From Monoglobus pectinilyticus (GTDB taxonomy: Bacteria; Bacillota; Clostridia; Monoglobales; Monoglobaceae), in contig NZ_CP020991.1 of assembly GCF_002874775.1 (NCBI RefSeq), positions 476,917 to 540,916 of the forward strand: a stretch of 64,000 nucleotides of DNA, given 5' to 3'. The notes below the pieces were generated by a model. That model searched no databases. It saw only the letters and a list, made by a program, of their open reading frames with translations, and had not been told where the DNA came from. Position 1 is the first letter of the stretch. The number at the start of each line of letters is the position of its first letter. The translations under genes and the position numbers were made by a program. Positions 1 through 64,000 of the stretch are shown piece by piece.

Positions 1-521
1 TTCTCGTCAATAGTTTTACATAGATACTTATATATTTGCTCAGCATGGTCTTTCAAAATACTTTTTGCTTTATTTGCTTCTGAACGGTGCCCAACATCAA
101 TTTTTAACTCTAAAATCGGAGTTCCAGCGTCCAAAATTGTCATAGACGCCATATATCTGTTTCTCGAAACAGGCAATATATCAGTTAATATAGCGTTAGG
201 ATTTGTCTTTTCATCAAATCCTTCCTTATCAGCCAGACTTTTAATGTTTTCTCTTATGCTGAGCGGAACCCTTTCATAAAAAAACTCGTTGGCTGATTCG
301 CCTTTTTGGGTTAGTTTGACGCATTCTTCATTTCGATAATAAAGTCTTTCAATAAACTCGTCTTCAATAAGCTCGCTCAACAGGATCGTTAAATCAAAAT
401 AGCTCATAACCTCTTCATCCCAGGTAAGCAATTCAGCAAATCTTTCAATTGAAAGCGGATATTTATATACATTGAGAGTATATAAAATCGCAAACTTCAT
501 CTCATCATTTTCCAAAAACAT
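1..521 (-). CDS. DUF4364 family protein (3' end cut by window edge)
   Basis: Translation from the ATG at 521 begins MFLENDEMKFAILYTL and runs 173 codons to the window edge without a stop. Sequence and length fit the DUF4364 family of Firmicutes (about 170-180 residues), so only the last few residues should be missing. The first 75 residues read like a winged-helix domain, but no function is established for the family. A GGAGAGG ribosome site sits 5 nt before the ATG. It is the last visible gene of the reverse-strand operon, 17 nt after degV. Confidence 0.8.
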   Translation of the reverse strand, partial: MFLENDEMKFAILYTLNVYKYPLSIERFAELLTWDEEVMSYFDLTILLSELIEDEFIERLYYRNEECVKLTQKGESANEFFYERVPLSIRENIKSLADKEGFDEKTNPNAILTDILPVSRNRYMASMTILDAGTPILELKIDVGHRSEANKAKSILKDHAEQIYKYLCKTIDE

Positions 522-538
522 ATTTACCTCTCCAAAAC

Positions 539-1408
539 TTATTTTTCATATTCAGTATATGGCTTTTTATGTTTAAAATAAATTCCAACGAGTCCCAAAC
601 CGGCATGAGCCGTAATAACCGGACCAACTTTACTATATATAAAACCTTTTGGGTTCACCTTATCCCTGAGCATCTTTTCCAAAATCTCAACTTTTTCAGG
701 CGCGTCAGTATCAAGAATTATAATTTCATTTTCTTCCGGGTTTTCCATTCTTTCCTCTGCATATCCAACTAAAACAGACATCGCCTTTTTAAGCCCTCTA
801 ACTTTTTTATACGCCTCAACAAGTCCATCGTTTATCATAAGAATTGGTTTTATATCGAGCAGCGAACTTATCGCCATAGTGGTTGCCTTGATTCTTCCGC
901 CCTTTTTTAAAAACGTTAAGTCATCTACAATAAAGTAAGCCGTGTTACGCTTAAACGATTCATTAAGAAAATCTATAACCTCGCTTAGCGAGGCGCCTTT
1001 CTCCGCTAGTTTTGCAGCTTCAATAACAGGGTATCCTATAGCCATAGCGAACATACCGGAATCAATAACAGTAATGTCAAACCCCTCTTCTTTTTTAAGC
1101 TGCTCTGCAACCATATTAGCTGTATTATTTATTCCGCTTCCTCTGGCAGATATAGAAACATATATAATTTGATGTTCCTTTCCAATACGTCTGAAAGCAG
1201 TTTCAACATCATATGGTGACATCTGACTGGTTGAAGGTATTTCATCACAGGCTTTTACCTTATCATAAAACTCTTTGATATCCATATCTTTATCTGCAAC
1301 TATACCCTCGCCGTCCATATTAACCATAAACGGCAAAACTTCTATACCGTAGTGCTCCGCAGTTTCTTTTTCAATATCGGCGGCACGGTCAACCATAAAT
1401 TTAATCAT
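539..1408 (-). CDS. degV: DegV family fatty-acid-binding protein
   Basis: The 289-residue protein has the two-domain DegV layout. The N-terminal lobe has STSQMSP (about residues 60-66) and a SARGSGINNTA motif; DegV proteins use such serine/threonine loops to hold the fatty-acid carboxylate. The C-terminal lobe contains the conserved 'LTFLKKGGRI' stretch. Family knowledge: these cytoplasmic proteins bind long-chain fatty acids and the best-studied partner fatty-acid kinase FakA; no fakA is visible here. An AAGGAG site precedes the ATG. It lies 16 nt after trmL and just before the DUF4364 gene in the same operon. Confidence 0.93.
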   Translation of the reverse strand: MIKFMVDRAADIEKETAEHYGIEVLPFMVNMDGEGIVADKDMDIKEFYDKVKACDEIPSTSQMSPYDVETAFRRIGKEHQIIYVSISARGSGINNTANMVAEQLKKEEGFDITVIDSGMFAMAIGYPVIEAAKLAEKGASLSEVIDFLNESFKRNTAYFIVDDLTFLKKGGRIKATTMAISSLLDIKPILMINDGLVEAYKKVRGLKKAMSVLVGYAEERMENPEENEIIILDTDAPEKVEILEKMLRDKVNPKGFIYSKVGPVITAHAGLGLVGIYFKHKKPYTEYEK

Positions 1409-1424
1409 AACTTTCTCCTTATTT

Positions 1425-1931
1425 CTAATATTGAGTTAAATGACCCTGACCCTGCAATCCTTCAAAATCAAACTGACGCAGAACTTCATATGCTATAATC
1501 GCAACAGAATTTGACAGATTTAAAGAACGCATGTTTTCCAGCATAGGTATTCTTATGCAATCGCCATAATTATCATGCAGCAGCTTTTCCGGCAATCCTT
1601 TTGTCTCTTTGCCGAACACAAGGAATATTTCTTCTCCATTGCTGCTCTCAGCTTTATAATCTATATCTGAATACACATTTTCAGACTTTGTTGAGCAATA
1701 AAAAAATCTGCCGTCAGGATATTTTTTTCTCACTTCATCAAAGCTTTGATACTCATGCAAGTCAAGGTCTGACCAATAATCAAGCCCTGCTCTCCTAACC
1801 TGCTTTTCACTGATATCGAATCCTAAAGGATGAACCAAATGAAGCGCCGCTCCGATAACACTGCATGTCCTGGAAATATTACCGGTATTTGACGGTATTT
1901 CAGGTTCAACAAGAACTATATTTAACTTCAA
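1425..1931 (-). CDS. trmL: tRNA (cytidine(34)-2'-O)-methyltransferase TrmL
   Basis: SPOUT-family methyltransferase of 168 residues, typical for TrmL, which 2'-O-methylates the wobble base of leucine tRNAs using S-adenosylmethionine. Visible family motifs are EPEIPSNTGNISRTC near the N-terminus, LVFGKETKGLP (about residues 103-113) and IPMLENMRSLNLSNSVAI, which forms the deep trefoil-knot cofactor site. The start is a TTG at 1931 with a GGAG ribosome site that overlaps the end of the mmcQ-like gene, so the two are probably translationally coupled. Confidence 0.94.
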   Translation of the reverse strand: MKLNIVLVEPEIPSNTGNISRTCSVIGAALHLVHPLGFDISEKQVRRAGLDYWSDLDLHEYQSFDEVRKKYPDGRFFYCSTKSENVYSDIDYKAESSNGEEIFLVFGKETKGLPEKLLHDNYGDCIRIPMLENMRSLNLSNSVAIIAYEVLRQFDFEGLQGQGHLTQY

Positions 1932-1935
1932 TGTT

Positions 1936-2301
1936 TCACATCTCCTCTATTTCTTTCTGCTTCTTTTTTGGCAGACTTTTCAATATTGTGTCATACGAAC
2001 TGTCTATCATTTCCATAACCAACTGTTCAGTTACAGCATCAATTTTATTCAACAGCAATGAATTCCAATGCACCTTATTCATATAGTAACCCGGGATTAT
2101 AATTCCGCTGTATATGCGTCTTAATGTTTCTCCGTATTCAGGCGGAAGTTTCAAGGTGAATACCGGTTCCCCTTTCATTTCCCCCAGCATAGCATACATT
2201 TTATCTCCAATCTGGAAACGGACAGCATCCCATTCTTCTTTATAATCTTTTGCTGTCCCGTTCTTTGAAAGGCAATATTCTTCAATCCAATTAAAATCCA
2301 T
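1936..2301 (-). CDS. MmcQ/YjbR family protein
   Basis: A 121-residue CyaY-like-fold protein of the MmcQ/YjbR family (DUF419), a DNA-binding-like fold of unsettled function. The chosen ATG at 2301 (MDFNWIEEYC) follows a GGGAGGTG ribosome site by 5 nt; an in-frame ATG 14 codons upstream has no such site. Conserved features include WDAVRFQIGDKMYAM and the 'KLPPEYGETLRR' helix. It sits 32 nt after comM and 4 nt before trmL, inside the operon. Confidence 0.85.
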   Translation of the reverse strand: MDFNWIEEYCLSKNGTAKDYKEEWDAVRFQIGDKMYAMLGEMKGEPVFTLKLPPEYGETLRRIYSGIIIPGYYMNKVHWNSLLLNKIDAVTEQLVMEMIDSSYDTILKSLPKKKQKEIEEM

Positions 2302-2333
2302 ATATACACCTCCCGGTGAATTCAAAAATAAAC

Positions 2334-3866
2334 TTATGCCCAAAACTTCCTGTCTAAGGAACGGTATTGAATTGCTTCAGCTATATGTTTCGGTTCAATA
2401 TCACGGCTTTCATCAATATCTGCAATTGTCCGCGCCACCTTTAAAATTCTGTTATGCGCTCTTGCGCTCAAACCCAAACTTTCAAAAGCATTTTTTAGCA
2501 GACCGTTTGCTTCCTCTCCCAAAACACAATATTTCTCAATCAATCCAGGAGTAAGCTGACTATTAGAATAAATTCCCGTGCCGTTATATCTCTCAAGCTG
2601 AATTTTTCTTGCCTTATTCACGCGCTTTTTTATTGAGGCAGATGGTTCAGGCTTATCCTTATTTTCTAAATCCTTATAGTCCACAGCCGGAACCTCAATA
2701 TGCAAATCAATTCTATCCAAAAGCGGTCCGCTCACCTTATTCAGATACGCATTTATCTTTTTTGACGTACAAGTACAGTCGTGTTTTTTATCTCCATAAA
2801 ATCCACAAGGACACGGGTTCATAGAAGCAACCATCATAACATTGCATGGATACGAATACGTCCCATGCACTCTGGTTATAGTCACCATTCCGTCCTCAAG
2901 CGGCTGGCGCATAACTTCAAGAGCGTCTTTCTTAAACTCAGGCAATTCATCTAAAAATAAAACCCCATTGTGCGACAAACTTATTTCACCCGGTTTTGGA
3001 TTTGTACCTCCGCCGGAAAGCCCAACAGCTGAAATCGTATGATGCGGACTTCTAAACGGTCTGTTTAGAATCATAGGCATATCTTTTGGCAAAATTCCTG
3101 CTATACTATGTATTTTTGTAGCTTCCAGCGCCTCGTCAAACGTCATATCCGGAAGAATTGACGGAAGCCTTTGGGCAAGCATAGTCTTTCCTGAACCCGG
3201 AGGACCAATCAACAGTAAATTATGTCCTCCTGCCGCTGCTACTTCCAGCGCTCGTTTTACGTTTTCCTGCCCTTTAACTTCTGAAAAATCCAAAGCACAC
3301 CGTGCTGCCTGAGAAAACATCTCATTCACATCTACAGAAACCGGTTTTAAAACTTCATTACCGACAAGATGGTCAATAAGTTCCTGTAAATTCTTAACTC
3401 CATAAATTTCCGCTCCTTCGACTACGGCAGCTTCTTCCGCATTCTCAAACGGAACAAATATCTTTTTTATACCGGACTGATAAGCCTTAATAACCATAGG
3501 CAAAACCCCAGTTATACGCCGAACACTGCCGTCAAGAGATAATTCTCCCATAAAAGCACACAAATCAGATTCATCAATAAATAACTGCTCGGACGCTGTT
3601 AACAGCCCGATTGCTATAGGAAGGTCAAGATATGCCCCTTCCTTTTTCACATCAGCCGGAGCCAGGTTTATAACAATCCTCTTTCCGGGAATCACAAACC
3701 CAAAACTGCCTAACGCACTTCTTATACGCTCCTTAGATTCACGAACAGAAGTATCAGGCAGACCGACTATTTCCCAAGACGGAAAACCGCCGCTTACATT
3801 AGTTTCAACACTTATAATATAGCCGTCTATCCCTCGAAGACCACAGCTGTTTATTTTTGTTATCAA
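2334..3866 (-). CDS. comM: YifB/ComM family Mg-chelatase-like AAA+ ATPase
   Basis: A protein of about 510 residues with an N-terminal ChlI-type domain (GIDGYIISVETNVSGG), a Walker A motif GPPGSGKTMLAQRLP, a Walker B region GVLFLDELPEF, and the cysteine-bearing MNPCPCG segment typical of YifB/ComM. ComM in Haemophilus is a helicase that promotes branch migration in natural transformation; the role in Clostridia is inferred. The start is uncertain: a TTG at 3866 preceded by AAGGCGGTG gives the usual family length, while the open frame extends upstream to a TTG at 3899. It lies between pdxK and mmcQ. Confidence 0.93.
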   Translation of the reverse strand: MITKINSCGLRGIDGYIISVETNVSGGFPSWEIVGLPDTSVRESKERIRSALGSFGFVIPGKRIVINLAPADVKKEGAYLDLPIAIGLLTASEQLFIDESDLCAFMGELSLDGSVRRITGVLPMVIKAYQSGIKKIFVPFENAEEAAVVEGAEIYGVKNLQELIDHLVGNEVLKPVSVDVNEMFSQAARCALDFSEVKGQENVKRALEVAAAGGHNLLLIGPPGSGKTMLAQRLPSILPDMTFDEALEATKIHSIAGILPKDMPMILNRPFRSPHHTISAVGLSGGGTNPKPGEISLSHNGVLFLDELPEFKKDALEVMRQPLEDGMVTITRVHGTYSYPCNVMMVASMNPCPCGFYGDKKHDCTCTSKKINAYLNKVSGPLLDRIDLHIEVPAVDYKDLENKDKPEPSASIKKRVNKARKIQLERYNGTGIYSNSQLTPGLIEKYCVLGEEANGLLKNAFESLGLSARAHNRILKVARTIADIDESRDIEPKHIAEAIQYRSLDRKFWA

Positions 3867-3908
3867 AAACCGCACCGCCTTTTTATAATAACTCCGCAAT
3901 ACTTAAAA

Positions 3909-4823
3909 TTATATCTCAACATACCTCTTATCATAGTCAACCCTGGAAAAATATGTTGAAAGCACCGGCTCAAACAAAACACCTTCTCTAACCTTAATTT
4001 CAGGATGTTTTATTGTTTCCTGTATAGCTTTATATACAAAACCTGCCGCTATATTGGCGGCTTCAGTAATATCACTGCCTTTGAGCAATGCTCCGGTCAA
4101 AACAGATGTATATACGTCTCCTGTGCCATGAAAAGGCCTGTTTACAAATCCGCAGTCAACCTTATAATACTTATCGTTTTCACTGTCATACACTGCAACG
4201 CACATAGAATTTTCCGAATCCATAACGCTGGTTATAACCACATCTTTAGCGCCAAGCTCAGCCAAACGTTTTAGATAGCTCTTTATTTTTGCATTATTTA
4301 CCGGACCATCGGGATATGTTTCCCCAATAAGCAGACACGCTTCGGTAACATTGGGAGTAATTATATCGGCTATGCTGCATAAATCCTGCATCCCTGCGAG
4401 CATTCCGTTTACCTTTTCTGAATAAAAATCCTCTTTAACAAGATTATTATCCCCCATAACAGGGTCAACCACAATCAAAGCACCGTCTTCTTTTGATTTT
4501 ATCATAAAGTCCTTCAAAATATCCAGCTGTCTCGGGCTTCCCATGTAACCACTGTAAACAGCGTCAAATTTTATACCTAAGTTATACCAATGGTCAATAA
4601 CAGCCTGCATTTGGTCAGTAAGATCACAAAACGTATAGTCGGTAAACTCATATGTATGCGTGGATAAAACTGCTGTCGGAAGAGGACAGACCTCTATTCC
4701 CATAGCGGACATTATAGGTATCACCTCAGTTAAAGAAACCTTTCCAAAACCGGATAAGTCATGAACAGCACACGCCCTCGGTATTATATTTTTTCTCTCT
4801 GTATCTTTTATATCTTTTTTCAT
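3909..4823 (-). CDS. pyridoxamine kinase (PfkB/ribokinase-like)
   Basis: A 304-residue kinase related to PdxK/PdxY, which phosphorylates pyridoxal, pyridoxamine or pyridoxine in vitamin B6 salvage. Seen here: the N-terminal AVHDLSGFGKVSLT substrate loop, the VDPVMGD motif (about residues 120-126), and the NRPFHGTGDVYTSVLTG anion hole with the catalytic Asp of GTGD. The ATG at 4823 follows a GGTGAAAT site; a TTG one codon upstream is also open. It is 20 nt downstream of the pseudouridine synthase gene and ahead of comM. Confidence 0.9.
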   Translation of the reverse strand: MKKDIKDTERKNIIPRACAVHDLSGFGKVSLTEVIPIMSAMGIEVCPLPTAVLSTHTYEFTDYTFCDLTDQMQAVIDHWYNLGIKFDAVYSGYMGSPRQLDILKDFMIKSKEDGALIVVDPVMGDNNLVKEDFYSEKVNGMLAGMQDLCSIADIITPNVTEACLLIGETYPDGPVNNAKIKSYLKRLAELGAKDVVITSVMDSENSMCVAVYDSENDKYYKVDCGFVNRPFHGTGDVYTSVLTGALLKGSDITEAANIAAGFVYKAIQETIKHPEIKVREGVLFEPVLSTYFSRVDYDKRYVEI

Positions 4824-4843
4824 CAAATTTCACCAATCCATTT

Positions 4844-5548
4844 TTAAACTTGAAGCAGTTTTAACTCTTCATCAGTTAACTCACGAATTTCACCCGGAGC
4901 CAGTTTATCATCTAAAGTAAGCTTATTCATTTCCACTCTTTTAAGCTCAAGAACCCTTCGGCCAATAGCTCCGAACATTCGTTTAACCTGATGATATTTT
5001 CCCTCATAAATAGTAATATAAAACGCCTCATTTTCGACGTCAAATGTGACTATTGCCGGCTTGCATTTATATCCGTCTTCCAAAATTATACCATTTCTGA
5101 TTCTTTCTAACTCATCATCCTTTGGAACTGCGTCCAATTTAGCGCGATATTTTTTTGAAATATGATTTTTAGGACTGAGAAGTTTGTGAGACAGTTCTCC
5201 GTCGTTTGTTAATATACAAAGACCCTCAGTATCAATATCAAGTCTGCCAACCGGAAAAAGTTCAAAACGCAAAAAATTTTCAGGCACAAGGTCTATTACT
5301 GTCGGATTATCTCTGTCAACAGTAGCTGACACATATCCTTTGGGTTTATTAAGCATTAAGTAAACAAATTTTTTGTATTTCTGAAGTTTACCATCAAAAT
5401 ACACTTCGGATTTTTCAGGGTCTATACTGAGCTCAGGTCTCGGATTATCAGTACCTATGACCTCAACTCTGCCATTTTTTATAAACTTTTTAACGTCTGT
5501 TCTTGAACCGAGTCCCATAGCTGATGACAGAAATTTATCAAGTCTCAT
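4844..5548 (-). CDS. RsuA/RluB family rRNA pseudouridine synthase
   Basis: A 234-residue enzyme with an N-terminal S4 RNA-binding domain (MRLDKFLSSAMGLGSR, residues 1-60) and a catalytic domain containing FPVGRLDIDTEGLCIL, whose Asp is the catalytic residue of this superfamily. It isomerises a uridine in 16S or 23S rRNA; the exact site cannot be read from sequence, though length and KPKGYVSA resemble RsuA-type proteins acting on 16S U516. It is the first gene of the reverse operon and diverges from the DUF4830 gene across 100 bp. Confidence 0.9.
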   Translation of the reverse strand: MRLDKFLSSAMGLGSRTDVKKFIKNGRVEVIGTDNPRPELSIDPEKSEVYFDGKLQKYKKFVYLMLNKPKGYVSATVDRDNPTVIDLVPENFLRFELFPVGRLDIDTEGLCILTNDGELSHKLLSPKNHISKKYRAKLDAVPKDDELERIRNGIILEDGYKCKPAIVTFDVENEAFYITIYEGKYHQVKRMFGAIGRRVLELKRVEMNKLTLDDKLAPGEIRELTDEELKLLQV

Positions 5549-5648
5549 TCTCTACCCTCTTTTTATTATTAAAATATATAAAAATTTCATAATTCTCAAA
5601 AACATTAATATAATGTAAAGACCAACAAAACAATATCAGGAGGCAGTT

Positions 5649-6089
5649 ATGAAAAAGCAGCTCAAAAAATACAAATATAAAATAATTTTTATACTGGCCG
5701 CTATAATCGTAATAACAGTGGTTTTCGCACTGTTTTCGGTTGACAATATAACTAACTCCAAAAATATTGAATACATAAGCTCTTTCGGCTGGGTAACAGA
5801 AACTTCTCCAAAAGATATATCACATCTCACCATACCGGAAGAATTGAACGCGCTGTACAAAACATACTCAGATACTGCGTCTGTTGACGGCAGCAGTCTC
5901 TCGGAATACTGCGGAAAAAATGTTACCCGTTATTCATATAGGGTATTAAATCACAAGCTCTCCAGCACCGGAAGAATACGCGCTGATGTTTTTGTGTATA
6001 AATCTCAAATAATTGCTGCGGATATAACAGACCTATCCAAAAACGGAAAGACTATTTCTATATCCGACACCACAGACTTAAACAAATAG
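5649..6089 (+). CDS. DUF4830 domain protein, membrane-anchored
   Basis: A 146-residue protein with a basic N-terminus, one transmembrane or signal segment (IIFILAAIIVITVVFALF, residues 13-30) and an extracytoplasmic DUF4830-like domain. That domain contains EYISSFGW near its start and SLSEYCGKNVTRYSYRV in the middle. DUF4830 proteins have no known role. The ATG has a strong AGGAGG site 7 nt upstream, and a TATAAT box sits at 5609-5614. It is a single gene, divergent from the rsuA-like operon. Confidence 0.75.
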   Translation: MKKQLKKYKYKIIFILAAIIVITVVFALFSVDNITNSKNIEYISSFGWVTETSPKDISHLTIPEELNALYKTYSDTASVDGSSLSEYCGKNVTRYSYRVLNHKLSSTGRIRADVFVYKSQIIAADITDLSKNGKTISISDTTDLNK

Positions 6090-6422
6090 CAATAGTACTA
6101 AAAATACCCAACATAGATAATATTATATCATAACTAAACTTCACATGCAAGAAAAAGGCTGATTATTTTCAGTTTATAACAAAATAAAGTATTCGGCTAT
6201 CTGTGATATAGTAGATTCCAATTAATTTTTCCATATTATAAAATTCAGCATATAAATTTTATTAATGCTAACCGTCTTAAATAACAAATTCATAAAAAAT
6301 TTTTAAAATATTTACAATTTACTATTGCTATTTGTCTAATTATATTATATAATATCTACATAAGAAGTATTAATATAAAATATTTCTTAGTTTATATTAC
6401 ACAATTGACTGGAGGTAGTATT
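6090..6422 (+). promoter_or_regulatory. intergenic region with sigma-A promoter for hpf
   Basis: AT-rich stretch between the DUF4830 gene and hpf with no plausible gene. A promoter TTGCTA (6325-6330), 17-nt spacer, TATAAT (6348-6353) would start transcription near 6360, leaving a leader of about 60 nt. The hpf ribosome site GGAGGT follows at the end. Confidence 0.6.
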
Positions 6423-6962
6423 ATGACTTACAACATTATTACTAAAAAATTTAATCTAGCGGATTCCAGCAAAGAAAAAATTTTGGATAAGGTTAGAAAG
6501 CTGGACAAGTTTTTTGACGATGACTCAAATGAATGCAAAATTATTGTTTCAGAAATAAGAGACGATATAGCTGTTGAAATTACATTCAAATATAAAGGCT
6601 TCTTAATTCGAGCTGAGGATCAAAACCATGATATGCTCACTGCTGTAGACAACTGCCTGGCAGCAATAGACCGCCAAATCAGAAAAAATAAAACAAAGCT
6701 TTCAAAACGCCTGCGTGACAGCGGATTTGACGATTATATCGCTCTTGAAGGTCAGCCTGAAAAGGTTGAAGAAGAAACTGAATTCAAAATTATAAAGAGA
6801 AAGAGTTTTTCTGCAAAACCAATGATGGTTGAAGAAGCTATTCTTCAGATGAATATGCTCGGCCACACATTCTTTATCTTTACAAATCCGGATACTATGT
6901 CTCCGAATATTGTGTATAAAAGAAAAGACGGAAACTATGCTCTAATAGAAATGGATGAATAA
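6423..6962 (+). CDS. hpf: ribosome hibernation-promoting factor, long form
   Basis: A 179-residue long-form HPF, which dimerises 70S ribosomes into inactive 100S particles in stationary phase. Residues 1-100 form the RNA-binding domain (beginning MTYNIITKKFNLADSS); the C-terminal 60 residues (from about KPMMVEEAILQMNMLGHTFF) form the dimerisation domain that distinguishes the long form. The start is the ATG at 6423, 6 nt after GGAGGT; an upstream ATG at 6405 lacks a ribosome site. It is monocistronic, with its own promoter and terminator. Confidence 0.95.
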   Translation: MTYNIITKKFNLADSSKEKILDKVRKLDKFFDDDSNECKIIVSEIRDDIAVEITFKYKGFLIRAEDQNHDMLTAVDNCLAAIDRQIRKNKTKLSKRLRDSGFDDYIALEGQPEKVEEETEFKIIKRKSFSAKPMMVEEAILQMNMLGHTFFIFTNPDTMSPNIVYKRKDGNYALIEMDE

Positions 6963-6971
6963 TCATCATAT

Positions 6972-7010
6972 AATTGCCCGGTCTTGATTCAAAGACCGGG
7001 CAATTATTTT
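6972..7010 (+). terminator. Rho-independent terminator after hpf
   Basis: A perfect 14-bp stem (AATTGCCCGGTCTT paired with AAGACCGGGCAATT) followed by ATTTTA, placed 10 nt after the hpf stop. Confidence 0.85.
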
Positions 7011-7244
7011 ACAAAATTATTATCTTCACTTATTATGAAAAAAGTTTTTATATGAAAACTTTTTTGTGTTTATTAATAAAAGTAATTATATTCACTACAA
7101 AATAAATAGCAAAAAATTTATAGAAAGACAAGAAAGTAATATTATCCTCTTACAACTTACATTTTTACGTAGAATTATGCCTCTTTTACATTACAGTCTT
7201 TTTTCTCTATTGTATATATTTATTGTTATTTACTCCTTTATATC

Positions 7245-7273
7245 TTGAACTATTCTATTAATATTGTTATAAT
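7245..7273 (+). promoter_or_regulatory. sigma-A promoter for the pectate lyase
   Basis: TTGAAC at 7245-7250, a 17-nt spacer and TATAAT at 7268-7273. Transcription would begin near 7280, giving a leader of about 49 nt with GGGGG 6 nt before the ATG. The remaining intergenic DNA (7011-7244) is very AT-rich and shows no supported gene. Confidence 0.65.
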
Positions 7274-7328
7274 TTTTGATATAAATTACTGACATATTGT
7301 GATTTATGTCAAAACTTAGGGGGTCATT

Positions 7329-9605
7329 ATGAAAAGTTTTATCAAAAAACAGATGTTGCTGTTTGTATTGTCAACGGTCGCAGTATTATTTTTCTGTATG
7401 TCAGCTGTAAGCGCTCTTCCGCCCGACTCTGTTTACAACATTTCTGACATGTCAACGGGCACTATCTCTCAAGATACGCAAATCGGTGATTTTTCTATTA
7501 TTGCCGCTACAGACGGAAATACTGCTATTGCTGTTGACGGAAATAAAAAAACATCAACAACTACCGGAATCAAATATACAAAAAGATTAAAACTAAACGG
7601 AACCGGAAATCAAACCAACAGAGCTATAAAATTTACAGCTTCTGAGCCTGCAACATTTATGATAGAGGCAGCGAGCGCTAACTCTTCAGCTGTCAGAACA
7701 GGCGTTTTGGTAAACTCAGCCGGAGAAACAGTCGCCTCAGGCGAATTTGCGTCGGGTCTTACCTATAAAAAAATGACTGTACCCGAAGCCGGAGATTACT
7801 GGTTTTATTCTACAGACAGCGGTATAAATGTATACTATTTAAAACTTACTTATGAAGTTCAGCCGCCCGACCCGGTCTATGATTTTGAAGACCTGAACGG
7901 CGTTGTGCTTGAACCTATGAACACTATTTACACTGCACCTAAAGCAAGTGCCGAGGGAAAAGGAACTCAAAACGAACCAATGAGCATAGCTTCCGCCATA
8001 TTAAATATTGCTCCGGGAGGTACTATTTATTGCAGCGGCGAGTATCAATTTGACAACTGTTTGGTAATCGGAGCAGACAACAGCGGTCAGGACGGCAAAG
8101 AAAAACGCATAGAGTGCTCAGATGATACATTATTTAATTTTTCAGGAGAACCGTACTCCAACGACGTTGGAACAAATGCTCGAGGAGTACAGATTAACGG
8201 CAGCTACTGGTACATTAAAGGTCTTGAAGCCTATCAGGCAGCAGATAACGGCTTCTTTATTGCAGGAAAACATAATACATTGGAATTATGTGTAGCAAAT
8301 GGTAACCGCGACACAGGAATCCAGATTTCACGACGGGCTTCAACTGTAACTAATTTTAATGACTGGCCCAGCGATAATCTGATATTAAACTGTACTTCTT
8401 TTGACAGTTTTGACCCTGCAACCGGAGAGAATGCTGACGGATTTGCCGCAAAACTCACCTGCGGCAATAACAACGTCTTTGACGGATGTATTGCATATAA
8501 TAACTGTGATGACGGATGGGATTGTTTTACCAAAACTGCAACAGGACCAATAGGTTCATTAGTAATGAGAAATTGCGTGGCATTCAGAAGCGGTCAGACA
8601 ACTGACGGAAAATTCACAGAAAATTGCGATGGGAACGGTTTTAAAATGGGCGGCACGAAAATCGCTGTTGCGCATTCTCTTTATAACTGTATTGCATTCG
8701 AAAATGCCAACCATGGATTTACAGATAATTCAAACCCGGGACCTATTACATTAACAAACTGTACTTCATACAATAACGCACTTAAAGGCGGAACAAACAA
8801 AAGCAATTTTGATTTTGCAAGACTGCCGGAATCAAATAACAGCCTCACAAATTGTTTATCCTATGCGCCGCAGCAAATTTGTTCAGATAAGTTTATTGGA
8901 AGTATGAAAAACTCTGTTTTTTATAACAAAGATAAAAAAATATACTATTTTTATGAAGATATGCCTTACACCAATTGGAATAGCAAAGAAGGCACTATTC
9001 TTCCTTCTGACACAATGGAAACCGTAAGCAACTCTACGTTTGTCTCAGTGGAAGTTCCGGAATTTGGGGCTAATGTACATAAGTTATGGAGAAATCCTGA
9101 CGGAAGTATAAATATGGGTAACTTTTTAAAAGTAGCTGATGGAACAACATATAAGGACAGACAAATAGGCGCTGACCTTTCAGGCGACCCAACAATTTTG
9201 CCAACGCCTGATCCGACTTCCTCACCCACTCCATCTGCACAGCCTGACGTAACAGCTTCCCCTTCTCCATCCTCTGAGCCTAAGCCTGAATATAAACTGC
9301 TTGCAGCGGTTAATGATGGTGATATGAACACTATTGATGTTGAATTTGATAATAATACTTCAATTCAAGTTGAACCTTATATTGTAATTGCAGCTTACAA
9401 AATAGTTGAAGGCGAAGAAATATTATCCGATATATTTGACCAAAGTTATAATGTTGAAGCTAATAACTCCATTATATTTTCAAAGGCATTCTCGGATTCT
9501 GAATATGATATTATAAAAGTATTTGCGTGGCAGAATCCAAATTCTATGATTCCGTTTGACGCTTCGGTTAATATATACCCACAAACAGAACAAATAATAA
9601 ACTAA
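7329..9605 (+). CDS. secreted pectate lyase, polysaccharide lyase family 9-like
   Basis: A 758-residue exported protein. Residues 1-29 are a signal peptide (FCMSAVSA before the cleavage site). Residues 30-175 form a beta-rich accessory region, and about 200-600 a right-handed beta-helix with PL9 hallmarks: NCTSFDSFDP, ENADGFAAKLTCGNNNVF and CDDGWDCFTK, where Asp-rich turns bind calcium and a Lys acts as base in PL9 enzymes. Then comes a Pro/Ser/Thr linker (about 621-655) and a C-terminal beta domain of unknown role. It should cleave polygalacturonate by beta-elimination outside the cell. No anchor (SLH, sortase) is visible. Confidence 0.88.
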   Translation: MKSFIKKQMLLFVLSTVAVLFFCMSAVSALPPDSVYNISDMSTGTISQDTQIGDFSIIAATDGNTAIAVDGNKKTSTTTGIKYTKRLKLNGTGNQTNRAIKFTASEPATFMIEAASANSSAVRTGVLVNSAGETVASGEFASGLTYKKMTVPEAGDYWFYSTDSGINVYYLKLTYEVQPPDPVYDFEDLNGVVLEPMNTIYTAPKASAEGKGTQNEPMSIASAILNIAPGGTIYCSGEYQFDNCLVIGADNSGQDGKEKRIECSDDTLFNFSGEPYSNDVGTNARGVQINGSYWYIKGLEAYQAADNGFFIAGKHNTLELCVANGNRDTGIQISRRASTVTNFNDWPSDNLILNCTSFDSFDPATGENADGFAAKLTCGNNNVFDGCIAYNNCDDGWDCFTKTATGPIGSLVMRNCVAFRSGQTTDGKFTENCDGNGFKMGGTKIAVAHSLYNCIAFENANHGFTDNSNPGPITLTNCTSYNNALKGGTNKSNFDFARLPESNNSLTNCLSYAPQQICSDKFIGSMKNSVFYNKDKKIYYFYEDMPYTNWNSKEGTILPSDTMETVSNSTFVSVEVPEFGANVHKLWRNPDGSINMGNFLKVADGTTYKDRQIGADLSGDPTILPTPDPTSSPTPSAQPDVTASPSPSSEPKPEYKLLAAVNDGDMNTIDVEFDNNTSIQVEPYIVIAAYKIVEGEEILSDIFDQSYNVEANNSIIFSKAFSDSEYDIIKVFAWQNPNSMIPFDASVNIYPQTEQIIN

Positions 9606-9626
9606 ATTTACACAGAATTAATATAC

Positions 9627-9714
9627 AAAAAGGGTACACAATTGAACCGACCCCCAAAAGTTAGATTAGAAATCTAACGAATAGGAGGTCGGTTCAATAT
9701 TGTTTACCCTTTTA
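9627..9714. repeat. 88-bp imperfect palindrome with IS3-like ends
   Basis: Arms AAAAGGGTACACAATTGAAC and its near-complement (ending ACCCTTTT) enclose TGAACCGACC...GGTCGGTTCA and an inner GTTAGATT/AATCTAAC stem. The motif TGAACCGACCCCCAAAAGTT resembles IS3/IS150-family terminal repeats, so this may be a MITE-like remnant. It also separates two convergent genes (pectate lyase and thrS) and may act as a two-way terminator. Confidence 0.6.
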
Positions 9715-9758
9715 ATATACTAAAAAACTTTATTATCAAAATACTTAAATTTACTATA

Positions 9759-11699
9759 TTAGTCTTTAGACTTTGACGCAACTTTCTTTAAAATGGTATC
9801 TATAAACTCATTTAGCTTAACTGAGCCTGTATCGCCTTCTTTTCTGTCTCGTACAGATACGGCGCCTTCTGCCTGCTCTTTTTCTCCGACAATAAGCATA
9901 TACGGCACTTTTTCAAGCTGAGCCTCTCTTATTTTATAACCTATTTTTTCTTTTCTAGTGTCTACTTCAACTCTTATTCCTACCTTTTGAAGTTCTTCGC
10001 TGACGCTATTTGCATATTCCATATAGTGGTCTGAAATAGGCAGAACTTTAACCTGTATAGGAGCGAGCCATGTCGGCAGCGCGCCTGCATATTTCTCCAG
10101 CAGTAACGCCAAGGTTCTTTCATAACATCCAATAGAAGTTCTGTGTATAACATAAGGATATTTTTTAGTACCGTCAGAATCAACATACTCCATACCAAAT
10201 CTTTCAGCTAGCTGAAAGTCAATTTGAATAGTAATCAATGTGTCCTCTTTGCCATATACATTTTTTATCTGAATGTCAAGCTTAGGTCCATAAAAAGCGG
10301 CTTCTCCATCCTCTTCAGTATAGTCGATACCCATGTCGTCCAGGATTACACGCATTCTGTCCTGAACTTCTTCCCATTGCTCCGGACTTCCTATATACTT
10401 GTCCCTATCATTTTCATCCCATTTTGAAAAACGGTAGCTAACGTCGTCATCAAGACCTAATACTTCCAGCATATATTTCGCAAGGTCCAAACATCCGGAA
10501 AATTCATCCTCAAGCTGGTCAGGACGGCAAGCCAAATGCCCTTCTGATATTGTGAACTGACGCACACGAATTAATCCGTGCATTTCACCGGAATCCTCAT
10601 TTCTAAACAAAGTAGAAGTCTCATTATATCTCAAAGGCAGGTCACGGTAACTCCTCATATCAGCCAAATATGCCTGGAACTGGAAAGGACAGGTCATAGG
10701 ACGAAGTGCAAAAACTTCTCCCTCTGCATCAGGGTCGCCTAAAACAAACATTCCGTCACGGTAATGATCCCAATGCCCTGAAATTTTATAAAGGTCGCGC
10801 TTTGCCAAAAACGGAGTCTTAGTTAAAAGATATCCTCTCTTCTGTTCTTCGTCTTCTACAAATCTTTGCAAAAGCTGGAGAACCCTTGCACCTTTTGGAA
10901 GCATAATCGGAAGCCCCTGACCAATATAGTCAACCGTTCTAAAATACCCTAACTCTCTGCCTATTTTATTGTGGTCTCTCTTCTTGGCTTCCTCAAGTTT
11001 TTCTAAATAAGCATTAAGTTCGGACTGTTTTGGAAAAGCTGTTCCGTATATACGCGACAGCATTTTATTTTTTTCATTGCCGCGCCAATAAGCACCGGCC
11101 AAGCTTTGCAGCTTAATAGCTTTCAGTTTACCGGTTGACATAAGATGAGGACCTGCGCATAGGTCAACAAAATCTCCTTGCTTATAAAAAGAAATAACCG
11201 CGTCGTCAGGCAAATCCTCTATTAACTCAACCTTATACGGCTCGTCCTTTTCTTTCATGAGTTTTATTGCTTCATCTCTCGGAAGTTCATATTTCTCGAG
11301 AGGAATATTTTCCTTAATTATTTTCTTCATCTCAGCCTCGATTTTTTCAAAATCTCCGGTTGTGATAGGAGTCTCAAATTCAAAGTCATAATAATATCCG
11401 TCTTCAATAGCCGGACCTATCGCTAGTTTTGTATTTGGATACAGCCTCTTTATAGCTTGAGCCAAAACATGCGAGGCGGTGTGACGGTACGCCTTTCTGC
11501 CATTTTCATCATTAAATGTCAGAAAACTGACCTCACAGTCGCTTTCGGGAACAAAGTTCATCTCTTTTGTTTCGCCGTTTACATCAGCGGCCAAACAGTT
11601 ACGCGCCAATCCTTCGCTTATACTTTTTGCCATATCAAGAAGGTTTGTCCCATTTTCATATTCTCTTACGTCTCCGCCTTTTAGAGTAACTTTTATCAT
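9759..11699 (-). CDS. thrS: threonine--tRNA ligase
   Basis: A 646-residue class II synthetase. Domains in order: TGS (1-60), editing domain with HTASHVLAQAI, catalytic core, and C-terminal anticodon-binding domain (from about 545, IQVKVLPISDHY). Zinc-site residues are visible as Cys in RPMTCPFQFQ, His in SEGHLACRP and His in IHRTSIG. The usual MNCPGH motif is replaced by MTCPFQ and motif 3 reads GCYERTLALLLEKYAGALP, so this is a divergent subtype. The ATG follows AAGGAAGG. Only 40 nt separate it from the PAP2-like gene, leaving no room for a T-box leader. Confidence 0.95.
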   Translation of the reverse strand: MIKVTLKGGDVREYENGTNLLDMAKSISEGLARNCLAADVNGETKEMNFVPESDCEVSFLTFNDENGRKAYRHTASHVLAQAIKRLYPNTKLAIGPAIEDGYYYDFEFETPITTGDFEKIEAEMKKIIKENIPLEKYELPRDEAIKLMKEKDEPYKVELIEDLPDDAVISFYKQGDFVDLCAGPHLMSTGKLKAIKLQSLAGAYWRGNEKNKMLSRIYGTAFPKQSELNAYLEKLEEAKKRDHNKIGRELGYFRTVDYIGQGLPIMLPKGARVLQLLQRFVEDEEQKRGYLLTKTPFLAKRDLYKISGHWDHYRDGMFVLGDPDAEGEVFALRPMTCPFQFQAYLADMRSYRDLPLRYNETSTLFRNEDSGEMHGLIRVRQFTISEGHLACRPDQLEDEFSGCLDLAKYMLEVLGLDDDVSYRFSKWDENDRDKYIGSPEQWEEVQDRMRVILDDMGIDYTEEDGEAAFYGPKLDIQIKNVYGKEDTLITIQIDFQLAERFGMEYVDSDGTKKYPYVIHRTSIGCYERTLALLLEKYAGALPTWLAPIQVKVLPISDHYMEYANSVSEELQKVGIRVEVDTRKEKIGYKIREAQLEKVPYMLIVGEKEQAEGAVSVRDRKEGDTGSVKLNEFIDTILKKVASKSKD

Positions 11700-11739
11700 T
11701 TTATATCATCCTTCCTTATCAAAATCATAAAATACTATT

Positions 11740-12201
11740 TTACAATCCCAAAAACACGCCTGAAACCAGTGCCACAAAAACACCCAAAACAGCACCGCCC
11801 AAAACTTCCAGCGGAGTGTGCCCTAAAAGCTCTTTTAGCTTTTCATCCTTCAATACCGGGTCTTTTTCTTCCCATGCTTCAACTATCATATTTATCATCT
11901 TTGCCTGCTCACCGGCAGCTCTTCTTATCCCCGACGCGTCATACATAACAATAAGCGCCAAAGCACAGCATACCACAAACAAAGCGGTGTCAAAGCCCTC
12001 AGACATACCAACGCAAGTAGCTAAACAAGCCACAATTGTCGAGTGGGACGACGGCATACCGCCCGGGCCGAAAAATCTGCCCCAATTAATCTTTTTATTT
12101 CGTATCCATTCAATTATTCCCTTGATAACGCAGGATAATAACCATGCAAACAAGACTATAAAGAAAATCCTGTTGCTGAAAAACTCCTCAAAATATCTCA
12201 T
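11740..12201 (-). CDS. divergent PAP2 family protein (YuiD-like)
   Basis: A membrane protein of about 153 residues in the DUF212/divergent PAP2 family. Visible: an N-terminal transmembrane helix (FFIVLFAWLLSCVIKGII), the RFFGPGGMPSSHSTIVACLA phosphatase-like signature, YDASGIRRAAGEQA, and a C-terminal hydrophobic helix. Substrate is unknown; a lipid or polyprenyl phosphate would fit the neighbouring ispA. The ATG at 12201 lies 8 nt after a GGAT site; the frame extends to a TTG at 12219. Confidence 0.85.
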   Translation of the reverse strand: MRYFEEFFSNRIFFIVLFAWLLSCVIKGIIEWIRNKKINWGRFFGPGGMPSSHSTIVACLATCVGMSEGFDTALFVVCCALALIVMYDASGIRRAAGEQAKMINMIVEAWEEKDPVLKDEKLKELLGHTPLEVLGGAVLGVFVALVSGVFLGL

Positions 12202-12251
12202 ATACACATCCACTTTCAAAATTAGGTTGGTTTATACAGGCAATAATCGAA

Positions 12252-13162
<911 letters not shown>

Positions 13163-13163
<1 letters not shown>

Positions 13164-13414
13164 TAGTTTTGTTCTCCCATTCCCGCAAAAGGTTGTTCCT
13201 CAATCTGCCCTGTTTCCCTGTTCTTTATTAATATATTAATTTTCTGTTCCGCCGCGTCAAGCGCTGCCGTACACTGTTTTGTAAGCTTAACTCCCTTTTC
13301 AAAGAGCTCCAGCATTTGGTCAAGAGTTACGTCTCCGCCTTCAAGCTCTTTTACTACAACTTCAAGTTCTTTTAAATTTTTCTCAAATAATTCTCTATTT
13401 TCTTTATTTTCCAT
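13163..13414 (-). CDS. xseB: exodeoxyribonuclease VII small subunit
   Basis: An 83-residue protein with the XseB signature FEKNLKELEVVVKELEGGDV followed by LDQMLELFEKGVKL. It partners XseA to degrade single-stranded DNA to oligonucleotides. The ATG at 13414 follows TGGAGA by 5 nt; a TTG four codons upstream would overlap that site. It overlaps ispA by the TAATG junction. Confidence 0.93.
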
Positions 13415-13450
13415 AGCAATCTCCAAATTATACCGTTTCTATTTATTTTA

Positions 13451-14659
13451 TTAATTTTTCTCTATTTTTTTCACATCTGCAAGCAAGCTTCCGTCACTGA
13501 CTAAAACTGTGATTTCATCACCGTCTGAAATCTGGCCGACGCTCTTTACCACTTTGCCCGCTGTATCTTTAGTAACAGAAAATCCTCTTTGAAGCGAACT
13601 TAGAGGACTGAGAGCGTCAAGCTTTGACGCATTCAGCGCAAGACTCTGCTTTTTCTCATTTAATATTCCCTGGAACGCGTTTTCAAAATTCTTATATAAG
13701 CTGTCTAAATATATCCTATTATCCTCCACTTTTACCATAGGATTTTTCAAAACAGTATTTTCACTCAGCATTTTTACTCTCATTCTGCTTCTTTCAACTA
13801 TACGGTTAGCGCATGTATACATTCTGGAATACACATTATTGAACTTTTCTCTAAGTTCAACCTGAGATGGCACAACAAGCTCTGCAGCAGCGCTCGGCGT
13901 AGGCGCTCTCAAATCCGCGACAAAATCCGATATAGTGAAGTCTATCTCATGACCTACAGCCGACACTATAGGTATATGACTGGCAAAAATTGCTCTGGCG
14001 ACTATTTCTTCATTAAAAGACCACAAATCTTCAATCGAGCCGCCGCCTCTGCCTACAATAAGAACGTCGGCTGAATCAGTATCGTTAAAATAATTTATGG
14101 CTTCAACAATACTCTGAGCCGAATTTTCCCCCTGCACAAGAACCGGATAAAGCAGTATATCAGAATATGAAAAACGTCTTGACAGTATATTCATAATATC
14201 CCTGATAGCGGCTCCTGTAGGAGCAGTGACAACTCCAATTCTCCCAGGGTACTTAGGCAGAGGTTTTTTATACTTAGGAGAGAACAATCCCTCAGCATCC
14301 AGTTTTTGTTTCAGTTTCTCAAAAGCCACATGCAGGTCGCCTATCCCCTCCTGCTCCATATGTTCTATGTATAACTGATATTGTCCGTCTCTTTCATAAA
14401 CCCCAATTCTTCCTCTAGCCAAAACTTTCATTCCGTTTTGGGGTCTGAAGTTGAGCTTGGCAGCTGCGCTTCTAAACATAACGGCTCTCATAACTCCGGT
14501 TTCGTCTTTCAGTGACATATACATATGCCCGGAGGAATGAGCTTTAAAGTTTGAAAGCTCACCTTTAACCAATACGTTATTTAAAATATCATCTCTCGCA
14601 ATAACCTGCTTTATATATAAATTGACCTGTGTTACAGTCAACGCTTGTCTCTCTATCAT
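13451..14659 (-). CDS. xseA: exodeoxyribonuclease VII large subunit
   Basis: A 402-residue catalytic subunit of exonuclease VII. The N-terminal OB fold spans about 1-100 (VTQVNLYIKQVI, VKGELSNFKAHSSGHMYMSL). The catalytic region has GVVTAPTGAAIRDI, VGRGGGSIEDLWSFNEE and VSAVGHEIDFTISD. The C-terminal part is helical. A GAGGT site precedes the ATG. It is 36 nt upstream of xseB, which encodes its partner. Confidence 0.95.
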   Translation of the reverse strand: MIERQALTVTQVNLYIKQVIARDDILNNVLVKGELSNFKAHSSGHMYMSLKDETGVMRAVMFRSAAAKLNFRPQNGMKVLARGRIGVYERDGQYQLYIEHMEQEGIGDLHVAFEKLKQKLDAEGLFSPKYKKPLPKYPGRIGVVTAPTGAAIRDIMNILSRRFSYSDILLYPVLVQGENSAQSIVEAINYFNDTDSADVLIVGRGGGSIEDLWSFNEEIVARAIFASHIPIVSAVGHEIDFTISDFVADLRAPTPSAAAELVVPSQVELREKFNNVYSRMYTCANRIVERSRMRVKMLSENTVLKNPMVKVEDNRIYLDSLYKNFENAFQGILNEKKQSLALNASKLDALSPLSSLQRGFSVTKDTAGKVVKSVGQISDGDEITVLVSDGSLLADVKKIEKN

Positions 14660-14721
14660 AATTTACCTCAAAATTTTACGGCATCAAAATATAATATGCT
14701 TTATATTTTATATACGTCAAA

Positions 14722-14766
14722 CAGAGCGGAAGCAATCCGCTATAATCCGGATTAGAACTCGCTCTG
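14722..14766 (-). other. stem-loop between nusB and xseA
   Basis: CAGAGCG (14722-14728) pairs with CGCTCTG (14760-14766), and the loop holds a second helix AATCCG/CGGATT. There is no clean T tract on either side, so it may be an attenuator or processing site rather than a terminator. Confidence 0.35.
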
Positions 14767-14788
14767 TCTGAATATTAAGTTTATACAT

Positions 14789-15190
14789 CTAGTTTTCAAG
14801 CTGTTTTTGGATACTTCCCAAAACTCCGTTTACAAATGAAACCGCCTCTTCACCGGCATATTCACGGGTAAGATTTGAAGCCTCATTAACCGAAACAGGC
14901 AGCGGCAAATCATCCATATAGAGCATTTCAAACACACCCAGTCTTAAAATCGCCAGGCTGACAGCTCCAATACGTTCAATATCCCATCCGTTTGAAAACT
15001 CAGTTATCTTTTTGTCTATCTCATCAATATTCTTTACAACGCCGGCAACTGCCTGGCTGATATATTCGCCCTGTTTACCAGTATCATACTCTTTGAAAAA
15101 ATCATCTAATATTTCGCTGATATCTTCAGGCTGAAACTTATATTGAAAGAGAATTATAAAAGTATATTCCCTTGCTTTTCTTCTGTCCAT
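14789..15190 (-). CDS. nusB: transcription antitermination factor NusB
   Basis: A 133-residue all-helical protein starting MDRRKAREYTFIILFQ, the conserved N-terminal arginine-rich box of NusB. NusB with NusE/S10 binds boxA RNA for rRNA antitermination. The C-terminal half has INEASNL-like SVNEASNLTREYAGEEAVSF, as in the family. The start is ambiguous between ATGs at 15196 and 15190; the second gives the usual family N-terminus. It lies between asp23 and xseA. Confidence 0.92.
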   Translation of the reverse strand: MDRRKAREYTFIILFQYKFQPEDISEILDDFFKEYDTGKQGEYISQAVAGVVKNIDEIDKKITEFSNGWDIERIGAVSLAILRLGVFEMLYMDDLPLPVSVNEASNLTREYAGEEAVSFVNGVLGSIQKQLEN

Positions 15191-15244
15191 AACCAACCAC
15201 AGAATAACATTCTGCCCCTTCTAAATCAAATTTAATAAAAACGC

Positions 15245-15967
15245 CTATTCAGCTTTATCTTTTTCCGGCTCTTCGCTCAATCTATCCTTTAAATCTTCCA
15301 AGATATCAGAACCTATTTCAACAGCTTCCTCAGCTTTATCCTTAACCTTATCGGCAAAATCCTCAGCTTTATCTTTAGCAATATCAGCTAAGTCTTCCGC
15401 CTTATCTTTAGCTAAGCCGGTTAAATCTTCTGCTTTATCTTTAGCTAAATCGACAAACTGCCCGGCTTTTGTTCCTGCTTTCTGAACATAGTCTGACGCC
15501 TTGTCAACCACTTCTCCCGCTGCTTCGGCCGCATTATCTACAGCTTCACTGACTGTATACGCTGCAGACCCGCTCTGAGACTTATCGCTATCTTCTTTTG
15601 GAACACTGACGCCTTCAACGCTGACATTTACAGCAACAACTGTTAAACCGGTCATTGCTTCAACTTCACTCTTAACCTTTTCCTGGATTTCCCAAGCAAC
15701 ATCCGGTATCTTAGCGCCGTATTCAACAATAATAGACAAATCGAGCGTTACGTCCTTATCGTTCACATTAACCTTTACGCCCTTTGACATATTCTTTTTG
15801 CCGAGAAGCTCGGCTATTCCGCCGGAAATCGAGCTTACCATTCCTGATACGCCTTTAACACTGCTTGCCGCAAGCGACGCCACAATAGAAACAACATCGT
15901 TTGAAATATTGACATCTCCGGTCTTTGGAGCAGCTTGCTCCTGAGGCGCATTGTTGTCTTCTGCCAT
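15245..15967 (-). CDS. Asp23/Gls24 family envelope stress protein with LEA-like repeats
   Basis: A 240-residue protein. Residues about 15-125 are an Asp23/Gls24 domain (GDVNISNDVVSIVASLAA, then EIQEKVKSEVEAMTGL). Residues 140-240 are a highly charged helical tail with repeated 11-residue units of the AKDKAEDL type, similar to LEA or apolipophorin-like repeats. Asp23 proteins in Firmicutes sit at the membrane and relate to envelope homeostasis. The tail is unusually long for this position next to nusB. A strong AGGAGG site precedes the ATG. Confidence 0.87.
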   Translation of the reverse strand: MAEDNNAPQEQAAPKTGDVNISNDVVSIVASLAASSVKGVSGMVSSISGGIAELLGKKNMSKGVKVNVNDKDVTLDLSIIVEYGAKIPDVAWEIQEKVKSEVEAMTGLTVVAVNVSVEGVSVPKEDSDKSQSGSAAYTVSEAVDNAAEAAGEVVDKASDYVQKAGTKAGQFVDLAKDKAEDLTGLAKDKAEDLADIAKDKAEDFADKVKDKAEEAVEIGSDILEDLKDRLSEEPEKDKAE

Positions 15968-16077
15968 AATATAAAACCTCCTAATTCAATTTTCAAAACA
16001 CTACGTTTGATTATAACATAACAATTTTAAGATTACAATGATTATTTTAGGCGATTTTATTAATTTTTATCATACTT

Positions 16078-16701
16078 TTATTGTTCAGAACTAATTTTTA
16101 TTTGCGAAGCTGCAACTCCGGTCTCAGCAATTATAATATCTTTTATCTGAGCCACAGAAGCGCTGTCTAAGTTTCCGCCTTTAACCACAACTGAAACTCC
16201 GCTGTCGCTGACTTGCGCAAAACAATCTTCAAACCCTTTTGACTTTACTCCGGTCTCTATTGCATTTTCATTTTCGGAATATTTTGTCAATTTAACTATA
16301 TTGCTTTCTGCTTCCTTTTTTGCTGATTCTGTTGCGTCTTTATTTGATGAAATCTCTTTCCATTTATCCATTGTGTCGCCTCTCAGTTTATCTCTGTCCT
16401 GACGGGATTGTGTTATCACATTGGCACTTTGACTTTGATTATTTTGATTATCCTGATTTTGCTGTTCATTATTATCGCTGTTATTTTGTTTTTCATCGTT
16501 ATTATCTTTATTTTCATCATTTTTATTATTTGACCAAAATGTCTCCGCATCGTCGGGCGCGGCAGTGCTGGAAACACTGACGGCGTCTGATTTGACAGCG
16601 CTTATAGTCCAGCGGTAATACCCTGCCGCCAGCACAAGCGCAATTAATCCAACAACCAATACCTGTTTGCCTCTAAATTTTGCCTTCTTTTTTGAGTTCA
16701 T
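16078..16701 (-). CDS. spoIIIAH: stage III sporulation protein AH
   Basis: A 207-residue protein with one N-terminal transmembrane helix (VLVVGLIALVLAAGYY) and a long Asn/Gln/Asp-rich linker. The C-terminal YscJ/FliF-like ring-building motif contains DCFAQVSDSGVSVVVKGG and ETGVAASQIKI. In Bacillus, SpoIIIAH in the mother cell binds SpoIIQ of the forespore to form the channel between them. It is the last of the eight spoIIIA genes, 53 nt after spoIIIAG. Confidence 0.94.
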   Translation of the reverse strand: MNSKKKAKFRGKQVLVVGLIALVLAAGYYRWTISAVKSDAVSVSSTAAPDDAETFWSNNKNDENKDNNDEKQNNSDNNEQQNQDNQNNQSQSANVITQSRQDRDKLRGDTMDKWKEISSNKDATESAKKEAESNIVKLTKYSENENAIETGVKSKGFEDCFAQVSDSGVSVVVKGGNLDSASVAQIKDIIIAETGVAASQIKISSEQ

Positions 16702-16754
16702 AAGCGTACTCTCCTTATTTATAAATTTTCTTTAATTTTTTTCGTTTTTATATA

Positions 16755-17381
16755 TTAATAAGTAATTTTAATTCTATTGGCCGCCAAGCCGTAAAGAGCT
16801 TTCACAGCCTCATAGATTTCATTTCTTACATTATCGTTTTTAGCGCCCTCCGCGACAACAACGACACCAATAGGATAAGGAAGCTTTTCCTGAACAACAT
16901 ATGGAGAAGCGTTTCCTCCAAGGCTTCCTCCCGACGACATAATCGGTCCGTTTTCTGATGAGCTGGACTCTTTCTTTCCATCCTTATCTTCGCTTGTCTC
17001 ACTTTGTTTTTTGCTGTCTGCGGCAAGAATTTTTTCATTGGTGCTGTCAATGTAAATTCTGACGCTGACGTTGCCTGCACCGCTGATTTTCTCAAGTATC
17101 CCCTTTAAATCTTCCTCCATTTTATTTACATATTCCTGCTCCGTTTTATATCCGGCTTCAGTCTGATATTGATTATAACTATTCTTTGCTTCCGAAGTTT
17201 TTGAAACGTCTTTTGAGCCAAAACTTCTTATGCAGAATAACACTATGATAGCTATTATAATTATCCATATAACAATCATGTTCATATGTTTCTTTTCGCC
17301 GGGAGAGTCGTTTTCTTTAAAATTTTGATAAAGATCGCTGCTGTGACTTTTAAGTTTTGAAAAAATAGTTTTTAGATTCAT
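16755..17381 (-). CDS. spoIIIAG: stage III sporulation protein AG
   Basis: A 208-residue protein with a transmembrane helix (MIVIWIIIIAIIVLFCIRSF, about residues 34-53) and an extracytoplasmic region. The end contains YPIGVVVVAEGAKNDNVRNE and AVKALYGLAANRIKI, a ring-building motif like those of type III secretion rings. SpoIIIAG forms a large ring in the outer forespore membrane. The ATG at 17381 follows AAGGATG; a GTG one codon earlier is also open. Confidence 0.94.
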   Translation of the reverse strand: MNLKTIFSKLKSHSSDLYQNFKENDSPGEKKHMNMIVIWIIIIAIIVLFCIRSFGSKDVSKTSEAKNSYNQYQTEAGYKTEQEYVNKMEEDLKGILEKISGAGNVSVRIYIDSTNEKILAADSKKQSETSEDKDGKKESSSSENGPIMSSGGSLGGNASPYVVQEKLPYPIGVVVVAEGAKNDNVRNEIYEAVKALYGLAANRIKITY

Positions 17382-17426
17382 CACTGCACATCCTTAGTAC
17401 CTTTTTATCGGGATAAAACCCGTGTA

Positions 17427-17942
17427 TTACTCTCTGGTTACTATCACGCCGTTCTCCGGAATCCCGGTTATAGCTGATACTATTGTTTTTATCTCGTCTG
17501 CCCTCTCGGTATCATCTCCGCTCAAAACTACATCCACTTCTTCAATAGTCCCATATTCGCTTCCGTCGTCCGCTGCCGAAACACTGACTTTTATATTATC
17601 TTTAAGCTCAGGGATTTTTGTTTCAATTCTAGTTTTAATATTATTTTCAAGAGTTTTTTTGTATATTGTAATCACATCCTCTTTTTGTTTCTTTTCAATA
17701 CTTTCAGGACTTATTTCAGAACTCATCAAAGTACGGGCTCCTTCGGCATCCAAAAAACTTTCTATATCAACTCCATTTCCCAGCAAAGATATAACAGGAC
17801 TAGATATAGTTATAATCAGCAAAAGCCCGAGCACCAAATGAACATATTTTCTATACTCATCGCTTGGCATAACCGCCTCTGCCAGAGTTCCAAACACGAC
17901 TACAGCCGAAACCGAAAATGCCCAATTTCTGATTAAGTCCAC
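17427..17942 (-). CDS. spoIIIAF: stage III sporulation protein AF
   Basis: A 171-residue protein with two N-terminal transmembrane helices (about residues 8-25 and 33-50, YVHLVLGLLLIITISSPV) and a soluble ring-building-motif domain ending AITGIPENGVIVTRE. The start is a GTG at 17942 with a GAGGTG site 7 nt upstream. It is part of the mother-cell channel complex. Confidence 0.93.
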   Translation of the reverse strand: MDLIRNWAFSVSAVVVFGTLAEAVMPSDEYRKYVHLVLGLLLIITISSPVISLLGNGVDIESFLDAEGARTLMSSEISPESIEKKQKEDVITIYKKTLENNIKTRIETKIPELKDNIKVSVSAADDGSEYGTIEEVDVVLSGDDTERADEIKTIVSAITGIPENGVIVTRE

Positions 17943-17954
17943 AACAAAGCACCT

Positions 17955-19127
17955 CTACGTTGAAATATTTATCATTACAGTAATAATTATTATGAACATC
18001 ACTGACACCGACACTAGCATTGAGAACACCATTGATATCCCATTAGCCATACATGAAATACACTCAACAAGCGACTTATGAGCTATAGGCTCGCAAAATG
18101 CTGCTACCAGCCTGAAGGTTAACATTGCGGCTATAATATTTACTATAGGCATCACAGCGATAAAAAACACCAATATTACCCCAACAACACCAACAGAGTT
18201 TTTTATAACCGAACTGCAGTTCAACACTGTTTCAACAGATTCAGAGAGTATCCCCCCAACAACAGGAATCAAATTTGACGAAGCAAATTTTGTAAGCTTT
18301 AATGTCAGTGCGTCAGCTCCGGAAGAAGCAATACTTTGAAGCCCTGCAAATGCCACAAAAACTGTCAGTAAAACGCTGAGTCCATATTTAACCGTATTAT
18401 TTATCAAAGAGACCAGCCTGGTCGTTTTCAAATTAGCCGACAGGGCGTTTATTGTTCCAAGTCCTGTGCCAACCATAACGAGCGGCATAAATATAGATTT
18501 TATTAAAGTCAGCGCAGCTTCAATTACTGTGAGAAGCACAGGTTCCAGTGAGGTAGCGGAAACGATTGCCCCGCTTGACAGTAAAGCCGTAATCATTATC
18601 GGCACTATGCACCTCATAAACAATGTCAGATTTTCTATTGCTGCCGAAGCTCCCTCAAGACAGCTGTAGAAGGTTGATGAAGCCAGCCCTGCAACGGCTA
18701 TAAAACACACATAATATGCTATTTTACCGGTCGCGTTTTTTTCAAACCCGGTCACAACAGCTGATAAAACCGAGCTTAGTATAACCATAGCGACTACAAG
18801 CAGCATATTTTTCGTCACTCCCAGCATTTCCCCAAATAATGCTGATAACAACTCCTTTACTATCCCGATCGGATTTAGCGGAACTTCGCCTGAGGCTACC
18901 CTTTTTATAAACTCCCCGATATTCATTCCGTTAGCATATGGCGTAATCGACTGGTTTATTATTTCACCGGCGCCGCCTTCAATTTGTTCTCCATACAGTT
19001 CTGAATATCCACTGATTAATTCTCCGCTTAAATCCTCTCCGTCCTGCTCCTCCGCCATAACCGCAGACGAACCAAAAAAAATTATAACCGCGGCAATTAT
19101 AATGCAGCATATAGTATAATGTTTCAA
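17955..19127 (-). CDS. spoIIIAE: stage III sporulation protein AE
   Basis: A polytopic membrane protein of about 390 residues with an N-terminal signal segment (CCIIIAAVIIFFGSSAVMA) and several further helices such as IAYYVCFIAVAGLASSTFY. It belongs to the SpoIIIAE family, the likely membrane core of the spoIIIA apparatus. A TTG start at 19127 is preferred because GGAGGTG sits 4-6 nt upstream. The open frame also contains an ATG at 19151 that overlaps the spoIIIAD stop. Confidence 0.92.
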   Translation of the reverse strand: MKHYTICCIIIAAVIIFFGSSAVMAEEQDGEDLSGELISGYSELYGEQIEGGAGEIINQSITPYANGMNIGEFIKRVASGEVPLNPIGIVKELLSALFGEMLGVTKNMLLVVAMVILSSVLSAVVTGFEKNATGKIAYYVCFIAVAGLASSTFYSCLEGASAAIENLTLFMRCIVPIMITALLSSGAIVSATSLEPVLLTVIEAALTLIKSIFMPLVMVGTGLGTINALSANLKTTRLVSLINNTVKYGLSVLLTVFVAFAGLQSIASSGADALTLKLTKFASSNLIPVVGGILSESVETVLNCSSVIKNSVGVVGVILVFFIAVMPIVNIIAAMLTFRLVAAFCEPIAHKSLVECISCMANGISMVFSMLVSVSVMFIIIITVMINIST

Positions 19128-19147
19128 GGTACACCTCCGGTAAGCTA

Positions 19148-19540
19148 TCATTTGTGCATAATTATTTCTTTAACTAAATTCAAAAGACTGTTTATGATTG
19201 GAATCGCCATAGCAAGTATTATAAGCTTCCCTCCAAGCTCAATTTTTGCCGCTATGGCGTTTTCACCTGCATCCTTGCATAACTCTGCTGTAATACACAC
19301 AAGATAGGATATTCCTATAACTTTTATAACAATCCTCATATATGAACTGTTTATACCGGCGCTTGACGCCATTCTGCTCAGTTCTTCCGTGATTCTTATA
19401 AGATACGGCATAGCGCAAGCCAAAACTGTAAACGATACCACAACAGGTATGAGCATCGAAAACTCCGGTTTTGAATTTCTCAAAAGTATCGAAAGAATTG
19501 CTCCTATCAGTCCTATACCAACTATTCGCATGACTTCCAT
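19148..19540 (-). CDS. spoIIIAD: stage III sporulation protein AD
   Basis: A 130-residue, mostly hydrophobic protein with three to four transmembrane helices. It includes IGLIGAILSILLRNSKPEFS and a C-terminal IILAMAIPIINSLLNLV. It matches SpoIIIAD, which pairs with SpoIIIAC. It lies 21 nt after spoIIIAC. Confidence 0.92.
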   Translation of the reverse strand: MEVMRIVGIGLIGAILSILLRNSKPEFSMLIPVVVSFTVLACAMPYLIRITEELSRMASSAGINSSYMRIVIKVIGISYLVCITAELCKDAGENAIAAKIELGGKLIILAMAIPIINSLLNLVKEIIMHK

Positions 19541-19561
19541 TTTTTATATCCATTCCTTATG

Positions 19562-19759
19562 TTAAAGTCCGAATATATCCTTAATCGTGGTAAAGAGATT
19601 GCTTATCTCCTGTATCACCATCAACAGAACCACAATCAATCCGGCTATTGTTGTCATCATCGCCTGGTCGTCACGGCCGGCTCTGCACAAAAGCATATTA
19701 AGAACCGCCACCAGAATACCTATTGCCGCCACTTTAAAAATCAAATCAACACCTGTCAT
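19562..19759 (-). CDS. spoIIIAC: stage III sporulation protein AC
   Basis: A 65-residue two-helix membrane protein (VAAIGILVAVLNMLLCRAGR and MMTTIAGLIVVLLMVIQEIS), the standard size for SpoIIIAC. A GGAGGT site precedes the ATG. It is the third gene of the operon. Confidence 0.93.
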   Translation of the reverse strand: MTGVDLIFKVAAIGILVAVLNMLLCRAGRDDQAMMTTIAGLIVVLLMVIQEISNLFTTIKDIFGL

Positions 19760-19774
19760 TCCATACCTCCGAAG

Positions 19775-20296
19775 TTATAAAAGAAGAACTGTGATTAATA
19801 TTCCACTTGCAAAACCTAAACTTTTAAACAGCTTTGAATTTTTTGCTTTTTTTCTCATTGCCTCTTCCTCAGCCAGCTTCAATCTCTGACATACAGCTTT
19901 GATATTGTCTGATTCCATTCTGCGAGTCCCGCTCCCTAAACAGACTGAAAACTCTTTTATTACATCAATAGTTTCTCTATTCAGACAAAGACGCTTTTTA
20001 TTATTATCAACCGCTCTCATCCAAATCTCGTCAACCCTTTCTCCGGGAGCACCAGTCATACCATCAGATAACTCCAAAAAAATATCTGAAACCACTCCAT
20101 TCTCAACTTCAGAAACCCTACGGGACGCTTCACTGAGCACCGAGCTGTTTATAGAAATTTCTGTCTCAAGATATTTTAGAGCATTTATAAATTCTCTAAT
20201 CTGTACTACTCCGGCTTCATATTCAGAAGCTACAACAAGTCCGATATACCCACACCCTGCGATTATCGCAAACGAACATAATAATTTCATTGTCAT
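19775..20296 (-). CDS. spoIIIAB: stage III sporulation protein AB
   Basis: A 173-residue protein with N- and C-terminal transmembrane helices around a helical core. It has the family feature 'IREFINALKYLETEI' and SVCLGSGTRRMESDNIK, a GspF-like secretion fold. Its start ATGA overlaps the spoIIIAA stop by 4 nt, which indicates translational coupling. An ATG at 20290 is an alternative start. Confidence 0.92.
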   Translation of the reverse strand: MTMKLLCSFAIIAGCGYIGLVVASEYEAGVVQIREFINALKYLETEISINSSVLSEASRRVSEVENGVVSDIFLELSDGMTGAPGERVDEIWMRAVDNNKKRLCLNRETIDVIKEFSVCLGSGTRRMESDNIKAVCQRLKLAEEEAMRKKAKNSKLFKSLGFASGILITVLLL

Positions 20297-21222
20297 TTCA
20301 GCTGTCTTACCTCCGTTTCTACTCTCCGGCTTCCAGAATTGCTCATGCTCAATATAACCAAATTCTCAAAGACATGATTTTGAAATAGCGGCAAAAATGC
20401 CGGTTTCTCTTTAACCTCCTCAAACGTACTTCCATGAACACTGGCTATAATAGCACAGCCGCTCCCCTTCGCATAACATACAGCGTTTACCTCCCTGTCT
20501 GTTACAAGCTCGTCAGTAATAATGACTTGAGGCGACATTGTTCTAAGCAATATATTAATCCCATCAGCTTTCGGAGCGTTTTCAATCACATCAGTATTTG
20601 CACCTATATCATTGCATGGCACGCCCTGAAACATTGCAGAAATTTCACCGCGGTCGTCTGCTACGCCAACCTTTATTCCAAAACCCGAAAGCTGTCTTGC
20701 CATATCTCTAAGAACAGTTGTCTTGCCAACTCCCGGCGGCGAAACTATAAGTGTGCTTTTAATACTCGTTCCGCTAAGAATATAAGGCATTATATCATCC
20801 GCGCTTCCTTTTATTTCACGGGCGATTCTTATATTAACAGAACTTATATCACGAAAATTTTCAATTCTGCCATCACTGTCACATATTGCCCTGCCTACAA
20901 ACCCCACCCTGTGACCGCCGCGGAGAGTTACAAACCCCTGCCTTATCTCATCCAAATATGCGTAAACAGAATTTTCACATATCGAACGGAACAAAGTATT
21001 CAGGCTGAATCTCTCAACAATAAACCCCTTATCCATTCCAGCAGTTAGAGCGCCGTCAGGCTTCACAAAATATATTTTGTTACCTGAAACAAAAGACAGA
21101 GGTCTGTCTGTTCGGACGCGGATTTCATCCACATTAAATCCAGCATTTTTAAGACCTTGATGCACCACGGTTCTAAGCCCGTTTTTAGGCATATAGTCCA
21201 ATATTGTGTCATACTCAATCAT
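20293..21222 (-). CDS. spoIIIAA: stage III sporulation protein AA (AAA+ ATPase)
   Basis: A 309-residue secretion-type ATPase thought to power the SpoIIIA channel. Walker A is PPGVGKTTVLRD (about residues 162-173). Other marks are FVTLRGGHRVGFVGRA, VADDRGEI and QVIITDELVTD (Walker B), then ASVHGSTFEEV. It is the first gene of the eight-gene spoIIIA operon, which in Bacillus is made in the mother cell under sigma-E. Confidence 0.95.
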   Translation of the reverse strand: MIEYDTILDYMPKNGLRTVVHQGLKNAGFNVDEIRVRTDRPLSFVSGNKIYFVKPDGALTAGMDKGFIVERFSLNTLFRSICENSVYAYLDEIRQGFVTLRGGHRVGFVGRAICDSDGRIENFRDISSVNIRIAREIKGSADDIMPYILSGTSIKSTLIVSPPGVGKTTVLRDMARQLSGFGIKVGVADDRGEISAMFQGVPCNDIGANTDVIENAPKADGINILLRTMSPQVIITDELVTDREVNAVCYAKGSGCAIIASVHGSTFEEVKEKPAFLPLFQNHVFENLVILSMSNSGSRRVETEVRQLK

Positions 21223-21263
21223 TGTATCACCGGCTCTTAGCTTGTTTGTTTCTTATTTGTAGT

Positions 21264-21293
21264 ATTCTATGAGGCTTTGTCCTGAATTAGAAC
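21264..21293 (-). promoter_or_regulatory. candidate sigma-E-type promoter of spoIIIA
   Basis: On the reverse strand CATAGAAT (21264-21271) matches the sigma-E -10 consensus CATACAAT at 7 of 8 positions. It is preceded at a 14-nt spacing by a weak -35 candidate GTTCTAAT. It lies 42 nt before the spoIIIAA ATG. The remaining DNA to 21455 shows no gene. Confidence 0.3.
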
Positions 21294-21444
21294 TTATAAC
21301 TAAATTGATATGCTTCGATATTAAAGAAATTAGAGACATCTTAATTTAACAATGAAAGTTTAATTTCCAAATAAAATATTTAATTACCGGTTTTGTTTCT
21401 TAATTAAAAAAATTATATGAACTGTAAAAACATAAAAATATAGA

Positions 21445-21475
21445 AAATAAAAAAGCCCGGACAAATGTCCGGGGT
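21445..21475 (-). terminator. terminator downstream of the CRISPR array
   Basis: On the reverse strand CCCGGAC-ATTT-GTCCGGG (stem within 21457-21474) is followed by CTTTTTTATTTT. It lies 20 nt past the last, degenerate repeat in the direction of crRNA transcription and would end the precursor RNA. Confidence 0.85.
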
Positions 21476-21494
21476 CTGAAGCCACCTAATGGCG

Positions 21495-21809
21495 GTTTTT
21501 TGCTTTGATAATTACAATATTCTCAAACCTTGACCAACAATTGATATAGGATTATTGAGTTTTATTACTCTATAAATTTACACTACTCTCAAACTAGTTT
21601 GCTGTTTTCTGCATTAATTACACTGTTTTACTACCCTATAAATTTACACTACTCTCAAACAGACATTTTCATTTTTTATTCTCCTTATATGTTTTACTAC
21701 CCTATAAATTTACACTACTCTCAAACGGATGAGCAAGGGTGTAAACGCTGGGAAGAGTTTTACTACCCTATAAGTTTTACTACCCTATAAATTTACACTA
21801 CTCTCAAAC
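21495..21809 (-). CRISPR. type II-A CRISPR array, 4 spacers
   Basis: The 36-nt repeat on the transcribed strand begins GTTTGAGAGTAGTGTAAATT and ends GGGTAGTAAAAC. From the leader: full repeat 21774-21809, a 17-nt repeat fragment 21757-21773, spacer A 21727-21756, repeat 21691-21726, spacer B 21661-21690, repeat 21625-21660, spacer C 21595-21624, repeat 21559-21594 (two changes), spacer D 21529-21558, and a decayed 34-nt repeat 21495-21528. All four spacers are exactly 30 nt. Decay at the far end and the anchor at 21810 fix the orientation. Spacer A resembles a tail gene of the resident prophage. Confidence 0.95.
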
Positions 21810-21917
21810 CTCAAATGTCAGATTTTCAGTTTGAAGCGGAGACACTACTCACCGCCGGAAATTTATAGAAAGCAAAATTATCTATTTATATTATATATTA
21901 TAATTAATATTTTTCAA
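21810..21917 (-). promoter_or_regulatory. CRISPR leader with promoter and ATTTGAG anchor
   Basis: TTGAAA (21912-21917) begins at the csn2 stop and is followed after 16 nt by TATAAT (21890-21895), which would start crRNA transcription near 21883. The last bases before the first repeat read ATTTGAG. That is the leader-anchoring sequence known to direct Cas1-Cas2 integration in type II-A systems. Confidence 0.8.
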
Positions 21918-22586
21918 TTATATTTCACATAAATCATTGTCTATTACAAGCTTTTTTTCATGTTTTAATAATGCGCGGTCTGTACTCTCAATTAAAAGCA
22001 GTTTAAGTTTATGATGAATTGCGGTTTTATAAAGAGCCTCAAGTTCAGCTTCGGGGATATAACTTTTTAAATTCACAAAAACAAATATTTTTTCGCCTTC
22101 AAATTCAGTGACTGCCAGCATATGCTCAATAATTTTTTCGGAAATGCTTAAACATTCTTCGTTGAATTTTAAACCGAAAAGTTTTAAAAGGTTAGAGATA
22201 TCAATATCATCTTCAATTGTTAAATCATAATCAAATGAATCGTATAAATTAAAAATATATTGTTTTATCTTAGCTATCATTTCTTGAGTGTTATAATAGT
22301 GCTCCTCATCGACGGCAATGTTTTTTAAAGCAGAATAAAACTTAGACGTTAACGTTCTTTCATTAATATCGAATGGTACTATTTGTGTTAATAGTTTCAT
22401 GTGTTTATGTATTTCAATAGGTATATTATCATCTGATAATACAACTCTTCCGGGGAGCCGGAGTGTTTGATTATAAATATCTGATATAATCTCAGCAAAA
22501 AAGGGCTGGTTTTCTATCACGAGTATATTTATAATATTTTCGTTAAAAACGATTTCTTCTGTTATATAAGGGTGCACGAGCATCAT
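21918..22586 (-). CDS. csn2: type II-A CRISPR adaptation protein Csn2
   Basis: A 222-residue Csn2-like protein starting [14 protein letters not shown]; the family is about 220 residues. The C-terminal part shows the family pattern [20 protein letters not shown] then [11 protein letters not shown]. Csn2 forms tetrameric rings that thread on DNA ends and is needed for spacer acquisition with Cas1-Cas2 and Cas9. Its ATG overlaps the cas2 stop by 4 nt. It marks the locus as subtype II-A. Confidence 0.9.
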
Positions 22587-22903
22587 AATATCACCAGCCT
22601 TTCATCGCTGTCTATAACATCGGAAGTGAACTTACCTGTAATAAATTCCATCCTTGAAAATTGCTTTTCTGTAACGTTCATAACTTGAACTAACCCCTTG
22701 GGCGGTCGGTTTTTCTTGATTAATTGCGTGATAGAGTTTACAATGGTTTGATTTAAAGCCATCCTGCAATAGACTGATTCCTGCAGCATGACAAAGCCGT
22801 TTTTTATTAAAAATTTTCTAAAGTGCCTGTAATCCCGCCTGTTTTCAGAGGTTTCAACGGGAAGGTCAAAAAATACGAATATTCTCATAAATCTATAACT
22901 CAT
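22583..22903 (-). CDS. cas2: CRISPR-associated endoribonuclease-fold protein Cas2
   Basis: A 106-residue Cas2 beginning [18 protein letters not shown], with the conserved ferredoxin-like first strand ending [24 protein letters not shown] and [12 protein letters not shown] follow, as in type II Cas2 proteins. It bridges two Cas1 dimers in the integrase complex. It overlaps the cas1 end by 11 nt and csn2 by 4 nt. Confidence 0.94.
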
Positions 22904-23766
22904 ATCTATAAAATTGTATTAACGATGTGTCGTTGTCATTAAGTGCGTCAAATATACTTTTGCAGTAAATTTTTATTGCGTTTAAAAAAGTATACTTGCC
23001 GCCGTCTATGTATATTGTTTCATTTAAAATATTTACTACCTTATGTTTTTCATCGGAGTTAAACATTGCAAAGTTCTCGTGATAAACAAGTCTGTCTATC
23101 AAAATTCTCAGCGGCTCCATAATATCACAGCTTAAATTAAATTGATTAAACATGTTATCATGAAATAATCCAAGCTGTGTCAGATAGCCGTTAGAAACAA
23201 CTTCACGATTTACAGCCGATAGAATTATTCTATAGCCATAGTTTAATGCTGCATTTATAGCGTTATCAGCGTTTCGATTAAAATCCATTCCGAATAATGC
23301 GTTAAAATACACTTTGGCAGCATGTCCCTCACGATTGGTTGCGTCATTAAATTCTATTTCTTTGATATAACCGCTTAGCATTTCTGCCGCCTCAATTTGC
23401 TCTACTTCACGTAACAGAAGGACTGATTGCGTATTTTTTCTGAAACTATTTCAGTCCAAACGCTAGCTTTAATATCAGAAGTCCACCCAATTTGTTTTTT
23501 ATTTTTAATGAGCAATCATGACTGCCATAAAGTGAAACGAGTTCCGATGCGGGATTACGCTTTTCATCGCAGAGAATTACTTTAATTTTTCGTGCGTTTA
23601 GCTCTGCTAAAAGACAGCCTGTTATAGAAACGGCAATATTTTCAATGATGACCATTGATATTTCATCAAGATAAATTCGTTTAGTTTCCTCGGAGCGGAC
23701 AACCATATATCCCATTTTTAAATCCAGCTTGCATCTTTTTGATATTACTACTATGCGCCAGCTCAT
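22893..23766 (-). pseudogene. cas1: cas1, disrupted by two frameshifts
   Basis: Cas1 integrates new spacers. The gene starts intact at the ATG overlapping the cas9 stop and gives the normal N-terminus (MSWRIVVISKRCKLDL). After the A6 tract at 23495-23500 the reading changes frame: IGWTSDIKASVWTEIVSEKI follows in a second frame. Near 23418-23424 it must change again to reach REVEQIEAAEMLSGYIKEIE and NDATNREGHAAKVYFNALFG in the third frame. Each change fits loss of one base from a homopolymer (A7 to A6, CCC to CC). The shifts do not cancel, so no full-length protein of about 290 residues can form. Sequencing error is an alternative. Confidence 0.88.
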
Positions 23767-26700
23767 AGGTCAAGTAGATTAGGGGACTTTTTCTCAAAAA
23801 GCCCCGTTGGCGATTGGTCAATGATTTTTATAGAGGAAAAGCTCTTCTTGTTTAAATCCATGGATATGCTAAGTATAGCAGAGCTTTGTGAACCGCCGAT
23901 TAGCTTTAAGTCAATTCCACTTGGCAGGGTGCAGTTAAAAAGTCCAAGCATTTTAAAAAGTACAATACTTCGTTCTTCAACATTGAGAGTCTCAAATACC
24001 TCTTTACCTTTTTTAACAATTTCGCTGGGGGTTTTAAACACATTGTATTTAGTGTTTTTTAATTTGTCCATCAGAATATTATATAGTTCTACGTTTTTCT
24101 CTTTGGTTATTTCATCTTTTACAGTGATTTCAAGGGTCATTTTATTAAGCCTTTGATATTCAGAATTTCTGTCATTATATTTTTCCAGGCGTTTTATGTA
24201 TTTTTCCCATTCGTATGGGAGAATTAATTGAAGGCCCCTCTTTATTTTAATTCTATCGTTGGTTTTACATGTCAAATGCGAACGGAAGCCATCTATTTCA
24301 AGCAGAGTATTATATTTAATTTTTCTGCCGCCAAGCAGCAGTTCAGGCTCAATTAAACCGTGTTTTTCACATAGATGATTTAAAACTTCTTGCTTTGATG
24401 TTAATTGACCTGCATATATTAAATCTATAGGCACAAAGGATATGGTAACTTTATCTTTTTTAATATGCTTAACCAAATAGAAATAAGTTGATGTGGCGCT
24501 GTTATATCCTCCATATTTTGATATATCCGATATATTATCTTTCTTTAAGCTGATCTGACCAAGTCCCTTTTTAAGCGGCATTATATTAAACAGCTCACCT
24601 TTTTGACAGCTGGAATATCGGACAAATCTGATATTATTTTTTTCCATTGTATTTTTAACGGTGGTTAAACTGGAGCCATCTTTAAGCCATGCGGTATCAT
24701 TGCCGCGAATAATGTCATGCTTTAAAAGTGAATCTAATTTAAGTGAATATTTTTGTCCGCTTTTAATAAAGTTTAAAGGATTATTTGTGTATTTAACGTA
24801 TTGAACATTACCCATGACTATATTCAAATATGCGTCTTTCGCGTGATGCAAATCATTGACAGACCTGCATTTAAGCATATCATATGTTTGCCTAAACTCG
24901 GATACAAGCCGGGCTTTGACATAAACAATTTGCGTGTCGGGGAACATTTCCTCTAGTAAATGAGCGATAGCTTTAGTGGATTGCTGCGTTTCAACAATTT
25001 GGCGATTGATAAATCCAGCCAGCTCTTCATCAGTGAATTCGGTGTCCCTTTCAAGCCGGTGAAGCTTTTCTTTACTTATCAAATTGCCTTTTGCAAGTTT
25101 CTCCCACATGGATTTCATATTATGCCTTATCTCGCTTGAAATCGGGTATTTATCTCCTTTTTTTGCGTTTTCTTCTGATAGCACAAGAACTTTATTATCA
25201 AGTGAATCATCTTTTTTTCTTGACCTTGGATGAATGTGGTCCACATCATATGCCTTACTTGCAAGGTTGCTGATATCAATGGATTTACCCGAATACATGC
25301 ATTTTCCAAGCTGAGTAAAATAGAGAAACAGCCGTTCGCTGCGCAACTCGCCGTCAGCTTTCGGGAATAATTGTTTTTTTAATTCTCCAACTTCATCTTC
25401 ACCATAATTTTTATACATTTCAAGTATAAGGTCGCGTCTGGATTTTGTGCGCTTTTTTTCACCTTCTCCGCGCGCCATTTCAATAAATATTCTCTTTGGA
25501 GGCGTGGGCATAATATACTTTAATTCTTTAACAATGTCAAGGGTTCTTAGAATAGGGCGCTTAACGGCGTTGGATATGTACATTTCATTTAGCCGGTCTA
25601 TAACGTTTTTGGGATAAGCATTATAGTATTCCTTTGCTTGCTTCTTTACATTTGATGAATATCCATAGCTTTGGGACAGCAGCTCCATAAGGTTTTTATT
25701 GGTCTCCCAAAGCATGGTGATTATATTTGGATTAACAACTTCGCCGGTTTTGGGGTCAATATCAAAGACCTCTGTTAAAAACTCCCTTGAGAGTCGGCCG
25801 AAATCTTTATAATTCGATTTTGCAATCTTTTTAATAACTTCATCGGAAAGCGTATAGTTTTCCTTAAGCCATTTTTTAATCCTTAATTTATCGTTTGAAA
25901 AAGTTATCTTTTCAATTATTTTTTCTGCGTCTTCTTCTGTCAGCATGCCTGATTCAATCAACGGTTTAAAATCTCTGAGCGGCTTTAAGGAGGATTTAAC
26001 CGTTATATCAATGCCCGTAATAGAGTCTTTGTCTTCATAACAGCCGTGGGAACGCAAGGTATCTTTAATATGTTTTAATGTGACTCTGTCGTGCTTTAAG
26101 AATACCTCATTATATATTAATTTCTTACATTCAACAGTGATGGGTTTGTTGTTGATTTTTATATTGTTGATTTCATTTAAAACATTAAATCTGCAGTATA
26201 GAAGTGAATTTTTGGGCAGAACATTTTTGCCCGGAAGATATGTGCACTTGCACGTCATTCTTCTGATAAATTCCTCTTCGCTTGCGTCTTCATCTACCAT
26301 ATCTTTAAAATTCCACGGATATATTTTTCCCTCTGCTTTTCGTTTCATCCATGCAAAGTTACTTTTATCTGATGAAACTAATGGTCCGACATAATAGGGT
26401 ATTCTAAACTCCATAAGGCTTAAAATTTTGTCTTTAACAGAGCCGTATTCATCAGAATCATTTAGAAAATCAAGATATGCTGATGCGTTATTAAGTATTA
26501 AATTAAGCTCGTACCAATAAAGCTGATAAGGAATAACGCGGTTATCAGAATTGACCTGTTTAGGGCAAAAGCTTGATAAGTCAAGACGGTTTAACATATC
26601 ATCAAATTTAGAGAGGTCAGCATTATCGCATTTTGTTTCTTTAAATATGCCTTTTATGTATTTACAAAAATCTTCAGGCGATGCTTTTTTAAGGTCAGAT

Positions 26701-27848
26701 GGTATAGTTTTGTTTTTTGATTTATAGTCGTTGGTGTTATACGAATATGCAAGATAATTAGGAAGTTTGCTGTCAGCAATGCGGAACACATAGTCATACT
26801 TTTCGGGAATATATTTTTTAACGGCGTACTTTAAAAAGGCTAAATCTGATTTATGCTGTTCATAAATTTCTTTTTTAGCTTCTGAAATGCAACTCTTTTC
26901 TTTAAGAATCCCGCTTAGCAATGACCAGTCATATATTGCTTTTATTGAAGCTAAAAGGTCGGAATCTCCGTCATCGAGCGCGGGGATAAGCGACTCAAAT
27001 AAGTCGTCGAAGTTATCGTCATTAAAGGTTATAGAATTTGTTTCTAATTCCTTATAGCTTTCGTTTAGAAATAAATCTGACAATTTTGCCTTACCGCCAA
27101 CAATTAACTTAATGGCGGTTACCGGATTAATAGCAGACTCTTCGGTAAGCGTTGGCTTTTTGCCGTCCCAAAGCAAGAGCTTAAAATCACGTTCCTTTGC
27201 TGTTTTGGTTATATTACGCTTTAATATTTCAGCAAACTTTTCTGATGAGCATTCCCATGGCTGCGCTTTGTCTGCGCTATTAAACCAGTTTGTAAATACT
27301 TGATAAACTTTGTCGAAGTTCAGCACTTCTGAAATATTGTCTTTATCAACGCTGAACAGAAAATGACCCCTATGCGCCAGTATATATGCGCAGGCAAGGT
27401 AAACAAGCCGCACATCGTGAGGTGAAGTATTCTTCATAAGTTCATCAATCAAATGGTGGATTGTAGGATATTCAGAAAAATATTCTTTATCTGTGTAATT
27501 TATATCATTAAAATAGATATTTTGTGTGCCGGTTGACCTATCCTCCGGGTATAATGCGCTTTGTTTTAAGCGTATAAAAAAATCCGGATCGATTTCCGCT
27601 ATGGGCTTTGCCATTAATTCCTGCAAAAGAGATATGCGCTGCTGCCGTCTGTCAAGGCGCCTGCGGCTTGTTCTAAAGCTTCGCCTGTCCTCGCATTGGT
27701 TGGCCGGGAAAAAAAGATGAACGCCCCACATGGCGTTGCTTTTATATTTTAAAATATTATAGCCAGTATCTGTAACAGCCCAACCCACAGAGTTTGTACC
27801 TATGTCAAGCCCCAAAAGCCAATCGCCATAAAAATTTTTCTTTTGCAT
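23763..27848 (-). CDS. cas9: Cas9 RNA-guided endonuclease
   Basis: An intact 1361-residue type II-A Cas9. Domains: RuvC-I with LGLDIGTNSVGWAV (catalytic Asp15), arginine-rich bridge helix CEDRRSFRTSRRRLDRRQQR (about residues 52-71), recognition lobe (about 80-730), RuvC-II with RIFIEMARGEGEK, HNH with YDVDHIHPRSRKKDDSLDNK, RuvC-III with LHHAKDAYLNIVMGN, and a C-terminal PAM-interacting domain ending at NLLDL. All catalytic residues appear present, so target cutting should still work. An AGGGAG site precedes the ATG. The stop overlaps the cas1 start as ATGA. A divergent tracrRNA lies upstream. Confidence 0.97.
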   Translation of the reverse strand: MQKKNFYGDWLLGLDIGTNSVGWAVTDTGYNILKYKSNAMWGVHLFFPANQCEDRRSFRTSRRRLDRRQQRISLLQELMAKPIAEIDPDFFIRLKQSALYPEDRSTGTQNIYFNDINYTDKEYFSEYPTIHHLIDELMKNTSPHDVRLVYLACAYILAHRGHFLFSVDKDNISEVLNFDKVYQVFTNWFNSADKAQPWECSSEKFAEILKRNITKTAKERDFKLLLWDGKKPTLTEESAINPVTAIKLIVGGKAKLSDLFLNESYKELETNSITFNDDNFDDLFESLIPALDDGDSDLLASIKAIYDWSLLSGILKEKSCISEAKKEIYEQHKSDLAFLKYAVKKYIPEKYDYVFRIADSKLPNYLAYSYNTNDYKSKNKTIPSDLKKASPEDFCKYIKGIFKETKCDNADLSKFDDMLNRLDLSSFCPKQVNSDNRVIPYQLYWYELNLILNNASAYLDFLNDSDEYGSVKDKILSLMEFRIPYYVGPLVSSDKSNFAWMKRKAEGKIYPWNFKDMVDEDASEEEFIRRMTCKCTYLPGKNVLPKNSLLYCRFNVLNEINNIKINNKPITVECKKLIYNEVFLKHDRVTLKHIKDTLRSHGCYEDKDSITGIDITVKSSLKPLRDFKPLIESGMLTEEDAEKIIEKITFSNDKLRIKKWLKENYTLSDEVIKKIAKSNYKDFGRLSREFLTEVFDIDPKTGEVVNPNIITMLWETNKNLMELLSQSYGYSSNVKKQAKEYYNAYPKNVIDRLNEMYISNAVKRPILRTLDIVKELKYIMPTPPKRIFIEMARGEGEKKRTKSRRDLILEMYKNYGEDEVGELKKQLFPKADGELRSERLFLYFTQLGKCMYSGKSIDISNLASKAYDVDHIHPRSRKKDDSLDNKVLVLSEENAKKGDKYPISSEIRHNMKSMWEKLAKGNLISKEKLHRLERDTEFTDEELAGFINRQIVETQQSTKAIAHLLEEMFPDTQIVYVKARLVSEFRQTYDMLKCRSVNDLHHAKDAYLNIVMGNVQYVKYTNNPLNFIKSGQKYSLKLDSLLKHDIIRGNDTAWLKDGSSLTTVKNTMEKNNIRFVRYSSCQKGELFNIMPLKKGLGQISLKKDNISDISKYGGYNSATSTYFYLVKHIKKDKVTISFVPIDLIYAGQLTSKQEVLNHLCEKHGLIEPELLLGGRKIKYNTLLEIDGFRSHLTCKTNDRIKIKRGLQLILPYEWEKYIKRLEKYNDRNSEYQRLNKMTLEITVKDEITKEKNVELYNILMDKLKNTKYNVFKTPSEIVKKGKEVFETLNVEERSIVLFKMLGLFNCTLPSGIDLKLIGGSQSSAILSISMDLNKKSFSSIKIIDQSPTGLFEKKSPNLLDL

Positions 27849-27849
27849 A

Positions 27850-27878
27850 TTGACAACTCCCTTATCTTGTGGTAGTAT
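27850..27878 (+). promoter_or_regulatory. tracrRNA promoter overlapping the cas9 5' end
   Basis: TTGACA (27850-27855), a 17-nt spacer and TAGTAT (27873-27878) on the forward strand. It starts 1 nt upstream of the cas9 ATG on the opposite strand, so it lies across the cas9 ribosome site and leader. Confidence 0.75.
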
Positions 27879-27884
27879 TTGCTT

Positions 27885-28014
27885 ATAGGATTTACTACCC
27901 TATAAATTTACACTACGAGTTCAAATAAAAATTATTTCAAATCGTTCTTTATGTTCGCACAAGAGTTGTGCATTTTATTTGTAACTTTTGCCTGCTTTTT
28001 TAAGCAGGCTTTTT
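27885..28014 (+). ncRNA. tracrRNA
   Basis: The anti-repeat contains 26 bases (27891-27916, beginning TTTACTACCC and ending CACTAC) that are exactly complementary to the crRNA repeat. Then comes a bulge and GAGTTCAAAT, an A/T-rich nexus, a GCACAAGAGTTGTGC hairpin, and a terminator GCCTGCTT-TTTT-AAGCAGGC with a T5 tract (27990-28014). It pairs with pre-crRNA for RNase III processing and Cas9 loading. The predicted primary transcript is about 130 nt from near 27885. Confidence 0.93.
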
Positions 28015-28133
28015 ATTTTATAGTATAATTTTACTATAACTTACGAAATTTGTCAATATATATAATAAATAAGATAAAAATATTTTAAATAAGCGATTTT
28101 TAAAAGAAAGAACCTTCTAAAGTAGAAAATAAA

Positions 28134-28276
28134 AGCGGCTAAGCAAAAGCTTAACCGCTCAGACTAAAGACAAACGCCATTGCAGAATATTCCGAAATGG
28201 CGTTTGTCTTCAGTGTAAAACCCGCCTTTTTGAGGCAGGTCTGTCAGTGGTCTGAACCCGGACAAATGTCAGGGTT
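28134..28276. repeat. cluster of four stem-loops between the HD gene and tracrRNA
   Basis: Four consecutive hairpins: 28134-28159 (AGCGGCTAAGC arm, one G-T pair), 28170-28207 (perfect 12-bp ACAAACGCCATT arm), 28220-28240 (ACCCGCCT/AGGCAGGT) and 28255-28276 (AACCCGGACA arm). Read on the reverse strand the first is followed by TTTTATTTT and is a good terminator for the HD gene. The last shares CCGGACAAATGTC with the terminator at the far end of the CRISPR locus. Confidence 0.65.
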
Positions 28277-28290
28277 ATTAGATTAATATG

Positions 28291-29472
28291 TTAAATTCTA
28301 AAATAATCAAACAATGAACCAAAATCTATTCCGCCTATTACAGAGTTTTTATATCTCTCATATAACGAACGGTTGCCGTCTACAAGAATTCGGGTAGATA
28401 TTCCGTACAAATGAGAAATGTACGTTTCAACGCAAGCCGCCAAATGGTCACACGCCCTTATTATCTCTCCGTCAATTGCATAAAAACCGTCACGGTTATA
28501 GTTTTTTGAAATTTCATTGCTGGTTACTGTTTTTATCTCTCCATTAACAACTACTTTACTTGAAAACTCGTTACTGGTGTAATAGGATATTTGGCTGCGC
28601 CAATCATCAGGAATAAGCGGAAAAAGAACACTTTCCATCTGTTCATCCTCAATTTCTTTTATCAGTTCATCAAGCCCGATAACAGAATTTTTAACCGGCG
28701 AAACAATGTCTCGGGTCAAAACCTCAGGTATATCGTGAAACAAACCACCCAAAAAATTATTTACGCATCTTTCATCCGACGCGCCAATCTCACATGAACA
28801 TAAGTAAGACAACACAGCCACGACCAGCATATGTGAAATAACCGAAGTAGCCGGTATTCTGGGAGACCGCGACCATCTCTGCTGAAATCTAAGCTGACCT
28901 ATAAGCGCTGTAAAACTCTTTAAATTATTGTCGCTCTGATATGTCTTAAAATATTCCAAATCGGAAAACGAGTCTATCTTGCTGTCTATTTCCCTTCTGG
29001 TATCATCTATACCATAATAACTGCGGCACATATCATATATAATATCAAACTCCCACTTAGTCGCCAAATAATGAGCCGCATTCAAAATGCCCTTTTCGTT
29101 TTCAGAATACTTTGGGTCAATCAAATATTTTTCAAACTTCTCCAAAAAGTTCTGCGGTATATGCTCCACATCACATTTTATTTGTTCAACAGACCAATGA
29201 TTGAGCTCGTCTCCCTTTCTGTCCATTAATTTATGATATACCGGAGGTTTTATATCGGTCAGCAAAAGCCGGTGAAGGAACTCAAATATTCCTCCCTCAA
29301 TCAGCTTTCTCCAATCAGTATTTTTATTAATTTTACCTAATGTATAAGCATAAACCATTTTATGAGCCTGCTTATCAAGCTCAGTAAAACCGCGGGAAGG
29401 TCTTATATGGTCGTTCCAACGCTCTATTGAAGCCGCATCAAAAATTGTTTCAATAAGTGATTTTCTTATCAT
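28291..29472 (-). CDS. HD domain-containing hydrolase
   Basis: A 393-residue protein with a metal-dependent HD phosphohydrolase core in its middle. The ligand His occurs in SVISHMLVVAVLSYL, the HD pair in GGLFHDIPEVLTRDIVSP, and a later Asp in IRACDHLAACVETYI. The layout resembles the HD_3 group, which includes YfbR-type 5'-nucleotidases, but the N-terminal 170 residues are unassigned and the substrate cannot be read. It lies next to the CRISPR locus but has its own terminator cluster, so a functional link is not implied. Confidence 0.78.
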   Translation of the reverse strand: MIRKSLIETIFDAASIERWNDHIRPSRGFTELDKQAHKMVYAYTLGKINKNTDWRKLIEGGIFEFLHRLLLTDIKPPVYHKLMDRKGDELNHWSVEQIKCDVEHIPQNFLEKFEKYLIDPKYSENEKGILNAAHYLATKWEFDIIYDMCRSYYGIDDTRREIDSKIDSFSDLEYFKTYQSDNNLKSFTALIGQLRFQQRWSRSPRIPATSVISHMLVVAVLSYLCSCEIGASDERCVNNFLGGLFHDIPEVLTRDIVSPVKNSVIGLDELIKEIEDEQMESVLFPLIPDDWRSQISYYTSNEFSSKVVVNGEIKTVTSNEISKNYNRDGFYAIDGEIIRACDHLAACVETYISHLYGISTRILVDGNRSLYERYKNSVIGGIDFGSLFDYFRI

Positions 29473-29513
29473 TCTATATACAACCCCATTTAAAATTTAA
29501 TACCTGACTTATA

Positions 29514-30335
29514 TTATTTCGTCTCAATATCCGCTATAACAGCCATCATCGCTTTTGCAACAGCAGGGTCAAACTGTTTGCCGCTGCATTTGCTGAGTTC
29601 GCTTATAATGTACTCTCTCGGGTAGGCCTCACGTCCAGGACGCTCGCTTGACATTGCCTCATATGCGTCGGCAACCGCGATTATTCTGGAGCCCAACGGT
29701 ATGTCTTCACCCACTAAACCGTCAGGGTATCCGCTGCCGTCAAACCTTTCATGATGATGCTTGATATCCTCAGCATAATCGCTTATCTCAGAAATACTTT
29801 TTACAATTGACGCGCCCGTCTTTGGATGATTATGCCATAATTCCTTTTCAGCCTCAGTCATACTGAGCTTCGACTTATTAAGCAGTTCTCCTGCCATATA
29901 AATCTTTCCTATATCATGAAGCAGGGCAGCATAATATAATCCATCCAAATCTTTATAACCCATTTTAACGCCTATAGCCTTTGAAATATCGGCAACCCGT
30001 TTTGAATGGCCTTCAGAATAGGGCATTTTCTTTTCAAAGGTGTCAATCATTGCATATAAGACATCGTCTGTAAACCCTTTAAAGTCAACTATCTTTCCAT
30101 TTTCATATTTTTCATGAGGTGAATTACCGGTGCCGGAAACAGAAGACCGGTCATTCTGTCCACCGCTTTGTTCTGAGCCGCATTTTTGACTTTGTGTCAC
30201 CTCTCCCAAATCAATCGAATTCTTCTTATTCTTTAAATTCAGCTTCGAGATAACAACCTTTGTCCCTATTGTAGCCGCCGTAAATGCCACTGCACTGGTT
30301 GCTGCCATCAAAGCCACAATCTTTCCCATACTCAT
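29514..30335 (-). CDS. HD-GYP domain protein, likely cyclic-di-GMP phosphodiesterase
   Basis: A 273-residue protein. An N-terminal hydrophobic helix (VALMAATSAVAFTAATIG) anchors it, then a polar linker leads to an HD-GYP domain (about residues 95-265). That domain has HSKRVADISKAIG, AALLHDIGKI, HHERFDGSGYPDG and IIAVADAYEAM. HD-GYP proteins hydrolyse cyclic-di-GMP or related dinucleotides. A GGAGGTG site precedes the ATG. It is 41 nt upstream of the HD gene and may be co-transcribed with it. Confidence 0.88.
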   Translation of the reverse strand: MSMGKIVALMAATSAVAFTAATIGTKVVISKLNLKNKKNSIDLGEVTQSQKCGSEQSGGQNDRSSVSGTGNSPHEKYENGKIVDFKGFTDDVLYAMIDTFEKKMPYSEGHSKRVADISKAIGVKMGYKDLDGLYYAALLHDIGKIYMAGELLNKSKLSMTEAEKELWHNHPKTGASIVKSISEISDYAEDIKHHHERFDGSGYPDGLVGEDIPLGSRIIAVADAYEAMSSERPGREAYPREYIISELSKCSGKQFDPAVAKAMMAVIADIETK

Positions 30336-30443
30336 AATTACACCTCCATTATTTTAGTTGTTTTATTATTATAACATATATAAATTGATTTTTCTACATA
30401 TATTTTTATATTTAATAATTAATTCACAAATCATACTAGATAT

Positions 30444-30483
30444 AAATAAAACCGCATCGCAATCTGTATAAATTGCGGTGCGG
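30444..30483 (-). terminator. terminator after the M18 aminopeptidase gene
   Basis: On the reverse strand CCGCACCGCAAT pairs with ATTGCGATGCGG (30452-30483, one G-T pair), followed by TTTTATTTAT. It closes the permease-aminopeptidase unit. Confidence 0.8.
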
Positions 30484-30494
30484 CAAATAAAACA

Positions 30495-31823
30495 TTATAC
30501 TATTTCATAACTCGTATCAGATTTTACAATAATCTCAGAACTATAAAACTCTTTAAACGATTTATATATACATCCTGTATCGTTAACTCCTGCGGTTTCG
30601 TAAGCCGAGTGCATAGCAAGCTGTGCCGCTCCAACATCCACTGTGTTAATGGAAACATGCTCTCCCGAAAGATTACCCAGCGTAGAACCTCCTAATATAT
30701 CACTTCTGTTCACATACTCCTGATATTCTGCACCGCCTTTTTCACATATTCTCTTAAAAATGCCTTCCGAAACAGCGTCGGTTGTATACTTCTGTTGTGC
30801 GTTATACTTGATAAGCACGCCGCCGTTCATATAAGGACGGTTGGTCGGACAGGCCATTTCCGGATAATTCGGATGCACAGCATGTCCATTATCTGCCGAA
30901 ACCATAAAACTGGACGCTAGAATTTTTTGCAGTTTGGAATAATTTGAGAAACCCAAATCCTCAGCAATTCTCATAACTGTGTCATATAAAAATGTGGATT
31001 TCGCCCCCTGTTTGGTACCGCTTCCAACCTCTTCATTATCAAAAACACAAAGCATTTGAACCGCTGCGGTAGATTCAGAATTGAGCAGCGCCTTTAAAGA
31101 CAAATAAGCAGATTCCAGATTATCAATCCTAGGACACGAAAAATATTCGGAATCTCTTCCCCAAATAGAACCCTTCATCCTATTATATAAAAACAAATCT
31201 GTTCCTAAAATATCTTCAACTGTTACTTCGGCCTCAGCAGCAATCAGGTCAATAAATGACTTATGCCCGTTATGGCTATCACCAAACAGCGGAAGCATAT
31301 CTTTCTGCGGATTAAACTTATACCCGTCATTGACCTCTCTGTTCATATGGATTGCAAGACTGGGTATTGAAAGCAAATCCCTGTCTATATTAACACATTT
31401 TGTTTCCACTCCGCTGTCTGATTTTACAACAATTCTTCCAGCTACAGAAAGAGGCTTGTCAAGCCAGCTTGTATAAATCATTCCGCCGTACTTTTCAACA
31501 TTTAATTTTATATAATTATTTTCAATAACTATTTCCGGATTTGGTTTTATTTTAAAAGTCGGAGAATCACTATGACTTGCAATAATCATAAATGAACCTG
31601 GAATATTTTCAGGCAGTTTAAACCCTATTACAGAAGAATTGTTTCTAACAACAAAACACTTTTCACCGGGCTTTAAGTCCCATGCTTCGGATTCATACAA
31701 TCTTCTGTAACCCTTAGACAACAATATATCTGAAATGTTCTCTACCGCTTGAAAACAAACAGGACTCTTTTCTATGAAATTCATAATTTCATTAGTTAAT
31801 ATAATATTTTCAGTATTACTCAT
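30495..31823 (-). CDS. M18 family aminopeptidase
   Basis: A 442-residue zinc aminopeptidase of the M18 (ApeA/ApeB) family that trims N-terminal, often acidic, residues from peptides. Metal-site motifs visible: ASHSDSPTFKIKPNPE, VFDNEEVGSGTKQGA (catalytic Glu pair), SADNGHAVHPNYPE, and a C-terminal NTVDVGAAQLAMHSAYET. The protein is cytoplasmic and forms large oligomers in known relatives. A GGAGG site precedes the ATG. It lies 20 nt after the permease gene, a pairing that suggests peptide or amino-acid use. Confidence 0.93.
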   Translation of the reverse strand: MSNTENIILTNEIMNFIEKSPVCFQAVENISDILLSKGYRRLYESEAWDLKPGEKCFVVRNNSSVIGFKLPENIPGSFMIIASHSDSPTFKIKPNPEIVIENNYIKLNVEKYGGMIYTSWLDKPLSVAGRIVVKSDSGVETKCVNIDRDLLSIPSLAIHMNREVNDGYKFNPQKDMLPLFGDSHNGHKSFIDLIAAEAEVTVEDILGTDLFLYNRMKGSIWGRDSEYFSCPRIDNLESAYLSLKALLNSESTAAVQMLCVFDNEEVGSGTKQGAKSTFLYDTVMRIAEDLGFSNYSKLQKILASSFMVSADNGHAVHPNYPEMACPTNRPYMNGGVLIKYNAQQKYTTDAVSEGIFKRICEKGGAEYQEYVNRSDILGGSTLGNLSGEHVSINTVDVGAAQLAMHSAYETAGVNDTGCIYKSFKEFYSSEIIVKSDTSYEIV

Positions 31824-31843
31824 AATTATCCTCCATTACTTTC

Positions 31844-33367
31844 TTATTCGTGACCTTTAATTGCCGCCTCTTTTTTCAATCTTTGTATTTCCAAATTGTA
31901 TTCATCCAGCTCGGGATGATATTTTCCGTCTATATAAACATCACCGTTACTCCGTCTAGCTATAACCGGAAGTATAAGACCAAGTCCCAAAAGTATCAGC
32001 GGCGTCAGCAAATTCAAAACAAGTTTAAATATGCCCTCCGCAGTTCCATAATCCACTGTAACCATCTGTGAAACGCAGGCATAAGCAGTTATAGCAAAGC
32101 ACCATATTCCGAGCAGCATACCAAATCCTCTATTCTTTGTGAGAGTATATTCAGCATTGGCAAACTCTCCGGATTTCTTTAACATAATATAAGCCAAGAA
32201 TACCCACAAATATCTAAGCGGCATACAGATTGAGTTAAGTTCTATAATATATTTTATCATAGAATCCACGCTTCCAATTCCAAGCGCAGGTATTATAATC
32301 AGTATAGAAACAATAATTGCAACTAATATAACGCCGTTTATATACACACCTTTCTTGTTTTTCTTAAAAAGCCAGCCAGGTACGAATTCTTTATCTGTGC
32401 TGCCAAGCAAAACCCTGAGCGGAGCGTCTATAGACACAATGATTACTGTCATATTGAGAAGTGTTTCAAGTATTGCATAGATATAGGTAAACAAGTTTCC
32501 AACGCCATAATAATTTCCAACGTTTCTGAAAGCCTCATAAGCGCCGTTTGCAAGAAATTCCTTTTGAATACCCGTAGGAAACATCATTGCCAAAGCTATA
32601 GTACCCAGCAAAGCGCAAAAAGCTACCATGATGGTTAAAGTAATCATTACCTTTGGGAATCCTTTAGACGGCTTCTCTAAATGATTAACATAAGGCGCCA
32701 TCTTTTCACATCCGCCCACAGCCAAAATAAGAATAGACAAATTTAAAAGTGAATTTATATTTATGCCGGACAGCCAGGTATCAGAAGATCCCCAGTTGAT
32801 AGCGGCAAACGATACATCCTTATTTATAGCAGTAGCCGCAAACATCATCAGTATAAATAAAATAGACATAAAGAAAGAGCAGAATCCAACTACCGAGGAT
32901 AGATGTTTTAAGAAATTAAGACCGCGAAGCGTCAGAAATATAGCTATAATAAACATTATCAAAGCAACTCCCTGAACGATTATAGGAGCCAGCCCATTTA
33001 CAAAATTACCGTTTCCGGAAAAAAGCCACCCCAAGGCAACAAGAATTCTAGTAGGTTTCTGAGCCAGATACGGGGTATGTACTACCCAATAAGTCCATCC
33101 GGCATAAAACGCTATTCTTCTGCCCATAGTCTGGTTTACCCAAGAACTTACGCCGCCGCTTGATTTTTTGAAAACGGCACCCATTTCACCAACCATAAGC
33201 GCATACGGCAGGAAATACAGAACCAGCACAACAATCCATGGGATAATAGCCCCCATACCATTGTAATAAAAAAAGCCCTGAGTTATATTATTAAATCCCC
33301 AAAGAGGTACAAACGACATAAGGGCAAGCGTTAACCAATGCATTTTTTTAACAGAGTTATCTTTCAT
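31844..33367 (-). CDS. APC-family amino acid permease (GadC/YjeM-like)
   Basis: A membrane protein of about 507 residues with roughly twelve transmembrane helices. The first helix carries WLTLALMSFVPLWGFNNIT and there is a GAVFKKSSGGVSSWVNQ loop. It belongs to the APC superfamily and resembles glutamate:GABA-type exchangers and YjeM, but the substrate is not determined. The ATG at 33367 (MKDNSVKKMHW) follows an AAGAAGG site; the open frame extends 27 codons upstream without one. It heads the unit with the M18 peptidase. Confidence 0.85.
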   Translation of the reverse strand: MKDNSVKKMHWLTLALMSFVPLWGFNNITQGFFYYNGMGAIIPWIVVLVLYFLPYALMVGEMGAVFKKSSGGVSSWVNQTMGRRIAFYAGWTYWVVHTPYLAQKPTRILVALGWLFSGNGNFVNGLAPIIVQGVALIMFIIAIFLTLRGLNFLKHLSSVVGFCSFFMSILFILMMFAATAINKDVSFAAINWGSSDTWLSGININSLLNLSILILAVGGCEKMAPYVNHLEKPSKGFPKVMITLTIMVAFCALLGTIALAMMFPTGIQKEFLANGAYEAFRNVGNYYGVGNLFTYIYAILETLLNMTVIIVSIDAPLRVLLGSTDKEFVPGWLFKKNKKGVYINGVILVAIIVSILIIIPALGIGSVDSMIKYIIELNSICMPLRYLWVFLAYIMLKKSGEFANAEYTLTKNRGFGMLLGIWCFAITAYACVSQMVTVDYGTAEGIFKLVLNLLTPLILLGLGLILPVIARRSNGDVYIDGKYHPELDEYNLEIQRLKKEAAIKGHE

Positions 33368-33618
33368 AATACGCCTTCTTCCACATAGTTTACTCTTATT
33401 GTTCCACTTTTTCACAATTTTATAAGAGCCAAATTTCGACGTATACAATGAAAATTTTTGTTTATGGCAAAGACTGATTTTAATTTATTATTAAATTCTG
33501 CACCGTCTATAACTCATAACTTTAGCATAGTTAACAAATATCACAATCTATTGAAATATTATATCAATTCAATTAGCTAAGGTCAAGAATAAAATACAAA
33601 TTTATTTAAAAATAACTC

Positions 33619-33647
33619 TTGACATATTTCGGTAACCATGATATACT
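33619..33647 (+). promoter_or_regulatory. promoter of tRNA-Pro
   Basis: TTGACA (33619-33624), a 17-nt spacer and TATACT (33642-33647), placed 23 nt before the tRNA. The DNA between the permease start and this promoter (33368-33618) shows no gene; it must hold the permease promoter. Confidence 0.8.
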
Positions 33648-33670
33648 AAAAAAGTTGTTGATATAAATTT

Positions 33671-33747
33671 CGAGGTGTGGCTCAGTTTGGTAGAGTACTA
33701 CGTTCGGGACGTAGGGGCCGCAGGTTCAAATCCTGTCACCTCGACCA
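33671..33747 (+). tRNA. tRNA-Pro (anticodon CGG)
   Basis: A 77-nt cloverleaf with acceptor CGAGGTG/CACCTCG, D arm GGCTCAGTTTGGTAGAGT-like, anticodon stem CTACG/CGTAG with loop TTCGGGA (anticodon CGG, reading CCG), T loop GTTCAAATC and an encoded CCA. The prophage begins directly after it, so its 3' end is the likely attachment core. Confidence 0.97.
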
Positions 33748-33756
33748 TTTATAAAA

Positions 33757-33796
33757 AGCCTTAAATGCACGTATTTAGCGCATTTAAGGCTTTTGT
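33757..33796 (+). terminator. terminator after tRNA-Pro
   Basis: GCCTTAAATGC (33758-33768) pairs with GCATTTAAGGC (33780-33790), followed by TTTTGTGTT. It also works on the reverse strand. Confidence 0.85.
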
Positions 33797-33847
33797 GTTA
33801 TATATAACACTTTTTTAAGTTTAGTATAATTAATTAAAATTCATTAT

Positions 33848-33869
33848 AAATGTCAGTCAAATGTCAGTC
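33848..33869. repeat. two tandem copies of an 11-bp repeat near the tRNA
   Basis: AAATGTCAGTC occurs twice in direct succession about 100 bp from the tRNA end. Short direct repeats beside an attachment site can be integrase arm-binding sites. That reading is inference. Confidence 0.5.
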
Positions 33870-33897
33870 AGAAATATAAGCATATTATTCACATTAT

Positions 33898-33932
33898 AAA
33901 AAAGGATAGCTTGTATACTATCCTTTTTCATT
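33898..33932. terminator. bidirectional terminator at the prophage left end
   Basis: AAAAGGATAG (33900-33909) pairs with CTATCCTTTT (33918-33927), with A and T tracts on either side. It lies just past the Xre gene stop and insulates the prophage from the tRNA. Confidence 0.8.
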
Positions 33933-33964
33933 TTAAAATTATTTAGTTACAAATAATTATTGTG

Positions 33965-34234
33965 TTATTTCTTAGACTTTGTAACTCTGTCCTTAGGCAT
34001 ATAACCTAACTTTTGAATATCAGAAACAAACTTATTTATATCTATCTCGCCATTTATTATAAAGTTAATTAGGCTAATAGAAGATGGAAACCTCTTCCCG
34101 CTTTCAATATCTGCATATTGTCTTAATGACATACAGCATTTTTCAGCCATCTTTCCCTGACTGAGATTAAATTCTTTTCTTTTAAAATACAGGATATTAC
34201 TAAAACACATTTTCAAAATGTCAACAGGTTCCAT
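33965..34234 (-). CDS. Xre-family helix-turn-helix regulator
   Basis: An 89-residue protein with an XRE-type DNA-binding domain at about residues 10-65: LSQGKMAEKCCMSLRQYADI is the helix-turn-helix and ESGKRFPSSISL follows. The tail is basic. The start region overlaps a 13-bp inverted repeat, and a 28-bp palindrome that could be its operator lies 13 bp upstream. It is the last prophage gene before the tRNA, an unusual place for an immunity repressor, so it may control a local lysogeny or lysis function instead. Confidence 0.8.
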   Translation of the reverse strand: MEPVDILKMCFSNILYFKRKEFNLSQGKMAEKCCMSLRQYADIESGKRFPSSISLINFIINGEIDINKFVSDIQKLGYMPKDRVTKSKK

Positions 34235-34347
34235 AATTCCACACCCTTTGATAAAATATACAAATATTTTATCAATTTATCTCATAAACACATATGTGAT
34301 TAGTCTCATATTTTTGTTTTTTAATAAATATTTTGGTGTGGAATTAT
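34233..34347. promoter_or_regulatory. palindromic operator region upstream of the Xre gene
   Basis: A perfect 12-bp-arm palindrome TTGATAAAATAT-ACAA-ATATTTTATCAA spans 34248-34275. Around it, GGTGTGGAATTAT occurs as an inverted pair at 34233-34245 and 34335-34347, so the same start-site sequence ends in ATG on both strands. The forward copy opens a 22-codon frame (MKIKYFNTCYISF...) that runs into the amidase stop region. Confidence 0.55.
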
Positions 34348-34382
34348 GAAAATTAAATATTTTAATACTTGTTATATCTCAT

Positions 34383-35192
34383 TTATTCCCTATATACCCC
34401 AGCTCTATCATTGACTATAAACATTCGTATTAGGTCTTCTGTAAGACCTAACTTGCCTTCCTCATCACCTTTTAAAAATCCCTTGTCAACTAACTTAGTA
34501 ATTGTTGGTCTTGCCCATTCAGGCATATTTTCGTCCACGTAATCATAAATCATTGGATTTTCCACTTTTTCTAATCTTTCATTCAGTTCTTCATATTCTC
34601 TGCTCACTAGTTTGTCCTCGCTTTCTAATTTATATTCTATTCCCAAATAGTCGCAAATTCCTTTATAAATTCCCACTGCACATTTATATTTTCCGTCATC
34701 GCTGGCTAAAAACCTGTTGTCATCATAGTTATCTATAAATGCAGTCTCTACCAATATAGCCGGCATATTTGTGTGTTTTATAACCGCAAAATTGGCAGAT
34801 TTGACACCTCTGTTATATCTTTCCGTCTCCGCGGCCATATGCGGCTGTACACATTCCGCTAACACCTTACCCTGATTACTGCCTGTGCAATAATATGTCT
34901 CACAGCCATATGCTTTCGTATTTGCCGCATTGCAGTGGATAGAAACAAATATATCAGCGTCCCAGCTGTTGGCGGCGTTGTATCTGCCTGCAAGACTTCC
35001 ATTTAAACTGCTTGATACCGTATCAGTTATATTTTCACGGCTCATTTTTACCGTTTGTCCGCTAACCAATAATAATTCTCTAAGGATTATTCCCACCTGC
35101 ACAGATACATCCTGCTCTTTTAGTCCGTAACCTACGGCTCCCGTATCGTTTCCGGTTGGGTTGTGCCCCGGGTCTATGTATATCTTTGCCAT
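34383..35192 (-). CDS. phage endolysin, N-acetylmuramoyl-L-alanine amidase (Amidase_3)
   Basis: A 269-residue endolysin that cuts the bond between muramic acid and the stem peptide. The catalytic domain (1-180) has all zinc and catalytic residues: His10 in IYIDPGHN, Glu in GLKEQDV, His in FVSIHCNAA and Glu in LVETAFIDN. The C-terminal module (about 214-269, MIYDYVDENMPEWARP to NDRAGVYRE) is shared with two tail-region proteins and is a likely wall-binding or assembly domain. There is no signal peptide, so it depends on the holin. A GGAGG site precedes the ATG. Confidence 0.94.
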   Translation of the reverse strand: MAKIYIDPGHNPTGNDTGAVGYGLKEQDVSVQVGIILRELLLVSGQTVKMSRENITDTVSSSLNGSLAGRYNAANSWDADIFVSIHCNAANTKAYGCETYYCTGSNQGKVLAECVQPHMAAETERYNRGVKSANFAVIKHTNMPAILVETAFIDNYDDNRFLASDDGKYKCAVGIYKGICDYLGIEYKLESEDKLVSREYEELNERLEKVENPMIYDYVDENMPEWARPTITKLVDKGFLKGDEEGKLGLTEDLIRMFIVNDRAGVYRE

Positions 35193-35267
35193 TTATATTC
35201 CTCCAATCTATTATATTATAACAAAAAAAGAATGCCACTTAGTGACATCCCGTAATGCTATTTTAAC

Positions 35268-35296
35268 TTGATTTTTTATGTATATTCTTGTATAAT
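35268..35296 (+). promoter_or_regulatory. promoter of putative type I toxin mRNA 1
   Basis: TTGATT (35268-35273), a 17-nt spacer and TATAAT (35291-35296) on the forward strand, opposite to the surrounding lysis genes. Transcription should start near 35303. Confidence 0.8.
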
Positions 35297-35378
35297 ACTG
35301 TCGAGCAGGTAAGAGGAAATTGAAGGACGGTTGTCATCTCCATATGCTGTTTCTCACAGCTGAAAGGAGGTGTAGCTT

Positions 35379-35453
35379 ATGTGGAAATACTTATTAAAAG
35401 TAATTGTTTCAATTATAATAATTTTTGTGATTGTCTCCATAAAAGCAGTATAA
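35379..35453 (+). CDS. 24-residue hydrophobic peptide, candidate type I toxin
   Basis: Reads MWKYLLKVIVSIIIIF then VIVSIKAV: a short basic start and one membrane-spanning helix, like Fst/TxpA/BsrG-type toxins. A strong AAAGGAGGTG site lies 6 nt upstream. The mRNA has its own sigma-A promoter, and its two ends can pair (ACGGTTGTCAT at 35327-35337 with ATGACAACCGT at 35497-35507). A hairpin at 35502-35516 could end it. An antisense RNA starts face to face. It lies between holin and endolysin genes but on the other strand. A small accessory holin is an alternative. Confidence 0.72.
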   Translation: MWKYLLKVIVSIIIIFVIVSIKAV

Positions 35454-35527
35454 CCGCCCTCTTGCACAGGACGGTTATATAAATTTTAACCCGACTATGA
35501 CAACCGTTTAACGGTTATCTCTTATCT
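35454..35527 (-). ncRNA. candidate antitoxin RNA 1, antisense to the toxin mRNA 3' end
   Basis: A consensus promoter on the reverse strand would start RNA near 35527, opposite the 3' part of the toxin mRNA. The hairpin CCGTCCT...AGGGCGG (35454-35474), followed by TTATACTGCTTTT, may end it at the toxin stop. The 3' end is less certain than in module 2, and read-through would transcribe the endolysin gene. Confidence 0.6.
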
Positions 35528-35533
35528 GCTATT

Positions 35534-35562
35534 ATTATATACTTATGTATTCAATTTGTCAA
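35534..35562 (-). promoter_or_regulatory. consensus promoter of antitoxin RNA 1
   Basis: On the reverse strand TTGACA (35557-35562), a 17-nt spacer and TATAAT (35534-35539): a perfect sigma-A match, 3 nt after the holin stop. Confidence 0.85.
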
Positions 35563-35565
35563 CCG

Positions 35566-35814
35566 CTAATTTTCGTTTTCTTTAAGCTCTGTCATTACCT
35601 CATCCGCCTTTATAGCCTCCTGGGTAAAACTGTTATTCTTCCACCAGCCCCATACTGCCGCACCAATTGTAAATAATAGGCTTATAACCTGATATATATC
35701 ATCGTCCGCTATATTTAGCACCTGCTTACCGCACATAGCCAATACCTGATTTGCTAGTGCTAATATTAATACTATGGTTCTTGCTATTGTTCCTGCCGTT
35801 ATGTTATTCTTCAT
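35566..35814 (-). CDS. phage holin, SPP1 family-like
   Basis: An 82-residue protein with two transmembrane helices (TIARTIVLILALANQVLAM and YQVISLLFTIGAAVWGWWKN) and a charged C-terminus, the pattern of SPP1-type class II holins. Holins open the membrane at a set time so the endolysin reaches the wall. It lies 14 nt after the XhlA gene and is separated from the amidase by the toxin-antitoxin module. Confidence 0.88.
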   Translation of the reverse strand: MKNNITAGTIARTIVLILALANQVLAMCGKQVLNIADDDIYQVISLLFTIGAAVWGWWKNNSFTQEAIKADEVMTELKENEN

Positions 35815-35828
35815 GCTTTTTTGCCTCC

Positions 35829-36110
35829 TTATTTTAATAAATTTGTGATTGCGAATCCTACAAATCCGCTTACAGTCGCCGTTATTAGTGCTGTTATAAT
35901 AACCGTGAGAATCTGTGAAGGTCGTCCGGCTATAACGTCTATTTTTTCTTTAACATCAGAAATATCTTCTTTGAGATATTTAGTTTCAATAGCTAAAGAT
36001 TTCACTGATTGGGTCAGCTCTTCAATGTTGTCTATCCTATGATGAGCAGACTTGACGGAGGATTCAACCGCCGTCAGCCGCTCTCTGATTGCCGCTTCGT
36101 TTTCGTCCAT
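35829..36110 (-). CDS. xhlA: XhlA-type hemolysin/lysis accessory protein
   Basis: A 93-residue protein with an N-terminal coiled-coil region (heptads through about residue 60, e.g. NIEELTQSVKSLAIETKYL) and one C-terminal transmembrane helix (ILTVIITALITATVSGFVGF). This matches XhlA of PBSX, which acts with a holin in cell lysis. It follows the large tail protein by 11 nt. Confidence 0.88.
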   Translation of the reverse strand: MDENEAAIRERLTAVESSVKSAHHRIDNIEELTQSVKSLAIETKYLKEDISDVKEKIDVIAGRPSQILTVIITALITATVSGFVGFAITNLLK

Positions 36111-36121
36111 GTTCTGCCCTC

Positions 36122-38473
36122 CTAATTAGTTTTATAATATTCAATAGTTATTGTTTTCCCGGCAGTAATTCCTTTTGTGTACAAAAATAGGTATTCCGTG
36201 CCTGATTCTAACGTAAAATCACCCTCAAACGTATATATTGCGCTTGCGGCGTTAAACGTGCCTGTTGGCGCGATAAACATAACCGTACCATTTTTATCAT
36301 CTACATTATTGATAGCTGTCTTAAGCTGGAATGTACAAGCGTATTCAGCTTTTTCCACAGTAGCACGAAAATGATACGCACCTGCCGATAAAGGGATACT
36401 GTACCATGTTCGTTCGATAGCTTCTGATTCAGAGGTGTGCTCTATCAACATATTGTATTTGCTTCCTATATGCAAGGTTGCAATATCTGACGTTAGCGTT
36501 TCCCCCATACTACTTGTTACAATACATCTGTATTTACGTAAATTATGATACGGCTCTACTGTAAATTGCAATATGCTTGATGTGCCGTCTGCACAATTAG
36601 TCCATATTCCAACGGGGTCATCACCTCTCACGTCAAGCCACTGCCATTTATAAGTTAAACCTGTACCTTTGGCGATTATTGACATATTTGCAGTTTCTCC
36701 GACCTCTGTTGTTACATCTTGCGGCTGTTGTGTAATTTCTGCGGCTTCCGCCGCCGCTATCGCTGTTACCGTTAATGTGCAACTAAGTCCTTTATATTTT
36801 ATATGATACGTATTTTCGCCCTCTGCCAACGTTAAATCCGTTTCTTCTACAGCATAATCGGTTACAGAATGTGTTTTACCACTCGTCATTGTCACAATAA
36901 CTGTTATAAGCGACTTATCCAATGTGTCACCTGCTATGTTTTGAGTTTTTCCGTAACTTGCCGATATGCTCGCTTCCGTGTCTTCAAATAATCCTAATAC
37001 TGTAGCCCTTTGCACGATATATCTCACAGTATCATCATCAGGCTTGCATTTAGTATCACCATTGGGCATAACCCGAAACATATTGTCTCCCTCGCCTGTA
37101 TAATACACAGGAGCCTTGAGCCTTGCGGCTCTCGAAAACGTTTCTATGCGTATTTTTTTGCTAATAGCATAATCAATAATATTTCCCAACGTGTCGGCAC
37201 TAGGTTGATTTGCATTTGCATGACTGCATAAAATAAGCCATTGCTTGTTGGCAATGGCTGTATCAATTTGAGATTTAGCACTTGCCAAACTCGTTGAACC
37301 GCTTTGCAATGTGAATCTTGATATTGCCATAGGTTCGCTTATTTCATCATTTAGTCCCGTATCCCCGCTAATCAACGTCATTCCATATTTGGCATATCGC
37401 TTCGCAACTTTTTTCTTAATTTGTTGAGCCGTACCCCATGGATACACCATACAGTTATAATCAAGTCCGTTTTGTCTAAATAATCTATCAGCGTCACCAA
37501 ATTGATGTTCAAGTTGTTCCTCGTTTAAGTTTTCGCCTGTCCGAAACACTTTCACATCATGACTGTATGTGTGACTTTGCATGTCGAAGCCATCGTGCAC
37601 AAGTTCTTTTATTTGTGTCCAGCTTAAAGCCTTGTAAGGGTCACCGCTTGTTGTTGTACCTGTTGGTGTTTCTGCTCTGCAAGCTACGACTGCAAAACTG
37701 CACCTAACACCCTTATCTTTATATATCGGCACAAAATTATTTAAGAATTCAATGGACCCGTCATCATCAACTATAGTAAGAACCGCTCCGTCGTATACCT
37801 CATTGCCAATATTGTTACTATCGTTCAGGTGATGATTATATGTATTATTAATTTGTGTCTGTAGCTCCGTATCAGCAGTAGTGATTTTCGCACTGCTCCA
37901 CGTGGTCTCTGATGAGGTTTCGGAATCATTTATAGCTGTTATATCTGCTCCGTCTTTGCCGTCTGCTCCGTTTATTCCGTCTTTGCCCGGCTGACCTTTT
38001 AGGCTTTCTAACCATTCACTTTCAGTTCCGTTAAATCCATTCTCTACGGCTATTTCATAAGCTGATTTTCCGTTTTTTTCTGTTCCTCCACCGCTATTAT
38101 CTAATCTATCTAATATTTGCTCATATACGTTTTGTGTTGGTTCAGGTGGTGTTTCTCCCTCACAATATCCACTCTTTATAACAGATACTTTGCATGTGTT
38201 AGTTGTTATTCGCATTCCGTTATTCGTGCCATATGCAGATAAATTAAATCCAGGACTTTTTATAACTTCATGCGGCACAATCGCTATTTCGTTTTCATCC
38301 AAAAGAACATTATAGCTATATCCATCATATAAAAAAACAACTGTCTTTTTAGTGCCTTTCCATTCATCAGAAAAATTAAAACGGACAGCCAAATATTTTA
38401 TGCTGTCCGCCACTATTAAATTTCTGCTGGTTCTGCGTAAAATTTGCGAATCAACTTTATAATCAATTATCAT
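36122..38473 (-). CDS. baseplate/tail protein with BppU-like, NodB deacetylase and Ig-like domains
   Basis: A 783-residue multidomain protein. Residues 1-110 resemble a BppU N-terminal baseplate-anchoring domain (RFNFSDEWKGTKKTVVFLY). About 140-175 is a short collagen-like GxY stretch (GQPGKDGINGADGKDGAD). About 225-465 is a NodB-type polysaccharide deacetylase domain with IVDDDGS and the metal motif HTYSH. Two Ig-like domains follow (about 515-570, and 580-680 with YKWQWLD and YRCIVTSS), then a beta-rich tip. It probably deacetylates host surface glycan during adsorption; that role is inferred. Confidence 0.8.
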   Translation of the reverse strand: MIIDYKVDSQILRRTSRNLIVADSIKYLAVRFNFSDEWKGTKKTVVFLYDGYSYNVLLDENEIAIVPHEVIKSPGFNLSAYGTNNGMRITTNTCKVSVIKSGYCEGETPPEPTQNVYEQILDRLDNSGGGTEKNGKSAYEIAVENGFNGTESEWLESLKGQPGKDGINGADGKDGADITAINDSETSSETTWSSAKITTADTELQTQINNTYNHHLNDSNNIGNEVYDGAVLTIVDDDGSIEFLNNFVPIYKDKGVRCSFAVVACRAETPTGTTTSGDPYKALSWTQIKELVHDGFDMQSHTYSHDVKVFRTGENLNEEQLEHQFGDADRLFRQNGLDYNCMVYPWGTAQQIKKKVAKRYAKYGMTLISGDTGLNDEISEPMAISRFTLQSGSTSLASAKSQIDTAIANKQWLILCSHANANQPSADTLGNIIDYAISKKIRIETFSRAARLKAPVYYTGEGDNMFRVMPNGDTKCKPDDDTVRYIVQRATVLGLFEDTEASISASYGKTQNIAGDTLDKSLITVIVTMTSGKTHSVTDYAVEETDLTLAEGENTYHIKYKGLSCTLTVTAIAAAEAAEITQQPQDVTTEVGETANMSIIAKGTGLTYKWQWLDVRGDDPVGIWTNCADGTSSILQFTVEPYHNLRKYRCIVTSSMGETLTSDIATLHIGSKYNMLIEHTSESEAIERTWYSIPLSAGAYHFRATVEKAEYACTFQLKTAINNVDDKNGTVMFIAPTGTFNAASAIYTFEGDFTLESGTEYLFLYTKGITAGKTITIEYYKTN

Positions 38474-38475
38474 AA

Positions 38476-38604
38476 TTATTCATTCTCCAACGCCTTAATT
38501 TTTTCTGCCTGCTTTTCCGTCAATACTCCGAGTGATATATAACGCATAAGCTGACTATTGGTTACATATCCTTTTTCGTATCTGTTTTTAATCTTTTCAT
38601 ACAT
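38476..38604 (-). CDS. xkdX: XkdX family protein
   Basis: A 42-residue protein, MYEKIKNRYEKGYVTNSQLM and then LGVLTEKQAEKI, matching the XkdX family found beside tail fibre genes of PBSX-like phages; the function is unknown. A GGAGGGGGTG site precedes the ATG. The start overlaps the upstream gene by 8 nt, and the stop TAA is 2 nt before the next ATG. Confidence 0.85.
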   Translation of the reverse strand: MYEKIKNRYEKGYVTNSQLMRYISLGVLTEKQAEKIKALENE

Positions 38605-39034
38605 TGCTTTCACCCCCTCCCAAAAGTTGTAATTCGAGGTCTGTTATGTATTGTCCCTGTTCGATTAATTCTAACTCTAAATCAGTCTGAGCCTGACCCA
38701 ATGTTTTAATTTCATTAAGCAGATTTGCATTGTTAAGACGGGATTTTTCCAAAAGATATTTTATATATTCTGTTTCCCCCATTTCATAAGCCTGAATAAT
38801 TTCTGTATCAAACGAGAACTCTTTACCGTCAAGCCAAATACAGTCTGATACATCAAGAGGAACAATCTCAGCTGGCAAGTCGCTGAGTTGCTGATGTAGT
38901 TCCAATGACTGATTAGTTTCAACCTCGTCCAAATGATAAAATTCAAGTTTTGTACCATTCTCATTTGTTACAACCGTTTTATATTTGCATATATGGCAAA
39001 TACCATTTATTAGTCTGTATTCCATTTTAGACAC
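38597..39034 (-). CDS. tail-fibre region protein of unknown function
   Basis: A 145-residue protein with a small N-terminal beta-rich part (MEYRLINGICHICKYKTV), a middle section DVSDCIWLDGKEFSFDTEII and a C-terminal helical, coiled-coil-like end (residues 105-140). Its position between the fibre and XkdX fits XkdW-like or fibre-assembly proteins, but no family is recognised with certainty. It starts 1 nt after the fibre stop. Confidence 0.6.
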   Translation of the reverse strand: MSKMEYRLINGICHICKYKTVVTNENGTKLEFYHLDEVETNQSLELHQQLSDLPAEIVPLDVSDCIWLDGKEFSFDTEIIQAYEMGETEYIKYLLEKSRLNNANLLNEIKTLGQAQTDLELELIEQGQYITDLELQLLGGGESNV

Positions 39035-39035
39035 C

Positions 39036-40451
39036 TCACTTTTTTAAATATGTAACTTTTAAATTAGGCAAACTTGAATCTGCTGCTATATCTCCAAATG
39101 TACCTTCGACATTATCAATATATATGTTAGTTAAATTTCCACACATAGAAAATGCGTTAGTGGCAAGAGATGTACAAGCATTAGGTATAAAGACCGTTTT
39201 AAGTCCATAACTAGCCCAAAAGCCTTGACTTTTAATTGTCTTGACTTTTGGCATGATTATTGTTGTCATGCCTGAATTATCGTCTATCGAACGTGATTCA
39301 ACTGTTTCAAGATTTGGTGCATAAACAATTCCTTTTAATTTATTATCAGGATTATTATTGTCAGAGTATTGATATATTTGAGTTACAGTATCAGAAATAA
39401 CGGTAATAGTGTTACCCAGCATTTCGAGTAATGGAACTATGTTAATCCCAGTATTAGCAAGCATTTGTATCAGCATTATCAAGCTATTATTTTGTTCCGT
39501 TATTTTTGATAGTAATTCAGTTGTGTTATTTTCCGCTTCATTGTCTAATTCATTAATTGCTTCAACGATGTTTGACCGATTAGTAGTATATAATCGGCTC
39601 AACCTGCCAACATCTTTCAAATAATATTCATCGTCTGTGGTATCATATCTAACTATTTTATATTTTCTAAATTGCAGACTTTCACTTTCGCTGTTACTGC
39701 CTTCGCATATTTGCACAGCATTTTGAGCCAAACTTTCCGCTACATCTCCTATTGCAACGGAATCAATCCCGGAAGCAATTGACCCATGTCCAATCGCCAC
39801 ACTGTCATTTGCCCCTTCTGCTCCTGCGCCAATTGCTATTCCATATTCTCCGGTGGAGCCTATACCACTTCCTATTGATATACTTCCGAGTTTTCCGGCC
39901 TCCGCTCCTCCGGCTATAAATCCGTTATTTGTAACTTTATCCGCTTTTTTTGATATTGACGTTATCAACTCATTTATCGCTGTAACGATATTTGTTTTAG
40001 CCGTTGTAGTAAGATTTGATAAATTGCCTATCTTTTGTTCTATGTTTGATATATTAGACATTGTTGCTATCGGAGAGAAATTACCCCAATTCGCCGGAAC
40101 ACCTAACACACCCAAACGGACCGAGACTTGATTTTCATGAAATAAAACTTGCATTACTACTGTTTCCTTTGTATCTTCTGCCGTATTAGCAGATAATACA
40201 TCAAAAACAAAAAGCGTAAAATCACCCTTTTGCTTCATAGACGGATTATTCCATATTCCTTTATAAAAACCCGGGCTTGTTTGTGTATTAAATACGCTTT
40301 CAGTCCCGTTTAATGTTCCTATATCTTCAATTTCTGTTTTTGTATTCAAGACATCGTCAATTTTATCAAAATTATTATTAAAATCCATAATGTTATAAAT
40401 GTCTGTCAGTGATGGTTTTTTTAATCCATATACTTTTGTTGTTGTAGCCAT
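39036..40451 (-). CDS. tail fibre with YadA-head-like and BspA-type LRR repeats
   Basis: A 471-residue fibre. Residues 1-150 form a phage N-terminal anchor (KKPSLTDIYNIMDFNNNFDK). About 170-260 has trimeric-adhesin head repeats with AIG/SVAIG units (IAIGAGAEGANDSVAIGHGS). About 290-370 is helical. The C-terminal 100 residues resemble BspA leucine-rich repeats (TIIMPKVKTI, VFIPNACTSLATNAF). The fibre probably binds the host surface. It starts 2 nt before the end of the upstream ymfQ-like gene region. Confidence 0.78.
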   Translation of the reverse strand: MATTTKVYGLKKPSLTDIYNIMDFNNNFDKIDDVLNTKTEIEDIGTLNGTESVFNTQTSPGFYKGIWNNPSMKQKGDFTLFVFDVLSANTAEDTKETVVMQVLFHENQVSVRLGVLGVPANWGNFSPIATMSNISNIEQKIGNLSNLTTTAKTNIVTAINELITSISKKADKVTNNGFIAGGAEAGKLGSISIGSGIGSTGEYGIAIGAGAEGANDSVAIGHGSIASGIDSVAIGDVAESLAQNAVQICEGSNSESESLQFRKYKIVRYDTTDDEYYLKDVGRLSRLYTTNRSNIVEAINELDNEAENNTTELLSKITEQNNSLIMLIQMLANTGINIVPLLEMLGNTITVISDTVTQIYQYSDNNNPDNKLKGIVYAPNLETVESRSIDDNSGMTTIIMPKVKTIKSQGFWASYGLKTVFIPNACTSLATNAFSMCGNLTNIYIDNVEGTFGDIAADSSLPNLKVTYLKK

Positions 40452-40453
40452 TA

Positions 40454-41002
40454 TTAACCTCCCAGCACGTTTTCTTTTAATCCTTGATGTGTAAACTTGC
40501 TTAAATATGCGTGAGTATACAACCCCAACCTTTCGTGCGTATTATATAACAAGTCGCTGTCTATAACCATATTTAGCGGTACCATTCTATCTATCATTTT
40601 TTCGACTTCTGCAATTTTGTTTTTTCGGCTTAAAGATAATCTAACCGTAACCTTGCTATTTTCCACATCTATATCAACCGTAACGTTGCCCGTTCCGACA
40701 AGCATTTCAAGCTTTTCCAGCAGCGTTCTTTCAGTGTATGGTGTGTCACCTAAATATATTGATTTTATTCTGAATCTTCTATCGTCCAGCGTGTCCGTCT
40801 CACGCCGAGAAATATTGAGCATATCCTCCCAACGCCTACACCCCTGTTCATCAAGAGTATCGAAAAAAAAGTTGTTTGTCAATTTTTCGGTTTCGGATTC
40901 AATAAGTTCAAATTCTACATCATAAGTTTTACATAATTCTACGAACTCCGTTATATCCTGCAAAAGCTCAGGCAAATTTTTAAGTGTATTTATTTTTTCC
41001 AT
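40454..41002 (-). CDS. YmfQ/DUF2313-like tail (baseplate) protein
   Basis: A 182-residue protein in the position after the baseplate J gene, with the DEQGCRRWEDMLNI segment (about residues 50-63), RRFRIKSIYLGDTPYTE and a C-terminal VPLNMVIDSD region typical of YmfQ-like (DUF2313) proteins that cap or trim the baseplate wedge. Bases 40824-40853 match CRISPR spacer A at 23 of 30 positions. The gene follows xkdT by 6 nt. Confidence 0.82.
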   Translation of the reverse strand: MEKINTLKNLPELLQDITEFVELCKTYDVEFELIESETEKLTNNFFFDTLDEQGCRRWEDMLNISRRETDTLDDRRFRIKSIYLGDTPYTERTLLEKLEMLVGTGNVTVDIDVENSKVTVRLSLSRKNKIAEVEKMIDRMVPLNMVIDSDLLYNTHERLGLYTHAYLSKFTHQGLKENVLGG

Positions 41003-41008
41003 ATTTTA

Positions 41009-42733
41009 TTACTCCGTTATATATACCGCTGACACATTTTTTACATATGTTTTTATGGCATTGGTATGTTGTAAATTGTCGGTAAGCTGTATATTAAGAT
41101 ACAGTGTAGACGGGTCAACAGTTGCCGGGAACCCTGTAACCGTATGTTCAGTCCCATTGTATACGCATGTAAAATTTTGACGTGTAGAAAAATCAATTTT
41201 AAAAGTAACATTAACCCACTCACCTAAAACTTTATCATTGCCTGTATATACTTTGTCTGCTCCATCACTTGATTTAGAATTTCCACCTATTATTTTAATT
41301 TCTGTTTCGTTTTGTTCATATCCGCTTAATCTTCCATATGTATATGAATTTCCTCCGTCACTTGATTTAATTGTTTTATTTCCGCTTAAATCAATAAAAA
41401 AGTTACCCATTCCCCTATTATCATTCGATTGAAAAAGGTCAAAAGAAACATTTAAATAACCTGTTGCGGTCGAAAAGTCTGACGGTTTAGTATCTAAAAG
41501 TCTGACTATATCATAAGACCAACCATTTCCTTTCACTCCAGGACCATAACAGAATTCAACAGCATTCCCACTGTCTGACGGAGAATGTGTAGCCTCTGCT
41601 GATATACCTTGAATTAATGATAACGGTTCCCAACCTGTAGAACAGTTGCTAATAATTTTACTGTCAGAAACAATAAAATTGCTCGTTGTTACCGCTTCAC
41701 CGTAAGGGTATATCTTTATGTTTCTAACGTCCAAAACCCCATTGAGACCTAATATTTTTTGTTCTAACTGTGTTATCCTAACAACAATGTTATCAGGGTC
41801 TAAATCCCCCCATGATTCATTTAACTCATCAAAATATTCTGAAACCGAATTTTGAAAACCGTCTGCAATATCGCTCCATGTAAAACCGTCTTGATACTCT
41901 ATATCAGCAATAACCTCAATCCCCATTGTTCCAACCGCTGATACAGTTGCCCTATGTCCTATAGGAGCCATTCCCACACCGTCACCGCTGTTTATAACCG
42001 GGTCAATTAATGTCTGAACACTGTCAACTAAATCTTGAGGCGGTTCTCTATATTCGTTATCACAGATAATAATACCAACAGTACCGCCGCCGTTTGGCGT
42101 CCTTATCAATCTACAGTCTCCTACACCGTTAATTGACTTTATAAACCTTTTATAATCTGCACGGTTACCGCCGAATGACGGATTTAAAACAGTATCAAAA
42201 TACCGTGAACGAAATTTTTCGGTTTCTTCTGTGTCAGTACCGTATGTTGCAACTCCTACAATCTTTGCATTAGCAAGACCTTCAATATCGTTTATAGGTA
42301 TTAAGTCTCCTGTTTTATTGCCAATGCTTCCGGTTGTTTCACACATCATCAAATAATAGTATAGCCGTGGATTATCACCGTCCCACTTTGGACTTTCTGA
42401 CATAACAATATAATTTAACTCGCTGTTTTGCAGACTAAATCTTGTTCCCTCTGATATTTTCTTGTTAAATTCTCCCCTAACGATAGCATACGTAGCCGCA
42501 TTAAGTGTTAAGTTCTTTAACATTGCGTGTCTTTTTAGGTATTCAATGCTTGCGGTATCTGGAAATGCTTCTTTTTCTATGGCTTGCAGCATAAGGTATG
42601 TTTTGGCAAGTTCCAGCCCCACAGGAGAAACAGCGTCATAAATTATTGACCCTTGCCTTTTATCAACATTGCTTGACACCCTTTGAAGCATTCGGTTTGT
42701 TATCTCTCCAAAATTATATTCGCTTGTAATCAT
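41009..42733 (-). CDS. xkdT: baseplate J-like protein with C-terminal lectin-like domain
   Basis: A 574-residue protein. Residues 1-350 are a baseplate J/XkdT wedge protein (NRMLQRVSSNVDKRQGSIIY, RYFDTVLNPSFGGNRADYKR). From about 352 a beta-sandwich region (WEPLSLIQGISAEATHSPSD to YLNIQLTD) resembles LamG/concanavalin-type carbohydrate domains. XkdT homologues are usually near 350 residues, so the extra 220 look like an added glycan-binding part. It overlaps xkdS by 4 nt. Confidence 0.85.
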   Translation of the reverse strand: MITSEYNFGEITNRMLQRVSSNVDKRQGSIIYDAVSPVGLELAKTYLMLQAIEKEAFPDTASIEYLKRHAMLKNLTLNAATYAIVRGEFNKKISEGTRFSLQNSELNYIVMSESPKWDGDNPRLYYYLMMCETTGSIGNKTGDLIPINDIEGLANAKIVGVATYGTDTEETEKFRSRYFDTVLNPSFGGNRADYKRFIKSINGVGDCRLIRTPNGGGTVGIIICDNEYREPPQDLVDSVQTLIDPVINSGDGVGMAPIGHRATVSAVGTMGIEVIADIEYQDGFTWSDIADGFQNSVSEYFDELNESWGDLDPDNIVVRITQLEQKILGLNGVLDVRNIKIYPYGEAVTTSNFIVSDSKIISNCSTGWEPLSLIQGISAEATHSPSDSGNAVEFCYGPGVKGNGWSYDIVRLLDTKPSDFSTATGYLNVSFDLFQSNDNRGMGNFFIDLSGNKTIKSSDGGNSYTYGRLSGYEQNETEIKIIGGNSKSSDGADKVYTGNDKVLGEWVNVTFKIDFSTRQNFTCVYNGTEHTVTGFPATVDPSTLYLNIQLTDNLQHTNAIKTYVKNVSAVYITE

Positions 42734-43143
42734 ATTTCTATCACCTCATTTATTTCGAGAGTATCAGTTATTTTGCTTTGCACCAAAAAACTTACTTCAT
42801 ATTTACCGCTGCCTATATGATTTATTTTGAAGGTATTAACATCAGTTATTCTGTCATCTTGCAACAATGCTTCATGTATACGGTTTTGAAGCTCAGGTAT
42901 AACAAAGTCTTTTCTCATACCGTACAAAGGGTCTATATCGGTGCCATAATCCCAATTATATATTGGATAACGGTACCTTTGTGTCGCAAGAATTAAATAT
43001 ATAGACTGCTTCAATGCTTCCACACCGTCAATTGTCCCAATAATACACTTGTTCTTTAAGTCTATACCATATGTCATTGAGGGATATATAACGACTTTAG
43101 TATCAACTATCTTTTCTCTTGGGATAGAAATAACGGGTAGCAT
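42730..43143 (-). CDS. xkdS: XkdS-like (DUF2634) baseplate protein
   Basis: A 137-residue gp25/DUF2634-type baseplate component, with CIIGTIDGVEALKQSIYLIL and RYRYPIYNWDYGTDIDPLYG, the conserved core of XkdS. These proteins link the tail hub to the wedges. It overlaps both neighbours (xkdR by 1 nt, xkdT by 4 nt), so the baseplate genes are translationally coupled. Confidence 0.9.
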   Translation of the reverse strand: MLPVISIPREKIVDTKVVIYPSMTYGIDLKNKCIIGTIDGVEALKQSIYLILATQRYRYPIYNWDYGTDIDPLYGMRKDFVIPELQNRIHEALLQDDRITDVNTFKINHIGSGKYEVSFLVQSKITDTLEINEVIEI

Positions 43144-43466
43144 TAGACCACCCCCAATACAATATGTCTTTGTCCGCCTTGCATTTTAAGTAACGCTACC
43201 TTATCCCCCATTTTTAAGCTATTATCAATTTCAATCGTGTGTGTATGAGACGGGTTTCCCCCGCTGGTCGTAGTATAAGTATTTTTTCTAAAACTTGATG
43301 GTAATATCAATAGTTCCCCATAAATTGGTTTTTCGTATCCTACATCAATCTGCAACGGTTCAGTGGATACAACCGTTCCAAATACAGCATTAGCCGGAAC
43401 GGTTTCCTTAACCGCTTGTACTGCAACACGCTTTACCGCCCGTGTAAATTCTGTCATATCAATCAT
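43143..43466 (-). CDS. xkdR: XkdR-like (DUF2577) protein
   Basis: A 107-residue protein of the DUF2577 family: TVVSTEPLQIDVGYEKPIYG is an OB-fold-like strand set, and SHTHTIEIDNSLKMGDKVAL ends in the usual GDKV. It is small and cytoplasmic until assembly in the baseplate. It overlaps xkdQ by 4 nt. Confidence 0.88.
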   Translation of the reverse strand: MIDMTEFTRAVKRVAVQAVKETVPANAVFGTVVSTEPLQIDVGYEKPIYGELLILPSSFRKNTYTTTSGGNPSHTHTIEIDNSLKMGDKVALLKMQGGQRHIVLGVV

Positions 43467-45541
43467 ATAAACTGTCCTCCAACCAAATGTAAATCCATAA
43501 AATGCTCACCGTTTTTAAAAGTATGTTTAACGCTAAAACACTCCATCCACTTTTTTTGAATTACATCACCTAAATTAAATTCAATATATACCTGTGTTCC
43601 CCCCCTTACTGTTACATCACCTAACGCGCCTTTTATATCAAGTTTTCTTATTTTATTTGTTGTTATTTTTATAATCTCATCAGCTTTTTTGGCTCCGTCC
43701 TCTCCCTCGTCAAGAGTATCACAATATTGCAACACTCCATATTTTGGATATTCAGCAGACTTATCTCTGATGTATACTTCTCTTACTCCCGTTTGCTCAT
43801 TATCGTAATATAATTTAACCCTTGTGTAAGTGCCCTCGTCTATAGTTGTTGTATAATCAAAATCTTGTGCTGTAAAGTCACACACAACATAATTTTTCTT
43901 ATACCAGAATTTAGGAGCCAGAACCAGCGAGCCAAAATTATCCCATAATAAAAAACGATAGCCGCCATGGGCTACCGTATAATCTAATGCGTCCTCAATT
44001 ATTTGAAAAACCTGAATATTATCACAAACTGTAAGGGGTAATTTAACGCCTGTGTCCTCAAGCTGACCATATGCTATTTTATAATCATTACAAATAGATT
44101 TTATTATTTCTGTAGCTGTACAGCCCTCAAACACAAAACAGTCACTATTCTTAAAATATCTCGTTTGGTCATAAGCAGTTACTTTTATGTGATGTTGCTT
44201 AGTCCGTTGTTTTTGGAATATGAATCCATAAAATACAGGTGCACCCCGATACTTAAATATAACCTGGTCTCCCTCCTCAAATGATACGTATTCATCTTTG
44301 ATTACCGTAAATGCTAATTGTGCCGGGCTTCCGTATGCTTCCGTTTCCCATATTATTTCATCAACTACAACAGGCTTATATATCGCCCCTTCTGCACCTA
44401 CTATATATAGCTCTATGTTATTCTGATTCAGCATCTTTTTGCTGTTAAGAGGGTTTTCTCTAAAATCAACACTTGCGCCTATATATGACATAGTTTGTGC
44501 GGAAGTTATAGGAACAGATGTTGAATTGTTACATTCGCCGCTGTCCGAACCGTCAATCGAATAGTTACCGCTTCGCATTTTAGCGAGATTATCTTGTCCC
44601 TCGCTGTCACTTTCAACACCGCTTCCCAAATCTGCGCTCGCTACATCTCCGCCTGTCAAATTCTTATATACAGCAGATACGCCCCCATACCATTGATTAT
44701 TGGTGCCGTATGGGTCGTTAGCTGCTCCAACAGGACAATATTTTTCTTGTATCTGTTTAAAATTTAATCCTTGATGTAGATAATTTCGTGATATATTAGA
44801 TATACATTTAGTCAAGCCTTGCTCCAAGCTGTCAAATTTTGTGAATATCATAGAGCCGCTTCCTGACATATATCCAAAGAAATTATAGTTCCTTTCAGCA
44901 GGTCCGTAATCACCGTAAGAACTTTCAAAGCATGCTATGGAAGCCGCAAATGCAGGGTTAACTTGATATGCTATACATATTTCGCAGAATAATTTCCCCT
45001 GATTTGCAAGTCCGCCCTTAAATATTTCGTTCAATTTATCCGCTGTAACAATATCAGACCATGTTTTTAAATTCAGTGACGGCTTGCTGCTGTTTAAACC
45101 GTTAAACGGCGGCGTTACGTAACAGTAATCAGAAACATTGCGTGTGTTGGAAGCAACACTATTGCTAGAATTCCCCTCTACACTTTGGAAACTCCCGTTT
45201 ATAGCGTCTGTTCTTACTATTCCTACATGTTCAACAGGTCCATTACCATTGACTCCTTTTTGACCAACATAATTTCTAATAAATAAATCTCCAGTCTTTG
45301 GTGAATAACCATTTCCTTTAGCATGAAATGTTCCTTTTCCCTCTTTTTCTGCCATATATGCGAAAGCTGCTGCCGCACCTTGTGTTCCATAATCATTAAT
45401 TCCAGCTTCTTTTAAACACCAAGACACAAAATACGCACACCAAGGGTCACCGGTACTGTCATATTCTTTATATATACCGCTATTTTCGGTATATCCTATT
45501 TCCTTTTCTGCAATTTCCACTAACTGTTTTGCTGTAGCCAA
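43463..45541 (-). CDS. xkdQ: tail hub protein: CHAP + lysozyme-like + XkdQ fusion
   Basis: A 692-residue protein joining three parts. A CHAP amidase domain occupies residues 1-140, with catalytic Cys35 in DPWCAYFVSW and His105 in VEHVGIV. A glucosaminidase/lysozyme-like domain (about 160-300) includes SIACFESSYGDYGPAERNYN. An XkdQ/gpD-like hub domain runs from about 350 to the end (VDEIIWETEAYGSPAQL, KVTAYDQTRYFKNSDC). It should pierce the peptidoglycan during DNA entry. In PBSX these roles are on separate proteins. A type I toxin-antitoxin unit and a moron separate it from the LysM genes. Confidence 0.87.
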   Translation of the reverse strand: MATAKQLVEIAEKEIGYTENSGIYKEYDSTGDPWCAYFVSWCLKEAGINDYGTQGAAAAFAYMAEKEGKGTFHAKGNGYSPKTGDLFIRNYVGQKGVNGNGPVEHVGIVRTDAINGSFQSVEGNSSNSVASNTRNVSDYCYVTPPFNGLNSSKPSLNLKTWSDIVTADKLNEIFKGGLANQGKLFCEICIAYQVNPAFAASIACFESSYGDYGPAERNYNFFGYMSGSGSMIFTKFDSLEQGLTKCISNISRNYLHQGLNFKQIQEKYCPVGAANDPYGTNNQWYGGVSAVYKNLTGGDVASADLGSGVESDSEGQDNLAKMRSGNYSIDGSDSGECNNSTSVPITSAQTMSYIGASVDFRENPLNSKKMLNQNNIELYIVGAEGAIYKPVVVDEIIWETEAYGSPAQLAFTVIKDEYVSFEEGDQVIFKYRGAPVFYGFIFQKQRTKQHHIKVTAYDQTRYFKNSDCFVFEGCTATEIIKSICNDYKIAYGQLEDTGVKLPLTVCDNIQVFQIIEDALDYTVAHGGYRFLLWDNFGSLVLAPKFWYKKNYVVCDFTAQDFDYTTTIDEGTYTRVKLYYDNEQTGVREVYIRDKSAEYPKYGVLQYCDTLDEGEDGAKKADEIIKITTNKIRKLDIKGALGDVTVRGGTQVYIEFNLGDVIQKKWMECFSVKHTFKNGEHFMDLHLVGGQFI

Positions 45542-45560
45542 TTGCGTTCACCTCTTTTTT

Positions 45561-45588
45561 GCACAAAAAAGACACCCAATAAGGTGTC
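45561..45588 (-). terminator. terminator of toxin mRNA 2
   Basis: On the reverse strand GACACCT-TATT-GGGTGTC (45571-45588) is followed by TTTTTT. It abuts the antisense promoter. Confidence 0.85.
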
Positions 45589-45616
45589 TTGACAAATATT
45601 CATTTTGTGTTATAAT
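45589..45616 (+). promoter_or_regulatory. consensus promoter of antitoxin RNA 2
   Basis: TTGACA (45589-45594), a 16-nt spacer and TATAAT (45611-45616) on the forward strand. Confidence 0.88.
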
Positions 45617-45621
45617 AAAGC

Positions 45622-45707
45622 TAATGAGTGATTGGGTTGAATCGGTCACTCCGCTAAGTTAATACTTGTAGAAGTGCCGTCCTACCGCTAGGACGGTTAT
45701 TTTTTTT
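45622..45707 (+). ncRNA. antitoxin RNA 2, antisense to a type I toxin gene
   Basis: Predicted transcript of about 86 nt from the promoter just upstream to the terminator CCGTCCTA-CCGC-TAGGACGG with ATTTTTTTT (45677-45707). It covers the last third of the toxin reading frame and the 3' untranslated region, the usual arrangement of Fst/TxpA-type antitoxins. It is the best-supported antitoxin RNA in the window. Confidence 0.82.
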
Positions 45708-45761
45708 AAGGATAATTACAGTCAAAAGCATTATGTAAAATACTACAATCACTTCCGCCAT
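45654..45761 (-). CDS. 35-residue small hydrophobic protein, candidate type I toxin
   Basis: Reads MAEVIVVFYIMLLTVIILKK followed by a polar NNRPSGRTALLQVLT tail: one short membrane helix and basic residues, similar to the putative holin-like (TxpA/BsrG-type) toxins of Firmicutes. A GAGGGGAGTTG ribosome site precedes the ATG. The mRNA starts at its own promoter, and its ends can pair over 14 bases (45622-45635 with 45799-45812), which would delay translation. The antisense RNA overlaps the 3' end. It shares the CCGTCCT hairpin with module 1 at the same relative place. Confidence 0.8.
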   Translation of the reverse strand: MAEVIVVFYIMLLTVIILKKNNRPSGRTALLQVLT

Positions 45762-45821
45762 AATATCAACTCCCCTCTTTGGGAAGTCAGAATAACCGCC
45801 AATCACTCATTAACTTTTTTT

Positions 45822-45850
45822 ATTATATCAAATATATTTTATTCTGTAAA
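45822..45850 (-). promoter_or_regulatory. promoter of toxin mRNA 2
   Basis: On the reverse strand TTTACA (45845-45850), a 17-nt spacer and TATAAT (45822-45827). The start would be near 45815, giving a leader of about 54 nt. Confidence 0.82.
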
Positions 45851-45878
45851 TTTATACCATACGAAATAAAGACACTTC

Positions 45879-46550
45879 TTAGAACCACAACCACTTATCA
45901 TTGAATTGTTGCAGTATCTGAATTGTATCATATGGGCTTTTATTTATCATCGCTTCAATTTCTAATTCTCCACCAGGTTCTTTCTTTTCGATTGTTACAT
46001 AATTTCCATCTTTTTTTAATACAGGAGTTCCTTCTTTATATACTACAGAATAAGAATTTTCATTTTTCCTATAAATTGATAAATCTTCATTTAGATAATC
46101 AAGTGTAAATCCACAATTAACCAATAAATTAATATAACCATTTATGTGATTTTCATCATACGGATAGAAATATATATAATTATCACTTACTCCATTATTT
46201 TCTATAAAATCTTTATAGTCTATTCCTATATACGCACCATAATCAGGTAACCACGAACATTTATAAAAATCATAATAAACAATATTATTTGGCTCTTCAC
46301 CTGAATATTGACTTGAGGTATTTATTATAACATTGTTATTTCGGAAATTAACGTCAAATTTATTCGTAGCCTGTGCTATATCCCTTAACTTGAAATAACT
46401 GTAGCCGTCAATGTTGTAACCCTGTATCTGCTTTGGTTCGCCGTTAACATATATAGGATAAGGATTATCATATATATGATTTACGGCATATGCACCTACT
46501 AGACTACTTATAATTACACCAATCAATAATCCGCAAATAAATTTTTTCAT
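45879..46550 (-). CDS. membrane-anchored stalk-domain protein, probable prophage moron
   Basis: A protein of about 223 residues starting MKKFICGLLIGVIISSLVGA, a signal or anchor helix. Residues about 30-75 resemble half of a copper-amine-oxidase-N/stalk domain (YPIYVNGEPKQIQGYNIDG, YFKLRDIAQA) seen in Clostridial surface proteins. The remainder is unrecognised. The start is the ATG at 46550, since the upstream ATG at 46565 overlaps the GGGAGG site. Its own promoter and its place inside the tail module mark it as a moron, possibly changing the lysogen's surface. Confidence 0.75.
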   Translation of the reverse strand: MKKFICGLLIGVIISSLVGAYAVNHIYDNPYPIYVNGEPKQIQGYNIDGYSYFKLRDIAQATNKFDVNFRNNNVIINTSSQYSGEEPNNIVYYDFYKCSWLPDYGAYIGIDYKDFIENNGVSDNYIYFYPYDENHINGYINLLVNCGFTLDYLNEDLSIYRKNENSYSVVYKEGTPVLKKDGNYVTIEKKEPGGELEIEAMINKSPYDTIQILQQFNDKWLWF

Positions 46551-46580
46551 AAAAATACCTCCCATATAAATATTATAATT

Positions 46581-46609
46581 AATATATCATACGGGGAAAA
46601 TATTGTCAA
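46581..46609 (-). promoter_or_regulatory. promoter of the moron gene
   Basis: On the reverse strand TTGACA (46604-46609), a 17-nt spacer and TATATT (46581-46586), about 30 nt before the gene. An independent promoter inside a late operon allows expression in the lysogen. Confidence 0.8.
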
Positions 46610-46618
46610 TTATATTTA

Positions 46619-47623
46619 TTATAACGGGATATAGTTTTCAGGTGTAGGACAATCTTTTCCAAAAACACCAGCACGGGCAAAAATACAAATTTGACGTATC
46701 ATGTCATAAGTTAAGCCTAGCTCTCCGCTGTTGCCGCCTTTCAAAATACCATTGTCAATAAGATATTCGACAGTCCCTAAAGCATGAGATGGGAAATTTT
46801 TATCTAAATAATTATATACCATTCGGCTTTCTATTTCAGACAATAATTCCTCATTTTTCTGCATTTCGGCAAGAACAGCCTTCGCTCTGTCTTTAGCGTT
46901 GCTTATAGCTGTATATGGTGTTTTATATTTATCAGGCACGTTTCCGCTTGTATAATCCTGGTCTACCCAATACGCTATAGCCTCCGCTATACTGTCAGCT
47001 ATAACATTCCTTGTCTCTTCGTTATATAATAATCTAGCGTCATTTGCGTTATTTATTCGCCCTACGTGAGCCGTAACACCGCACATTATTTTTTCATTTT
47101 CGTTGATAGGCAAATATCTTGTAAGCGTTATAGGTATTTTATATTCGGGCATATCAGTATTTTTCACAACTGTATTAAGTATAGTATCAGCCAAACTATA
47201 GCTCCATGCGTTCCACGTATCATTATCAATACCCGGTGCATTTCTATTTTCATAATGACAGCTTATACCTCTTTCTGTACTGGTCTCTTTATTCCCGGAC
47301 GGTTCAGAGCCTATCCCCAAATAAATGTAGTAAGGTGTCTGCTCTCCTCCATCGTCCCATAATTTTTCGCTCTCATTCAGACGTATGCGCAAGCTCTCCC
47401 ACATATCTTCACTTTTCGTAGTTTCTTTTGTTTCTCGGCTTAAATGAGTTTCAAAAGATGAATATTTATGTGAGTTCATAAATGTGTAATTATCAAGTGT
47501 TTCAGAAACTCTTTTTGCCACAAACCAGTTCATGTCTTGTTCACGCACTCCATAAAATGAAGCTCCTGCATTATTACCGCTGTAATCTCTCCGAGGGTCA
47601 ATATACACTCTGCAAACACTCAT
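46619..47623 (-). CDS. catalytically dead amidase-like tail protein
   Basis: About 334 residues. The first 220 align by eye with Amidase_3 (VYIDPRRDYSGNNAGASFYG, REQDMNW), but the zinc His is Arg (DPRRD for DPGHN). The second His region reads YLGIGSEPSG instead of SIHCNA, and the catalytic Glu is absent (CGVTAHVGRIN for VETAFIDN). The C-terminal 60 residues (YNYLDKNFPSHALGTVEYL to FARAGVFG) match modules in the endolysin and LysM protein. The ATG at 47623, after a GGGGGG site, starts 1 nt past the LysM gene stop. It is probably structural, or binds wall without cutting. Confidence 0.75.
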   Translation of the reverse strand: MSVCRVYIDPRRDYSGNNAGASFYGVREQDMNWFVAKRVSETLDNYTFMNSHKYSSFETHLSRETKETTKSEDMWESLRIRLNESEKLWDDGGEQTPYYIYLGIGSEPSGNKETSTERGISCHYENRNAPGIDNDTWNAWSYSLADTILNTVVKNTDMPEYKIPITLTRYLPINENEKIMCGVTAHVGRINNANDARLLYNEETRNVIADSIAEAIAYWVDQDYTSGNVPDKYKTPYTAISNAKDRAKAVLAEMQKNEELLSEIESRMVYNYLDKNFPSHALGTVEYLIDNGILKGGNSGELGLTYDMIRQICIFARAGVFGKDCPTPENYIPL

Positions 47624-47624
47624 T

Positions 47625-48686
47625 TTAATCCCCCCAACCCTTTTCATCTTCCGGGGTAGGGCAATCGTTACCGAAAGCGCCTGAACGGGCAAGAGCCGCT
47701 AAAATTCTTAGCATATCATAGGTTAATCCAAGTTCTCCGCTATCGTCACCTTTAAGCCACCCTTTAAACATCAAAAAGCGAACTATAGGTCTAAACTCCT
47801 GCGGCATATTTTTATCAACATAGTTATATATCATATAACTACTCATGGCGTTTAACCTGTTCTGATGTCCCATAACAGTCTGCATAATGCTTTCATACTG
47901 CGTCACTGTCAATCCCTCCTCAGTTATCTTATTTACATCTTCTGCTTGCAACTTATTGCTTTCAATATTATTGTTAGCGTTATATTCATCTATATTTCCG
48001 AAACTATCATCAGTAAGCCGTATAGACATACCGGGAAATATTTGAGGTGGCAATACTTCCCTCTTTGCACATTCAGCATCTATGTTTTCTTTATTTATTG
48101 CGTATAAATAATCAATCAGATTTTGGTCTGCCCGCCCAAATTCTCTCATGGCTATAGTAGCTAAAGTGTCACCGTCTTTTACATCTACAACCCTGTTTAT
48201 TCGCTTATCTGTACCCCGGACTACCGTATAATGTAATCCGTCATCATCTTGTACAACGGTCGCCGTTGAATACTGCCGATACTTTTTAAAATTTAACTCT
48301 ACTTTTATGTCCTGCCCGTTTTCCGCCTCTTCTGTTACTGTATAATCTTCGAGAGTTACAGTTTCATTTGTGTAATATGTATCTTCACCGCTAGGCATTT
48401 CTCTGTATATATCAAGCTGGAACGGCAGAAGTTCACTTTTTAGATAAGAGAACAATTCTAAATAGTGTAAAGGTGGCAAAAAACCGTCCTCATAGCTTGC
48501 ATATGGACGGTCTGTGCAAGGCAATTCAATTTCAAACGAGAACTCTTTCAATCCCTCTTTTTTAATTATGTTTATTTCTCCGTCATCTGCTAATTCATAT
48601 GTTTCATTTTTGTTAATAATCTTTGTTGTATAGGTTGATGGGGGGACTGGTAATTTAGTCCCCGCAATAAAAAAAGAGTAAGCCAT
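47625..48686 (-). CDS. xkdP: XkdP-like LysM tail protein with shared C-terminal module
   Basis: A protein of about 353 residues starting MAYSFFIAGTKLPVPPS. It has an N-terminal XkdP-like baseplate part, a LysM domain (about 175-235, VVDVKDGDTLATIAMREFG to FPGMSIRLTD) that links tail and wall, and a C-terminal module (YNYVDKNMPQEFRPIVRFLM to LARSGAFGNDC) shared with two other prophage proteins. The ATG is the one inside the TAATG overlap with the tape measure stop. Confidence 0.85.
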   Translation of the reverse strand: MAYSFFIAGTKLPVPPSTYTTKIINKNETYELADDGEINIIKKEGLKEFSFEIELPCTDRPYASYEDGFLPPLHYLELFSYLKSELLPFQLDIYREMPSGEDTYYTNETVTLEDYTVTEEAENGQDIKVELNFKKYRQYSTATVVQDDDGLHYTVVRGTDKRINRVVDVKDGDTLATIAMREFGRADQNLIDYLYAINKENIDAECAKREVLPPQIFPGMSIRLTDDSFGNIDEYNANNNIESNKLQAEDVNKITEEGLTVTQYESIMQTVMGHQNRLNAMSSYMIYNYVDKNMPQEFRPIVRFLMFKGWLKGDDSGELGLTYDMLRILAALARSGAFGNDCPTPEDEKGWGD

Positions 48687-51253
48687 TACGCTAACACTCC
48701 CTTCCAAACGACTTGCGCATTTTCTTCCATACCCCTTGACAATTTCTTAATCAACGTGTCTGTATTTTCTCCATTCTGCATAACAATATCATTATCCTGT
48801 TTAATGTTAACCGGAACTTTGATAATTGTATTATTAGTAGTTTTACTCGCTATTGTCTCACGCATTGCGCTAAAATCTTTTTTTCCTGAATAATTGCTTG
48901 ATAAATTAGTCTTGAGGTCAGGTATTGAGTTAGCCGTAACCACTGCACCCATATTAAGTGATGTGTTTTTGATAGCGTTTATCTGGTCTGCAAGTCCAAG
49001 ATTAAAGCCCTCAAATGTAAAGTTACCAAGTTCACGCATTACCTTTGACGGCGAATTTATATTAAAGAATTGTTTTATAGCCCCAACCGCTTTTTCTCCC
49101 AACTCCTTAATCTTACTTGTAACACCGTTTATTTTATCCGCAATACCTGTTATAAGACCGTCTATCATTTCATGTCCCTTTTGTAAAAATTTATCCTTCA
49201 AGCCGCCAAGATAATTAAGTATTTCCGTAAACTTGTCTTTAACATTGTTGTATATTTCAACAACCTTATTTCTTACAACTGAGAATATGTTGTTCCAGAT
49301 ATTAGAAACAGTGTTGAATATACTGCTTAACACGCCCGAAATTGCATTATATATACTGTTCCATATGCTCGACACTGCACCCCATATTGAGGACAACACA
49401 CCTGAAACAGCAGTATATATAATATTCCATATACTTGTTATAATGTTCCATATAGAGATTAGTACACCCGAAACGGCGTTATATATTACGTTCCACACAT
49501 TACTTATTACGTGGAATATACCCTGCATTATGGTTGAAATTATTGTCCATATCACAGTGAATATCGTGCTTATTAAATTCCATATAGCCATAACTATCGG
49601 AGAAATAGTGTTCCATATTGCTCCCCAAAATGTAGAAACAACAGTATACATACTGTTCCAAATACTGACAAAGAAATTTTTTATCGTTGTAAATATCGAA
49701 ACTATGCTATTCCACAAACCTGTTGCACCGGAAACAATCTTATCCCAAATTCCTTTGAAGAAATCTGTAACATTGCCCCAAGCACTTTTAACACCTTCCC
49801 AACAAGCACTCGCCGCATCTTTTATTTCGTTCCAATGTTCGACGACTAAAACTATCCCAGCCACTAATAAGGCTATAACCGCTATAATAGCCAAAACAAT
49901 CCAAATGACCGGATTGGCATATGAAGCAATATTAAAAGCCCACATAGCTACAGTCATTGCACCAATAGCAACAGAAAGCCCAATAAAAGCCGCCTTAACT
50001 ATATCTTGATGGTCTAATACCCACGTTATGACGTTCATAATTACATCACTGACTGTCGCCATTGCTTCGGCTATTTTACCTATGTATTCTTCCAGCCTTC
50101 CATTATTTGCAAGTTCGTTTATTTTTTCAAGAACTGGCTGAAATGCTTGCATAGCTCTATTTTTAAAATTTGTCCACAACTGGCTAAATGTTAATGGCAT
50201 ACTAGCAAATTTAGCGTTTGTTTCATCAGCACACTCTAATAGTGCATTTTTTACCGTTTCAGCTGTTATTTGTCCTTCTGCTGCCATATCTCTGATTCGT
50301 CCTATTGGCACACCCATATAATTCGCTATACTTTGAATCAATGTGGGCGCTTGCTCAAATATACTGCGTAGTTCATCGCCCCTAAGAACTCCAGATGATA
50401 GTGCCTGTGTTAACTGCAATGTTGCATTTTTTGTTTCCTCCGCACTCGCACCGGATATAACGAATTGTTTATTCACTTGTTCAGCAAAATCAACGATTTG
50501 TGCAGTGTTTTCAAACGCATCTTTTGCATTTAAGCCAAGTTTAGACACCAGGTCAGCCGTATCTTGATATGAACCTCTGGACTTTTGGGCAGAATCAAAA
50601 ATTCTATCTTGTAATTCTTTAGTGCTTTGAAGTCCATCATTCATTAAATCAAGCCGAGCCTTTGTTTGAGACATGGTATCAGATAATCCGATGATTTGTT
50701 TTACTCCCATAACAGAGCCTACAGCCGCCGCTACTTTTCCTAGCACACCAACCAAACTATTACCGGAAGAGGAACTTTCTTTCATTGATGTTGCAAGCTG
50801 TTTAAATTTTGATACACCTGTAGTAGTTGCGCTTACAATTTTACTTTTTACGTTTGTTAGGCTTGTCACAAGACCTCTTAATCCTTGAGTAGATTGCGTT
50901 GTGGCTGTAGAAAATCTTTTAGTTGAGTTTACAGCTGAATTCATTGAGCTTGAAACTCTGGATATATTAGCTGATGATTGACCAATAGTCTTAACAGCAT
51001 TTCCGGCAGATGTTGACGCTGTATTCAACTTTTTAGCGCCCTTTTCTGCTCCGCTCAATACTGTTTTTACGTTTGATAGTTCAGAACGTGCAGCTGCAAT
51101 TGACTTTGTATCTACAAGATTTCCAGGTATATTCTGCATTCTCTCGAAACTGGAAATTAAGATATTCATTGCATTATACATTGATTTAATAGGTGCGGTA
51201 ACTTTATCCTGTATTTCTATTGCTGTTTTCAGTGATTCCCCTATAATAACCAC
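48686..51253 (-). CDS. tail tape measure protein
   Basis: An 855-residue tape measure, which sets tail length and helps inject DNA. Residues about 165-360 carry the tape-measure N-terminal domain (ALSSGVLRGDELRSIFEQAP, YMGVPIGRIRDMAAEGQIT). Two hydrophobic helices follow (410-475). About 490-660 has degenerate repeats of about 11 residues with a Trp or Phe at each turn (IWNIIYTAVSGVLSSIW). Start assignment is uncertain: the GTG at 51253 has a poorly spaced AGGGGG site. It overlaps the end of the frameshift product's region by a short gap. Confidence 0.92.
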   Translation of the reverse strand: MVIIGESLKTAIEIQDKVTAPIKSMYNAMNILISSFERMQNIPGNLVDTKSIAAARSELSNVKTVLSGAEKGAKKLNTASTSAGNAVKTIGQSSANISRVSSSMNSAVNSTKRFSTATTQSTQGLRGLVTSLTNVKSKIVSATTTGVSKFKQLATSMKESSSSGNSLVGVLGKVAAAVGSVMGVKQIIGLSDTMSQTKARLDLMNDGLQSTKELQDRIFDSAQKSRGSYQDTADLVSKLGLNAKDAFENTAQIVDFAEQVNKQFVISGASAEETKNATLQLTQALSSGVLRGDELRSIFEQAPTLIQSIANYMGVPIGRIRDMAAEGQITAETVKNALLECADETNAKFASMPLTFSQLWTNFKNRAMQAFQPVLEKINELANNGRLEEYIGKIAEAMATVSDVIMNVITWVLDHQDIVKAAFIGLSVAIGAMTVAMWAFNIASYANPVIWIVLAIIAVIALLVAGIVLVVEHWNEIKDAASACWEGVKSAWGNVTDFFKGIWDKIVSGATGLWNSIVSIFTTIKNFFVSIWNSMYTVVSTFWGAIWNTISPIVMAIWNLISTIFTVIWTIISTIMQGIFHVISNVWNVIYNAVSGVLISIWNIITSIWNIIYTAVSGVLSSIWGAVSSIWNSIYNAISGVLSSIFNTVSNIWNNIFSVVRNKVVEIYNNVKDKFTEILNYLGGLKDKFLQKGHEMIDGLITGIADKINGVTSKIKELGEKAVGAIKQFFNINSPSKVMRELGNFTFEGFNLGLADQINAIKNTSLNMGAVVTANSIPDLKTNLSSNYSGKKDFSAMRETIASKTTNNTIIKVPVNIKQDNDIVMQNGENTDTLIKKLSRGMEENAQVVWKGVLA

Positions 51254-51256
51254 CCC

Positions 51257-51852
51257 CTATTTCTTTTTACTGTTCTTTTTATTAATCTTTTTTATCTCCT
51301 CCTGATTTATCTCAATACACGCCGCAATGAAAGCCTGTTCTTTTCGGGACAAATTTAAATATTCTCTAGGTAAAAGGTGGAGTTCATGCAGACAGTAATA
51401 AGCATAGTTACTGTCTGCGTCTCCACCTTTTATTAGTTTTTTGCTTCTTTTACCTCATCTTCAAATATTTCATTAAAATCGTTTACATCTAATAATTTGT
51501 TAGAAAGGGCTGTGTACTCTCCGCTTGTTAACATATTCCCTAAAACATCTTCTGCACAAGAAACACCATAAGCGTCCTGTATGTCAATCTCGTTCAAATC
51601 CGGCTTAACAACACATTTTGCCATCATCTTCTTCGTGTATAATGCAGCATCTAAATCAAGACTTGACACCCCTCTTCTGCCGGAAGCTTTTTTTATCATA
51701 CACTCGGTTTGCAGCAATTCGCTTTCTTTTGCCGAAAGTGCTCTAAGTTCCCATTCTAAAGGATTGCCGTCATCATCAACGAATCTGTTGCTTACCACAA
51801 ATTTTATATTTTCAATTTTCTTAGGATTCAAAAACCCTTTTAATGTTCCCAT
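51257..51852 (-). CDS. GT tail assembly chaperone made by -1 frameshift
   Basis: If ribosomes slip back one base on AAAAAAC at 51436-51442, the upstream protein continues past its stop as KKLIKGGDADSNYAYYCL and ends EINQEEIKKINKKNSKKK, about 198 residues in all. In tailed phages the short G and long GT forms chaperone tape measure and tube proteins. The extension has no start codon or ribosome site of its own, lies between the G gene and the tape measure, and is lysine-rich, all as expected. Confidence 0.8.
51372..51442 (-). promoter_or_regulatory. -1 programmed ribosomal frameshift signal
   Basis: The slippery heptamer A AAA AAC (51436-51442), in frame directly before the TAA stop, is followed after 4 nt by a two-part stem. 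The outer 11-bp helix is AAAAGGTGGAG (51421-51431) with CTCCACCTTTT (51372-51382). The inner 11-bp helix is GCAGACAGTAA with TTACTGTCTGC (51388-51418). Both helices are perfect. Confidence 0.88.
51433..51852 (-). CDS. xkdN: G tail assembly chaperone (XkdN-like)
   Basis: A 139-residue protein starting MGTLKGFLNPKKIENIKFVV, with RFVDDDGNPLEWELRALSAK and QDAYGVSCAEDVLGNMLTSG, matching XkdN-like proteins between the tube and tape measure genes of PBSX-type phages. It is the short product when no frameshift occurs. It lies 19 nt after the tube gene. Confidence 0.88.
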   Translation of the reverse strand: MGTLKGFLNPKKIENIKFVVSNRFVDDDGNPLEWELRALSAKESELLQTECMIKKASGRRGVSSLDLDAALYTKKMMAKCVVKPDLNEIDIQDAYGVSCAEDVLGNMLTSGEYTALSNKLLDVNDFNEIFEDEVKEAKN

Positions 51853-51871
51853 ATTTTATACCTCCTATATA

Positions 51872-52381
51872 TTAATCGTTTATTATAAATCCCGGTAAGT
51901 GAGTGAAATTATGGACAATTTCAAAGTCCTCAAATGTGAAGTCCATATCTTCATCAAGATACCCACCGTCAGCGTCAAATTTTGCTAAAATACCGCCGTC
52001 TATATTACAGTCTTTAAGTATTACTATTTGATACCCAGCGTCTGATGTTGGGTCACAATTTTCAATTGCTATGTCAAAATAAATATCTTTTCCAGTATCC
52101 TTATACTCAGCCATCATTTCCCTAAAAATTGACGCGTTATAATGAAATGTTGCTGACCCTGTTCCCTTCCAACCTGTAGATTTATTCCCCTTACCTGTTT
52201 TACCGAGTATTGGAATTTCTTCTTTTGTTTTTTCAAAATTGGCTTCAAGATTAATCGCCTGCATAAAGTTATAACGCTTAGTGCCATTAGTTATTGTACA
52301 CTTTCCTAAATTAGCTTGCAGACTGTCCTTAGCTTTCATCACTACATTGTTTGCTATATTGTAGTCTTTTTCATAATCCAT
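51872..52381 (-). CDS. xkdM: tail tube protein (XkdM-like)
   Basis: A 169-residue tail tube protein with NLEANFEKTKEEIPILGKTG and GWKGTGSATFHYNASIFREM, core features of the XkdM family. It stacks in hexameric rings to form the tube inside the contractile sheath. A strong GGAGGG site precedes the ATG. It follows the sheath gene by 13 nt. Confidence 0.93.
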   Translation of the reverse strand: MDYEKDYNIANNVVMKAKDSLQANLGKCTITNGTKRYNFMQAINLEANFEKTKEEIPILGKTGKGNKSTGWKGTGSATFHYNASIFREMMAEYKDTGKDIYFDIAIENCDPTSDAGYQIVILKDCNIDGGILAKFDADGGYLDEDMDFTFEDFEIVHNFTHLPGFIIND

Positions 52382-52394
52382 TTATTTTCCCTCC

Positions 52395-53729
52395 TTACGA
52401 AACGTAAACAGTCATATATAGCTGTCTCATGGCTTCAATTGTTGTAATTGTATCAGTAACAATTACAGACCCTTTTTTATCTCCTGCCTCAACTGTAATA
52501 TCAGAAGATGTAAAGTTTTCTATTGCTCTTAAATCCCTCAAACCCTCGTGTATTTTTACAATGTCATTTTTTAGTGAGGCTCTGCCCATATTGTCATTTG
52601 GCGATATTCCTAAATATCTTGTGTTGAAAAGAACAGCTATGTCATTAGATATTTGGTCTGTTACCCGTATAGTTTGATTACGTTTGAAATCTTCCGATTT
52701 ACCATCGGTTACAGTTACAAGACTGTTAATATCATCAAGCACACGTATCTCGCTTCCAACTCTATGAAACGCCAAAAATCCCGACTGAATAAAGTTGGAT
52801 AGCTCTGTCTGTGTATAATTTGTGCCAACGGTATATTCCCCATCATATTCAACATTTGTTAGAGACCCATTTACACGGCATGCTGCTTCTGCTCCACCTG
52901 TCCAATAAACTAATTCATATGCAGCTTCCGAGCCATCAGTGACCTTGTTAGGCACTCTGATACAGCCCTCATAATCTGCTGGAATTTCGTTTTCGGGGTC
53001 ATGTATAACAACCTGGAATTTAATACCGTTTTCATCTCTTAACCGCTTCACATAGTTGACAAACAATTTTTTATCTGTTGTCTGTGTCAATGTGCAAATA
53101 AGAATATTAAACGAATAAGATTCTAACGAATCCAAAGCATTTTGTATTGTAGTTCCTGATGAGGTCCCTTTAGTGCCGCCGGATAAAGAACTCCCGGCTG
53201 TTACAGTTGGAACAACATTCTTTTTAAAATTAACATAATCATTATCAACAAGTCCGTTGTTTTCTGTGCTTGCTGATGTAATTTTTTCTATTTCTTGAAC
53301 ATCAACAACCGTACTGTTAAAAATTGTTGAAACAATAAAACGGTTTTCATCATCTACCGATTCTTCAATTTTTATTTTATATTGGTTCCCAGCTTCACCC
53401 GGATATTTAGCGGTTGCATATGTGTTTGTTGCTTTCTTACCGCCTTCGCAAATATTATAAAAATACACAGTGTTCGCCCTGCAAAATATCTCTCGTATAT
53501 TTTTCATATTCTCTGAGGTGTACTCATAGCCAAAAAATTTTACAGAATTTTTTTGAAAGTCCGCAGCTGTTACCTCAAAAACTCCATCAGGAGAATAATC
53601 AAGCTCCATTGGTACAGCTACATAACCCCTATCAGACAAAGCAGCTGTCGCATTGCCAGTTGATATTACGTTGATATACGACCCCGGCAAGACTTTGTTC
53701 ATTGTTGTGAAAGTGCCTCCACCTAGCAT
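52395..53729 (-). CDS. xkdK: contractile tail sheath protein (XkdK-like)
   Basis: A 444-residue sheath protein. It begins MLGGGTFTTMNKVLPGSYIN with the conserved 'PG.Y.N' start, has TNVEYDGEYTVGTNYTQTEL in the middle, and ends with a DSITTIEAM-like VTDTITTIEAMRQLYMTVYV. Its presence shows a contractile, myovirus-like tail. The ATG overlaps the stop of the 61-residue gene as TAATG. Confidence 0.95.
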   Translation of the reverse strand: MLGGGTFTTMNKVLPGSYINVISTGNATAALSDRGYVAVPMELDYSPDGVFEVTAADFQKNSVKFFGYEYTSENMKNIREIFCRANTVYFYNICEGGKKATNTYATAKYPGEAGNQYKIKIEESVDDENRFIVSTIFNSTVVDVQEIEKITSASTENNGLVDNDYVNFKKNVVPTVTAGSSLSGGTKGTSSGTTIQNALDSLESYSFNILICTLTQTTDKKLFVNYVKRLRDENGIKFQVVIHDPENEIPADYEGCIRVPNKVTDGSEAAYELVYWTGGAEAACRVNGSLTNVEYDGEYTVGTNYTQTELSNFIQSGFLAFHRVGSEIRVLDDINSLVTVTDGKSEDFKRNQTIRVTDQISNDIAVLFNTRYLGISPNDNMGRASLKNDIVKIHEGLRDLRAIENFTSSDITVEAGDKKGSVIVTDTITTIEAMRQLYMTVYVS

Positions 53730-53914
53730 TATTTTTTACCTCCGTTCATATATTTTTTTATTTCATTTTCAACCTCCGAAATTGTATAGTATTTCTTCTC
53801 ATCTAATAAGACATTAAGCAAATCACGCCTATTTTTGTATTTTGCAGACTGCAAAATAGTGGATTTATTATATCTGTCTTTTACTTCCGTTTCCTCCGGC
53901 TTTTTAATCGCCAT
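53729..53914 (-). CDS. small protein before the tail sheath gene
   Basis: A 61-residue basic and acidic protein beginning MAIKKPEETEVKDRYNKSTI and ending EIKKYMNGGKK. The middle (RRDLLNVLLDEKKYYTISEV) is helical. It is commonly placed just before sheath genes of PBSX-like phages; the role is unknown. The chosen ATG at 53914 follows GGAGGT by 7 nt and lies inside the end of the upstream gene. Confidence 0.75.
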   Translation of the reverse strand: MAIKKPEETEVKDRYNKSTILQSAKYKNRRDLLNVLLDEKKYYTISEVENEIKKYMNGGKK

Positions 53915-54347
53915 ATTCCATACCTCCATTAATTTCTAAATTATTCATATATTCATTATCGGTCTTAACAATTTTCATCGGCACGTCATAATCGACAAAA
54001 ACATGCAGCACGTCCTCAACAATCTGAGAGTTGATATTAGACCCATACAAATAACTCTTATCCTGTACTTGAATAAATGTAAGGTTTATCATCAACTTGT
54101 CTGCAATCTCTAACATCTCAGACCGACTGCCTGATTTTCCGGGAAAGAAATGTATATCAAATGACTGTTCGTGATTATATCTCAAACCTAGTGAAACCCT
54201 GTTTCTGACAGATAAATTGACAATATAAAAACAGGGCTTTTTCAAGTCCTGTTTTATTTCCTCAGTATATATTTTATAATTTTCTCCAAACAAGCTATAA
54301 AGCTTATTTGATATTCCTGCAATTGTCTCATTAGTCAAATAATTCAC
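53904..54347 (-). CDS. tail terminator-like protein (DUF6838-like)
   Basis: A 147-residue protein in the tail-completion position, after the gp10-like gene. It contains EEIKQDLKKPCFYIVNLSVR and YNHEQSFDIHFFPGKSGSRS, resembling the DUF6838/XkdJ group that caps the tail tube where it meets the head. It overlaps the gp10-like gene by 17 nt and the next gene by 11 nt. Confidence 0.78.
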   Translation of the reverse strand: MNYLTNETIAGISNKLYSLFGENYKIYTEEIKQDLKKPCFYIVNLSVRNRVSLGLRYNHEQSFDIHFFPGKSGSRSEMLEIADKLMINLTFIQVQDKSYLYGSNINSQIVEDVLHVFVDYDVPMKIVKTDNEYMNNLEINGGMEYGD

Positions 54348-54726
54348 CCAATTTCTGCAATAACCGCTTTTCTAATAATTGTGGGACAATCCTTTCTATT
54401 TCTTTTTCAGCATTTGTCAACATGAACCGCCCGGTTACCCAGCCTTTATGATTGGTTGTCCTGTGTCCATATTCGACATACATAGCATAATCAGCTGTAT
54501 TGTACACAACCGAACACCAAACATTACCGTTCTTTCTAGCAGCTTCCATTTTCCACGAGCGTTTTAAATGTCCTGTATCCACAGGCGTGTTTTGTTTTGT
54601 CATACGTAACAATCGTGCGGCAATTTCATTACAACATTCTTCTGCTAATCTGTCATATTCTGTATTTGTTAATTTACCTAGATTATTCCTAAAAACTTTT
54701 AAATCATTAAAATTACAGCGTATCAT
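54331..54726 (-). CDS. HK97 gp10-like head-tail joining protein
   Basis: A 131-residue protein with TKQNTPVDTGHLKRSWKMEA and VYNTADYAMYVEYGHRT, the clear signature of the HK97 gp10/XkdI family. These join head and tail. The ATG at 54726 is the one in the TAATG overlap with the preceding gene; the frame extends three codons further to a TTG. Confidence 0.92.
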   Translation of the reverse strand: MIRCNFNDLKVFRNNLGKLTNTEYDRLAEECCNEIAARLLRMTKQNTPVDTGHLKRSWKMEAARKNGNVWCSVVYNTADYAMYVEYGHRTTNHKGWVTGRFMLTNAEKEIERIVPQLLEKRLLQKLGELFD

Positions 54727-55091
54727 TAAGACCAATCCTCCACCAGAGATAAAATAATTTCCTGATGGCTGCCGTATACTGCTGGTTTTCCGCTTTTTTC
54801 ATATGTATTTGTTGCGCCGTTCTGAGTTATAACAAGTGTTGTTCCTTCCGTCACATTAACGTCCGGCGAACAAAATAGTTTTATCTCTTGTACCGCCTTA
54901 TATGCGCCGTCTTGTTCCGATACAGTTGATATAGTTTTATATGATATACGGCACGGCAGGTTTTCAGCAACGGCTTCTTTTATTTGTTCAGTGATTTTAG
55001 TATCTTCATTTTGTTTATTAACACTCTCATACAATGTCATGCGGCCTGTGTAAGTCTTTTCTATTGCCGCTCTAACCATATCCGCTACCAT
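54726..55091 (-). CDS. minor head/neck protein
   Basis: A 121-residue protein beginning MVADMVRAAIEKTYTGRMTL, with a beta-barrel-like second half (EIKLFCSPDVNVTEGTTLVI). Position and pattern fit the XkdH-like head-closure protein that stoppers the portal, but sequence recognition is modest. The ATG at 55091 follows AGGTG and overlaps the end of the upstream gene. Confidence 0.72.
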   Translation of the reverse strand: MVADMVRAAIEKTYTGRMTLYESVNKQNEDTKITEQIKEAVAENLPCRISYKTISTVSEQDGAYKAVQEIKLFCSPDVNVTEGTTLVITQNGATNTYEKSGKPAVYGSHQEIILSLVEDWS

Positions 55092-55468
55092 ACTAAACAC
55101 CTATACTTTCTAAAATAAGCTTTGTCAATTTTACACATCTGCTTTACTGTTTCATCAAACTTTTGTTCCGGCGTGCTACTCTCATTTAATGCAAATGTTA
55201 CAGCCGTGTCGCCTACATTTATACTTTTTACAGCCGATTCAAAACTAAAGTTATCACCTAACAAATTGAACGCTTTCGCGTTCTTCAAATATTCACCGCA
55301 AATTATATTTACAGCTACACTTTCTGCATCCTCCGGTATACGCTTTGTGTGACATATATTAAGTATCTTAGATGTTACCAATTCAACAGCTTGTTCCAGT
55401 AGTCCCGTATTAATTTCCGAAACACCAAAACAGTTTAGCATTTCTGCCGCGCTCGTATAAATATCCAT
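55085..55468 (-). CDS. gp6-like head-tail connector
   Basis: A 127-residue mostly helical protein: YTSAAEMLNCFGVSEINTGL, then AVNIICGEYLKNAK. Its position directly after the capsid gene and its helical content match phage gp6/YqbG-type connectors that sit under the portal. It lies 11 nt after the capsid gene. Confidence 0.75.
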   Translation of the reverse strand: MDIYTSAAEMLNCFGVSEINTGLLEQAVELVTSKILNICHTKRIPEDAESVAVNIICGEYLKNAKAFNLLGDNFSFESAVKSINVGDTAVTFALNESSTPEQKFDETVKQMCKIDKAYFRKYRCLVW

Positions 55469-55479
55469 ATCAACCTCTC

Positions 55480-56496
55480 CTAAATCTTATGTTTAAACTC
55501 CACTATTCTAATTTTCTTAGCTTCGAAAACCGGTTTCCAGTTCTCAGCTTTTGCTACTTCTGCTCTTGACGGTCCCTCAGTTTTGGCAACATCGGCATTA
55601 GTCCACGAGATTCCACGAGGATGTAATATATATGTCTTACGGTTAATAAGATAATCAACACCTGAACCTTTACGCTTTGCTCTATCCGTCTCCGTTGAAA
55701 CAAAACCCACCGGACTTCCATTGCCCAGCGCTATAGCGCCATCGCCAAACAAATATGTCGAGAATACCATATTTGCGCCGCTGCCTGTATACGGACAGCC
55801 ATCATCTATAATAATTCTCTTACCCATATATGTATTAAATGGTGACGCGTCAGACGGTCTTTGTGTTTCGATTAAATCTTGTTTTCTGAGAGCTGATTCA
55901 ACAGCGCTGTGCATTGCTATCGCTGTGAGCTGAGACTTAGCATCTCCTAACAACTGCTGGGCGTCAATAAACGCTGCGCCCGACCACTTTGCAGCCGCTC
56001 CTGACCCTCCTGAAATATCCAAAATATTACTTGACAGTCTTGTCTCTGCGGCTGTAGCATTCTCTCCTGTCGTTGCCGTTGTGGTACCGAATATGCCCTT
56101 TAATACTGCAATAAGCTCTTTTTGCATATCTCGTGACCAAAATCCTGCAACGAGTGCTCCTATTGCCGCCATCGGGTCTGACCCCGACATCGCAGCTGAC
56201 AGGTCGGTTGCGCTCCACATCTTCGCTCGTCTCAGTATCACCGATATATCTTTATTTGATGTAATTTTTTCATCTGTTAAATCTTCGCCTTCAATAATTT
56301 GTTCTGATTCTCCGTTTAAGTCCTCGTAAAAAGGCATTTGCACCATTGGTGCCGCCTGTGACGCAAGTGTGTTATACTCCGTATTGTTCTTTATTATTCC
56401 GCTTTGCACCAGTTCCGAAAGCTCCATTGTTTTTTCAATAACATATGGATTAAACAGCTCCGGCACTATTATATCTGTTAATGTTGTTCCTGGCAT
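55480..56496 (-). CDS. major capsid protein
   Basis: A 338-residue HK97-fold-type capsid protein. Visible are LTDIIVPELFNPYVIEKTME at the start, SDPMAAIGALVAGFWSRDMQ in the middle and the late AIALGNGSPVGFVSTETDRA. It resembles the gp13-type capsid group found with SPP1-like portals. The strong AAAGGATG site and single long frame suit a highly made protein. It follows the scaffold gene by 20 nt. Confidence 0.88.
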   Translation of the reverse strand: MPGTTLTDIIVPELFNPYVIEKTMELSELVQSGIIKNNTEYNTLASQAAPMVQMPFYEDLNGESEQIIEGEDLTDEKITSNKDISVILRRAKMWSATDLSAAMSGSDPMAAIGALVAGFWSRDMQKELIAVLKGIFGTTTATTGENATAAETRLSSNILDISGGSGAAAKWSGAAFIDAQQLLGDAKSQLTAIAMHSAVESALRKQDLIETQRPSDASPFNTYMGKRIIIDDGCPYTGSGANMVFSTYLFGDGAIALGNGSPVGFVSTETDRAKRKGSGVDYLINRKTYILHPRGISWTNADVAKTEGPSRAEVAKAENWKPVFEAKKIRIVEFKHKI

Positions 56497-56516
56497 AATA
56501 AATCATCCTTTCAATT

Positions 56517-57107
56517 TTAAATTTTTGTTCCCGCCTCAGCCGCTAAAGCCTTGGCTTTTTCCGGGTCATCTTTAAGCAATTGGCCCTGTTCTGTCAAATT
56601 GAATGTGTCTTTTGCAAATGGATTAATTGACTTTGTTTTTCCGCTTCTAGGGGTATAATCAACCTGAACTTCATTAGTTTTAAAGAGAAACTTTTTACTT
56701 TCCTGCATAGCTGTCAGCTGTTCATCCACTCCTGACACCTTGCCGTCTTCATCAACTGTTATCTTATCCATATCAAACAACTTTGCAACAATATCAATGT
56801 CCTGGGCTTTATCGGCTATTGCAGTTTTAATTGCAGTTTCTTTTATAAACTTTTCTATCTGTTTTTTGTGTTCCTGTTCAGATTCATCAAACTTACTTTT
56901 CCAATCATCAGCAGCTTGTTTGATTTTATCAATATCCATACTTTTAAAGTTTTCAATCTGTTTGTTGGCTTCTTTAAGCTGAACCTTAATATTGTCATAA
57001 TCGGCATACTTGTTTTTTATAGCTTCAACATCCTTGCCGTTTTCATCCATAATTTTGTCAATTATTTCTTCAGACAACTCCAAGCTTTTTAGATATTCCC
57101 TTTTCAT
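56517..57107 (-). CDS. phage scaffolding protein (GP20-like)
   Basis: A 196-residue, highly charged coiled-coil protein: MKREYLKSLELSEEIIDKIM, then KVQLKEANKQI-type heptads (IKVQLKEANKQIENFK) through residue 95, and a C-terminal NPFAKDTFNLTEQGQLLKDD. It matches GP20-type scaffolds, which organise capsid assembly and then leave. It sits just before the capsid gene. Confidence 0.9.
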   Translation of the reverse strand: MKREYLKSLELSEEIIDKIMDENGKDVEAIKNKYADYDNIKVQLKEANKQIENFKSMDIDKIKQAADDWKSKFDESEQEHKKQIEKFIKETAIKTAIADKAQDIDIVAKLFDMDKITVDEDGKVSGVDEQLTAMQESKKFLFKTNEVQVDYTPRSGKTKSINPFAKDTFNLTEQGQLLKDDPEKAKALAAEAGTKI

Positions 57108-57200
57108 ATGATTCCTTTCTCGCTACGCTGATTTACGTCAGTTGCTTTGACCTGCGCTCGTAGTTTTACGTCATTGCGGACAAATTTTGTATATAAAAAT

Positions 57201-57230
57201 AACGCCTGCGATATTACAGACGTTAATTAA
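57201..57230 (-). terminator. stem-loop between a cysteine-rich gene and the scaffold gene
   Basis: On the reverse strand AACGTCTG pairs with CAGGCGTT (one G-T), followed by ATTTTTAT. It is a possible attenuator inside the late operon. The rest of 57108-57200 shows nothing else. Confidence 0.5.
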
Positions 57231-57419
57231 TTATTTTTGCAAATTCATGATTGTAAATTGACAAACACCATCTTTATATGCGGCGCAGTCTGTTTCACAT
57301 TCGCATAATGTCTCTGTAGACACTGTTGTAAAAACATCTCTTTCAAGCTGTCCATCTTCGTTATATTCATAGCGTTGCTCTGTATATTCTTTTCTATTGC
57401 ACTTGTGCGGACATTTCAT
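57231..57419 (-). CDS. small cysteine-rich prophage protein
   Basis: A 62-residue protein starting MKCPHKCNRKEYTEQRYEYN. Six cysteines occur as CPHKC, CECETDC and one later CQF, which suggests a zinc ribbon. Family and role are not recognised; Com-like translation regulators are one possibility. The ATG at 57419 follows AAAGGAG; a GTG three codons earlier overlaps that site. Terminator-like hairpins flank the gene. Confidence 0.65.
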   Translation of the reverse strand: MKCPHKCNRKEYTEQRYEYNEDGQLERDVFTTVSTETLCECETDCAAYKDGVCQFTIMNLQK

Positions 57420-57439
57420 TTTAATCACTCCTTTCAGGC

Positions 57440-57467
57440 ATAATAAAAGCGCCCTATAAAGGACGCT
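57440..57467 (-). terminator. terminator-like hairpin upstream of the cysteine-rich gene
   Basis: On the reverse strand AGCGTCC pairs with GGGCGCT (57448-57467), followed by TTTTATTA, 13 nt past the stop of the 60-residue gene. Confidence 0.5.
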
Positions 57468-57479
57468 CGTGTTAATTTT

Positions 57480-57662
57480 CTAATACATTACATCGTCATC
57501 AAGGGTCAAATAGCCCAGTTCATAAACGTCTTTATTTTCTTTAAGACAGTGTTTGATGATTTTCTCTATATTATCCGTTGACAACACCGCCAGCGGGTAT
57601 ATATCACCGAAAGCATCATAGTATTTGTCTAGCAAAACTCCAAACTCTTCTTGTACGCCCAT
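57480..57662 (-). CDS. small prophage protein of unknown function
   Basis: A 60-residue acidic protein, MGVQEEFGVLLDKYYDAFGD, ending ELGYLTLDDDVMY. No motif recognised; it is helical in character. It starts at the base after the gp7 stop and is likely co-translated with it. Confidence 0.62.
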   Translation of the reverse strand: MGVQEEFGVLLDKYYDAFGDIYPLAVLSTDNIEKIIKHCLKENKDVYELGYLTLDDDVMY

Positions 57663-59555
57663 CTATTCCACCTCTTTCAAAATTTCTAACATAGCCTTAT
57701 AACTATTTGGCAGGTACATCTTTATATATTCTAAGGTCTCTCCACCACAAACCTCGGCGCTCATAATGTTAGCCCACATCTCTGATGCTGCCTCATACTG
57801 TCTGCATATCGCTTTGACTTTATTTTGATTACTCACGTCAAATCCCATGTTTGCGTATAACTGTTTAAGTTGTTTCCTCTTGGTGCCCCTAACCATTTTG
57901 TCATAGCTTTCGATAGCTGCATATCGTCTGTTGTAATATGTCTCGCCATGACCCCAGTTTATTCTAGACCTTGGGAAAAGTCCATCTATCGCATCCTGGA
58001 CGCCGTGACTTGAATCGTGATATTTCAAATCATTTCGAACATCGCTATTAATAATCGAACGAATATGTTCCTTGTCTTTTCTAACAGCCGTTAAAAACTC
58101 GTCGCTTTGACTTGCAATATTAGTGAAATAATTTTTAAACCCAGTGATTTCACGCAAGTTTTCCATTTCATTAAAACTCAATTTGTCAACAACCAGGCTC
58201 TTGTCAAAATAATGCCCATATTCGTGAGCAAGAGTGCTGTATTTGTTGCCATTGTTTTCAGAATACTTAAAGCTTATAGAATTAGCGGTTGGGTCATATT
58301 GCGACACACGGCTTGGTTGCAACTTTATTCCATCTACACCATCGCCGTATTTTGAGTATAGCTTTGTAATATCTTGATTTTCGTGATTATTTATAATATC
58401 TAGATACTCATTATAATCTTCTTTTGCCATCCCCGACTTCTTGAGTTTTTCTAAATTATAAATGACCTCTTTGTTAGCTTTTATTATATCATCTTTAATA
58501 CCTTTTGTAAACCTTTCGTCAACATATTTAGATTTCCACTCGGGATACTTCATGTCGGCCGGAACAGTATAATATTTACCGTTTTCATCTCTCGCTGCTC
58601 GTGTCTCATCTTGTGTAAATTCGTCATCAAAATAAGGCACAGATGTACACCGGCAACGGCAATGAAATGGCGGTGAATTCATCCCGACCACCATGTCAGA
58701 TGTTTCAAACACTCTCCCATCCATGTCTTGACACACACCGCACGTTACATTGTCAAGAGTTCCATTTATCTCATATCTGTTCACCCCTAATTCATTATAT
58801 GCTTGCTTTGTCCCCGCTTCTCGAAAAAATGCACTCTCCGTTAAGGCTAAATTCTCAGCCTGTCTCTTTGTGACATCAAATTCTTTTCTTATTTTAGCAA
58901 CTAACTCATTAGGATTGTCCCCGCGAATAAAAGCGTAGGCCAAGTCATTTTGAAGTTTTGAAATCAATTCCGGTCTGTGCTTTCCCCATATCCGCTCTGA
59001 AAATGTCTTATTATCAGCAGTCCACGGTTTGCTTATAATCTTTGCTATTGTTTTTTCGTCCAAAATGGAAAATGAACTTCCAACAACACCAAATTTTTGA
59101 AATTCATACATTGAACGATAATAGCTGTCTGTATACGTACTCTCTATCAGTCTTGACAATCCGTCAACTTCCCTACCGGAAACGCATTCTACCTGATGCT
59201 GCATCTGCACTTTCATGGCTTCGAGCCGGCTTATATGTACTTTGGCGCTTGCATTTTCAAGTTGTTTGCTCCATTGGTTTGATATTTTGTTTTCTTCACC
59301 GTGCTTTATGTAATCTTCAATACTCCACTTAAACTCATCCAGTTCATCCCTGTTTAGCAATTTTTTAGCTTCTTGATATGATATTTGGTTATTTACCGCT
59401 ATTCGCTGATACCATTTTGATATTTCAGTCTCACAATTGTAGGAGGCCTGTTTATATATTTTTTCTAAATCATAAAAATACTGAGTTGCCTTTTTGTGTT
59501 CTGCCTGCTCCAAAAGTTCAAGACGTTTTCTCCAATATTCACTATTCTGTTTCAT
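57663..59555 (-). CDS. SPP1 gp7-like head morphogenesis protein fused to a metallopeptidase-like domain
   Basis: A 630-residue protein. The first 340 residues are an SPP1 gp7/Mu F-type minor capsid protein with NLALTESAFFREAGTKQAYN and the VTCGVCQDMDG plus HCRCRCTSVPYF metal-binding motif. From about 400 a second domain carries HEYGH at residues 444-448 and a downstream YEAASEMWAN (about 587-595), the pattern of an HExxH zinc peptidase with a late Glu ligand. Gp7 is normally near 300 residues. The peptidase could mature the head or act in the host. It overlaps the portal gene by 14 nt. Confidence 0.86.
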   Translation of the reverse strand: MKQNSEYWRKRLELLEQAEHKKATQYFYDLEKIYKQASYNCETEISKWYQRIAVNNQISYQEAKKLLNRDELDEFKWSIEDYIKHGEENKISNQWSKQLENASAKVHISRLEAMKVQMQHQVECVSGREVDGLSRLIESTYTDSYYRSMYEFQKFGVVGSSFSILDEKTIAKIISKPWTADNKTFSERIWGKHRPELISKLQNDLAYAFIRGDNPNELVAKIRKEFDVTKRQAENLALTESAFFREAGTKQAYNELGVNRYEINGTLDNVTCGVCQDMDGRVFETSDMVVGMNSPPFHCRCRCTSVPYFDDEFTQDETRAARDENGKYYTVPADMKYPEWKSKYVDERFTKGIKDDIIKANKEVIYNLEKLKKSGMAKEDYNEYLDIINNHENQDITKLYSKYGDGVDGIKLQPSRVSQYDPTANSISFKYSENNGNKYSTLAHEYGHYFDKSLVVDKLSFNEMENLREITGFKNYFTNIASQSDEFLTAVRKDKEHIRSIINSDVRNDLKYHDSSHGVQDAIDGLFPRSRINWGHGETYYNRRYAAIESYDKMVRGTKRKQLKQLYANMGFDVSNQNKVKAICRQYEAASEMWANIMSAEVCGGETLEYIKMYLPNSYKAMLEILKEVE

Positions 59556-60930
59556 CGGTTTTCACCCTTGTAAACATATCAGCTTCATCTTTGTTTACCT
59601 CTTCAAGTTCCTCTTCCTTAATGCGCTGCAGTTCACGTTCTATATTTTTAACCCATGGATGATTTTCAGCAATTGTTCGTTTCGAGATTAACCCAACCGA
59701 ATTTTTAGCAATTTCACAAAGTTCGCTGTCTGTCCTTACTTTAGTTCTCGTCCACGTTTGGATAATTTTATCTACCGCCAGCCCATAATAATTACATATT
59801 GCATTAATTAATTCCGAAAATCCCATTTTGAACTCTGCCTCGGTTGCTCCTGCTTTAAGCTCAAGCAATGAATACAAATATCCAAGGGCAATACCTGAAC
59901 TATTACCAAAATTCTGTGGGTCGGGGTCAATCCCCATGCCCTGCTCAAAAATTGATTTTCTAGTCATCTCAAGCATTATCTTACGGGCTTCGACAGGTAT
60001 ATCTATTGTAAGCGTCTGTAAATCGCCTTTGGCTTGTCCGTCTTCTTCAGCTGCGTCCACTTTTATAGTCTTAAACATTTTAAGTTCCGAGAGAAATTTT
60101 TCTAAAGATTCCCCTTCATACCCCGACAAAACAAAAATGACCTCTTGTATATCCTCAAGGTCGTTCAAAAATCCACTATAAACTTTATCATATGTATCTA
60201 TTTGGTCCTTATTTAAATCTAAATCTCTAGTATGCTCACTGTTATTAAAAAATGGAATAAACGGAATTCGCCCAAATGGATTAGGCACACTCGCCACAAA
60301 AGCCGATTGCTGAATATCAACATTATAACAATTATAGCACTCATATTCTTTTAATGTGTCTATGTCTCCATGTTCAGCTCTATATGAATATATCATATCA
60401 TCCGTATAATATTCATACACCTCATATGTTTTACCATCATCTTCAAGTTCTTTATATACTCTAAGCACAGCTTTCAATTTATCTTCAACCGTTGTGTCCC
60501 ATATAGGTATAACCTGTTTTGAATCCACAATTGTATATTTAAAGCCCTCGGTATCGCTCCAATAATATATCCACGCAACTCCACTATTTGAGGCCATATT
60601 ACACAGTTTAATACACACCTTTTCAAATTTATTCCCAAGTGTATTATAAATAACTGTATTTGCGTAATCGTCCGAAACGTCAAATAGGGGTTGTGCTGTA
60701 AACATGTACGAGGATTTTTGGTCAATCAGCAGACGATGAAAATTGCTTGCTATCCTATTATCCGCATTTCGCAGTGGCCTATCCTGACACTCATTTTTTC
60801 TTTCTCTATCCTTAAATTTTATATCGTTTTCCCTGTTATAATATCTTTCGCTTTGCTCGGCCATCATTATGAAATCCTTATGACCCGGCTCGTACTTTTT
60901 AATTAATTTCTTAACTACATCAATATCCAA
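59542..60930 (-). CDS. portal protein (SPP1 gp6-like)
   Basis: A 462-residue portal, the ring through which DNA enters and leaves. Family marks: NRIASNFHRLLIDQKSSYMF near residue 56, GRIPFIPFFNNSEHTRDLDL in the clip region and FGNSSGIALGYLYSLLELKA near residue 345. The C-terminus is acidic and helical. It is 5 nt after the large terminase gene and overlaps gp7. Confidence 0.94.
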   Translation of the reverse strand: MDIDVVKKLIKKYEPGHKDFIMMAEQSERYYNRENDIKFKDRERKNECQDRPLRNADNRIASNFHRLLIDQKSSYMFTAQPLFDVSDDYANTVIYNTLGNKFEKVCIKLCNMASNSGVAWIYYWSDTEGFKYTIVDSKQVIPIWDTTVEDKLKAVLRVYKELEDDGKTYEVYEYYTDDMIYSYRAEHGDIDTLKEYECYNCYNVDIQQSAFVASVPNPFGRIPFIPFFNNSEHTRDLDLNKDQIDTYDKVYSGFLNDLEDIQEVIFVLSGYEGESLEKFLSELKMFKTIKVDAAEEDGQAKGDLQTLTIDIPVEARKIMLEMTRKSIFEQGMGIDPDPQNFGNSSGIALGYLYSLLELKAGATEAEFKMGFSELINAICNYYGLAVDKIIQTWTRTKVRTDSELCEIAKNSVGLISKRTIAENHPWVKNIERELQRIKEEELEEVNKDEADMFTRVKTDETE

Positions 60931-60935
60931 TTATA

Positions 60936-62348
60936 TCACCTCAATACTGATATTCCAGATTTTCTTTGTCTTGTACGCTCTGCAACTCCTGTTGTCGCAT
61001 CCGGTGCATCATCATGCTTATTTTTACCTTCTTTTTGATAACTCATCATAGCCTCATAATATTCGGGCCACCTATCACGCCAATTTACGGGATAATATAT
61101 ATGTTCCATTACCCATGTACTATTTGATAATATACGCGCCTTTTTGTTTTTACTCTGATGATACCATTTTACTATCGTATGATTCGTGAATAACTCGCTT
61201 TCCATAATACGTTTTACACTTCTAGCAAAGCCGCGACCGCCGTTATTGCTCTCAATAGTAGCTTTATTCACGTCAAACTCAACAAGCCGTTTAGCTGTTT
61301 CTTTTTCCGTTATTTCCATGCTGTCTTTGGTGTAGTATACATCAAGTATATACGCTTCGCTGTTATAAACTCCGTATATTATATTACACAGATAATCGCT
61401 TCCTTCGTCAGCTGTATCACAATACGACCTAATCTCTGTAAACAACGAATTGCCACTTCCGTCAGACGGTATGTACTCATAAGTTTTGAAATGTGTGTAC
61501 AAACGTCCTTTTTGGTCAATGGGTATTTGCTGATAATTTGCTGACGCAATATCGGCTCCCATAGCCTTGACTTTCATATCATAGCTTTTGCGCGATAATA
61601 TTTCTTCGCAAATCATAGAACCGTCATCCTGTAGCGCTTTCATAGTTATAACTTTGCATTTTATATTTTCAGACTTGAAATATTTTATCGCTCTGCCTGC
61701 TAAATCTCCGGTTGCCCATCTCGTCATGATTATAAGGATTTTTCCGCCCTCTTCAAGACGGGATAGCATTGTATTTACAAACCAATCCCAATGTTTTTCA
61801 AGAATAGTTTCGTTGTACGCTTCTTCTGCTGATTTAATTAAATCGTCAATAATCATCCACGTACATCCAAAACCCGTTGCAGTTCCACTTGGAGAAGTGG
61901 CAAGATAATTATTATAGCCATCTGTCAGGCTCCATAAATTCATTGAACCGTCACCGCGCTTTATTTGAACTCCCGGAAATATATCAGAATAAATTATTTT
62001 GTCATTATCCGCTTTTTCCTCTTGTATCGCGTTTCTAACATTTTTTGAAAATGTAGTAGACAATGTTTCGTTGTATGAACCGGTCATAATTTTCTCGTTA
62101 TGATTGCGTCCCAAAAGCCACTCAACAAACAAGCCGGCAGTCCTTGACTTGCCGTGCCGCGGAGGTAAATTAACAATCATTATCTGTTCATCACTCTCAC
62201 AAAATCTTTGAAATTCATTACAAAGATTTATTAGATAATTTCTGTTAATTTTGTAAAATTCAGGAGCTAATAAATGGCAAAAATAAAAGAATTCACGCCG
62301 AGCAAGCTCTATCTTAGCACCAAGTTTAATATGTTCTTTATCCATCAT
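60936..62348 (-). CDS. terL: terminase large subunit
   Basis: A packaging motor of about 470 residues. Walker A-like NLPPRHGKSRTAGLF (about residues 59-73), Walker B CTWMIIDDLIKSAEE (about 163-177), the coupling motif ILIIMTRWATGDLAG, and nuclease acidic residues in RSYCDTADEGSDY and HDDAPDATTG. It cuts and pumps DNA into heads. Start at the ATG 62348 or 62345, overlapping the small-subunit gene. Confidence 0.95.
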   Translation of the reverse strand: MMDKEHIKLGAKIELARREFFYFCHLLAPEFYKINRNYLINLCNEFQRFCESDEQIMIVNLPPRHGKSRTAGLFVEWLLGRNHNEKIMTGSYNETLSTTFSKNVRNAIQEEKADNDKIIYSDIFPGVQIKRGDGSMNLWSLTDGYNNYLATSPSGTATGFGCTWMIIDDLIKSAEEAYNETILEKHWDWFVNTMLSRLEEGGKILIIMTRWATGDLAGRAIKYFKSENIKCKVITMKALQDDGSMICEEILSRKSYDMKVKAMGADIASANYQQIPIDQKGRLYTHFKTYEYIPSDGSGNSLFTEIRSYCDTADEGSDYLCNIIYGVYNSEAYILDVYYTKDSMEITEKETAKRLVEFDVNKATIESNNGGRGFARSVKRIMESELFTNHTIVKWYHQSKNKKARILSNSTWVMEHIYYPVNWRDRWPEYYEAMMSYQKEGKNKHDDAPDATTGVAERTRQRKSGISVLR

Positions 62349-62715
62349 CAACCAACTTCTTTAATTCATCTATTGTAAGTTCAGCGTATGGATTTTTAAA
62401 CTCCATTTTACCACTTAATTCAACTCCCTGTTTTTGGTAAAACTCGTCCTTGCATTTTCGTTCAAGATAATATTTCGATTCACTCAAATCGCCATGTTCA
62501 ATTTTTTCAGCTAAATTTATTTTTGCTCTTCTTTGGAGTGCTGTTTGTGCGCGCTTCATTTTGTCGGAAAAATCCTTATTTTTATTTAGATATTCATAAT
62601 AGGTATCTCTATGTATTTCTGCATAATCACAAGCTTCGCAGACATTAAAGCCTTTCATAAAAGCCCACTCAAGTTTTCCGACAACAATATCATTCATTTT
62701 TTTCGGTCTTGCCAT
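62338..62715 (-). CDS. terS: terminase small subunit
   Basis: A 125-residue DNA-binding subunit that picks the packaging site. It has MARPKKMNDIVVGKLEWAFM, a helix-turn-helix NVCEACDYAEIHRDTYYEYL, and a C-terminal oligomerisation part. The ATG at 62715 lies 6 nt after AGGGGGTG; GTG and ATG codons just upstream overlap that site. Confidence 0.9.
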   Translation of the reverse strand: MARPKKMNDIVVGKLEWAFMKGFNVCEACDYAEIHRDTYYEYLNKNKDFSDKMKRAQTALQRRAKINLAEKIEHGDLSESKYYLERKCKDEFYQKQGVELSGKMEFKNPYAELTIDELKKLVDDG

Positions 62716-62799
62716 AATCATCACCCCCTAATTTTCGTTCACATCACAGCCGCCCGCCCCTCAGCAAATTTTATGATGTACAATTCCCACAATGGCCAA

Positions 62800-62836
62800 A
62801 ACTAAAAGAGCCGTCCTAAGAAGGAAAACGGCTCTT
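62800..62836 (-). terminator. terminator ending the regulator transcript before the terminase
   Basis: AAGAGCCGT (62806-62814) pairs perfectly with ACGGCTCTT (62828-62836). On the reverse strand TTTAGTTTT follows. It separates the regulator gene from terS and would be a natural site of late antitermination. A TATAAT with upstream TGT lies at 62890-62895 on the same strand. Confidence 0.7.
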
Positions 62837-62889
62837 AAACAAAAAATATATAAAAGGAGAAATTACTTTGCATACCTTTCATAATACAA

Positions 62890-63303
62890 TTATAACATGT
62901 GATTTTCGGCATTTTCGGCAACTTTTATATTTTTTAAATATTTATTATGCTTCCGCCTCGGATAACTTTCGTCTGTCTCATTCATTCTAAAAGCAATCTT
63001 TTGGAATGTCCACCCTTCAATATATCGATATCTAAAAATTCGCCTGATTTCGCTGTCAGCAATGTTGTTAATAAATTCATTCAACTTGCGATATTCAGTT
63101 TTTAATAGCTGTAATTCTTTTCTTAACAATTCACGTGTACGGTCGCACTCAGCTGTTTCCACTTTCATGTTATGTTTTATGTACGGGAATTCCCTGTCTG
63201 ACCCCTGCACAATGTCAGAACTTTCAAGCATTTGTATCTGTTCGGCCAATTCTTCAATTTCTGCTTTTATACTTTTGTACTGCCTTAATCTTTCAGCTGT
63301 CAT
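62890..63303 (-). CDS. sigma-like late transcription regulator (ArpU/RinA-type)
   Basis: A 137-residue protein. The first 90 residues form a long charged coiled coil (RLRQYKSIKAEIEELAEQIQ). The end carries a sigma-70 region-4-like helix-turn-helix, FRYRYIEGWTFQKIAFRMNE followed by YPRRKHNKYL. Its place just upstream of the terminase genes fits ArpU/RinA/DUF722-type activators that turn on late phage genes. The ATG at 63303 follows GGATGTGA; a GTG four codons earlier is also possible. Confidence 0.78.
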   Translation of the reverse strand: MTAERLRQYKSIKAEIEELAEQIQMLESSDIVQGSDREFPYIKHNMKVETAECDRTRELLRKELQLLKTEYRKLNEFINNIADSEIRRIFRYRYIEGWTFQKIAFRMNETDESYPRRKHNKYLKNIKVAENAENHML

Positions 63304-63370
63304 AAGATTTATCACATCCAGTTTGATAATAATTCTTTGTCTGTTAAATTACTTTTTTATCCATATAGTT

Positions 63371-63640
63371 TCAGTCCTTTTCCATAGCGCACAAAAACGC
63401 AATATTGCAAGCCAAATGCCACAAATGCGGCAATTCGCTTTCTTCATCTACGCCCAAAGGGTCATTTATGTATGACACAAAGTGCCTGAAAGCCGCGTCT
63501 CTATATCTTTGCGGCTCAACATCTTTCCAGCTGTCACTATCTCCATACTTTTTTACTCCGTATTCTCTTACCCTGGCAACCGCTGTGATTATTTCTGTCG
63601 GGCACAAGGTAAGTTTCGGCTTTCCTTCGTCATATTTCAC
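63371..63640 (-). CDS. phage dATP/dGTP diphosphohydrolase-like protein
   Basis: An 89-residue protein with MKYDEGKPKLTLCPTEIITA, YGDSDSWKDVEPQRYRDAAF, RHFVSYINDPLGVDEESELP and HLWHLACNIAFL, the compact helical family (DUF5664 type) annotated as dATP/dGTP diphosphohydrolase in phages. The substrate here is inferred. The start is a GTG at 63640, 7 nt after AAGGAGA. It belongs to the replication-side genes. Confidence 0.8.
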   Translation of the reverse strand: MKYDEGKPKLTLCPTEIITAVARVREYGVKKYGDSDSWKDVEPQRYRDAAFRHFVSYINDPLGVDEESELPHLWHLACNIAFLCAMEKD

Positions 63641-63663
63641 TTGACTTCTCCTTCGTTATAGAT

Positions 63664-63864
63664 TTATTTCCCAATAAGTTCTACATCACTTAGTTGCACA
63701 TGAATAACACAATTTGCATTCTCGTCATATAGTTCTCCGTCATATTCGATTCTATCTGCATGAATATTTTTAAAACACCTACTGGCATAAAAGACATAGT
63801 TTTTATTTTTATAACGAACTATACTTTGCTGCATAATTGCTTGTTTAACTTGTTTTAACTCCAT
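63664..63864 (-). CDS. small prophage protein of unknown function
   Basis: A 66-residue protein, MELKQVKQAIMQQSIVRYKN, with a beta-rich second half ending VIHVQLSDVELIGK. Similar small proteins are common between rusA and terminase genes in Clostridial phages, but no family is recognised. The ATG follows a weak GAGG 8 nt upstream, inside the end of the RusA-like gene. Confidence 0.62.
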   Translation of the reverse strand: MELKQVKQAIMQQSIVRYKNKNYVFYASRCFKNIHADRIEYDGELYDENANCVIHVQLSDVELIGK

Positions 63865-63865
63865 C

Positions 63866-64000
63866 TTACAAATCCTCTATCCTGATATATATTCCGGGCT
63901 TTTCAGCCCAAAATTTTTCAACAATCTCACTTGCCACCAAATTATCATCTACCCAATACCCCAGCTTTGTCATTACATCCTTGAGTAACTTCTGTAAATT
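63866..64000 (-). CDS. rusA: RusA-like Holliday junction resolvase, C-terminal part
   Basis: The reverse strand from the window edge is open for 44 codons and stops at 63866. It reads NLQKLLKDVMTKLGYWVDDN, then KFWAEKPGIYIRIEDL. The DNL-type lead, the WVDDN acidic pair and the PGIYIRI ending fit RusA endonucleases, which cut branched phage DNA before packaging. The N-terminal two thirds lie beyond 64000. Confidence 0.75.
   Translation of the reverse strand, partial: NLQKLLKDVMTKLGYWVDDNLVASEIVEKFWAEKPGIYIRIEDL

Follow-up and report, generated by a model that had tools for sequence, protein, structure and literature searches.

A leader-proximal CRISPR spacer resembles a tail gene of the resident prophage in Monoglobus pectinilyticus

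Spacers and resident prophages

Spacers that match resident prophages are reportedly treated by Nobrega and co-workers (2020). Such matches are already known: a survey of Lactobacillus reports 52 (3.6%) intact prophages matched by spacers of the same host (PMC8269257), and self-targeting spacers at 100% are described from a type I array of Oenococcus sicerae (PMC9867325). The locus analyzed here, in a 64,000-nucleotide stretch of the Monoglobus pectinilyticus chromosome (the window), is a clean new example. It resembles both published cases in that an array spacer matches a prophage of the same chromosome (PMC9867325, PMC8269257), and differs from O. sicerae as described (PMC9867325) in that the identity is 77% rather than 100% and the array is type II-A rather than type I.

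Two accounts of type II-A systems are relevant to the locus itself. The group 1 loci described in PMC5382924 share with it a 36-nt repeat, ATTTGAG before GTTT, and the gene order cas9, cas1, cas2, csn2; the same source gives ATTTGAG as the group 1 leader motif, in 87 of 167 loci. The present locus departs from that description in its broken cas1, its three spacers and a 17-nt repeat fragment beside the first of them. FrCas9 of Faecalibaculum rodentium is likewise of type II-A, with mature spacers of mainly 21-22 nt, a PAM of NNTA and, as here, a tracrRNA upstream of cas9 transcribed opposite to the cas genes (PMC8931148).

The CRISPR-Cas locus

Read on the minus strand, the array runs leader, repeat 1, 17-nt fragment, spacer A, repeat 2, spacer B, repeat 3, spacer C, terminal repeat.

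21810..21917, minus strand: leader region, taken as the whole gap between repeat 1 and csn2 (the true leader may differ in length), with ATTTGAG at repeat 1
21774..21809, minus strand: repeat 1, on the leader side, 36 nt
21757..21773, minus strand: identical 17-nt fragment of the repeat 3' end, between repeat 1 and spacer A
21727..21756, minus strand: spacer A, leader-proximal, 30 nt; its plus strand reads DEQGCKRWE
21691..21726, minus strand: repeat 2, identical to repeat 1
21661..21690, minus strand: spacer B
21625..21660, minus strand: repeat 3, identical to repeat 1
21595..21624, minus strand: spacer C
21559..21594, minus strand: terminal repeat, degenerate, with 2 differences

The leader end at repeat 1 reads GACATTTGAG. 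In two sister arrays of the genus (G010 and G005), AAATTTGAG stands immediately 5' of the first repeat, and in a third (G007) the same string sits ten bases ahead of the matched repeat. The ATTTGAG leader end fixes the orientation of the array and makes spacer A the leader-proximal one. An earlier note on this DNA had called spacer A the newest, which agrees with the leader end on the csn2 side and the degenerate repeat at the far end. The 17-nt fragment suggests, however, that sequence was deleted or partly duplicated immediately upstream of spacer A. A more recent spacer may thus have been lost at this place, and "newest" is better read as "newest surviving". Neither the fragment nor the broken cas1 had been remarked upon in that note.

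Spacer B resembles a ribosome site and gene start, with AGGAG followed by ATGAAAATG. No source for spacers B and C was found in IMG/VR (PAM-side patterns) or in 38 family genomes (at most 3 mismatches), and both matched phages weakly. For spacer B there were 247 phage records at E <=1, the best among the matches listed having E 0.01, and these resemble A-rich ribosome-site stretches.

The cas genes and the predicted tracrRNA lie beyond the leader.

21918..22586, minus strand: csn2, open (Pfam Cas_Csn2, 83.8 bits)
22583..22903, minus strand: cas2, open (Pfam CRISPR_Cas2), adjoined by csn2
22893..23381, minus strand: C-terminal piece of a broken cas1 (Pfam Cas_Cas1; 57% identity to residues 130-288 of a sister Cas1)
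23446..23766, minus strand: N-terminal piece of the broken cas1 (unmatched in Pfam when taken alone; 69% identical to the sister Cas1 over its residues 1-93)
23763..27848, minus strand: cas9, 1361 aa, open, catalytic motifs present (NCBIfam cas_Csn1, 889 bits)
27882..28020, plus strand: predicted tracrRNA, with an anti-repeat matching the repeat, hairpins and a terminator-like end

The RuvC and HNH motifs of Cas9 are kept (D15, E790, D870/H871, H1002/D1005), the roles of these residues being presumed from SpCas9. Its best match among solved structures is 9jwk (772 bits, 1372 aa), which, judging from its length, may be FrCas9. The duplex of anti-repeat and repeat is predicted to fold at -39 kcal/mol. 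A search of 20000-29000 against Rfam gave 3 matches, all far below their gathering scores, one of which (MicX) overlies the predicted tracrRNA.

The Cas9 motifs, csn2 beside cas2, the leader motif with a 36-nt repeat and the tracrRNA (predicted from sequence and folding) are those of type II-A; the intact cas1 of that type is missing. By sequence, this is an ordinary type II-A CRISPR-Cas system, a decayed member and not another type. In a translated comparison with the open Cas1 of G005, the two cas1 pieces and the stretch between them fall in three different frames, the frame changing twice. A sequencing error in cas1 is conceivable. All four Cas proteins are reported to be required for type II-A adaptation in vivo (PMC5382924), and with cas1 broken by two frame changes the CRISPR memory is probably frozen.

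The prophage and its tail gene

33721..64000, no strand assigned: prophage, extending past the end of the window to roughly 69.5 kb (window coordinates), with a 32-bp att core at 33721-33752
40454..41002, minus strand: Gp48/YmfQ-like tail protein, 182 aa (Pfam Phage_Mu_Gp48, PHROG 521)
40824..40853, plus strand: match to spacer A, 23/30, inside the prophage tail gene

The gene for tRNA-Pro(CGG), at 33671-33747, overlaps the 32-bp core with its end. The core is repeated at 69474 (window coordinates; L021 16391-16422), just beyond an integrase gene, and its presence at both ends delimits a prophage of approximately 35.8 kb in tRNA-Pro. The earlier note had linked array and prophage by their place within one 20-kb stretch. 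Their closeness needs no functional link, since integration occurred at a tRNA-Pro gene.

An IMG/VR contig of 34,229 bases, IMGVR_UViG_2833582041_000002, has proteins 100% identical to the prophage's Gp48, baseplate J and terminase; by that comparison the two elements are the same or nearly so. Searches of IMG/VR for relatives of the prophage by gp48 and by baseplate J returned this contig and no other. The terminase was found at 60 loci including its own; among the 59 others, 30 records were searched and gp48 was present in 4, at 18-32% identity. A DNA search of 35200-43190 in phages gave only matches covering about 1%. No family named as anti-CRISPR was matched by 9 prophage proteins compared with PHROGs or by 9 compared with NCBIfam.

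The label "ymfQ-like", given to the tail gene in the earlier note, fits Pfam Phage_Mu_Gp48 and PHROG 521: the protein scores 75.5 bits against a curated cut-off of 37.4, and its neighbor is Baseplate_J. A second Gp48-like gene, 29% identical, is located at G000:C1:714195-714707 (L026) and suggests another prophage in the same genome.

The match to spacer A

The minus-strand reading of spacer A (21727-21756) is identical to the plus strand of 40824-40853 at 23 of 30 positions. The second-best sites of the window reach 19/30. Six of the seven differences are at third codon positions and one at a second position, and six are transitions. The hypergeometric P for at least six of seven differences in third positions is 0.0021, for a test chosen post hoc, after the pattern had been seen. 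The two sequences share the peptide DEQGC(K/R)RWE, with a single residue of nine differing (K in the spacer, R in the prophage). Numbering from the PAM end places the mismatches at 1, 7, 10, 18, 19, 22 and 28, three of them among the ten PAM-proximal bases. The match, its codon pattern, the shared peptide and the PAM-proximal mismatches were all as the earlier note had described them.

True self-targeting is marked by a near-perfect protospacer with a PAM in the same genome. Here the best site in the window is 23/30, and at no more than 3 mismatches spacer A occurs in its own genome only in the array itself. With an identity of just 77%, this is a match to a homologue rather than true self-targeting.

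The degenerate DEQGC-x-R-WE motif, allowing up to one mismatch, occurs in one of 391 genomes drawn from the class, this one, where it is confined to the spacer and the prophage. In IMG/VR the exact motif is on a single contig that has this same prophage gene and matches spacer A at 23/30. The corresponding region in five homologues reads TISGIKRWE, TASGVAVWE, NELGIERWE, TLEGIEYWE and TEQGLSKWE, with neither the D nor the C in any of them, and nine homologue loci, including the second gp48 copy of this genome, reach at most 18/30 to spacer A anywhere. Conservation across the family alone therefore does not explain the match.

Search for the source protospacer

No perfect protospacer for spacer A was found in IMG/VR (motif, 29-nt and 18-nt PAM-side patterns), in plasmids (none at E <=1), or in phages, where none of 46 records covers 80% of the spacer. 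The 12 genus genomes, at no more than 3 mismatches, gave the spacer's own array, and the exact motif in 38 family genomes gave its own genome. In genome_contigs, which comprises contigs of 3 kb and longer, a relaxed motif, broad enough to include every perfect copy, gave 15 matches, with no gp48-like gene among them when the translated surroundings were read by eye; these reach 17-22/30, near the level forced by the fixed letters of the motif. The genome itself is possibly absent from several of the collections searched. The perfect protospacer in a ymfQ homologue proposed in the earlier note was thus not found across phages, IMG/VR, plasmids and the genus, family and class genomes, and neither was one in an unrelated element, so the source of spacer A is unproven.

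Origin of spacer A

Very probably, spacer A is an ordinary type II-A spacer derived from a phage tail gene of the Gp48/YmfQ-like kind, one that encodes the protein segment also present in the resident prophage but is widely diverged at silent sites. When the codons of gp48 were redrawn from prophage usage with the protein kept (3000 draws), the best match ranged from 18 to 28, with 23 both the median and the commonest value. The observed 23 is thus what is expected if the peptide alone is common to both sequences. This favors a homologue well diverged at silent sites as the probable source, but it is not proof, given 30 bases and a wide spread (455 of 3000 draws reach at least 25); a less diverged source is possible. 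An origin from a related phage, as the earlier note proposed, is well supported by both controls, peptide and codon. The phage itself did not turn up in the collections searched, however, and the relative is probably more diverged than "related phage" suggests. The note's observation is confirmed, and its interpretation is partly supported and mostly right.

A chance resemblance between the prophage and an unrelated spacer is very improbable. Analytically, a 23/30 match is expected 0.0002 times per window and 0.01 times per genome, the latter not negligible. Among 54 other spacers (52 sister spacers, B and C) the best value somewhere in the window is 21/30, reached by four, namely B and three sister spacers. 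On the other hand, only one of 6000 shuffled versions of spacer A reached 23 (1/3000 mononucleotide and 0/3000 dinucleotide shuffles, against the window with the array masked). Codon-matched shuffles, on which the earlier note had staked its reading, seldom give such a match: 1 of 3000 codon-order shuffles of the 29 prophage genes in the window did so. At the peptide level (six frames of 35193-64000, with 29-nt spacers padded by one base), spacer A scores 54; the highest score among 2000 mononucleotide shuffles is 40, and that among the 54 other spacers is 33. The concentration of mismatches in third positions also argues against chance. It is improbable, though somewhat less so, that the spacer came from the prophage's own lineage, which later escaped by mutation. 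Spacer and prophage do share one genome, and the motif is in no other gp48-like gene across the searches made. However, CRISPR escape usually takes one or two changes, and there are 7 in 30 here, six of them at third positions, a level of difference that equals the median for random codons.

The least probable of these explanations is that the partial match is in use, with the crRNA bound to the tail gene of the prophage so that expression falls although no cut is made. Cas9 can bind partial matches without cutting, and the locus has both the Cas9 motifs and a predicted tracrRNA, but the mismatches at 1, 7 and 10, counted from the PAM end, should hinder seed pairing.

Under the preferred origin from a diverged homologue, the DNA of spacer A would have been acquired from a phage with a homologous, silently diverged tail gene. 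Cutting of the resident prophage, which the earlier note expected to escape, is unlikely: of its seven mismatches, three fall in the ten bases nearest the PAM end, one of these being adjacent to the PAM. With cas1 broken, the array would no longer be updatable against this prophage. The prophage flank at the match, AGAGTATCGA, begins AGAG. The two large sister arrays, comprising 51 of the 52 extracted sister spacers, gave no phage match at E <=0.01 from which to derive a PAM. The PAM of FrCas9 itself is NNTA (PMC8931148), in contrast to AGAG in the prophage. If the Cas9 of the window were like FrCas9, five or six of the mismatches would lie within the guide, and AGAG would be unsuitable.

Implications

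Our search for literature on synonymous or third-codon-position differences between CRISPR spacers and protospacers found none, which is no proof of absence. The case of spacer A leaves the general understanding of CRISPR unchanged. It illustrates that a spacer from an unknown source can be placed by its peptide even when its DNA is too dissimilar for the usual spacer searches to work.

A cas9 match was found in four of 12 genomes of the genus, three of the four being fragmented assemblies. In G005 (L019 5380-6249) cas1 is open and there are at least 35 spacers; in G010 (L018 4907-5094) cas1, read by eye, is mostly deleted and at least 16 spacers remain; in G007 (L020 3559-7632) the locus is without cas1, cas2 and the beginning of cas9; the fourth is the present genome, with its frame-broken cas1. 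The window itself holds a natural pair, a memory and a settled relative of what is remembered, with an array that is probably frozen. It may be, as a tentative and rather doubtful generalization, that type II-A loci in this genus lose adaptation with cas1 while possibly retaining interference, so that the memory is frozen and prophages related to the remembered phages, but diverged from them, can establish themselves.
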